Positions 1 to 34,368 of a DNA stretch of 34,368 bases are shown piece by piece. The notes under the pieces are model-generated. The model saw only the letters and a program-made list of their open reading frames with translations, was not told the origin of the DNA and did no database searches. The translations under genes and the position numbers were made by a program. Within the stretch, counting starts at the first letter, position 1. Every line of letters starts with the position of its first letter. Source of the DNA: Richelia sp. SL_2_1 (GTDB lineage: Bacteria; Cyanobacteriota; Cyanobacteriia; Cyanobacteriales; Nostocaceae); NCBI GenBank assembly GCA_012033205.1, contig JAAUSO010000065.1, forward strand, positions 1-34,368, in the 5' to 3' direction.

Positions 1-66
1 TACCCATTCCCCCCAACCCTATTCCCTATTACCCATTCCCCCGAACCCTATTCCCCCCAACCCTAT
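1..66. repeat. Tandem C-rich short repeat
   Basis: Two copies of a roughly 30-base unit beginning TACCCATTCCCCC lie head to tail (about 1-29 and 30-66), with AACCCTATTCCC recurring inside. Such short tandem repeats are common between genes in filamentous cyanobacteria. The array stops just before the ATG of the next gene and may have replaced its original upstream region. Confidence 0.75.
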
Positions 67-71
67 ATAAT

Positions 72-1180
72 ATGCAAAAATCCGAAACAAATTACTTTTT
101 TTATGCGCTGATTTTTTACAATGTATTAATTTTATATATTTTACCTTATAATGTAGAACTTCCTCACGCTAGAATATTTTTGCCTTTACTGGCAATGATT
201 ATAATAGTGCAACTTTTGTATAATAAAACTCAAATACTAATTACAGATATTTTACTTGTATGCTCAATTTTAATTATTACCTTTATTAATTTTTCCACAT
301 ATCATTTATTTCGATATAGTTTACCAATTTGTTTAATGCTGATTGGTTTTAGCGGTTGTCCAAAAATACCTATCAAACGAAACTATTTAATTGGATTATG
401 TTGGTTAACAACCGTTGCTCTCATCTACCAAATGATATTTTTTAGAAGAGTAGAGTTTGATGGTAGTTCTAGAATATCATTAAGTAATGGAGACCCCAAC
501 GTATCCGGTTTATTTATGCTGTTGTTTTTTTTCGTTTGTTGGAAAGCTAAATTTAAACCAGGAATTATTTTATCTCTAGTCTCTACTGTATTGTTTTTGA
601 GCAGAAATTATTTTCTGAGTTTATTTATTTATTTAATCATAATTATATGGGAACAGAAATTTATTAAAATAGCAAAAAAATCAACTTTACTGTATTCTTT
701 ATTTTTTCCAACTTGGTAGGATATTTAATTGGAGAATTTTTTTTAAACTTCGTACAAATAGGATATGTATACGATACAAGTGCAAGCCGTTTATTTTCTT
801 TTAACGATACATCTAATTTAGCCAGATTTGAAGCTAACCGATTTTTAGTCACATCTTATCAGAACGATTTAACTCTCGCTTTAAAAGGTTATGCAGACAG
901 ATATAATGAAGCATTTAAAGAGGTTGGTTCTTTAATTCATAATTCATTTTTAGAGGTAATTGCCTATATCGGTGTACCCTTGGGATTTCTTTACTTTTGT
1001 GCCATTGTAAAAGTTGTTGGTGGATATTATACTCCTAATAATTATAAATTTATTTTTCCCTATTTATTTTTCTGTTTATTTTTACATAGCGGACTTCAAG
1101 GGCTTGCTCCCTTACTTTTCGTCAGTATTTTAGCAATGTCAGTTGAAGATAATAAAGTCAAAGTAATATCTCAATATTAA
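72..1180 (+). pseudogene. Wzy/O-antigen-polymerase-like membrane protein, frameshifted
   Basis: Two overlapping frames, 72-719 and 713-1180, together give one polytopic membrane protein of about 370 aa. The first part has many hydrophobic segments. The second contains a hydrophilic stretch with LTLALKGYADRYNEAFKEVG, then IHNSFLEVIAYIGVPLG and further membrane segments. The IHNSFLE pattern is typical of the O-antigen polymerase/ligase group, which joins polysaccharide repeat units at the periplasmic face of the inner membrane. The frame changes at a run of six T (702-707); seven T would restore it. The following genes are a GT2 and a GT4 on the same strand, which fits a polysaccharide module. 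The family call rests on topology and the short motif. The start is uncertain because repeats lie directly upstream. The gene is either broken or the victim of a consensus error. Confidence 0.65.
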
Positions 1181-1235
1181 CTAGGGATTAACATGAAAAA
1201 TCCGAGATTGGAACAATAAAGTAGAGAATAGTTAA

Positions 1236-1290
1236 TTTCTCTTTATCTCTTTATTTGCGTTTTCTGCGTCTGGGGCGGTTTTTTTTTCGG
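1236..1290. repeat. CGCAGA-type dispersed intergenic repeat
   Basis: On the minus strand this reads CGAAAAAAAAACCGC followed by CGCAGAAAACGC and AAAGAGATAAAGAGA. The same order of motifs recurs at 8506-8606, and a short piece (CTCTGCGTTC) is near 3459. It is a dispersed non-coding repeat that fills part of the gap before the GT2 gene. Confidence 0.55.
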
Positions 1291-1353
1291 TAATCTTTTA
1301 ATGGGAACAGGAGTAATCATCCGGAATGCTTATAACAGGAAATAAACAAAAAA

Positions 1354-2238
1354 ATGCAGTCCAAAATATCGATAATAACACCAAGTTTTAATTCCGAAAA
1401 AACGATTGAAAAAACTATTCTTAGCGTGATTAATCAGAATAGAACATCCATCTTAGAATATATTGTAATTGATGGAGGTTCTACCGATAAAACTTGCGAA
1501 ATCATCAACAAATACGCTAACAATATAGATATATTTATATCAGAACCAGATTTGGGTGCTTACGATGCAATGAACAAAGGAATTAAACTCGCTACCGGAG
1601 AAATTATTGGGATTATAAATTCTGATGATTGGTACCTTGAAAATGCTATCAAAATTGTAGAACAAGAATTCGCTCAACATCTAAATATAGATATATTATA
1701 TTCACCCATCAAAAATTATTACCAAAATGAATATATTGCTACCTTTATTCCTGGTACCTTAAATAAACTACCAATTCGCTTTACCTTAAATCATCCATCT
1801 TGCTTTATTAAAAAATCGGCTTACATCGCAACTGGATTATATGACTTACAATACAAAATTGCCGCCGATTACGATATGATTTTGCGTTTATTTATTAACA
1901 GATATAAATTTCATTCTATCGAAACTCCCTTAGCAGCTTACTCCCTGAATGGAATGAGTTCATCACCTCTACCTTGGGATAGAGCCAAATTAATTAAAGA
2001 ATGTTGGAAAATCAGTAATAAGGCATCTGATAATTTTGCAGAAGTTTCTCAAAAACAACGCATAAAAGCTTATATCTCATGGATTATCAACGAAATATTT
2101 GCATTACCAGCAAGATACTTTTTTAAACCACCTACAGCACGTAAATTAAAATATTTTATTAAACAATTTACTAAACAATTTACAAAAACATCTGTATCTG
2201 AATATGGTAATGGTAATCTTTGGACAGTTGATAGTTGA
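1354..2238 (+). CDS. GT2-family glycosyltransferase
   Basis: The protein (294 aa) is a GT-A fold, family 2 transferase that moves a sugar from a nucleotide sugar to a lipid-linked acceptor at the cytoplasmic face of the membrane. It opens with ISIITPSFNSEKTIEKTI, then IVIDGGSTDKT (nucleotide binding) and INSDDWY (the DxD-like metal site), and DLGAYDAMNKGIKLATGE between them, all in the usual first 100 residues. AGGA lies about 13 bases before the ATG. The last codons (…LWTVDS stop) are encoded by the first copy of a 14-base tandem repeat, so the natural C-terminus may have been replaced. The neighbours are a Wzy-like gene and a GT4, both frameshifted. Donor and acceptor cannot be told from sequence. 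Confidence 0.9.
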   Translation: MQSKISIITPSFNSEKTIEKTILSVINQNRTSILEYIVIDGGSTDKTCEIINKYANNIDIFISEPDLGAYDAMNKGIKLATGEIIGIINSDDWYLENAIKIVEQEFAQHLNIDILYSPIKNYYQNEYIATFIPGTLNKLPIRFTLNHPSCFIKKSAYIATGLYDLQYKIAADYDMILRLFINRYKFHSIETPLAAYSLNGMSSSPLPWDRAKLIKECWKISNKASDNFAEVSQKQRIKAYISWIINEIFALPARYFFKPPTARKLKYFIKQFTKQFTKTSVSEYGNGNLWTVDS

Positions 2239-2250
2239 CAGTTGATAGTT
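2223..2250. repeat. Two-copy 14-bp tandem repeat at gene end
   Basis: GACAGTTGATAGTT occurs twice back to back (2223-2236, 2237-2250). The first copy encodes the last residues of the GT2 gene, and the stop codon (2236-2238) spans the repeat junction. It is a short tandem repeat of the kind scattered through filamentous cyanobacterial genomes. Confidence 0.85.
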
Positions 2251-2265
2251 ATTAAAATTGCTTAA

Positions 2266-3365
2266 ATGTCTAAAATATTATTTATTTCTGCCCATGCTCC
2301 GACTAATTTATATCCTCAAGCTGGACAAAAGATAGCTTTAAATAATTTAGAACAATATCGTTATCATAATAATACAACTGTTGATGTTGTTGTTATCGCA
2401 AATCAAGCCGAAATCAATGCTGCTACAGATTTATTAGATAAATACAGAAATCACCTTTTTCTCTATCCCTTGACAAAATCAGCTAAAATTATTAGCTGTT
2501 TAACTAATTTATCGATTCCGTTTAAATTTTCTACCCGTTATCAAACAAATGTAGCTGATAAAATTCAAGAGTTGCTAGAAAAAAACACTTATGATTTAAT
2601 TCATTTTGAATATTCCCACGCTGCGGTTTATCTTGATTTGATTAAACCACTGATTAACTCTAACTATACTCACACAATAATCAACATACACGATATTGTC
2701 ACTCAATCTTTTTTAAGGAAGTCCGAAACTAATTTTATTTTAGGTGTTGAAGTAGCCAGATTATTCAAATTTGAAAAAAACTTTATTCTCATGTAAATCA
2801 ATTATGGGTTTTATCCAAAAAAGACTGCGATATTCTCACTTCTTTATTTAGCATCCCAGAAAATAAAATTATTATTAAACCTCCTCAACTTAGTTCTTTT
2901 ATCTCTAAAATCAAACGTAATCCTGATAAAATTGAAAAAAAAAGCTTGCTATTTTGGGCTGCAATGAATCGACCTGAAAACGAACAAGCAGTAATCTATT
3001 TTACGCAAAAATGCTTTACTAAACTGCTAGAAATCGACTCAGAATACAAACTGTATGTTGTCGGTTCCAATCCTTCTGCAAAAATTATCAACCTGCAAAA
3101 TAATAATAATAATAATATAATAGTAACCGGATTTGTCGAAGACCCTACTCCCTATTTTGAAAAAGCAGCAATTGGAATTGTACCCTTACTTCAAGGTGCG
3201 GGCATCAAACTTAAAACCTTAGAAATGCTGGCAGCAGGATTGCCGGTGATTTCTACTAATATCGGTGCTGAAGGACTAGAATTATCAGAAAATATGTTTG
3301 TCAATGATCATCTCGATCAATGGCTTAATCTGATTATAGACTTAGCAAAAAAAAATAATCCGTGA
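2266..3365 (+). pseudogene. GT4-family glycosyltransferase, frameshifted
   Basis: The N-terminal half (2266-2796) starts KILFISAHAPTNLYPQAGQK and contains IHFEYSHAAVY and INIHDIV, as in GT-B fold GT4 enzymes. The C-terminal half follows in another frame with LLFWAAMNRPENE, VVGSNPS, VTGFVEDPTPYFEKA, and GAGIKLKTLEMLAAGLPVI, the sugar-nucleotide site. Reading on in the second frame from about 2775 gives continuous protein (LYSHVNQLWVLSKKDCDIL…), so one base is missing in the seven-A run 2774-2780. The run is also the heptamer A AAA AAC in phase, which could in principle support -1 ribosomal slippage. It is part of a small polysaccharide module with the two genes before it. It is most likely a pseudogene or a sequence error. 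Confidence 0.8.
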
Positions 3366-3650
3366 TATTTATTTTCTAAACCATTGACAAATTACTCACT
3401 TTACTATCCATTCCTATTTTTTCCGCCGTACACCCAATTTGAAAAAACTTTGTGTCCCTCTGCGTTCAAACATATAATTCCGATGCTAACAAATTTGAGA
3501 TGAATTATATTGATTTACATTTTTTAGTAAATAGGAAAACAATACCCGATTTTTGGCATTAATGAAAAAAACAATAAATGATAATCTAGGCACATTTTAA
3601 GTTAAAATTAATAACTTGGTTTGATTTATCGGCAATACTTCTGCCTAAAT

Positions 3651-4130
3651 ATGGTTCGTTATACTATTGTTCAAAGTCCAGAAATCATCCTAACCGTTCC
3701 TGGCAAAGATTCCAACAAAGCTCGTGAAAAAGCAATGGATAAGCTGATGGAAATTATGGAAGCTGGTGATTTACCCACCCAACTCGAAGAAGGATTTGGT
3801 CCTCAGCAATTAATTGAAGTAAAAGAAGCATCAATGGATACTGCTAGCGGAGAAGATACAATTATAGAAGCAGTTCAACTTTTGAGCAATCTCGCAACTC
3901 TGAAGTTGAAAGTTCAAGAAACACGTAGCGAAGCTTTGGAAGTTCGTAAATTAGTTGATATCTTGTTTTCAGATCAATCCGTCAGCGAGGCAGAAATTTC
4001 TCACCTCAAAGAAGGTTTTAAAGCTCTGAAAAATTTTGCTCAAGCTAATCTACGCTATAAAGAAGCTCGAGAAAAAGCAGAAGAAGCTCGTCAAGTACTA
4101 GATCAAGCTTTGAAATCTCCAGATAATTAG
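3651..4130 (+). CDS. Conserved cyanobacterial hypothetical protein, coiled-coil
   Basis: The protein is 159 aa from ATG 3651. An earlier start at 3621 adds ten poorly conserved-looking residues and is less likely. It begins MVRYTIVQSPEIILTVPGK, and the second half (about 80-155) is rich in Ala, Glu, Lys and Leu with heptad spacing (LKLKVQETRSEALEVRKLV, YKEAREKAEEARQVLDQAL), so it is predicted as helical coiled coil. There is no signal peptide or membrane segment. I recognise it only as the type of conserved protein seen in filamentous cyanobacteria; no function is claimed. It converges with the kinase gene downstream. Confidence 0.8.
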   Translation: MVRYTIVQSPEIILTVPGKDSNKAREKAMDKLMEIMEAGDLPTQLEEGFGPQQLIEVKEASMDTASGEDTIIEAVQLLSNLATLKLKVQETRSEALEVRKLVDILFSDQSVSEAEISHLKEGFKALKNFAQANLRYKEAREKAEEARQVLDQALKSPDN

Positions 4131-4152
4131 CTTGGTGTAACTCGATCAATAA

Positions 4153-4177
4153 GAGACGTAGCAATATGCCCCGTCTC
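4153..4177. repeat. Degenerate GAGACG…CGTCTC inverted repeat
   Basis: GAGACG (4153-4158) pairs with CGTCTC (4172-4177). It resembles a worn copy of the perfect palindrome at 16737-16759. It lies between two converging genes and is followed by ACAATTTTT, so it may also end transcription from the left. Confidence 0.5.
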
Positions 4178-4185
4178 TACAATTT

Positions 4186-6396
4186 TTAATGTAATTTAAT
4201 TTTACTTACTGAAGAGGAATTTCTAGACTCAACTAAATCATCTTCCCCTACTCTTTCGACACTCATCTTGTAATATTGTTGATAATTACTTTGAGAAATA
4301 GCTGTTGATTCCTTAGACTTATTTGCTACCAAGCCTAAAATAGCAGTACCGGATACTTGAATTTCTTCTAGGGCTTGAGCGAATGCAGTACGCTTCAATT
4401 TACCCAAACCAGCCACTAACATTACACCATTAGTATTTGCAGCTAACAAATTAGCATCCGCAAAACCAACTATGGGTGTAGTGTCATAAATTACTAAATC
4501 AAAACTATTATGCAGTTCGTTCATCAAATCCTGCATTTTCACAGAAGCGAGTAATCTGGTAGAATCCGGTGGTATCGGACCCGCAGCCATGACATACAAA
4601 TTATCTTCAAGTGGCGATCGCTCTATGACGTTGCTCCATTCCAATTCAGAGGAAATAACATCTGTTAACCCCTGAATATTCATTAATCCCACACGCTGAT
4701 GTATGGTAGGACAGCGAAGATTTGCATCTACTAATAATACCCGTTGTCCCATTGCTGCTGCTGCTAAAGCTAACTGAATAGCCACCGTAGTTTTACCGTC
4801 TTCTGGTGTAGCCGAACTCACCACAAGTGAACGAATCGGTGTATCTGAACCCAAAAGCAGAATATTGGTGTAGAGAGAACGAAAAACTTCAAAAAATGCC
4901 GCACGAGTTGCTTGATGAACCCGACCAAGTTGGGCATCTTGCTTGGCACTAGCAGCAAGTTCTTTACTGAAAGGAACTACTCCTAATAACGGTAATCTGG
5001 TAGTTTCTTTCAAATCTTTAGAAGTATAGTAAACATTGCTCAACTTGTCTATAACCAAAGCAGCACCAACACCCAAAAGCAAACCTAAAGCTCCACCCAA
5101 AGCCAAGTTTCTTCTAGCACTTTGGGAAACAGCTTCCGGTTGTTCAACTTTAGTCAGTTGAGGATCTAATAATCTCCAAGGTTGCTGTTTCTGAGACTTC
5201 TCAATTTCCAAAGCTTGCTGCTTGGTTAAAAACTGGTTTAATCCTTCTGTAGCAATCTGTAACTCCCGCTGAATATTTTCGTAATCACGAGTCACTGTTG
5301 CCAAATTTCTCAACTCTGCATTTAGTCTTTCTATTTTATCAGATAAAGATAAATCGCGAGCTTGTAATGTTTGGATGCGATTTTGAAATTCGTTTTGGAC
5401 TCTGTTTTCCTCTGCATTCAGCATTGGAATCAAGTTAGTTGTCTTTTGCTGTAAAGCCTGTATCGTCGGATTATTATCTGTAAATACAGCAGACTGACTT
5501 TTAGTTTCAATCTGAATTTTCTGAATTTCGTCGAGAATTCTCTGATAACGAGGGTTTTCGCTGAGTATGGAATTGCCAACCCGCTCTCCTGGCTGTTGCG
5601 CCAACTCTTTTTGTAACTCTTGATACTGAGCTAGCATTTGCTCGTACTGCACCCGATTCTCTAATTGCTGTTGGGTAAAACTGGAAATTTGAGCGGATAC
5701 TTGTTGAGATTGTTGTGCAGGTTCAATTAAATTATTTACACTTCTGAGAGTTCGTAGTTTATTTTGTAGCTCTTCAACTCGCTGTCTTAACCCACCGTTG
5801 GTGATTCGCCCTTGAACAAAGTTAATCGCCTGATCGATATCTTGCTGACGTTCTTTCAAGCTATAGTTTAGATAAGCATCAGCAATTTCTTTTAAAACAT
5901 CGCTAACTAGCTGCTGATCTCCAGCGACATATCCTACTGTTAAAATATCTTTCTGTTTCGATCCAATAACCAAACCCTTAATAAATGATTCGTATTCCAG
6001 ATTTGGATATTTGCTCTGAAGATTTTCTACAACTGGATTTAATATTAACGGGCTTTTTAAAACTTGAATCGTTGTGGCAACATCTTTTTCTGTCTCCGGA
6101 GGTGCTATGGCATCTCTAGAACCCAAAGTTTGAGGAAGGTTGGCGATAGCTTTACCTTCTCCGGTGACTGGTTGAGTTAAAATATCAAATTGACCTTGAT
6201 ATATCGGAGGTTCTGACTCTGCTTTCAATACCGCAGCAGTTGCGACTACCCCGGTGACACCAACAATTAATAACGCTCTACGTCGTAAAGCTGCTCCTAC
6301 TTGTCCTAAATTCAATCCACCTTCTTCAACATCATTTAAAGGGGTACCTGCTTGAGAAAAGAGGTAAGGATTTTTATCTGACTTCAGCATAGTCAT
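4186..6396 (-). CDS. Wzc-like polysaccharide copolymerase / tyrosine autokinase
   Basis: The 736-aa protein has the full architecture of a Wzz-Wzc fusion. A Wzz domain begins about residue 28, with a first membrane helix at about 41-57 (LLIVGVTGVVATAAVL). A long periplasmic, Gln-rich coiled coil (about 195-410) follows, then a second membrane helix at about 427-447 (LALGGALGLLLGVGAALVI). The cytoplasmic BY-kinase domain has Walker A SATPEDGKTT (about 529-536), the A' motif LLVDANLRCP and Walker B FDLVIYDTTP (about 631-641). The tail contains a tyrosine cluster (SNYQQYYKMS), the expected autophosphorylation site. Such proteins set chain length and gate export of capsule or exopolysaccharide. 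It probably works with the glycosyltransferase cluster at 17-33 kb. An alternative start two codons downstream (MLKSD) is possible. Confidence 0.93.
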   Translation of the reverse strand: MTMLKSDKNPYLFSQAGTPLNDVEEGGLNLGQVGAALRRRALLIVGVTGVVATAAVLKAESEPPIYQGQFDILTQPVTGEGKAIANLPQTLGSRDAIAPPETEKDVATTIQVLKSPLILNPVVENLQSKYPNLEYESFIKGLVIGSKQKDILTVGYVAGDQQLVSDVLKEIADAYLNYSLKERQQDIDQAINFVQGRITNGGLRQRVEELQNKLRTLRSVNNLIEPAQQSQQVSAQISSFTQQQLENRVQYEQMLAQYQELQKELAQQPGERVGNSILSENPRYQRILDEIQKIQIETKSQSAVFTDNNPTIQALQQKTTNLIPMLNAEENRVQNEFQNRIQTLQARDLSLSDKIERLNAELRNLATVTRDYENIQRELQIATEGLNQFLTKQQALEIEKSQKQQPWRLLDPQLTKVEQPEAVSQSARRNLALGGALGLLLGVGAALVIDKLSNVYYTSKDLKETTRLPLLGVVPFSKELAASAKQDAQLGRVHQATRAAFFEVFRSLYTNILLLGSDTPIRSLVVSSATPEDGKTTVAIQLALAAAAMGQRVLLVDANLRCPTIHQRVGLMNIQGLTDVISSELEWSNVIERSPLEDNLYVMAAGPIPPDSTRLLASVKMQDLMNELHNSFDLVIYDTTPIVGFADANLLAANTNGVMLVAGLGKLKRTAFAQALEEIQVSGTAILGLVANKSKESTAISQSNYQQYYKMSVERVGEDDLVESRNSSSVSKIKLH

Positions 6397-7330
6397 AGTA
6401 AATTTTAATTGCTTGTATTACTTACGTAATTTTTCGCTTTCATTCCCGAAAGGCTCTATTTAGGTTGGTTTTCCGTTTGACCTTTACAATATCGATGCAC
6501 CATGTACTTCTAAAAAAGTTAACAAAACCTACACTCCAGACTATCTCCAAACTTTCCTCAAAGGTTGTTAAAAACCTATCTCACAGATACACTAGCCTGT
6601 TTGAAGTATTGAAGATGCCAAACTACAACTGGCGATGCACTATATATACAGTAACATTACGTAGCCGACGTTTGTTGATTCATTTACATCTATAATAAAT
6701 TATAGTTAAATTTATAGTTAAATTTTGATTAGTTTTTGAAAATTTTCAGATTCAGTTTTGACTACAGTAAGATAAATTAATTAATTTATTTATTAATTTA
6801 TTTATGCAAATTCACAACTTCAGACCCTTTATTACTGATAAATACGGTAATTTAACCGAAATTTAGCTCACTGTATTATTACTCATATCACAGAAATTTT
6901 TCCGGACAAAATGCGGGGTCAATAAATTTACATACATCACTTTTACCCCAATCGTTCCTCTAACAGATGTTTAAACTATAACATTTACCTCCCAATTGCT
7001 CATTGAACTAAGAACTGAGTAATTGATTAATGCTTACTATAGACGTAAATGACAGGACAGCGCGATCGCCTTAATAATTAGTATTGATTATTGCTCTAAA
7101 TCTTTTATGTAACAACGTGATGCTTTACATATATTACAAAGATTGTTTAAAGAATATATGTAGAAAATATATAGCAATCCTAAATCATATATGAGAATTT
7201 AGATCCCCGACTTCTTCAAGAAGTCGGGGATCTGAACACCGTACATTATCCTAATTTCGATATTTAGTATCAGCTTGGGGTATCCACAAGCAATCAAGCC
7301 GTCATAATATTAACGAATCAAAATTGATAA
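6397..7330. other. Long intergenic region, no supported gene
   Basis: More than 900 bases of AT-rich DNA lie upstream of the kinase gene and beyond the tRNA terminator. The 6465-6695 frame has no recognisable protein features and I do not accept it. Visible elements are a tandem TATAGTTAAATT pair near 6702-6726, a HIP1 site near 7062 and the palindrome at 7201-7233. Promoters for the kinase gene are likely near 6397-6480 but I cannot place one. Confidence 0.6.
7201..7233. repeat. Perfect 33-nt palindrome (AGATCCCCGACTTCTT type)
   Basis: AGATCCCCGACTTCTT, one central C, then AAGAAGTCGGGGATCT form a perfect 16-bp inverted repeat. It resembles a widespread dispersed cyanobacterial repeat. Partial relatives (GAGAAGTCGGGTTTTTA) occur near 8680 and 10909. 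No gene lies on either side within 100 bases. Confidence 0.85.
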
Positions 7331-7358
7331 ACAAAAACCTTTCTAATCTTAGAAAGGT
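7331..7358 (-). terminator. Rho-independent terminator of tRNA-Gln
   Basis: Read on the minus strand, ACCTTTCTAA and TTAGAAAGGT form a ten-base inverted repeat with almost no loop, followed by TTTTTG. It lies about 33 bases beyond the 3' end of the tRNA, so it most likely ends that transcript. Confidence 0.85.
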
Positions 7359-7390
7359 CATTACCTGCAAAATATTTTCAACTTAGTAAA

Positions 7391-7462
7391 CTGGGGCGCT
7401 AGGATTCGAACCTAGGAATGGCGAGACCAAAACCCGCTGCCTTACCGCTTGGCGACGCCCCA
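7391..7462 (-). tRNA. trnQ: tRNA-Gln (anticodon UUG)
   Basis: On the minus strand the acceptor arm TGGGGCG pairs with CGCCCCA, and the D-arm region is GCCAAGCGGTAAGGC. The anticodon arm is GCGGG-TTTTGGT-CTCGC with TTG at positions 34-36, and the T arm is CCTAG-GTTCGAAT-CCTAG. The discriminator is G at 7391 and CCA is not encoded. The 72-nt length and all four stems are normal. A terminator follows at 7331-7358. Confidence 0.97.
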
Positions 7463-7738
7463 TTAGCTTTACTTTAGTGAGTATAACAATAGGTTCGGAT
7501 AGTGTCAAGTAGTTTCGGTCTTGAATTTCCCCAAAAAACCATGTTAATCCGGTTTTGTTATGGGTAACTGAAAAATGGGATCGCTTAGTGCAAGCTCGTT
7601 GCGTTCGCGAACTTTATTTCTTAAAGACTAATTAATCTTGCTATTATATTGGGATTGCTTTTACCTATTTCCAGGTTAAAAGAAATCTACAAACATAGTT
7701 TCTTTAAGAGACTGCCAATTAGTGGTTTTAATTATTTT

Positions 7739-8059
7739 ATGTCTTCTAGTAAGTCAGGCATCAACTCCAGCGTATTTTTTTTGTCTTTAACGGATTTAAT
7801 TTTCAAAAAACTACGGTTGAAAAAAAATAAAATCCATGATTTTACTGGATGTGTTCCTGGAAGTGACTACGTATTTGAGATTGCAGAAGACCCAATGAAA
7901 GCTTATATGACAGCACAAAGTAAAGGTGTCAGATGTGGCGATTATATCATATTACAAATTGGTTCCGCATCTTGTCGATATCAAGTAGAGCAAATTGATT
8001 ACTATTCAAACCCATCAGATATGTGGATGGGTTTACTTAAAAAAGTCAGAGATGATTGA
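7739..8059 (+). CDS. Small hypothetical protein
   Basis: The protein is 106 aa from ATG 7739; the same frame is open back to a TTG at 7649, but that extension looks non-coding. The part from about residue 35 (FTGCVPGSDYVFEIAEDPMKAYMT…) to the C-terminus (YSNPSDMWMGLLKKV) has the composition of a folded, probably conserved cytoplasmic domain with Cys residues in TGCVPG, VRCGDY and ASCRY. The first 35 residues are basic and hydrophobic and may not belong to it. I do not recognise a family. No ribosome binding site is clear. It stands alone between tRNA-Gln and the RiPP exporter. Confidence 0.6.
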   Translation: MSSSKSGINSSVFFLSLTDLIFKKLRLKKNKIHDFTGCVPGSDYVFEIAEDPMKAYMTAQSKGVRCGDYIILQIGSASCRYQVEQIDYYSNPSDMWMGLLKKVRDD

Positions 8060-8786
8060 TTGATTTGACATCGAAATCGTTCAAATCATCCAAATATTCT
8101 TTGTATATCAAGTTAATTGACACTTAAACTACTTATTAAAAAGTAGTTAGATTGCTTGTATAAGATAACTTATATATTGCACAGAGCCGTATAATTAGCT
8201 AAATAATCAAAAATATCAATAAAAATATAAATAACGTAAAGCTGTAATATTTTTAGTCCATTTTAATAGACTTCTGCTATCAGACTGGGATTTGCAGTCC
8301 CAGACGGGTAAAAACGCAGTCAAACAATTAGTAAAACTTATAGAAAATGACGTTGCCAAAAGCAATCGTGTAATATCATATACCTAAAAAACTCTTCGTT
8401 GTAAGCTAACTTAGGTATTTGTAAGCAATAAATTATTTCATTTTTTATAGTATTTGCGTACTAAAAAATATTCGATTGAGAGAGTAATCTCTTCTCGCTG
8501 TTATGATTACCGAAAAAAAACCGCAGAGACAAGGCAGTGCGTTGCGGAGGCTCCCTCCGTTGTAGCAACTGCCGCGCAGAGAACACAGAGGAAAGAGATA
8601 AGGAGAGATGGGTAATTTTAGATCGGGATAGGAGTAATCGGAGACAGAGCGTCCAAATACTAGTTCCTTCCGGTTGAGAAGTCGGGTTTTTAGCATAAGT
8701 ATTTGTAACACCCTGACAAATTTTGATCAAAACCTGACTTCTGTGGTCACTATCATATTTATGTATCAATAAAAACTATTTGAATT
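8060..8786. other. Intergenic region with repeats upstream of RiPP exporter
   Basis: No gene is supported here; two long minus-strand frames across 8445-8769 overlap the repeat at 8506-8606 and look spurious. Visible elements are a small hairpin CTGGGA…TCCCAG at 8285-8303, the large repeat, a GAGAAGTCGGG piece near 8680 and the 12-base palindrome TTTTGATCAAAA at 8721-8732. The palindrome lies 55 bases before the exporter ATG and could be an operator, though nothing proves this. Confidence 0.55.
8506..8606. repeat. Composite CGCAGAG repeat with palindromic core
   Basis: CGAAAAAAAACCGCAGAG and CGCAGAGAACACAGAGG flank an imperfect hairpin at 8533-8573 (GGCAGTGCG…GGAGG, loop CTCC, CTCCG…AGCAACTGCC). 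The flanks match the repeat at 1236-1290, and the hairpin has the same plan as that at 16847-16886. It looks like one palindromic repeat nested in another repeat. Confidence 0.65.
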
Positions 8787-10598
8787 ATGCAAGCAGGCTT
8801 AAAAGAAAAATTACAAAGTACGCAGCGTCTATTGCCTGCTTTGCGATTAGTGTGGCAAAGTAGCCCTCGTTGGACAATCGCCCGTGTAATCATCCTTGTT
8901 GTTCAAGGTGTATTGCCAGTAATCTCAATTTATCTCGCCAAACTAATTATAGATACAGTCGCTGCCAGCCTCACCGCTGACGATAAAGCCGCAGCTTTTA
9001 ATAATGTGATATTTTTTGTTGTTCTAGCAGCAGCAGCGACATTATTAACTAACCTGGCTACCTCCCTCGCCCAATTAGTTACTAGCGCTCATTCCCAACG
9101 AGTAACTGATTATATGCAGGGAATAATCCAAGCTAAATCAATCGCAGCCGATTTAGAGTACTACGAAAATCCACTGTATTATGATGTATTGCAAAGAGCG
9201 CAACAAGAAGCACCTTACCGACCTCCCCAAATCCTCAATCGTTTGGCAGATGCTGGACAAAATGCAATTTCTTTGGTAGGGATGATTACTTTGTTACTGT
9301 CGCTGCACTGGGGAATACCCGGTGTTCTGTTTATTGTTTCCCTTCCGGCGATGTTAGTACGGGTGAAATATTCTCGGATTTTGTATAAATGGCAGCGGAA
9401 AGTTACACCAATGGAGCGTCAAGCAGGATACATCGGCTATATGCTGACAGTAGACCAATTTGCCAAAGAAATTCGGCTATTTAACTTAGGTAATCACTTC
9501 AGTCAGTGGTATCTTCGCATCCGCCGACAGATATATAAAGAAAGTCTGGCGATTTTAACCGGACGTTCTTTAGCTAACTTTACTGTAGAGGCGATCGCCG
9601 GTATTCTGATATTTATAATTTATTCCTATATCATCTACCAAACTATCAATGGTGTGCTGCAATTAGGGGATTTAGTGCTGTACTATCAAGCCTTACAGCG
9701 GGGACAGGGTAATATTAAAGGCTTATTGAACAGCTTATCTGCACTTTATGAAGATAACTTGTTTCTGGCAAATCTTTACGAATTCCTTGACATTGAGCCC
9801 AAGTTAATTGACCCACCAAACCCCAAACCAATTCCTCATCCGTTCAAAACTGGGATTGAATTTGAAAATGTCGGTTTTCAATACTCTACCACTACCCGCA
9901 AAGCGCTGAGAAATATTAACCTGACAATTAAACCGGGGGAAGTAGTAGCCTTAGTGGGGGAAAATGGTTCTGGTAAAACTACTTTAATTAAACTTTTATG
10001 TAGACTGTACGACCCCACATCAGGCAGAATCACCATTGATGGTATCGATCTAAGTCAATTTAAAACAGAAGAATTACGCCGTCAAATCAGCGTGATTTTT
10101 CAAGATTATGCCAAATATCATTTTACCGCCCAAGAAAATATCTGGTTGGGAAACATCGACTTACCACCGCACAGCGACAGTATCATTGAAGCAGCCCGTC
10201 GTTCTGGAGCCGATGACGTAATTACGAAATTACCCAAAGGTTACGATACTATTTTGGGTAAATTATTTGACAAAGGCGAAGAACTAAGTATCGGTCAGTG
10301 GCAGAAAGTTGCTTTAGCGCGGGCATTTTTGCGAGATTCCCAGCTAATTGTTTTGGATGAACCCACCAGCGCAATGGACCCCAAAGCCGAGTATGAGGTA
10401 TTTGAAAAGTTTCGTCAATTAATTAAAAATCAATCCGCCATTTTGATCAGTCATCGTTTATCTACCGTAAGAATGGCTGACCGGATATACGTAATGGATA
10501 ATGGAACAATCGTCGAAAGTGGAACCCACAACGAACTGATGGAATTAAAGGGTACTTATGCTCATTTATTTGAGATTCAAGCGAGTCAGTATATTTGA
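8787..10598 (+). CDS. ABC exporter (permease-ATPase), RiPP cluster transporter
   Basis: The 603-aa half-transporter has an N-terminal transmembrane domain (about 1-330, hydrophobic helices at about 35-55, 70-95, 150-185 and 255-285). The nucleotide-binding domain has Walker A GENGSGKTT (391-399), signature LSIGQ (500-504), Walker B LIVLDE (520-525) and the switch His556 (ISHRLSTV). No peptidase C39 domain precedes it, so it exports a finished product rather than cleaving a leader. This is the usual form of the lasso-peptide D protein, which pumps the mature peptide out and can give self-immunity. The other cluster genes follow after a 480-base gap containing a TnpB remnant, so the exporter has probably been separated from its operon by insertion. 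A polysaccharide or lipid substrate cannot be excluded. Confidence 0.9.
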   Translation: MQAGLKEKLQSTQRLLPALRLVWQSSPRWTIARVIILVVQGVLPVISIYLAKLIIDTVAASLTADDKAAAFNNVIFFVVLAAAATLLTNLATSLAQLVTSAHSQRVTDYMQGIIQAKSIAADLEYYENPLYYDVLQRAQQEAPYRPPQILNRLADAGQNAISLVGMITLLLSLHWGIPGVLFIVSLPAMLVRVKYSRILYKWQRKVTPMERQAGYIGYMLTVDQFAKEIRLFNLGNHFSQWYLRIRRQIYKESLAILTGRSLANFTVEAIAGILIFIIYSYIIYQTINGVLQLGDLVLYYQALQRGQGNIKGLLNSLSALYEDNLFLANLYEFLDIEPKLIDPPNPKPIPHPFKTGIEFENVGFQYSTTTRKALRNINLTIKPGEVVALVGENGSGKTTLIKLLCRLYDPTSGRITIDGIDLSQFKTEELRRQISVIFQDYAKYHFTAQENIWLGNIDLPPHSDSIIEAARRSGADDVITKLPKGYDTILGKLFDKGEELSIGQWQKVALARAFLRDSQLIVLDEPTSAMDPKAEYEVFEKFRQLIKNQSAILISHRLSTVRMADRIYVMDNGTIVESGTHNELMELKGTYAHLFEIQASQYI

Positions 10599-10604
10599 CA
10601 TTCT

Positions 10605-10625
10605 CCCCGACGTAAACGTGCGGGG
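10605..10625. mobile_element. Hairpin end of an IS200/IS605-type element
   Basis: CCCCG-ACGT-AA-ACGT-GCGGGG forms a near-perfect hairpin a few bases after the exporter stop codon and about ten bases beyond the TnpB stop. Subterminal hairpins of this kind mark the right end of IS200/IS605 elements and also overlap the guide-RNA region of TnpB systems. Only this end is seen; the left end and tnpA are missing. Confidence 0.65.
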
Positions 10626-10635
10626 ATTCCAGGAA

Positions 10636-10823
10636 TCACTTCTTGGAATTCCTCTTTCCACGACTCGACTTACTTGAAGGAGTTTCCCCACTCAAACAGA
10701 GGTCGATGTCTCCAGAGGCGTTAGTTCCGACGTCACCCGCCGTACTTAGACCTTTTTCTAATATGTTGCGTGCTGCATTCCAGTCCCGGTCTTGAGTATG
10801 TCCGCAATAAGGACAAATGTTAG
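10636..10823 (-). pseudogene. TnpB C-terminal remnant (IS200/IS605 family)
   Basis: The minus strand is open from about 10823 to the TGA at 10636-10638. It encodes PNICPYCGHTQDRDWNAARN followed by ILEKGLSTAGDVGTNASGD and a Ser/Lys-rich tail. CPYCG is the second half of the TnpB zinc finger, and RDWNAARNIL is the last RuvC motif with its conserved Asp. About 60 of the usual 400 residues remain, so it cannot be an active nuclease. The upstream part is cut off exactly where the dispersed repeat at 10828-10872 begins. It lies antisense between the exporter and B1. Confidence 0.85.
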
Positions 10824-10827
10824 GAGA

Positions 10828-10872
10828 GGGGTTAAGAGGGCGGGGTGAGGTAAAATTTGTATTGCACCCAAG
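10828..10872. repeat. Right half of a dispersed repeat shared with the window end
   Basis: From GGGGTTAAGAG through GGCGGGGTGAGGTAAAATTT to GCACCCAAG, this matches 34323-34368 apart from one G. The copy at 34287-34368 has both inverted arms; here only the right arm is kept, directly beside the truncated TnpB gene. Confidence 0.9.
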
Positions 10873-11080
10873 TGAAAACCGCTATATGTAGATGCCTTGA
10901 GTTTGTGAGAAGTCGGGTTTTTATTTTATAAATTCATCAACTTTATAAAGACGCAATAACGTAATTTTAAAGAGTAAATAAAGTGTAAAATAAAACATAG
11001 TACTACCACCACACTAGGGATTATATTTAATACAGCAAAACAAACGACACCAACCAACTAGCTTTTTTCAGTTAGAGAAA
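10873..11080. other. Probable promoter region of the RiPP operon
   Basis: This AT-rich gap precedes the B1 gene. It includes another GAGAAGTCGGGTTTTTA piece (about 10908). B1, B2 and the cyclase are tightly packed after it and the TnpB remnant lies before it, so the promoter for that operon should be here, but no clear -35/-10 pair can be assigned. Only weak GAGAAA precedes the B1 ATG. Confidence 0.4.
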
Positions 11081-11398
11081 ATGAGTTATCCACAACCCGA
11101 CCAACAGGAAATTGCAGAATCATCATTAGTAGTAGCGGCTCCAGACCAAATCTCTTCGGACTTGGGCGGCGAAGCAGTCATTTTGAATATGAAAACCGGA
11201 GTTTATCACGGTTTGAATGAAGTAGGGGCGCGAGTTTGGGATTTGATCGAGCAGCCAAAAGCTGTAAAAGAAATCAAACAGACACTTTTGGAAGAGTACG
11301 AAGTTGAGGCAGATGCTTGTACAAACGACCTGTTCTCACTACTGAATAATTTAAAAACCGCAGGGTTAATTCAAGTAATAAATGAAACTGCTGCGTAA
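11081..11398 (+). CDS. Lasso-peptide B1 protein, PqqD-like RRE
   Basis: The protein (105 aa) is a free-standing RiPP recognition element of the PqqD fold. Typical features are LGGEAVILNMKTGVYHGLNE (the β-hairpin seen in PqqD-like proteins), VGARVWDLIEQPKAV and the helical C-terminal half ending LKTAGLIQV. In lasso pathways B1 binds the YxxP part of the precursor leader and presents it to the B2 protease and the cyclase. The precursor at 13941 has that motif, so the pair is consistent. The gene overlaps B2 by 17 bases, which indicates translational coupling. Confidence 0.92.
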   Translation: MSYPQPDQQEIAESSLVVAAPDQISSDLGGEAVILNMKTGVYHGLNEVGARVWDLIEQPKAVKEIKQTLLEEYEVEADACTNDLFSLLNNLKTAGLIQVINETAA

Positions 11399-11816
11399 AC
11401 TTGGGAATCTGAGAAAAGTTGATTTTTACTTTCTATTTGTTACTTACTCTTTACTAGGAGCAGTTAGGTTAGGGTTGTGGTTACTAGAGTTTCGCATCTT
11501 ATTAAAAATAGTAAATAAACTCAGTAAGATAAAACTGCCACTTCCGAATACAACCCTGGGTAAAATTATTTGGGGAGTCAATGTTGCAACCCGCTATATG
11601 CCGGGTGGTGCAAAATGTCTAGCGCGGGCTTTAACCACACAAATATTAATGAGTCATAGTGGTTTTTCTCCCGAATTGTGCATCGGGGTTGCGAAAGCAG
11701 AGTCAGGATTAGAAGCCCACGCTTGGATTAAATATCAGGGATATGTTGTCATCGGTTATCTACCGGATCTACCACGCTACATTCAACTACCATCCCTCGA
11801 AGGAATTAAATTATGA
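11382..11816 (+). CDS. Lasso-peptide B2 leader protease (transglutaminase-like)
   Basis: The protein (144 aa) matches the Transglut_core3 type of lasso B2 enzyme: a hydrophobic N-terminal half, then RYMPGGAKCLARAL with the nucleophile Cys79, and LEAHAWIKYQG with His113. The third triad residue is less clear. The place about 12 residues after the His, where McjB-type enzymes carry Asp, is Gly here; Asp129 in YLPDLPRY is the nearest candidate. B2 removes the leader so that the new N-terminus can be cyclised. The gene overlaps B1 by 17 bases and the cyclase by four (ATGA). Confidence 0.9.
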   Translation: MKLLRKLGNLRKVDFYFLFVTYSLLGAVRLGLWLLEFRILLKIVNKLSKIKLPLPNTTLGKIIWGVNVATRYMPGGAKCLARALTTQILMSHSGFSPELCIGVAKAESGLEAHAWIKYQGYVVIGYLPDLPRYIQLPSLEGIKL

Positions 11817-13813
11817 GCGGCATCGTAGGTATTCATTACCTTGACGGTCGTCCTGTAGACCGCGAAAACTTAACAAAAATGGTTGATATATTGGCGCATC
11901 GCGGACCTGATGGTGCAGATACCTGGGTTGATGGGTGCGTCGGTTTGGGACATCGGATGTTATGGACTACTCCTGAGTCTCTGTTTGAAAAGCTGCCTTA
12001 TTGTAATCAAAGGGGTGACTTAGTAATTACAGCCGATGCTCGCATAGATAATCGTGACGAATTGATAGCTGCTTTACAGATAAATAATCGTCCTGCTGAT
12101 AAGATTGCAGATAGCGAACTGATATTGGCAGCTTACGAGAAATGGGGTGAAGATTGCCCGGAGCATTTACTAGGTGATTTTGCATTTGCGATTTGGGATG
12201 AGCGTAGGCAGATATTATTTTGCGCTCGTGATCATTTTGGGGTGAAGCCTTTTTATTATTACTCTTCTAATAATACTTTCGTTTTTGGTAGTGAGATTAA
12301 GGCAATTTTATGTTTACCACAAATACCTCGTTGTTTAAATGAGGCAAGGATTGCAGATTTTCTGTATCCGGTGATGGAAAATAAATCCATAACTTCTTAC
12401 AAAGATATTTTTCGTCTTCCTCCCGGACACAGTTTAATAGTAAGTAAGCAAAATAGTATACGCTTACATTCTTACTGGTCTCTTGAAATCGGAGAAGAAT
12501 TACGACTGAACTCTGACGAAGAATATGCGGAGGCTTTTCGAGACATATTTACTCAAGCAGTACGTTGTCGGGTGCGGAGTGCTTTTCCAGTAAGCTCTCA
12601 CTTGAGTGGTGGACTGGACTCTTCCGCAGTTAGTTGCGTAGCGCGGGACATTCTGCGCGAACAAGGCTCGCATCTGCATACTTTCTCGAATATTTTCGAT
12701 GATGTTCCTGAATGTGACGAGCGTTCTTACATTTATCCTGTTCTTAAGCAGGGTGGTTTTATCCCCCACTATGTATCTGCTGATAAATTGGGTCCTTTAT
12801 CTGAGTGGCAGCACTTTTTTCAATATATAGACGAAGCCTTTATTGGTCCGAGTCATTTTCTGCTTTGGGGACTTAACCGTGCAACTCAACAAGCAGGTAT
12901 GCGAATTTCTCTAGATGGTTTTGACGGAGACACGACTGTATCCCACGGTTCTGCATATTTCGCGGAGTTAGCGCGTCAGGGAAATTGGACTACTTTTATT
13001 GAAGAAGGCAAAGCAGTCTCCAAACATTTTGATACCTCACTTTCAGCAATTTTTCGTGAATATGGTATTAGCTATTTAGAAGAACTCGCAAAGCATGGGA
13101 AATGGTTGGATTTTGCAAAAGTAGTTCATCAGATTAGTCAACATTTCCAAGTTTTCCCTAAGAAGTTGTTTGTCTCTCATGGGCTTAAACCTCTATTACC
13201 AGAATCATTATTACAGTTTCACAAATGGCTGCGTGGAGAAAAATCTCAATTTAGAAATACTTCCTTAATTAACTCTAACTTTGCTCAAAAAAATCATCTA
13301 AATCGGCGAATTCAAGCTGAAAAAATACCAGCATCAGTTAGGGAAGACCAATGGCTTAGCCTTACCTGCGCTTTATTTACTCATACCCTGGAACTAGTAG
13401 ACCAATCCTCCGCAGCATTTTCTATTGAGTCGCGTCATCCTTTCATGGATAAACGATTAATTGAATTTTGCTTGAGCGTACCACCCGAACAAAAGCTTCA
13501 TCAAGGATGGTCTCGCATGATTATGCGTAGAGCAATGAATGGTATTCTTCCCCAAGAAATACAGTGGCGTGGCGGTAAAACCTCTATGAGTCCTAATTTT
13601 CGGCGCGGACTATTGCATTTAGACCGAAAAATTTTGGATGAGGTCGTTATTAATAACCCTACCGACATCCAAGAAATCGTGGCTTTAGAATCTCTGCATA
13701 AGTCCTATCGCGAATTTATATCTGACAAACAGATGGCAGAGGATCACTTAATGCCTGTTTGGAAAAGTGTAACCTTAGCTTTATGGCTGCGTCAAACAGA
13801 GATCAAACCATAA
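11813..13813 (+). CDS. Lasso-peptide cyclase, asparagine-synthetase-like (C protein)
   Basis: The 666-aa protein has an N-terminal glutamine-amidotransferase-like domain (about 1-215) and a C-terminal ATP-pyrophosphatase domain with SGGLDSS at 265-271. The chain begins MSGIVGI instead of MCGI, so the catalytic Cys2 of true glutamine-dependent asparagine synthetases is absent. This fits a lasso cyclase, which uses ATP to activate an Asp or Glu side chain of the core and links it to the core N-terminus without free ammonia. GAAGGA lies eight bases before the ATG, and the ATG overlaps the B2 stop. The precursor gene follows after 127 bases containing inverted repeats. A plain asparagine synthetase is unlikely given the neighbours. 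Confidence 0.9.
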   Translation: MSGIVGIHYLDGRPVDRENLTKMVDILAHRGPDGADTWVDGCVGLGHRMLWTTPESLFEKLPYCNQRGDLVITADARIDNRDELIAALQINNRPADKIADSELILAAYEKWGEDCPEHLLGDFAFAIWDERRQILFCARDHFGVKPFYYYSSNNTFVFGSEIKAILCLPQIPRCLNEARIADFLYPVMENKSITSYKDIFRLPPGHSLIVSKQNSIRLHSYWSLEIGEELRLNSDEEYAEAFRDIFTQAVRCRVRSAFPVSSHLSGGLDSSAVSCVARDILREQGSHLHTFSNIFDDVPECDERSYIYPVLKQGGFIPHYVSADKLGPLSEWQHFFQYIDEAFIGPSHFLLWGLNRATQQAGMRISLDGFDGDTTVSHGSAYFAELARQGNWTTFIEEGKAVSKHFDTSLSAIFREYGISYLEELAKHGKWLDFAKVVHQISQHFQVFPKKLFVSHGLKPLLPESLLQFHKWLRGEKSQFRNTSLINSNFAQKNHLNRRIQAEKIPASVREDQWLSLTCALFTHTLELVDQSSAAFSIESRHPFMDKRLIEFCLSVPPEQKLHQGWSRMIMRRAMNGILPQEIQWRGGKTSMSPNFRRGLLHLDRKILDEVVINNPTDIQEIVALESLHKSYREFISDKQMAEDHLMPVWKSVTLALWLRQTEIKP

Positions 13814-13858
13814 GTCGGACTAGGAGTATCGCTTTAAAAAGCTGCTCCTACCTAGACT
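13813..13858. promoter_or_regulatory. Hairpin between cyclase and precursor genes
   Basis: Directly after the cyclase stop, AGTC…TAGGAG…GCTTT pairs with AAAGC…CTCCTA…GACT in a nested inverted repeat. No T run follows, so it is not a standard terminator. It may stabilise or process the mRNA between the enzyme genes and the precursor, which often needs to be more abundant. Confidence 0.5.
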
Positions 13859-13904
13859 TAATTGGTTGAGGCTCTATGAAGTGTCACGTAATTAAGTCAA
13901 CCAA
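13855..13904. promoter_or_regulatory. Overlapping alternative inverted repeats upstream of precursor
   Basis: GACTTAATT (13855-13863) can pair with AATTAAGTC (13890-13898), and TTGGTTGA (13862-13869) can pair with TCAACCAA (13897-13904). The arms cross, so the two helices compete or form a pseudoknot-like fold. It is placed 37 bases before the precursor ATG. A regulatory role is inference only. Confidence 0.4.
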
Positions 13905-13940
13905 ACTGTAAATTAAACAACTAACAACAAGGTCACAAAC

Positions 13941-14117
13941 ATGAAAAAAGCTTACAACAGCCCTAACTTGACCGCTTACGGAAATATCGAAAGCATTACT
14001 CAAGCTTTTGGTAATGGTAGTGCTGATGATACAGTTGAAATAAATGGTAAAACTTTCAAGGGTTCCGATTTCGGTTTAAGTGGCTCCATAGATGGTATTA
14101 TTGTACCTAACCCATAA
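13941..14117 (+). CDS. Lasso-type RiPP precursor peptide
   Basis: The 58-aa ORF begins MKKAYNSPNLTAYGNIESIT. Tyr5, Pro8 and Leu10 form the Y-x-x-P-x-L leader motif, Gly14 is the usual conserved Gly, and Thr20 is the expected penultimate leader residue. AAGG lies about ten bases before the ATG. If cleavage follows Gln21, the core starts A22-F-G-N-G-S-A-D-D. Asp29 or Asp30 could then close a ring of eight or nine residues with Ala22. A start at Gly24 with Asp30 would give a seven-residue ring. The core would be about 37 residues, far longer than the usual 15-25, and ends SGSIDGIIVPNP. Its position between cyclase and kinase genes supports the call. Class membership is strong; ring size, cleavage site and topology are inferred. 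Confidence 0.85.
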   Translation: MKKAYNSPNLTAYGNIESITQAFGNGSADDTVEINGKTFKGSDFGLSGSIDGIIVPNP

Positions 14118-14148
14118 ATCAGTATAATCAGTTACATTTGTTTCATAA

Positions 14149-14200
14149 GGCTTTAAGGTGGGATATCAATCAATTATGCTATTGACACCCACCTCAAGCC
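14149..14200. promoter_or_regulatory. Long hairpin downstream of the precursor gene
   Basis: GGCTTTAAGGTGGG (14149-14162) pairs with CCCACCTCAAGCC (14188-14200), a stem of about 13 bp starting 31 bases after the precursor stop. There is no T run, so it may block 3' exonucleases rather than terminate transcription. Confidence 0.6.
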
Positions 14201-14275
14201 TAGAACCAATACCAATGGTAGACTCGACCAATTTGGTTAGCCTTACCAATAAATAACTGACAAAGTTATTTTGAG

Positions 14276-14298
14276 CATCAGGGAAGCGCTTCCTGATG
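14276..14298. promoter_or_regulatory. Second hairpin downstream of precursor
   Basis: CATCAGG-G-AAGC and GCTTCCTGATG make an almost perfect inverted repeat with one bulged G and nearly no loop. It is followed by TCTCAATTTC, a weak T-rich stretch. With the hairpin at 14149 it separates the precursor message from the kinase gene. Confidence 0.5.
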
Positions 14299-14389
14299 TC
14301 TCAATTTCTATTGAAACATCAAAATTTGTTAAAAACAGGACAAGAATCCTACAAAATTTATGTTTGTAAGTAAATACTAATACAAAAAA

Positions 14390-15259
14390 ATGTACGTTTA
14401 TACAGCTTACAATTTAGGAATCCATTCCGAACTATTCTTACCCGAACTTATCCCTACACAAAGAAAAGCAGATGTAGTTTTGCGCTTGGATAATCTCAAT
14501 AATATCCAAGAGAAAAAAAGCAATCGTGGTGATTATTTTCGGGGTAGTGTCGAAGGATTAGCTTCTTTTTTAGTTCGAGGTGGGCATGAGATTGTAATCT
14601 CACCGGAACTAGGAATAGATGAAGAAGTACTACGTCCTTTGATTTTAGGACCTATAATGTCTATAATTCTACGCCAAAGAGGATTATTAGTACTTCATGC
14701 TAGCGCAGTCAATATTAACAACCGAGCTGTGGCGTTTATGGGACATTCCGGTTGGGGTAAATCAACTTTAGTAACAGCTTTTCATCGCAAAGGTTATGAA
14801 GTTCTAACCGATGATGTTTTACCCATCCAAGTCGGTACACATAGTTCATTAGTTTTTCCTAGCTATCCCCAATTCAAGCTTTTACCCGATGCTGCAACTT
14901 CCTTGGGGCAAAATACTGAAAGTTTATCTCCCATTTTCAAGGATGCGCCAAAGCTTGCCTATCAAGTAACGAGTGGTTTTGGACAAACTCCTTTACCACT
15001 CCAGCGAATTTATGTACTGGCTAAGGGAACTCAGCATGAGATTACTAGTCTACAACCACAACAAGGGTTTGTAGAATTAATACGCCACAGCCGTGCCATG
15101 ACTTTAATCAATGCTCCAGAGTTTGTTGCCGCTCATATGCGTTTATGTGGCGAACTCATTAGTAATGTCAGCTTGTGTCGCTTTACTCGCAAACCTTCTT
15201 TAACAGACTTACCTAAGCTTATTGATTTGGTAGAGGAAGATTTGGCACAAATACAATAA
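14390..15259 (+). CDS. HPr-kinase-like protein of the RiPP cluster
   Basis: The 289-aa protein has the P-loop GHSGWGKST (118-126) preceded by LVLHASAVNINNRAVAFMG, and TDDVLPIQ further on, as in HPr kinase/phosphorylase homologues. In the paeninodin-type lasso clusters a kinase of this class phosphorylates the C-terminal Ser of the precursor. Here the precursor ends in VPNP, so that target residue is absent; internal Ser42, Ser47 and Ser49 or Thr38 would be the alternatives. True HPr kinase is unlikely because it would normally have an N-terminal regulatory domain and sit outside such a cluster. The ATG has no clear Shine-Dalgarno sequence. Confidence 0.85.
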   Translation: MYVYTAYNLGIHSELFLPELIPTQRKADVVLRLDNLNNIQEKKSNRGDYFRGSVEGLASFLVRGGHEIVISPELGIDEEVLRPLILGPIMSIILRQRGLLVLHASAVNINNRAVAFMGHSGWGKSTLVTAFHRKGYEVLTDDVLPIQVGTHSSLVFPSYPQFKLLPDAATSLGQNTESLSPIFKDAPKLAYQVTSGFGQTPLPLQRIYVLAKGTQHEITSLQPQQGFVELIRHSRAMTLINAPEFVAAHMRLCGELISNVSLCRFTRKPSLTDLPKLIDLVEEDLAQIQ

Positions 15260-15286
15260 ATTGCATAAAAATTAGAGTATTTTATT

Positions 15287-15348
15287 AAGAGCGAATGGCA
15301 ATTCTTGCATTTACTGCGCTCTTCAAAGGTATTGCCATTATATTTTTT
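15287..15348 (+). promoter_or_regulatory. Competing hairpins with T run (possible attenuator)
   Basis: AAGAGCG (15287-15293) pairs with CGCTCTT (15317-15323), and AATGGCAAT (15294-15302) pairs with ATTGCCATT (15331-15339). The arms cross, so the helices are alternatives or a pseudoknot. A run of six T follows at 15343-15348. This could be a terminator with an anti-terminator between the kinase and nucleotidyltransferase genes. The structure is seen; the role is inferred. Confidence 0.5.
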
Positions 15349-15539
15349 CCAAGTCAAAGTCATTTTATTACAATATGCTTTCTTTGTATCTACTGACAGT
15401 TGATTTACAGTAGACTTATTTATTTAATTCATATGAAAACACTATAAAGAGTGCCGAACAAAACTTTCTTTGATGAAATTTAATTTGACATAACTTTCAC
15501 ATTAAATACTAAAAACTCCTCAAACCAACAATTAAACTT

Positions 15540-16669
15540 ATGAAAACCTTATCTAAACTTGATACTAAAAACCAGATAATCAATACTCGTCCTGAAATAG
15601 AATTACTTCTATCTTGCCTCAATCCTGATATCAATGATGCCATAACAGAACGCATCAAAACTTTAGTTAAACAAAATATTGATTGGCAATACTTAACTCA
15701 AATAGCAGATACACACGGGGTACTATCCCTAATGTATTCTCGCTTCAATAGTATTTGTCCAGAAGCCATACCCGAACCAATCTTAAATCAATGGCGCAAA
15801 AATTTTCAAGCTGTTGCCCAACGCAACTTATTTTTAACTGGCGAACTTGTTAATCTTCTCAAATTATTAAAACAACAAAATATCGTAGCCCTACCTTATA
15901 AAGGTCCAATTTTAGCTACTTTAATCTATAAAAATGTAGCTTTGCGACGCTTCGGTGATTTAGATATTATTGTGCAACAAAAAGATATTTTTGCAGTACG
16001 GGAACTATTAATAGCTCAAGGATATCAACCAAAAATAGAAATGACTGACGCGGAGTTAGTTAAATATCTAAATTCTAAAACCGAACATACCTATGATTTT
16101 ATTCATAACGATAAAAATGTTTTTCTAGAAATTCACTGGCGAATTGCACCGAAGTATATTACTCCTATCACTGCAAACCATTTGTGGGAAGATTTAGAAC
16201 CTTTTTCACTCGCTGGTACAACTATAAATAATCTACCTTTAGAATGTTGGCTACCAATCCTTTGTGTGCATGGTTCTAGACACGTATGGGAACGGCTATC
16301 ATGGCTGTGCGATATTGCAACACTAATTAATAAAAACCCAAATATAAATTGGCAAAAAGTAGTCCAACAAGCTGATATTTGGGGTGTCAGCGGATGCTAT
16401 TCTTGGGATTGTTCATGTCTCATGAATTATTTGGAGTTGAACTACCACCGACAATTTGGCAGCAAATAAAGAAGGTTGAACCTATATTAAAAAGTATCGT
16501 TCCTCAAGTATATCAGCAACTTTTTGCTACTGTTAGAACTTCCGATAAATTTATGGGAAGAACTTTTTATCATATTCAGGTAAGAGAACGTTTAAACCAT
16601 AAAATTCTTTATATTCAATCCTTTATTTACTGGTTGGTAAAGGGGAAAAAGGAGTTGGTTGGGAAGTAG
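15540..16669 (+). pseudogene. Nucleotidyltransferase-fold protein (PF14907 type), frameshifted
   Basis: The main frame 15540-16469 has ALPYKGPILATLIY and LRRFGDLDIIV, with the Gly-Asp-Leu-Asp of a nucleotidyltransferase core at 139-142, then FLEIHWRI. The expected continuation (GCQRMLFLGLFMSHELFGVE and on to 16669) is in another frame. The change is at a four-G run near 16381-16384; five G would restore one protein of about 377 aa. Proteins of this type often accompany asparagine-synthetase-like and HPr-kinase-like genes in RiPP clusters, where their job is not settled. Adenylylation or another nucleotide transfer to the peptide is possible but not shown. As read, the protein would lose its last 90 residues but keep the catalytic motif. 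Confidence 0.8.
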
Positions 16670-16736
16670 AAACACCGGGTTATTAGAATATGAACTATAT
16701 TTATTTACATTTTGGATTAAACATGAAACCCATGTA

Positions 16737-16759
16737 GAGACGTAGCACTGCTACGTCTC
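16737..16759. repeat. Perfect GAGACGTAGCA palindrome
   Basis: GAGACGTAGCA, C, TGCTACGTCTC is a perfect 11-bp inverted repeat. It belongs to the same family as the degenerate copy at 4153-4177. Confidence 0.85.
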
Positions 16760-16808
16760 AAATCGCCTGAAATCATTATTTTATCCACATCATTCAGCAA
16801 TATTTTTC

Positions 16809-16831
16809 AAACCCGCTGCCACGGCGGGTTT
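16809..16831. terminator. Possible bidirectional terminator hairpin
   Basis: AAACCCGC (16809-16816) and GCGGGTTT (16824-16831) form an 8-bp stem with a 7-base loop, followed by TAGTTTG on the plus strand and preceded by TATTTTTC. Placed between converging transcription units it could end either one, though the T tracts are weak. Confidence 0.5.
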
Positions 16832-16846
16832 AGTTTGTGTAGCCAA

Positions 16847-16886
16847 GGCAGCGCGGTCTTGGGGGTCTCCCCCATGAGCGACTGCC
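16847..16886. repeat. REP-like palindrome GGCAGCGCG…CGACTGCC
   Basis: GGCAGCGCGGTCTTGGGGG, loop TCT, then CCCCCATGAGCGACTGCC. The arms are imperfect at the base and perfect near the loop. It has the same plan as the hairpin at 8533-8573, so it is a member of a dispersed palindrome family. Confidence 0.75.
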
Positions 16887-17096
16887 GTGCGACTTCTAGT
16901 CGCCAGGTAAAGTCTTAAATTAAACTTTTCAAACATCCTCAATTTTTGATTTTTATTTCTTTTTACCTATCAGTTCATGTCATAAATTCTGACGAATTCA
17001 TTTATTGCCGCAACTATGTAGAGATGGGTTAGCGTTCACGCGAAAGCCTGCGGCGAGCGCGTACCCGGAGGGCATTATATCCCATCTTATATTATT

Positions 17097-18479
17097 TTAA
17101 AAGGAATGCTTTTGTAAAGCATTGGAAATTTTGATTTCCTGCCATCTGAGACCAATCAAACCGGCTACAGAAAGCATATATCCTGGTTCTTCCATCTGAG
17201 TGAAAATTAAACCAAAAATTAACACACTGAGCATCATAAACTTGGAAAAATCATCCAAGCACAGCTTACGCCATACAATAGAGCAAAGATATAGGTAAGC
17301 CCCCAGTCCTAAGAATCCAAAATCTCCCCAAATCCCTGCCCAACCCCAAAAAGGAGAGAAAAAGCTGGAGTCTAACCAATACCCACGCACTGTTTGCCAA
17401 ACAGCTTCAGTGGCAGGATGAATAGTTGCTCCCAAAGGTCCTAGTAAATTCCAATAATCTTTTAACATCCACCCTCCTAATCGTCCGGTAGTATGACCAG
17501 GACCAAGACCTAATAACCAATTTAAAGGTGATTGATAATAGGAAGAGAAAATTCTTAAAGGTCCAAATTTAAGTATAGTAGCTGCACCATCCGGACCGTA
17601 TAATTCGGGTCTAATCCAAGTTCTGAAAGCCATAAAAGCTTCTAAATTTTGTATGCACCACCAAAATCCATAACTAATCAAAATAGCAGCTATTAAATAT
17701 TGTAGAGCAGTTTTAATATCTTTTAATTTAGTTAAGATTAATAGTAACCATGCTGCCAAGAAGACCACAACGACCTGCTTTGCATCTGCAAATAACAATT
17801 GAAGAAAAGCAGCAAAAAAAACAGCACCTCGTATCCAAAATGGAACAGTTTTTGCACTAACAAAGTAATAAAGAGCAAAGTATATTGAAACAGAAGCGCC
17901 GACAACATGACCAGACCCTGAAAGGTAGAAAACGCCTTGCACATTATCTTCAGCAGTCATACTGGTTACTCGCAAAATGCGCGCAGCTATTAGAAAATGT
18001 TGAGTTAAAGCTAAAAGTAGGTGTACTGAAGCAAAACCTAAAATCCATGCTCTAAATCGTTTGAGACTTTTAAGAGACATGGGGATAGAAATTATTGCCA
18101 GCACAAGTATAAAAGGTTCGGCAAGCAACATCAATGCTACAAATACATTAATTAACCCAGCTTTATTTAGAAGGGCGCTGGCAGTCATTACACCTAGTAG
18201 AAAGAAAATTCCAGTAATCAGGGATTTTGCTGTTAAGATTTGATTTCTATCCCTAACACGAGTTTTGACTATAACTATACCGCAAGCAATTGGAACTATG
18301 ACAAAGTGAACAAAATTAATTGGTGGGGGTGCGCCTAAACTATCAAGAATCCGGGGAAAAAAAGCAGTAGCAAATGATATTAATACAAGAGTTGAATTTT
18401 TGATAAATGCTTTTTTTTGCTTGTAAAGCTCTATTTCAGTGTTCACATATCCCGCTTTTTCTGGCATTAATTCAGTCAT
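17097..18479 (-). CDS. Wzy/O-antigen-ligase-like membrane protein
   Basis: The 460-aa protein is almost entirely hydrophobic, with about eleven to twelve predicted membrane helices and one large hydrophilic loop in the second half (about 285-375). The loop contains FRTWIRPELYGPDGAATILK and GLGPGHTTGRLGGWM. This topology, one long periplasmic loop before the last helices, is that of polysaccharide polymerases and O-antigen ligases. It is the last gene of the minus-strand exopolysaccharide cluster and lies one base from the GT4 gene upstream, so it is probably co-transcribed. It is the best Wzy candidate for the Wzx/Wzy system in this window. Polymerase versus ligase cannot be decided. Confidence 0.8.
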   Translation of the reverse strand: MTELMPEKAGYVNTEIELYKQKKAFIKNSTLVLISFATAFFPRILDSLGAPPPINFVHFVIVPIACGIVIVKTRVRDRNQILTAKSLITGIFFLLGVMTASALLNKAGLINVFVALMLLAEPFILVLAIISIPMSLKSLKRFRAWILGFASVHLLLALTQHFLIAARILRVTSMTAEDNVQGVFYLSGSGHVVGASVSIYFALYYFVSAKTVPFWIRGAVFFAAFLQLLFADAKQVVVVFLAAWLLLILTKLKDIKTALQYLIAAILISYGFWWCIQNLEAFMAFRTWIRPELYGPDGAATILKFGPLRIFSSYYQSPLNWLLGLGPGHTTGRLGGWMLKDYWNLLGPLGATIHPATEAVWQTVRGYWLDSSFFSPFWGWAGIWGDFGFLGLGAYLYLCSIVWRKLCLDDFSKFMMLSVLIFGLIFTQMEEPGYMLSVAGLIGLRWQEIKISNALQKHSF

Positions 18480-18480
18480 A

Positions 18481-19655
18481 TCATAACCTATCTTTAGAAA
18501 TTGAGACCTGTTGATAAATCTCCATTAATTGTTGGTAATTCTGATCTGCGGTATACTTGGCTTCAAATTCAAGCCTTGCTTCCTGACGCATTTGGGCTAA
18601 TTTCTCTGGATTTGCTAAAACCCACTTGACTTTATCTGCTAAATCTGCTGCATCCCCAGGACGAAAATGCAGCCCGGTTCTACCCGAATCTACTAATTCT
18701 GCGATCGCGCCAATATTAGCAGCAATCACAGGAGTTCCTTTAGCAAAAGCTTCAATTGCTACTCTACCAAAGGTTTCATACCATTTTGAAGGAAAAACTA
18801 AAAACTTAGCCTCTCCCATCAATTCATGCACTTGTGCCATTGGTTTGCGTCCAAGCCATTCTACTAATGGAAGTCTTTTTGTGGCTGCTACCACTTGGTC
18901 AGCTAAAGGACCATCTCCCACTATTTTCAGGGGAATTTGGTTATCCAAATGTTCCCAAGCGGCTAATAGTGTATCCAAGCCTTTTTCTACAGAAAGTCTG
19001 CCCACGAACAGTGCATAACCACCACTTCCATTTCCAACTTCTGGCTCCGGACGAACAAAATTTGGTTTAACTACAATTTTCTCTGCTGGAATACCACCAG
19101 CAATAAATTTTTGGCGAGCAAATTCAGTCAGAGTAATATATAAATCTACCATTTCGTCCAAGTTTTCATCGTGCGATGCACCCCCAACATCGTCGCTACT
19201 CCAGCGCTAGCAACTTTGTTTTCCCGATAACAACCATGGATTACTCCGGGATAAGGAATAATCTGTCCTAAGCAGTCTTCACAAACTTTACCATCGCGGA
19301 AAAACAAAGCATTTGGACAAAGAAGCCGATAATTATGTAAAGTCTGAACTACAGGAATTCCGGCTCGTTTAGCGGCATAGTAAACTGAAGGTGATATTAA
19401 AGGGAAAAAGTTATGTACGTGAACAACATCGGGACGATATTTTTGCAACTGATGCTCAATGGTTTGATAAGCTTCCCCAGACCAAACTGTATCCGCAGCT
19501 AAACGTAATTTACCCAACTTTGCTACACGGTCATTCGAGGCTTCGTATACTTCAACTTGCTGCCCCATTTCCCGTAAAAGGCTGACTTCAGCTTCATAGC
19601 ATTCGTCTTCTCCTCCTCGAATTTGGTAGCGGTTATGAATTGCTAGAATACGCAT
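18481..19655 (-). pseudogene. GT4-family glycosyltransferase, frameshifted
   Basis: The N-terminal half (19655 to 19146) starts MRILAIHNRYQIRGGEDECY with VVHVHNFFPLISPS and TLHNYRLLCPN, the acceptor-side Rossmann domain. The C-terminal half (19161 to 18481) has ALFVGRLSVEKGLDTLL and YETFGRVAIEAFAKGTPVI, the E-x7-E donor site. Joining the frames near 19155 gives TMKTWT-EMVDLYITLTEF, one protein of about 391 aa; one added base is enough. CAGGTAAC precedes the first ATG by about eight bases. It belongs to the exopolysaccharide cluster, between another GT4 and the Wzy-like gene. Either the gene has just died or the consensus has lost a base. Confidence 0.85.
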
Positions 19656-19692
19656 AATGCGTTACCTGATTAATAGGGCTTTAAAAATTAAA

Positions 19693-21000
19693 TTATTCTG
19701 ATTCTGTTTTGGTTGTTTGTAATTGAGCGACTGATTTGTTTGAATTAGTTAATATCGGTTCAAGCTGCTGATTTTTACCTGTGACAATTTCCTGATAAAG
19801 TTGAGACAAAGAAAGTCCTATTTGTTCCCAACTATATATTTGGGTCACTCTGTTTTTCGCAGCTTCTCCCATGGTGAATCTAAGTTGTTCTTCTTGAGCC
19901 AAGCTTCTCATGGCTTGTGCCAAATCCTCAACAGCTTGTTCGGGGGTATGAGCAGCAACTTTAAAGCCAGTTTCCGGTGTCACCTGAACTGCTGGTCCAC
20001 CTAAATCAAGACATATTACCGGACGACCTGCTGCCATTGCTTCCAGACATACCCAACCGCCAGAATCATGTAAACTGGGGTGAACTAGCGCGATACATTC
20101 GCTTAATTTTTCTAAGCTTTGTTCACGAGGTAATCTACCCCAAAATTTCACCTTTTGAGCAATTCCCAATTCTTCAGCTAGGTTTTGCAAATTATCCCGT
20201 TCGACTCCATCTCCCATCAACCAGTATTCCGCATCGGGTATATTAGCTTTAGCAAAGGCACGTAGTCCTAAATGAAACCCTTTCCAGTGTAACAATCTAC
20301 CCATACTGATAAATCTAACTGGGGAGCCTTGAGGCATGGGAAACTCACCAAGACGCTGAATTTCTTGTTGAGGTAAACCAGATTCGGATATTACTTCTAC
20401 GTTTTTGATACCCCATTGACGGATTCTTTGGGCTGTATCTTCGGTTGTCGCTCTGACTAAAGCACTACGTCGAGCAGTTAAGCGGGTAAGTGGATCTAAC
20501 TCACCCACACCGCGAGCCAATCCCCGTAATCTTTCATAGGTTTTAGCTTTGGAGCTAAAGTCTTGCCAAAAAGCTTTGGGTGCAGATTCACCACCACCTA
20601 CGGAACCCCAAACAAAAGGTATAGGTAAAAGAGAAAGGAAACTGGGATTGGAATATTTAACAAAAGTGACGTGGTGAGTTAAATCAAAGCCGATTTCGCG
20701 GTGCAATTTGCGGGCAACAAAATATGCTTGAATTTGCCACAAATAGTAGTGAATCTGCATTGCTCCGGATTGTCCCCATCGCAAGCTATCCTTCCAGAAA
20801 GGTAAAGTGAAGTAAACAAAATGCAAATTAGGAACAGGGTTGCGAGCCAATTCCGCTTCGATAATGTGCTTACTTTCATCTGGTCTGGTTAATACCCAAA
20901 CTTCGTGATGTTCAGCAACTGCTCGCACTACATTCCAGCCTACACCAGGTTCAGAACCTCTGCCAGGTTCGCATGAATATGCAGAAATAAGAATTTTCAT
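19693..21000 (-). CDS. GT4-family glycosyltransferase
   Basis: The 435-aa GT-B enzyme begins MKILISAYSCEPGRGSEPGV (the Gly-rich N-terminal loop), has PFVWGSVGGGESAP in the middle, then FISMGRLLHWKGFHLGLRAF and HPSLHDSGGWVCLEAMAAGR in the donor domain. In the last motif the first Glu of E-x7-E is replaced (HDSGG…E), as in some subfamilies. It probably adds one sugar to a lipid-linked repeat unit in the cytoplasm. The Ser/Thr/Gln-rich tail after residue 410 looks disordered. It is the third gene from the end of the minus-strand cluster. Confidence 0.92.
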   Translation of the reverse strand: MKILISAYSCEPGRGSEPGVGWNVVRAVAEHHEVWVLTRPDESKHIIEAELARNPVPNLHFVYFTLPFWKDSLRWGQSGAMQIHYYLWQIQAYFVARKLHREIGFDLTHHVTFVKYSNPSFLSLLPIPFVWGSVGGGESAPKAFWQDFSSKAKTYERLRGLARGVGELDPLTRLTARRSALVRATTEDTAQRIRQWGIKNVEVISESGLPQQEIQRLGEFPMPQGSPVRFISMGRLLHWKGFHLGLRAFAKANIPDAEYWLMGDGVERDNLQNLAEELGIAQKVKFWGRLPREQSLEKLSECIALVHPSLHDSGGWVCLEAMAAGRPVICLDLGGPAVQVTPETGFKVAAHTPEQAVEDLAQAMRSLAQEEQLRFTMGEAAKNRVTQIYSWEQIGLSLSQLYQEIVTGKNQQLEPILTNSNKSVAQLQTTKTESE

Positions 21001-21126
21001 AACTCAAGTACGTTTTTACAAAATAAATTATATTTTCACTGGATATTTGGAATGTCATAACTATATTAGTAATTGAGATAACTTTTGGAATTTTTATTTA
21101 TTACATATAAATAAATAAAATAATCT

Positions 21127-22233
21127 TTATTTTGCAAATTTTTCATATATTTTAGCGATTTGTTCAGCAGTTGCTTCCCAGGTAAATAATTTTGCTCTTT
21201 CAATTCCCATTGCGATCATTTTTTGACGGTAAATAGCATCTTGATAAAGTTTTTCTACAGCATTTGCTATTTCCTGAGAATTGGTTGGCTCTACTAAAAT
21301 ACCAGCATTTCCTACAACTTCTGGCATTGCTGAAACATTCGAGGTAATCACTGGAGTTCCGCAAGCCATAGCTTCTAAAAGTGTGATGCCAAATCCTTCA
21401 TGCAATGATGGTGCTATTAATATATCAGCAGCATTATAAATTTCAACTAAAGTTGCTTTTTCTGGCTGTCCTATATAACTAACTTCATTTTCAAGAGATT
21501 GAGTTTCTATAAATGTTTTATCATCATCTGTAAAATCAGCACCTGCCTTCCAAAACTTTATTGGTAGACCTTTATCTTTTAATATTTTTACCACTTTGAG
21601 AATAGTAGAAATATTTTTTCGTGGATGATTTGAACCGACATTAAGTAGACATAATGTTTCAGATAAAACTCGATGTTTTTGACGAAAAGATTCTGCCTGA
21701 TTTTTAGGCAAAACTTGAAAAATAGACTCAACAGCGTTAGGAACTACAGAAATATGCTCTGATTCAATATTTAAAATTTTATTTGTATCCTTAGCTGTTA
21801 CAGAAGAAACGGTAACAACATGATTAGCATTTCGCATTGCTTGTACAGATTTTAGCCACATCCCATTGCTAATAAATGGGATTTTTACTGAACCTTGAAG
21901 ATTATCACCATAGAAACAATTTATTAGGTCATGACAGGTGACAACCACAGGTTTATCTGCTTTTTTTAACCAATTAACAATATGACCCTCACTATGGTCA
22001 ATTATATGGAAAATGTCCGCTTTTTGATATTCTACTAACCGGGGAAAATTCCAGAAACGCTCGTAGTATTTTTTTATTCTAAGAAATAAAGAACTACTAT
22101 GCCTATCGATAGGATGTGGTACTAGCTCAACAATTTCCCAATTTGGTCGGATTTTTTTCAGCCCAGAAATAACACCATCGGCATAAACATCCATACTGAA
22201 ATTGGGCATTGTTCGCACAATTGCTACACGCAT
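21127..22233 (-). CDS. GT4-family glycosyltransferase
   Basis: The protein is 368 aa. Motifs in order: MRVAIVRTMPNFSMDVYADG, FHIIDHSEGHIVNWL, VVTCHDLINCFYGD, CLLNVGSNHPRKNISTIL and APSLHEGFGITLLEAMACGT, with a complete E-x7-E (EGFGITLLE). A strong ribosome binding site, GGGAGGT, lies five bases before the ATG. It is similar to mannosyl-transferase-like GT4 proteins of capsule and LPS clusters, but the sugar cannot be assigned. The 126-base AT-rich gap downstream shows no terminator. Confidence 0.92.
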   Translation of the reverse strand: MRVAIVRTMPNFSMDVYADGVISGLKKIRPNWEIVELVPHPIDRHSSSLFLRIKKYYERFWNFPRLVEYQKADIFHIIDHSEGHIVNWLKKADKPVVVTCHDLINCFYGDNLQGSVKIPFISNGMWLKSVQAMRNANHVVTVSSVTAKDTNKILNIESEHISVVPNAVESIFQVLPKNQAESFRQKHRVLSETLCLLNVGSNHPRKNISTILKVVKILKDKGLPIKFWKAGADFTDDDKTFIETQSLENEVSYIGQPEKATLVEIYNAADILIAPSLHEGFGITLLEAMACGTPVITSNVSAMPEVVGNAGILVEPTNSQEIANAVEKLYQDAIYRQKMIAMGIERAKLFTWEATAEQIAKIYEKFAK

Positions 22234-22271
22234 TATTACCTCCCGCTAGTAGTAATTAATAATTTATGCAT

Positions 22272-23333
22272 TTATTCAAAAATATAAGTCATATATTCGT
22301 TAAGTACCAATTCATCTTCAAACTCCTTTTCCATTAACTTTCGGCTATTACTTTTCATCTCTTTTATAAGAGATTTATTATTAATTAATTCATTTAATTT
22401 ATTAAGTAAATCTTCTTGCGAACTACAGATATAACCATTTATATTATTTCTTACTATTTCAGGTGCACCTAAAGCATTTTTTGTTGTAAGTATAGCGAGC
22501 CCAGCGCAGGCTGCTTCTCCCAGAACAGATGGATAGGCATCACATTTAGTGGGAAGTACAAAAATATCATGGTTTTTGAATATTTCTATATGCCTAGCTT
22601 GTCCATAACTTACATTATTTACAAAAGAAATTTTCGGGTGTATTACCTTTGATTTTCTTGTTAACATCGTCATCTGTAAACCAGGTTTATAGTTTTCAAC
22701 AAACCAGTTAAGTAAAATATCACCTCCTTTACGATGAAAATCTCCACCAACGAAAAGAATCCGTATCTCATCTTCTTCTTGCTTAGGGCTAGGAACGAAC
22801 ATATTTAAATCAGACGCAAACGGCAATTTAACTTTTTTTAATTTATTTTCTGGTACATCATAGTCTTTCTTTATTTGTTCAATTACTGCATCGGTAACTC
22901 CAAAAACATATTTTTGTGAATTAAGAACCCTCTTATGGATAAAGGTTAACCAGGTAGGAGAACCTGAATGCCCCCATATAGGCGCAAAAAGCTTTCTAGT
23001 CCAATCGGTAACTATGTAGCTGTTTTCATGATGAATGGCTGGGTAAGCAAAAACAGCTGGACTTATTCCATTAAATAGAACTTTTCTTCCTTCACTGTTC
23101 GCTTGATGAACTGCTTTCTGTAATTTTCTTGAATCAATAATTCTTTTCCAAAATTTTCTTGCATAATCTAATGTAAATATTGATTTAGGATGGATATGAT
23201 TTTGATTTGCCGCAAAACGATATACTTTTAAGTCTATATTTGGACAACTATCAAACATTTTGATAAAAAGTTGTTCAAAAGTAGTACTTCCTAAATCTAT
23301 AGGAAATGTCACTAATAAAAGTTTTTTTATCAT
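22272..23333 (-). CDS. GT4-family glycosyltransferase, divergent
   Basis: The protein is 353 aa. The acceptor half (to about 170) is divergent (LLLVTFPIDLGSTTFEQLF). The donor half is clear: IRILFVGGDFHRKGGDILL and IFVLPTKCDAYPSVLGEAAC, where the first Glu of E-x7-E is Asp. The gene lies 38 bases before the next GT4 of the cluster, so co-transcription is likely. The ATG is preceded by a run of A (AAAAAAATG) without a good ribosome binding site; an internal start is possible. Confidence 0.88.
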   Translation of the reverse strand: MIKKLLLVTFPIDLGSTTFEQLFIKMFDSCPNIDLKVYRFAANQNHIHPKSIFTLDYARKFWKRIIDSRKLQKAVHQANSEGRKVLFNGISPAVFAYPAIHHENSYIVTDWTRKLFAPIWGHSGSPTWLTFIHKRVLNSQKYVFGVTDAVIEQIKKDYDVPENKLKKVKLPFASDLNMFVPSPKQEEDEIRILFVGGDFHRKGGDILLNWFVENYKPGLQMTMLTRKSKVIHPKISFVNNVSYGQARHIEIFKNHDIFVLPTKCDAYPSVLGEAACAGLAILTTKNALGAPEIVRNNINGYICSSQEDLLNKLNELINNKSLIKEMKSNSRKLMEKEFEDELVLNEYMTYIFE

Positions 23334-23498
23334 TTTTTTTAACCTTGTTTTTTTTGTAACTATTAATATTTATTAATAGAGAAAATAACACATTGTTATA
23401 ACTTGTGCATAAAATCAGGCATTATCCTTACTATTGCTACACATATTAATAATTTCTAATCCTCCAAACATTCGCAAATCTCAATTTAAATCAGTTCT

Positions 23499-24680
23499 CT
23501 ATATAAGCTTTTCCTGTGCTATTGTATAAGCTCCACCTTGTGGTTCAAGTAACTTTTGCCACAATTTAATTAATCGTTCGGCAATCTTTTCGTGGGTGTA
23601 ATACTGATAAACTCTATTCATACCGTAGCGTCCAGCTTCTTCTCGCCAATGTGGTTCCCTAATCATTTTTTCTAAAATTGCAGCTAGTTCCCCAGCATTT
23701 TCTTCGGTAAATACTAAGTCAGCTCGTCCAATTACGTTGGGAATTTCACCAGAACTCGAACCAACCACAGGAACACCCATTGCCATTGCTTCAATTAATA
23801 CATGACCAAACTGCTCTTTCCAAGTTGCAGTAGTTCGTGAGGGTAAAACCAATACATCAAATTTACTAATTTCTTCAGCGGCTTTACTGTGAGGAACTGC
23901 ACCTTGCCAAGTTACAAGTTGGGCAATTTGTTGTTTTTCCGCTTCTTTTCTCAAAGCTTCTTCATCATTACCAGAACCGCAAAGTATAATCCGGAACTTT
24001 AAACCCCGTTCTTGCAGTTGACGTGCAGCAGCAAAAATTAGGTCGATACCCTTTTGATGCGCCAATCTTCCTAAGAAGCCGATTTTTAATTCATCGCCTT
24101 CCTGCTGTTGCGATCGCAAATCAGCGCTAAACAACTGGGTATCTACTCCCAACTGAGGCATAACTTCTATCGTTCCGGTATAACCCCATCCACGCAACAA
24201 ATTCGCACCGTCTTGATTACCAGCAACAATCAACTTTGCCGTATCTAAAACGAATTTGCGAACCCAGTGACGTGGTAAAGGTAAACGACGCTCCTGATTT
24301 TCCCAACCAAACAGAACTAAAGGTTTACCAGTTAAGCGACTGCAAATTGCAAACTCAAGCGCACATAGCGAGAAAACTTCTAGTTCTACGTGTAGTACAT
24401 CTGGCTGAAAATCTTTGATTACCTGTTGAATTTTTCCAGGTGCAAACACATAAGCGCCCCCTTTACCAGGATATGATACGGGAGCGCTATAGTATTTAAT
24501 ATTCTCGTAAGGTGTCTCTAATGGAAGCTCGCGATTCCACTCTGGTGCTTTCCAATTGCTCGGAGCCAGTAAACCAACTTTAGCTTGACCAGTTTTTGCG
24601 ATCGCGTCAAGCTTTCCTTGATTTACTCCGACTACATAAGTGTGACTGACAAAAAGTATTCGTATTGGTGAACTGGTCAT
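23499..24680 (-). CDS. GT4-family glycosyltransferase
   Basis: The 393-aa enzyme starts IRILFVSHTYVVGVNQGKLD, then VLHVELEVFSLCALEF, VAGNQDGANLLRGWGY, LKIGFLGRLAHQKGIDLIF and KEQFGHVLIEAMAMGVPVV with an intact E-x7-E. AAGG is nine bases before the ATG. It resembles cyanobacterial exopolysaccharide GT4 proteins of the hormogonium-polysaccharide HpsO kind in its first 30 residues, but the match is not strong enough for that name. Only 16 bases separate it from the GT2 gene upstream, so the two are one transcription unit. Confidence 0.92.
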   Translation of the reverse strand: MTSSPIRILFVSHTYVVGVNQGKLDAIAKTGQAKVGLLAPSNWKAPEWNRELPLETPYENIKYYSAPVSYPGKGGAYVFAPGKIQQVIKDFQPDVLHVELEVFSLCALEFAICSRLTGKPLVLFGWENQERRLPLPRHWVRKFVLDTAKLIVAGNQDGANLLRGWGYTGTIEVMPQLGVDTQLFSADLRSQQQEGDELKIGFLGRLAHQKGIDLIFAAARQLQERGLKFRIILCGSGNDEEALRKEAEKQQIAQLVTWQGAVPHSKAAEEISKFDVLVLPSRTTATWKEQFGHVLIEAMAMGVPVVGSSSGEIPNVIGRADLVFTEENAGELAAILEKMIREPHWREEAGRYGMNRVYQYYTHEKIAERLIKLWQKLLEPQGGAYTIAQEKLI

Positions 24681-24696
24681 TATAAATACCTTAAAT

Positions 24697-25659
24697 TTAT
24701 TGTCCTTGCAATTTATTTTTTAAATAGTAATATAGTGCGATAAAACGAATCTTAGTTCTTTCTATTAAAGAGCTACAAATTAAATAATTATTAATTGCTT
24801 TAGTATTTTCCAAATCATTTTCAACCTCCCAATTCATACTGATCCCGAGGGCTACTAATTTATTACCAAACTTTCTCAGATGCGGAAATTCTTGCCTAAC
24901 CCAGCTACCAGTAAACAATTGTTCTCTAGCTTTCATATGTAAAACATCATCTCTCAAGGTTGCCATATTGTTGCCATGTATCCTTTGAAGAGTTAAATCC
25001 TCTGCTAGAATAAAGCCTTTGCTCAGTGCTACCGCCATATACTTAATATAATAGTCAGTAGCTAGCACCTTTTTGCTTGTAGGCATAGGAAGAAATTTTT
25101 CTACTAACGAACGCTTGTAACATAGCGTTGAACATACAGGGAGAGTTGGAGGAATTTTTCCTCTTTCAAGTATATGACGATAATCACGTTCACCAGATTG
25201 ATAATTAACTGTGGTAGTACGATCTAAAAGCTTATCCTTCTCATCAATTAATTGTAAACTATGAAAACACCAATCAATTTCTTGGTGTGTTTCAAAAATG
25301 CTGATAATTCTTGCAATTTTATCTGGCAAGAACATATCGTCTGAATCTAGAAAGCAGATAATATCCCCTTTACTTGCTGCAAATCCAGCATTATAAGTTG
25401 ATGGTTGTCCACCATTTTCTTTTAATATAGGTATAACTGCATTACCATAACTACTAATAATTTCACCAGAAGTATCTGTAGAACCATCATCAACCACAAT
25501 CACTTCAATATTTTTATAGGTTTGATTCAGCGCACTATCAATCGCTTGTTTAATAAAGCGCTCGTAATTATAGTTGCCTATAATTATGCTGACTAAAGGA
25601 GTATTGTTCAGCATAGAAGAAGATTCTAGAAAATGTGATGATTGTTTATTAATAATCAT
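24697..25659 (-). CDS. GT2-family glycosyltransferase
   Basis: The reading frame gives 320 aa. The conserved part begins LVSIIIGNYNYERFIKQAID at about residue 22, so the second ATG (MLNNTPLVS, residue 16) may be the true start. VIVVDDGSTDTSG and ICFLDSDDMFLPDK supply the nucleotide and metal sites (DSDD), and NGGQPSTYNAGFAASKGD lies between. The C-terminal 100 residues are a helical region with LAEDLTLQRIHGNNM, common in GT2 enzymes that act on lipid-linked sugars. It is one of three adjacent GT2 genes but is not closely related to the other two. Confidence 0.92.
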   Translation of the reverse strand: MIINKQSSHFLESSSMLNNTPLVSIIIGNYNYERFIKQAIDSALNQTYKNIEVIVVDDGSTDTSGEIISSYGNAVIPILKENGGQPSTYNAGFAASKGDIICFLDSDDMFLPDKIARIISIFETHQEIDWCFHSLQLIDEKDKLLDRTTTVNYQSGERDYRHILERGKIPPTLPVCSTLCYKRSLVEKFLPMPTSKKVLATDYYIKYMAVALSKGFILAEDLTLQRIHGNNMATLRDDVLHMKAREQLFTGSWVRQEFPHLRKFGNKLVALGISMNWEVENDLENTKAINNYLICSSLIERTKIRFIALYYYLKNKLQGQ

Positions 25660-25690
25660 TTTTATTTATTCTAATTTTTTCAATAAAACA

Positions 25691-26599
25691 CTATTCTCTT
25701 TGAGATTTACCACCTAGATAAAGTCTTAATTTTTCACTTGTTACTATATACCTAGCTCTAAACATCATTGAAATAAACTGAATCTTGTAATGGTAAGTAG
25801 TCAGCTTTTTATTTCTCCAAGCACGATACAGACTTGTAAAAGGAGGTTTAAAAGTGTCCAAAATATCTCTAGCAATATCAATTGATGAAGGATTTTGAGC
25901 CATCATTCTGTCAAATTTACCACCAACAAAACGGACAATGCGCGTGCGAATTTGCGAAAAAGAATGTCTAGCAGGATGAGCAATACGAGCATCGTCAGCA
26001 TAAACTGCTTTGTAACCAGCAGCAGCAATTTTCTTACCGAATTGTCTATCTCCTCCTGATTTCAGCCTGCAATCGAAGCAACCAACTTGTTCAACTATAT
26101 GCTTATATGCAAAAATATTTGCAGTTGCACCAAAGCCATCTTCCCGCACAAATTCTTCCTGACTAAAGCTCATTTCAATACAGTCATATAACTCAAATAT
26201 ATTTGGTTGTTCAGGTTTTTGGAAAAAAAGGTCTATTTTCCCTGCAACTAACCCACAATTAGGAGTATTTAAAAGATTTATTATACCTTTTTCGATCCAA
26301 TTTGAATCAGGAATACAGTCTGCATCTGTAAAAGCTAAAATATCTCCTTTTGCAATTGAAATACCTTGGTTGCGAGCTACATAGGAGCCAGGTTCGCTTT
26401 CATAAGTGTACTTTGCTTGACTAAATTGACTAACTACACTTTTAATGTCTTCTTTGGAGGCATTATCAACGACAATAATTTCATACAAATCTTTAGAATA
26501 GGTTTGTTGTTCTAAAGCTTGTAAGCAAAGTTTTAGACGTTTAGAGTCGTTGTAAACTGGGATGATTACGGAGACAAAATGTTTCTGTGTATTATTCAT
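25691..26599 (-). CDS. GT2-family glycosyltransferase (tandem paralogue A)
   Basis: The protein is 302 aa. VSVIIPVYNDSKRLKLCLQA, IIVVDNASKED, ILAFTDADCIP (metal site DAD), NCGLVAGKIDLFF, FGATANIFAY, LKSGGDRQFGKK and IAHPARHSF follow each other along the chain. The same order and most of the same residues occur in the next gene upstream (26635-27567). The two are a tandem duplication that has diverged mainly in the C-terminal 90 residues. It probably adds a sugar related to, but not the same as, that of its twin. Spacing to both neighbours is about 30 bases, typical of an operon. Confidence 0.93.
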   Translation of the reverse strand: MNNTQKHFVSVIIPVYNDSKRLKLCLQALEQQTYSKDLYEIIVVDNASKEDIKSVVSQFSQAKYTYESEPGSYVARNQGISIAKGDILAFTDADCIPDSNWIEKGIINLLNTPNCGLVAGKIDLFFQKPEQPNIFELYDCIEMSFSQEEFVREDGFGATANIFAYKHIVEQVGCFDCRLKSGGDRQFGKKIAAAGYKAVYADDARIAHPARHSFSQIRTRIVRFVGGKFDRMMAQNPSSIDIARDILDTFKPPFTSLYRAWRNKKLTTYHYKIQFISMMFRARYIVTSEKLRLYLGGKSQRE

Positions 26600-26634
26600 A
26601 GAATTTTATCTAATCTTATTGATTTAATAATTAA

Positions 26635-27567
26635 TCAGTTTGATAGTTTTTCTTTATGTTGGTGTAATTTATATGTATTTGGAATGTCTTTCAAATATAA
26701 TTCTACTTTTTTCCCACTCCTTATATGCTGTATGTATACAAATAAATACATCAATATAATTTTCTGCATGATTCCTAATGAATTATTATTTAGTATGTCT
26801 GAAAATCGTTTAATAGGATATTTTAATTCGCGCAATATTTCTATAATAAATTTTATTAATGATTTGCGTTCTTTCTCTTGTTTACATAATCCTTCTGTGA
26901 CTCTAATTGCTTTGTTTCGTATTTCTTTCCACTCTTTTCTTGCAGGATGTTCAACTAATACATTCTCTGCATAAACTTGTGTATATCCACATAAAAATAC
27001 TCTTTGACCCCATTCTTTATCCCCTCCTGATTTCAAGTCGGAATTAAATAAGCCTACAATTTCAAAAACTTCTTTAAATGTAAAAACATTAGCTGTAGCA
27101 CCAAAATTAAATTCATCAATATAATATTTTTGCCGGAGAAAATTCATACTGTCATAAACTTCAAATATACTTGGGTTTTCTGGATTTTTAAAAAAAAGTT
27201 TAACTTCTCCAGCGACTAATCCACAATTAGGTATTTGTAGTAGTTTTTCAACACCTTTTTCTATCCAATCAGCAGCAGGAATACAGTCTGAATCTGTAAA
27301 ACCTAAAATCTTTCCTTTCGCTACAGAAATACCTTTGTTGCGAGCTGCATAGGAGCCGCCACGGCTTTCGTGAGTAATCCGAGCTTGATTGAATTGCTTT
27401 ACTATGCTCTTAATATCTTCTTGGGAGTTATTATCGACTACAACTATTTCATACAAATCTTTGGGATATGTTTGACTGTCCAATGATTTTAAGCACGTAG
27501 CAAGTCGTTGGGAATCATTATAAACTGGTATAATGATAGATACAAAACTACGAGAATTATTAACCAT
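26635..27567 (-). CDS. GT2-family glycosyltransferase (tandem paralogue B)
   Basis: The protein is 310 aa with VSIIIPVYNDSQRLATCLKS, IVVVDNNSQED, ILGFTDSDCIP (metal site DSD), NCGLVAGEVKLFF, FGATANVFTF, LKSGGDKEWGQR and LVEHPARKEW, colinear with paralogue A. The C-terminal tail after residue 225 is Lys-rich and differs. AAGGAG lies about 12 bases before the ATG, rather far. It is preceded by a 190-base gap with an inverted repeat (27698-27753), so it may have its own promoter. Confidence 0.93.
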   Translation of the reverse strand: MVNNSRSFVSIIIPVYNDSQRLATCLKSLDSQTYPKDLYEIVVVDNNSQEDIKSIVKQFNQARITHESRGGSYAARNKGISVAKGKILGFTDSDCIPAADWIEKGVEKLLQIPNCGLVAGEVKLFFKNPENPSIFEVYDSMNFLRQKYYIDEFNFGATANVFTFKEVFEIVGLFNSDLKSGGDKEWGQRVFLCGYTQVYAENVLVEHPARKEWKEIRNKAIRVTEGLCKQEKERKSLIKFIIEILRELKYPIKRFSDILNNNSLGIMQKIILMYLFVYIQHIRSGKKVELYLKDIPNTYKLHQHKEKLSN

Positions 27568-27697
27568 ATATATTGAATACTCCTTTTATAATTATCTACT
27601 TAAAGGTCAGAGAAGTTTGATAATTAGGTGTGAAGACAAAATTCATCGATAATACCGTAATATTTAGGGATGAAAAAGGTCACTCTATAGACAGTTA

Positions 27698-27753
27698 GAG
27701 GCAGAGAAAGAGGATTTAAACAAGTTTATATAGTTACTATTTTCTCTAGCCTC
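27698..27753. promoter_or_regulatory. Inverted repeat between pyruvyl transferase and GT2 genes
   Basis: GAGGCAGAGAAA (27698-27709) pairs with TTTCTCT-A-GCCTC (27741-27753) with one bulge. The loop is about 31 bases and there is no T run. It may stabilise mRNA ends or be a weak terminator of the upstream gene. Confidence 0.4.
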
Positions 27754-27759
27754 CAATAT

Positions 27760-28926
27760 TTATTTATTTTTACCTACTTCTAATAAATTTTGAACCTCAC
27801 TCCACATTTGCTTACTTAAAGCTTTTTGGTGTCTACCTCCTTCTTGTACGGCTTGAATTATTTTTCCTCTCGTAGGCTCCTGAATCATCAAATCTAGTTT
27901 ACTAAGATTTTGATTAATATCATCTGCAACATCGATAAGTAAATCTGTACAATTATAATTTTTGAAAAGCATTTGATATTTGTGACTCCATCCTGTTCCT
28001 AAACAAGGTGTTCCTTGGGAAAGAGAACTAATTAAACCATGAAAACGTGAACCTATGACTAAGTAACACTTACCTAAAATACCTTTTAAGTAAAGTGGAT
28101 TATCTTCTTTAATTACAGAAACTGGTTTACTTACTTGAGCTTGTAAATGCATTCCTAGTTCATAATCATTAGACTCATGAATGAGTATAAATGGTTCAAA
28201 TCCTTTAGCTAATAAATGCTCAAGACTTGAAACTAAAAAAGAAATATATGTATCACTAACTTGGCTTGAAGTTTTATCAAGCATTCGTTGATTAGGAATT
28301 ATACAAGGTTTTCCACTCAAATTGTTTATGTATTCTGGTTCTATTCCTTGCAATAAATTTGTAAAATCTGGCGCAATTTTTACGTTATTAATGGGAACAG
28401 ACAAATTGTTTATATACTCATAAGAAATTTCATCTCTTGCAAATACTATATCGGAATTATTGAGTATTTCAATGAATGCCGATTTTATTCTCCCATTTGT
28501 AAAAGGCCCAAATGCTTGAGGCAACAAAATAATTTTTTTACCTTGTTTTTTCCATCTAATACATCGTTTTGCCATCGTTTCAGTTTTGGCATGACCCCAT
28601 TGATCGCTGAAGGCAAAGCCAGAAGCATCTAATATAATGTCAACTTCTGATTCTAAAGTAATATCATAATATTTACGAATAGGCTTAGGAAATAGACCGG
28701 CAATAAAATTTATAAATGGAGCTTTTTTGTGTCTTATTGAAGTTCTAGGAGCAATCCATGTAAGATGATTTATCCCAACTTCTTTTCTTTGTTTAAAGCT
28801 ACCAATTTCTAGATTAGCGCAAAGAATATTATTTTGATTCCATTGTTGTATTTGCTGTTTAGCAGCATACAACATTAATTCTGCGCCTTTATTGTAAAAA
28901 TTAACTCCGTATATAGCGAATTTCAT
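27760..28926 (-). CDS. Polysaccharide pyruvyl transferase
   Basis: The 388-aa protein matches the CsaB/WcaK-type family (PF04230) over its length: MKFAIYGVNFYNKGAELML, VDIILDASGFAFSDQWG, KKIILLPQAFGPF, IVFARDEISYEYI, CYLVIGSRFHGLISSLSQG and GTPCLGTGWSHKYQ. The family moves pyruvate from phosphoenolpyruvate to a sugar to make a ketal, giving the polymer negative charge. AGAAGG lies within the end of the nitroreductase-like gene, whose natural stop is two bases before this ATG, so the two are translationally coupled. Together with the glycosyltransferases it predicts a pyruvylated exopolysaccharide. Confidence 0.92.
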   Translation of the reverse strand: MKFAIYGVNFYNKGAELMLYAAKQQIQQWNQNNILCANLEIGSFKQRKEVGINHLTWIAPRTSIRHKKAPFINFIAGLFPKPIRKYYDITLESEVDIILDASGFAFSDQWGHAKTETMAKRCIRWKKQGKKIILLPQAFGPFTNGRIKSAFIEILNNSDIVFARDEISYEYINNLSVPINNVKIAPDFTNLLQGIEPEYINNLSGKPCIIPNQRMLDKTSSQVSDTYISFLVSSLEHLLAKGFEPFILIHESNDYELGMHLQAQVSKPVSVIKEDNPLYLKGILGKCYLVIGSRFHGLISSLSQGTPCLGTGWSHKYQMLFKNYNCTDLLIDVADDINQNLSKLDLMIQEPTRGKIIQAVQEGGRHQKALSKQMWSEVQNLLEVGKNK

Positions 28927-28928
28927 GA

Positions 28929-30035
28929 CTAGTTATACCTTCTAATTTGTTCTATAGGTTTCTTTTGAGAATATGCAACCATGCCATCTGGGTCGGGATA
29001 ACCGACGGAAATCAACATAATTACACGTTCATGTGGCTCTAAATTAATTAATGATTCCATCTGACTTTCTTTCTCTTCAATCTCTGGTCAATTAATAGGA
29101 CATGAACTTAGTCCTAAACTTTCAAAAGCGTACATTAACGACATAGAAGCAAGTGAAGCATCGATATAGATGATATGGCGATCGCGTTCGCTAAAGTAAG
29201 CCCTTAATTTACCAACAACAACGATAATTGCCGGAAAGTTATGATTGAAACCTTTAGTACCCATAGGTATCGAGGCAACTTTTTGAACGAGTTCTGGCTC
29301 GTCGAAAATACGAAATTCAAAAGGCTGACGATTGCAGGCGCTAGGGGAAAGAGCAGCAGCTTTAATCGCGTTATCGATCAAATCTCTTGGCACTGGCTTT
29401 TGTAAATACCAGCGTACAGACCGACGACGATAAGACAAAGCAAGAAACTGTTCATAATCTACAGTAAGTGAACTAGCAAGGTCTCGTTTATAAGGAACAC
29501 ATTGGTTGTTGCTAGCAAGAGGCGCTAGTTCAAAGAATATTTTTCTTGCTTTATCAATGATAGGTTCAGAACCGACAATGCTGAAATACTGCTTGAGAAC
29601 ATCATATGCCCATTGTAATTCGCTATTAGTTGTAACTTCATTCTGATTTGCAAGCAAGGCATTCTTATAACTTTTTACTGTTTCTTCAATGTAATCTTTA
29701 GCAAAAATATCTCTTCTAGGTCTCATCAGAAGACCTTTTTCTAAACGGTGAATATTGCGTCTGAGCAAAAAATCGCTATTTTTTGCTAACTTTAATTCTT
29801 CAGCATATTTAAGTTTCCCATAGACAACACTATAATGTTCTCTATGGAAGGCTGATGAAATAAAAGCATAATAAATTGAACTTAACAATGGAGAGTGAGC
29901 AAACCAAGGTAAAACTAGTTCTGGAAAATTCTTAACAATCCTTTTAAAATTGTTAATGCCAATTTTTGAAATTATAGGTTTAGCTACATCTTTGGCAAGG
30001 TCAATATATTTTTTTGGACTGGTTTGAACTTTCAT
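28929..30035 (-). pseudogene. Nitroreductase-like protein with in-frame TGA
   Basis: The chain is open for 315 aa to a TGA at 29088-29090 (…GLSSCPIN stop). The same frame then continues with PEIEEKESQMESLINLEPHE, MLISVGYPDPDGMVAY and KKPIEQIRRYN to a TAG at 28929-28931, two bases before the next gene. The full protein would be 368 aa. Nitroreductase-fold features are YRRRSVRWYLQKPV, LSPSACNRQPFEF (FMN contacts) and ASLASMSLMYAFESLGLSSC. Family members have Trp at the position of the TGA (SCPINW), so a single TGG to TGA change explains it. The N-terminal 120 residues are an extra domain often seen in cluster-linked nitroreductases. Its role in the polysaccharide pathway is unknown; reduction of a sugar intermediate is a guess. 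Confidence 0.82.
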
Positions 30036-30119
30036 TGCTTACTTTATAATTTTCAATACAATTAGTAGATTAAGCTAACTTATAATAACTCTTAATTTTC
30101 TGTTTTTTTATTTTTCTAA

Positions 30120-31583
30120 TTAAGTTTTATTTAAGCTGAATTTTGGTAAAATTGAACCAAATAAGTCTGTTGAGCGTTTGAAAAGCTTAGGTGCAATCAA
30201 TCGGATAGTTGATATATATACTAAGGCTCCAAATGATATACAGATAGTTAATAAGATATGTAAATTAACTATTCCACCGAGAAAGTATTTAGCTCCAAAG
30301 ATGGTTGCTACCATTATTAGCGACGCAACAAGTGGAGCAGCATATTGGCTGAGATAAGTTCTGAAGTTAATGGGAATAAGCTTGTTAACTATCCATAAAG
30401 TAACAGGTGCTGTCAGGTAGGCGCGAATTACATATGCCGCAGCAACTGCGACAATTCCCCAGCGAACTGCTATGGCAAAACCGATGACATTTCCTATAGC
30501 TTGCATAGAGCTAAGTCCTAAGCCTAACCCAGGCTTGCCCAATGCCATAATCATGGGGTTGTTATAATTGAAGCCAGCATAAAGCAAACCTATGAGATTA
30601 AGAATTTGCATTACTGGGATACTTGGTTTCCACTCTTCACCGAACATCACAACTACCAACTCAGGAGCTAAGGTAGATAGCCCTAAGAATATCGGAAAAG
30701 CAATTAATGTAGTTAACCCAATGGCGCTGTAAAATGCCTGCCGTAATCGTTCCGGTTCTGACTGCAATCTTGAAAACACTGGCATTGCAGTTTTCTGAAT
30801 AGTTCCAACCATCAGTTGGTTTACCATCAGCAAAATCCGGTAAGCAACCGTATAATATCCTAACGCTACAGAACCGAGAAAATATCCGATTAAAAGGTCG
30901 TCCGAGCGGCGGTTGAGAAAATTTAAAGCATTGATTCCTACTACATTGATACCGAAGCTGAATAACTCTTGAAAGTGCTTTTTGGAAAACTTAAAGCTTG
31001 GTCGCCAATCAGTAGTTGACCACAAAACTATAACCCCGGCGAAGCCGTTCGCTATCTGTTGACCCACGAGACTCCAAACACCAAAGCCTAAAAACGCCAT
31101 AACAACGCCGACTAAACCACCAGCAACTGTTGCAACTAAAGTCCGTAAAGACAAGGTTTTAAAAGCGAGTTGGCGACTGAGAATTGCGCTTTGTACGCTG
31201 TTAAGAGCCGCAAACAGAAAGCTTAAAGACAACCAACGTATTATTGGTATTAATTGCGGCTCTTTAAATAGGTTAGCGATAATTCCAGCACCAGCGACAC
31301 TGATTCCTAGCAGCACTAAAGCAATGCCTATGTTTGTCCAGAAAGCAGTATCTAGGTGTTCCTGCTCTACTTCTTTACGTTGGATAATAGCTTGACTAAA
31401 TCCTTGATCAAGAAAAACCTCCATGAAAGCAAAGAATATGCTAGATAATGCTACTAGACCAAATGTCTTCGGTTCGAGCAAACGAGCAAGTAGTAGAAAG
31501 ACAACAAATGAAATTACTCGGCTTCCCCAGTTCTCGATTGCAGACCAAATTACTCCTTTGAGTGCCTTTTCTTTTAAGCTCAT
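30120..31583 (-). CDS. Wzx/WzxC-type polysaccharide flippase
   Basis: The 487-aa protein has about fourteen hydrophobic helices and begins MSLKEKALKGVIWSAIENWG followed by LLLARLLEPKTFGLVAL and FLDQGFSQAIIQRKEVEQEH, which are hallmarks of the WzxC/TuaB branch of the MOP superfamily. MVNQLMVGTIQKTAMPVFSR in the middle is also typical. It flips lipid-linked repeat units across the inner membrane before polymerisation. It precedes the nitroreductase and pyruvyl transferase genes in the same direction with an 84-base gap. Confidence 0.95.
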   Translation of the reverse strand: MSLKEKALKGVIWSAIENWGSRVISFVVFLLLARLLEPKTFGLVALSSIFFAFMEVFLDQGFSQAIIQRKEVEQEHLDTAFWTNIGIALVLLGISVAGAGIIANLFKEPQLIPIIRWLSLSFLFAALNSVQSAILSRQLAFKTLSLRTLVATVAGGLVGVVMAFLGFGVWSLVGQQIANGFAGVIVLWSTTDWRPSFKFSKKHFQELFSFGINVVGINALNFLNRRSDDLLIGYFLGSVALGYYTVAYRILLMVNQLMVGTIQKTAMPVFSRLQSEPERLRQAFYSAIGLTTLIAFPIFLGLSTLAPELVVVMFGEEWKPSIPVMQILNLIGLLYAGFNYNNPMIMALGKPGLGLGLSSMQAIGNVIGFAIAVRWGIVAVAAAYVIRAYLTAPVTLWIVNKLIPINFRTYLSQYAAPLVASLIMVATIFGAKYFLGGIVNLHILLTICISFGALVYISTIRLIAPKLFKRSTDLFGSILPKFSLNKT

Positions 31584-31962
31584 TTTGTGGAAAAAATTGG
31601 TGGATTAACTTAAAAATAAAAATTACGGTTACGCTTAATTACATTACAAGTATTGCTATGTCGCAAATTTATTGATGAAATTCTAACTAAATTAGTCAGG
31701 GGAAAGTATAAAATAAAATTTTACTTTCTATTACAAAACAAACCGATCCGGATATTTTGTATTCTGCAAATTTCTTTAATTCATAATAACTTTAGAGAAT
31801 CTTAGATATATACTAAAGAAATTAAATCTCCCATTAGCAAATCAATAAAAACTAAACCTAAGTAACTATTCATAACTCATGAATTAAATTGCCAAGTTCC
31901 TTTGCTATTCAACTTAATTAAGTTTCAATAAACAAGTACTTGACAATACAATTAACCATCTC
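31584..31962. other. Intergenic gap, no gene seen
   Basis: This is 379 bases of AT-rich DNA between the flippase and the WecG-type gene. No ORF, repeat or hairpin of note is visible. It probably contains the promoter of the flippase-led operon on the minus strand, which I cannot place. Confidence 0.5.
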
Positions 31963-32757
31963 TTATTTCAAATCACTTACAGAATTTGACACTGAATAAT
32001 TAGTACTTATCAACTGCTTCATTGCTAACCACATAAATGGTGGAATTGTCTTTGTATATCTACCCCCAAGACGACGAGGTTCTTGCACCCATCTATACAA
32101 CCATTCAAATCCAGACTCTCTGATTATACGAGGTGCCCTTTTATGAAGTCCTGCATAAACTGGGAATGCTCCACCCAAACCAATCATCACTGCTTGAATT
32201 TTATCTTTATGTTCAGTCATCCACTTTTCTTGTTTTGGACAGCCTAAAGATACAAATACGATCCCGGCACCACTTTCATTAATCTTTTTAATCAATGCTT
32301 CGTCTTCACTTTCTGTTAGTGGACGAAATGGTAGCGGTTCCATTTCAGCAATTTTTAACTCAGGATATTCTTTCTCTAACTTGCTTCTCATTCCGGAAAG
32401 AATTTGCGATTGAGAACCTACAAAATAGACACTAATATTCTGTTTTGGTGCTGATTTGCATATAGAAGCTAAAATATCCAACCCTGCAACTCTATCTTGA
32501 TAAGTCGCTCCTAACTTTTTCATCATCCAAACTAAAGGCATCCCATCCGGAGTTACCATATCAGCATCTTTTAATACTCTGGCAAACTCCGGGTTCCAGT
32601 GAGCTTCCATCAGCATATGTACATTAGCTACACATACTGTCTTACTTTCACGTTCACTTGCCCACTCAAGAATAGTTTCTATTTGCTCATCTAAACGCAA
32701 AGCAGTAATCGGAAAATCTAGTACTTCCCGAGTCGGCAGAGCAACTGCCTTCACCAT
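31963..32757 (-). CDS. WecG/TagA/CpsF-family glycosyltransferase
   Basis: The 264-aa protein has the full family pattern (GT26): VCVANVHMLMEAHWNPEFA, VTPDGMPLVWMMKKLG (Asp-Gly, proposed active site), FVGSQSQILSGM, IVFVSLGCPKQEKWM (nucleotide-binding PKQE) and LGGAFPVYAGLHKRAPRI, ending with WLYRWVQEPRRLGGRY, a membrane-binding helix region. The family adds the second sugar, an N-acetylmannosamine-type residue, to an undecaprenyl-linked first sugar. AAGGAG lies six bases before the ATG, a strong ribosome binding site. As the first minus-strand gene of the cluster it may act early in repeat-unit assembly. Confidence 0.95.
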   Translation of the reverse strand: MVKAVALPTREVLDFPITALRLDEQIETILEWASERESKTVCVANVHMLMEAHWNPEFARVLKDADMVTPDGMPLVWMMKKLGATYQDRVAGLDILASICKSAPKQNISVYFVGSQSQILSGMRSKLEKEYPELKIAEMEPLPFRPLTESEDEALIKKINESGAGIVFVSLGCPKQEKWMTEHKDKIQAVMIGLGGAFPVYAGLHKRAPRIIRESGFEWLYRWVQEPRRLGGRYTKTIPPFMWLAMKQLISTNYSVSNSVSDLK

Positions 32758-33224
32758 AGGTCACTCCTTGTGTAACAACTTAAAATAGCTAAGAGTATTC
32801 AACCAAACCACTGCACTATAAAAAGTTTTGTTTTAGCCTTATTTTACTTGCTTAAAACTCAGGGAATGGTCGTCACTTGACATAGGTGGATGCAGTGGCT
32901 TTTATTGTTATTTAGCTTCCCTGGTAGTTACTGAATTATCTTACCTTACAGTATATTAGTTTACTAGCAAAAAACAGCAATTTCAGTTGTTTTGAGTAAA
33001 CTTTATATTAACTTTACAAAAATCAGAAGTTAGGTTCATAGTAGCATTACAATTACGACAAATTCTACTTATAAATACTAGTCAAAAACTTCATAAAAAG
33101 CATCATAAATCAGAAATATTGCTCGTATAAGAAGATTATTACTTGTAAAATCAATACTTTTTTAAAAAACATTACAAATATTTTAAGTAGCTATGTAAAT
33201 ATATTGCTCAAGTGATTAAACTAC
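32758..33224. other. Intergenic gap, no gene seen
   Basis: This is 467 bases of AT-rich sequence upstream of the WecG-type gene. No repeats, RNA genes or convincing ORFs are visible. The promoter of the exopolysaccharide cluster should lie here on the minus strand. Confidence 0.5.
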
Positions 33225-33479
33225 TTAGTTTTTAAATACTGGTATCAGATGTACCCTATTTATTATTAATCCCATAAAAAATCGGCAAAAAAAATGGGGG
33301 AAGATTGATTTTTCTTCCCCCTGTCTATTATTCTTGCCATTATCTTCTTTACTCTTTTCTTTTAGCCTTTTTCGTAGCATTTGCTGCTGTTTTTTGAGTT
33401 GTCGCTTTCTCGCAGCACCACCTTTACCCTTATCATTTCTCCCTTGTTTACGGGGAGACTCCCATCTTTTAAGTCGCAT
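33225..33479 (-). CDS. Small, very basic hypothetical protein
   Basis: The frame gives 84 aa starting MRLKRWESPRKQGRNDKGKG, with a strong ribosome binding site (AAAGGA, nine bases before the ATG). Residues 1-50 are rich in Lys, Arg and Gln, as in nucleic-acid-binding or ribosome-associated proteins. From about residue 52 the frame runs through a complete terminator hairpin (33287-33321) and its translation changes to a hydrophobic, low-quality stretch. The natural stop may therefore lie upstream, for instance in another frame near residue 45 (KEK, then TAA). I do not recognise a family. The start is well supported; the end is doubtful. Confidence 0.5.
   Translation of the reverse strand: MRLKRWESPRKQGRNDKGKGGAARKRQLKKQQQMLRKRLKEKSKEDNGKNNRQGEEKSIFPHFFCRFFMGLIINRVHLIPVFKN
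33287..33321 (-). terminator. Rho-independent terminator inside the basic ORF
   Basis: On the minus strand GGGGGAAGA, an 8-base loop and TCTTCCCCC form a perfect 9-bp stem, followed by A and eight T. This is a textbook intrinsic terminator, and it points in the direction of the basic ORF. Confidence 0.9.
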
Positions 33480-34286
33480 GATTTAATTTTCCTTTTTTTG
33501 CTCTACCTATACTAAATTTTTGTGTTTATTTTCTGAATTATAACATAACTTAAAGATATTAATCTCAGTTAATTCTTCTGATTAGATTTACTAATAACTC
33601 AATAATTTTACATCTAAAATGACAAAATAATTTTATTTCATGCCTATTTTGGTGATAATTTCCAAAATTTTAGCAATAACCATAATTATGAGTTTTGTTA
33701 GTAAAAAAATGTCATTAATTGTGCGTATCTTTACCGATTAATAATGCTCCCAGTTTATGATTATATCCTTAATGTATGTTATGGACTTTGGCTATGATAA
33801 TCAGACGAAAAATCTTCAGACGGATAAAAAAGGTATACTAAAAATTATCAATTCATTTAGTATTATTGTTAACCTAATAAATTGTTGGTCAAAATGTCAG
33901 TATTCAGATTATTTTAAGTACAAATAGAATAAACATTCAAAATTTCCCATTCTCACTCCTAGTAGTAAACCACAAAGGTAGTACTAAGATAAATACATCG
34001 TCTGTTGAATATTTTCCGGAAATCAATGTATAACTTTTAAAATAATCAAATGCAGTCGAGTTAATTGCGAACGATCGCAACCCGAAAAGCTCGTTATTAG
34101 TCCTTCGTGCAAGACGTAAGCCCTATGACGCTATCGCGTCACGCTTTACTAATGGGCAGGCTGCGCCAACGCACTACTCGGTTAAGCTTAGAAAACAGGA
34201 ATACGTTTAAGCTGATGTGCGACGTTCATTGTATAATGCAAAAATTTGAAAATATAGCAAATTTCAGTTGAGTCCAATACACTAAA
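33480..34286. other. Intergenic region with one palindromic repeat
   Basis: No gene is supported; short frames such as the one starting about 33780 have no recognisable features. The region is AT-rich up to about 34060, then changes to a GC-richer repeat block. The upstream region of the basic ORF (minus) lies at its left edge. Confidence 0.5.
34096..34153. repeat. Nested palindromic repeat
   Basis: ATTAGT…GTAAGC…TGACGC, loop TATC, then GCGTCA-C-GCTTTAC-TAAT: three nested inverted arms. It is a REP-like cyanobacterial intergenic palindrome, GC-richer than its surroundings, and differs from the families at 8533 and 16847. Confidence 0.75.
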
Positions 34287-34368
34287 ACCTCACCCCTCCC
34301 CCTCCTCCTTCATGAAGGAGAAGGGGTTAAGAGGGGCGGGGTGAGGTAAAATTTGTATTGCACCCAAG
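34287..34368. repeat. Inverted-repeat element (complete copy of the 10828 repeat)
   Basis: ACCTCACCCC at 34287 and GGGGTGAGGT ending at 34347 are terminal inverted arms; the centre CTCCTT-CATG-AAGGAG (34305-34320) is a perfect hairpin. The right arm and the 21 bases after it are repeated at 10828-10872. The element may continue beyond the window. Confidence 0.8.

Follow-up and report, generated by a model that had tools for sequence, protein, structure and literature searches.

The question raised by this locus is what lasso-type enzymes would make of a precursor whose predicted core is 37 residues long. The locus lies in a 34,368-nucleotide stretch (the window) of a Richelia sp. SL_2_1 contig. 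Judged by gene content, the window contains a complete predicted lasso-peptide operon encoding an exporter (D), an RRE protein (B1), a protease (B2), a cyclase (C), a precursor (A), a kinase (K), and a nucleotidyltransferase (N). The initial annotation had named B1, B2 with Cys79 and His113, a cyclase with an SGGLDSS motif, an exporter, and a 58-residue peptide, and every one of these features was borne out. K and N went unnamed there, yet both fall within the span that it covered (8787-16669).

Table 1 Features of the predicted operon, with window coordinates and the basis of each assignment.
Feature	Coordinates	Strand	Basis
D: ABC exporter, 603 aa	8787..10598	+	Pfam ABC_tran E 7e-36
B1: PqqD-like RRE protein	11081..11398	+	NF033536 E 3e-23, 81.8 bits, cut-off 80
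B2: leader protease, C79 + H113	11382..11816	+	NF033537 E 2.7e-27, 95.7 bits, cut-off 33
C: lasso macrolactam synthetase, 666 aa, SGGLDSS	11813..13813	+	NF033535, 1025 bits, cut-off 525
Exchangeable cassette: C from ~residue 162 to end + A + K	12301..15490	+	borders approximate
A: precursor, 58 aa	13941..14117	+	NF033528 'lasso_cyano' 46.1 bits, cut-off 33
A leader, residues 1-21 (YxxPxL ... T20 Q21)	13941..14003	+	NF033528 match
A predicted 9-residue ring, Ala22-Asp30 (core +1 to +9)	14004..14030	+	Asp+9 conservation
A predicted loop + tail, 28 residues jointly	14031..14114	+	length class common to relatives
A tail motif G48-S49-I50-D51	14082..14093	+	Ser49 = proposed kinase acceptor (inferred)
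K: HprK-like kinase, 289 aa	14390..15259	+	TIGR04352 E 1e-8, below cut-off
N: PF14907 nucleotidyltransferase, first frame	15540..16469	+	PF14907 E 6e-57, residues 46-283
N: C-terminal remainder, different frame	16382..16669	+	relatives' alignment continues in that frame

The assignment of B1, B2, and C to lasso machinery held, as all three score above their NCBIfam cut-offs, C against the model named 'lasso peptide isopeptide bond-forming cyclase'. B1 also matches the lasso B1 chains 9x90_B (E 2e-17) and TbiB1 5v1u (E 5e-11). Cys79 and His113 of B2 are both invariant across all 68 full-length sequences, and comparison of relatives gave the C motif as SGGLDSS in 78 of 79 sequences and SGGIDSS in the other. 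As these are ordinary lasso enzymes, the suggestion of a distinct lasso-like class was too strong.

Relatives were obtained by profile search. The precursor profile matched 91 of the 217 genomes of the same cyanobacterial family, the genome of the window included, and a survey of the phylum with NF033528 gave matches in 23 of 386 genomes at E 0.01, 10 of them above the cut-off. Scanning viral_contigs and genome_contigs with the single 58-residue sequence turned up no relative; the whole-genome profile searches succeeded. Seventy regions from 69 genomes were compared (65 of the 90 other matching family genomes, sampled mostly by match strength, plus four from outside the family). Within them 124 open reading frames matched the precursor profile and two were dropped for unreadable stretches, leaving 122, of which 120 are distinct. 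Hand-made patterns separated 13 short-type peptides from 107 long-type peptides, the window peptide among the latter. The gene set is not a chance grouping, since it recurs in relatives, with K accompanying C in 78 of 79 clusters. Of 78 clusters, 73 had B1 next to C and 68 had B2, so by this search some are incomplete. D lies upstream here and downstream of K in 68 of 79 clusters. Two loci of the same genus (L134 and L109) share the order D, B1, B2, C, A, K, N. The operon frequently adjoins one conserved exopolysaccharide locus.

The front part of the precursor is already modeled in NCBIfam. The window A and C proteins are members of NF033528 and NF033535, respectively, both above cut-off, and A, which carries Y5, P8, L10, G14, and T20, aligns to the 35 positions of NF033528 over residues 1-30, that is, the leader and ring. 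The model stops short of the tail, whereas the family to which the window peptide belongs has a tail motif and, in half of its members, a pair of cysteines. Threonine stands six residues past the leader Gly/Ala, at leader position -2, in all 120 distinct peptides. This agrees with the cleavage after T20-Q21 and the 37-residue core predicted in the initial annotation. When the relatives' cores were compared, Asp or Glu was found at +7 to +9 in 103 of the 107 long-type cores, so the lasso assignment withstood the refuting check that the initial annotation had set on these positions. Of the two proposed ring closers only Asp30 stood, as Asp occupies core +9 in 100 of 107 distinct long-type cores; Asp29 was rejected, +8 being Asp in only five of the 107. 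A start at Gly24, giving a seven-residue ring from Gly24 to Asp30, was considered because Gly is common at +3 (97 of 120), and was set aside as less likely given the invariant Thr at -2 to Ala22 and a +3 position that is not always Gly.

The core had been called unusually long. Its length of 37 residues stands but its oddity does not, since relatives share long cores: the 107 distinct long-type cores have a median of 43 residues (range 30-58). Loop and tail are indistinguishable by sequence, so cores were compared as totals, and on that basis 104 of the 107 exceed the 33 residues of pandonodin, whose 18-residue tail is the longest known according to a 2026 review (PMC13352647). Pandonodin and class IV lasso peptides resemble the family in their long tails, and the two tail cysteines of half of the relatives would fit a tail-tail disulfide; the window peptide differs in having no Cys at all, and it ends in Pro. 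Another cyanobacterial prediction is lasso P of Cyanocohniella sp. LLY, with a predicted cleaved core of 36 residues said to be conserved in Nostocales (PMC9332814). In contrast to the present family, lasso P is a one-genome prediction with Gly at its N-terminus. The portions of PMC9332814 drawn on here mention neither a lasso kinase nor a tail motif for it, and likewise nothing of paired cysteines or an exchanged cassette. Our literature search found no characterized product of the long-tail family.

Two features mark the tails. A G-[S/T]-x-[D/N] motif occurs in 81 of 107 tails, against a mean of 13.3 and a maximum of 26 in 500 shuffles, although the sequences had been inspected before either the motif or the long/short division was defined. 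Widening the patterns gave 104 cores with a motif hydroxyl residue, which is Ser in 99 of them and Thr in five. The second feature is strict pairing of cysteines: 53 long-type cores have none, 53 have two, and one has a single Cys, which sits at the position of its siblings' motif Ser. Random placement of Cys gave a mean of 46 odd-count cores and a minimum of 29 in 5000 trials, and the 0/2/1 split persisted as 38/38/1 among 77 representatives under 70% identity. The first 15 residues of the long-type cores lack Cys, and both cysteines lie past the motif in 49 of the 53 two-Cys cores. The 0/2 pattern does not reflect a single inheritance, because the state switches at least eight times along the K tree (at most 66 uniform long clusters in each tree, five mixed clusters omitted). 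As the cysteines are strictly paired and mostly lie past the motif, the far tail is probably kept, and probably with a disulfide, in the two-Cys half of the relatives. The pairing argument is not directly applicable to the Cys-free window peptide.

The motif serine is the proposed target of K. The K residues H103 (80/80), K124 (80/80), D141 (78/80), and D142 (80/80) are conserved, and we read them as the His-Lys-Asp-Asp motif named for lasso kinases (PMC9266682). The model of K (pLDDT 92) matches the folds of PEPCK (best E 4e-8) and HprK/P (best E 6.5e-6). By sequence, K scored 19.1 bits against Pfam PF07475, below the 33.3 cut-off, and likewise fell under the NCBIfam HPr kinase cut-off; a PDB sequence search with K gave one match of no use (E 0.14). 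Because the kinase follows in 78 of 79 clusters, we propose the motif serine as the phosphate acceptor. The paeninodin and pseudomycoidin systems likewise combine lasso enzymes with a nucleotidyltransferase and an HprK-like kinase in which His-Lys-Asp-Asp is conserved. They differ in that the predicted core is longer here, that paeninodin-like leaders carry WxxP (PMC13381572) whereas the window leader has YxxP, and that the C-terminal Ser of paeninodin-like peptides is replaced by a conserved internal GSxD. A downstream N was detected in just 48 of the 79 clusters, and its residues K121, G122, R136, D140, and D142 are conserved in 48 of 48. In the window its frame changes near 16385, where relatives align in two pieces (15540-16385 and 16382 onward); this is either a mutation or an assembly error, and the matched domain part is open in the first frame.

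Comparison with L134 brought an unexpected finding. The two loci are 91-99% identical at 11101-12300 and 86-97% identical from 15451 on, the last 57 bases being 100% identical, whereas between these flanks there is either no match or 71-73% identity, giving a replaced block of ~3.2 kb. The C synthetase domain, the precursor, and the kinase are swapped as one cassette. Short and long types interchange once on the trees of the C synthetase domain and K, as against seven times for B1, seven for B2, six for the C N-terminal part, five for D, and five for N (FastTree; one cluster without a readable core was dropped). A quick IQ-TREE repeat for D and N again gave five and five changes, and a single short-type clade was rejected for both D (p 6e-88) and N (p 3e-32), the groups having been only partly named before these trees since the FastTree result came first. 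In the repeat a set of identical D rows was placed on both sides. In both the C synthetase domain and the kinase, the long-tail type forms a lineage of its own.

We put the probability at roughly 0.55 that the operon belongs to a cyanobacterial lineage making very long-tailed, kinase-tailored lasso peptides. B1 would bind the YxxP leader and B2 would cut after Gln21, whereupon C would activate Asp30 and join it to the amino group of Ala22, forming a nine-residue macrolactam through which the chain would be threaded, leaving 28 residues of loop and tail. K would phosphorylate Ser49 of the internal GSID motif before cyclization; N, where intact, may add a sugar or nucleotide to the Ser49 phosphate, and D would export the product. 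In about half of the relatives the far tail would also close a disulfide. Operons would trade the C synthetase domain, precursor, and kinase as a single specificity cassette; the functions of leader binding, proteolysis, and export, along with N, would be left in place. The +1 residue counts against this explanation, as it is frequently bulky (Ile 21, Val 16, Phe 11 among 107 long-type cores) and PMC12670498 gives Gly, Cys, Ser, and Ala as the residues previously known there, with Asn newly reported. A bolder version, to which we give little credence, holds that these are the longest natural lasso peptides, with internal phospho- or phosphoglyco-serines made by K and N, a tail disulfide in half, and one-step re-specification by cassette; the sugar-phosphate might then tether the peptide to the polysaccharide sheath, an idea prompted by the exopolysaccharide locus that often neighbors the operon.

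The leading rival, which we consider unlikely, is that the tail is trimmed just past the motif Ser, or nibbled back by a carboxypeptidase, to give a class II lasso peptide of ~28 residues ending in phospho-Ser, as in paeninodin. That length fits the sizes in PMC13352647, and the known HprK-type lasso kinases modify a C-terminal Ser (PMC9266682). A terminal Ser is found in 8 of the 13 short-type precursors, none of which carries the motif, and in 6 of the 107 long-type cores. The three paralogues of one locus (L133) end in LTFS, LTFSGTF, and LTFSGTF. Moreover, dN/dS past the motif is not clearly below 1. From 18 non-overlapping close pairs (75-99.5% DNA identity, equal lengths and motif places, some of them one-locus paralogues) we obtained 0.24 for the leader, 0.57 for the ring, 0.44 for mid tail, 0.29 for the motif, and 0.64 after it, with wide intervals (motif 0.10-0.86; after motif 0.38-1.10, touching neutrality). 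However, trimming would discard the strictly paired cysteines, and B2 is the sole protease among the tracked genes. Of the fates considered in the initial annotation, retention is best supported for the two-Cys half, whereas trimming may apply to the Cys-free half, the window peptide included.

It is improbable that the product is no threaded lasso, being instead a linear phosphopeptide of the LPP kind or a macrolactam without threading. LPP clusters share the tailoring genes, having an RRE, an HprK-like kinase, an NTP transferase, and an MsbA-like exporter, with relatives in capsular polysaccharide loci; their kinase uses a non-terminal Ser (S3), and a 45-residue phosphorylated core is released (PMC13381572). 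However, the expressed LPP pathway lacks a lasso cyclase and B2, a signal-peptidase-like leader peptidase standing in their place (PMC13381572), whereas the window encodes B2 and C with catalytic residues in place, and Asp at +9 is nearly invariant among relatives.

We think it quite improbable that the C-terminal block serves as a follower, recognized by K or C and cut off at a later stage; the initial annotation had also allowed for a follower. The slow evolution of the motif and the travel of precursor type with the C synthetase domain and K would suit such a segment. Despite the wide intervals, however, the rate past the motif resembles that of the ring and exceeds that of the leader in 99.5% of bootstraps, and paired cysteines are unexpected in a discarded segment. 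A misassembled or dead cluster, to which the upstream D, a TnpB-like IS remnant (~10640-10881) between D and B1, and the N frame change might point, is hardly credible given that D, B1, B2, C, A, and K are all open frames and that L134 and L109 keep the identical gene order, with matched blocks outside the cassette 82-96% identical in DNA.

The preferred reading of long-tailed, kinase-tailored lasso peptides has several implications. Retention of the tails would make nearly all members longer than pandonodin and would mean that lasso cyclases handle cores of 30-58 residues. The exchange suggests that the C synthetase domain, precursor, and kinase must match, whereas B1, B2, exporter, and N are interchangeable, a pattern that may offer a rule for the design of hybrid lasso pathways. 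Which acceptor K chooses can be tested directly through the internal GSxD motif. With precursor relatives in 91 of 217 genomes, this branch of lasso peptides looks widespread in the cyanobacterial family.

The operon in the window runs on the + strand in the order D (exporter), B1 (RRE protein), B2 (leader protease), C (cyclase), A (58-aa precursor), K (HprK-like kinase) and N (nucleotidyltransferase). B1, B2, C and A pass NCBIfam lasso-family cut-offs, and PF13471, the B2-type family, has one match across the entire 7.55-Mb cyanobacterial genome to which the 34,368-base contig belongs. All residues named by the initial annotation were found, the catalytic ones being conserved across relatives; its gene set was also present, although K and N, inside its own coordinates, had gone unnamed. 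The cluster is a real lasso operon and belongs to a named family for which we found no characterised product; among the papers listed by our literature searches, none appeared on a lasso product from cyanobacteria. The two pieces of N run in one frame in its relatives, and the PF14907 match (residues 46-283) stops at about the frame-shift site, which may reflect mutation or sequencing error.

Features of the window outside the core lasso genes, and the nucleotidyltransferase gene
Feature	Position	Strand	Remarks
Wzc-like gene (ParA/AAA_31-type protein)	4186-6396		Pfam covers the ATPase part only; Wzc-like is our own label
TnpB-type transposase C-terminus remnant	about 10640-10881	-	PF07282, E 2.8e-6; between D and B1
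N	15540-16669	+	PF14907; frame change near 16385
Glycosyltransferase, flippase-type, pyruvyl-transferase and WecG-like genes	run within 17097-32757		

Of 217 genomes in the window's family, its own included, 91 have precursor relatives by profile search, and M1, K2, Y5, P8, G14, T20 and D30 are invariant in a 15-sequence precursor alignment. Seventy regions fetched around precursor matches gave, together with the window, 79 C-containing clusters. A follows C in all 79, as expected because A was the bait, and K lies downstream in 78; the lone K-less cluster, in locus L089, is directly followed by a second cluster bearing a K. D and N are downstream in 68 and 48 clusters, respectively; a few relatives, like the window, have D upstream of B1 instead. 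Just ahead of C, 73 of 78 clusters were found to have B1 and 68 to have B2, some of the gaps being contig ends. Clusters carry one (52), two (16), three (10) or six (1) copies of A. Loci L104, L108, L113, L116, L124 and L129 encode another PqqD-like protein, with a weaker score (83-93 bits), between D and N.

The precursors fall into two classes, long and short, separated with patterns drawn up by hand. Thr occupies position -2, six residues past the leader Gly/Ala, in all 120 distinct readable peptides. The short type comprises 13 peptides with cores of 24-39 aa. The long type comprises 107 peptides from 66 loci with cores of 30-58 aa (median 43; >33 aa in 104); the core of about 37 residues proposed initially for the window is of a kind common to many peptides. 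Every long core has Asp or Glu at +8 to +10 (counted from the residue after the predicted cleavage site, Ala22 after Gln21 in the window). Asp occupies +9 in 100 of them, and five each have it at +8 and at +10, some having more than one. The window ring is therefore predicted to join Ala22 to Asp30; of the two ring closers proposed earlier, Asp30 is favoured, whereas Asp29 corresponds to the rare +8 position. Five long cores (L077, L080, L123, L064 and L128) have Asp at +10 rather than +9, and L129 and one L076 precursor have it at +8; rings of 10 and 8 are predicted for such cores beside the common 9. In a 2026 review (PMC13352647), the longest tail is that of pandonodin (18 aa; 33 aa in total) and the largest loop that of achromonodin-1 (20 aa; 30 aa in total). 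In contrast to the 33 residues of pandonodin, nearly all long cores predicted here from sequence are longer. Long predicted cores are in themselves no novelty, predictions of 21-42 aa for rumen bacteria (PMC7533575) and of 36 residues for Cyanocohniella (PMC9332814) having already been published.

Past core position 14, 81 of the 107 long cores contain G[ST]x[DN], a motif defined after the peptides had been read, versus a mean of 13.3 and a maximum of 26 in 500 shuffles of the tails. Among 77 representatives of <70% identity the motif occurs in 59 (shuffle maximum 18), and wider patterns place it in 104 long cores, with Ser in 99 and Thr in five. This residue lies at median core position 28, the place of Ser49 in the window. 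Cysteines number none in 53 long cores, two in 53 and one in a single core, and the first 15 core residues are Cys-free; random placement gave a mean of 46 odd cores and never <29 (5000 runs). The single odd core is a tandem precursor at L074 (9782-10030) in which Cys replaces the motif Ser. In clusters with uniform precursors (5 of 71 long clusters with both kinds were left out) the Cys state changes at least 8 to 14 times, depending on the gene tree, and so is not a single inherited trait. Both cysteines lie past the motif Ser in 49 of the 53 two-Cys cores. Cysteines gained and lost as pairs suggest a disulfide and, with it, probable retention of the far tail. In 18 close precursor pairs, dN/dS was 0.24 (0.16-0.35) for the leader, 0.57 (0.30-1.05) for the ring, 0.44 (0.32-0.61) for the mid tail, 0.29 (0.10-0.86) for the motif and 0.64 (0.38-1.10) after it. 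By this measure the far tail resembles the ring and differs from the leader; the case against neutral evolution past the motif is weak (dN/dS at least 1 in 5% of bootstraps).

K scores below the cut-offs of HprK-like sequence models, but its confidently predicted fold (mean pLDDT 92) has matches among PEPCK and HprK/P structures. H103, K124 and D142 are conserved in 80/80 and D141 in 78/80 sequences; among named organisms, an 11-locus scan found relatives of K in Scytonema, Brasilonema, Tolypothrix, Calothrix, Plectonema, Rhizonema, Nostoc and Fortiea. Characterised lasso kinases act on the precursor C-terminal Ser and need His, Lys, Asp and Asp (PMC9266682). C-terminal Ser is found in only 6 of 107 long-type peptides versus 8 of 13 of the short type, whereas an internal GSxD is present in most of the former and none of the 13. 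A non-terminal acceptor is possible, since the related kinase LppK phosphorylates core Ser3, and not Thr or Tyr put there (PMC13381572). Together these points lead us to propose Ser49 as the acceptor that K would phosphorylate. By analogy with pseudomycoidin, to which one or two hexoses are added (PMC9266682 and PMC8498205), N may then act on the Ser49 phosphate.

The operon lies between the Wzc-like gene and the glycosyltransferase-to-WecG-like run, and is embedded in a polysaccharide-type locus. Orthologues of the Wzc-like gene (at least 55% identity) occur in 30 of 70 loci, within fetched stretches of up to 20 kb. Ten genomes examined each have one copy at 65% identity or more, all others being at or below 50%; in seven genomes it lies close to the lasso genes, in three far from them. 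LPP-related clusters of Bacilli likewise lie within capsular polysaccharide loci (PMC13381572). A tie between lasso peptide and polysaccharide is speculation.

Cut into 150-base pieces, the window was compared with L134, a same-genus locus whose region is also that of L130. Identity was 88-100% at 3901-10594 (a few pieces only partly matched) and 91-99% at 11101-12300, with poor matching at 10651-11100, where the IS remnant lies. Between 12301 and about 15450 the majority of pieces had no match and the remainder 71-73% identity; from 15451 to about 16700 identity was again 86-100%. L109 has the same two borders with lower flank identity, its weak matches (69-77%) going slightly further into C. 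In C the upstream border falls at about residue 162, where the Pfam amidotransferase match (62-166) ends; the synthetase match (242-660) begins further on. Protein identities to L130 are 98% (D), 99% (B1), 93% (B2), 97% (C N-terminal part) and 95% (N), versus 39% for both the C synthetase part and K. The L130 precursor is of the short type, and so one chassis (D, B1, B2 and N) serves both types.

Seventeen cluster pairs from 16 loci have C N-terminal parts at least 85% identical with synthetase parts at 65% or less; both parts are alike (>75%) in 25 pairs. In L109, L104 and L077, C-A-K units lacking their own B1/B2 just upstream lie beside either a D gene or an entire operon, a pattern that would fit duplication of the cassette; L080 has a comparable unit at a contig end. 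In L075 (17859-18643), three tandem short-type precursors precede a divergent kinase (287 bits), and no second C gene was found in the fetched stretch, which stops soon after. Among the papers listed by our literature searches, with most subscription journals outside them, none was on recombination or the swapping of domains in lasso clusters; as far as our searches reach, the cassette exchange and the tail features are new. Among 78 clusters, seven of them short (six for D and N), the type changes once on the C synthetase domain tree and once on the K tree, versus seven times for B1, seven for B2, six for the C N-terminal part, and five each for D and N. By these counts the cyclase synthetase domain, the precursor and the kinase are largely inherited as a unit.
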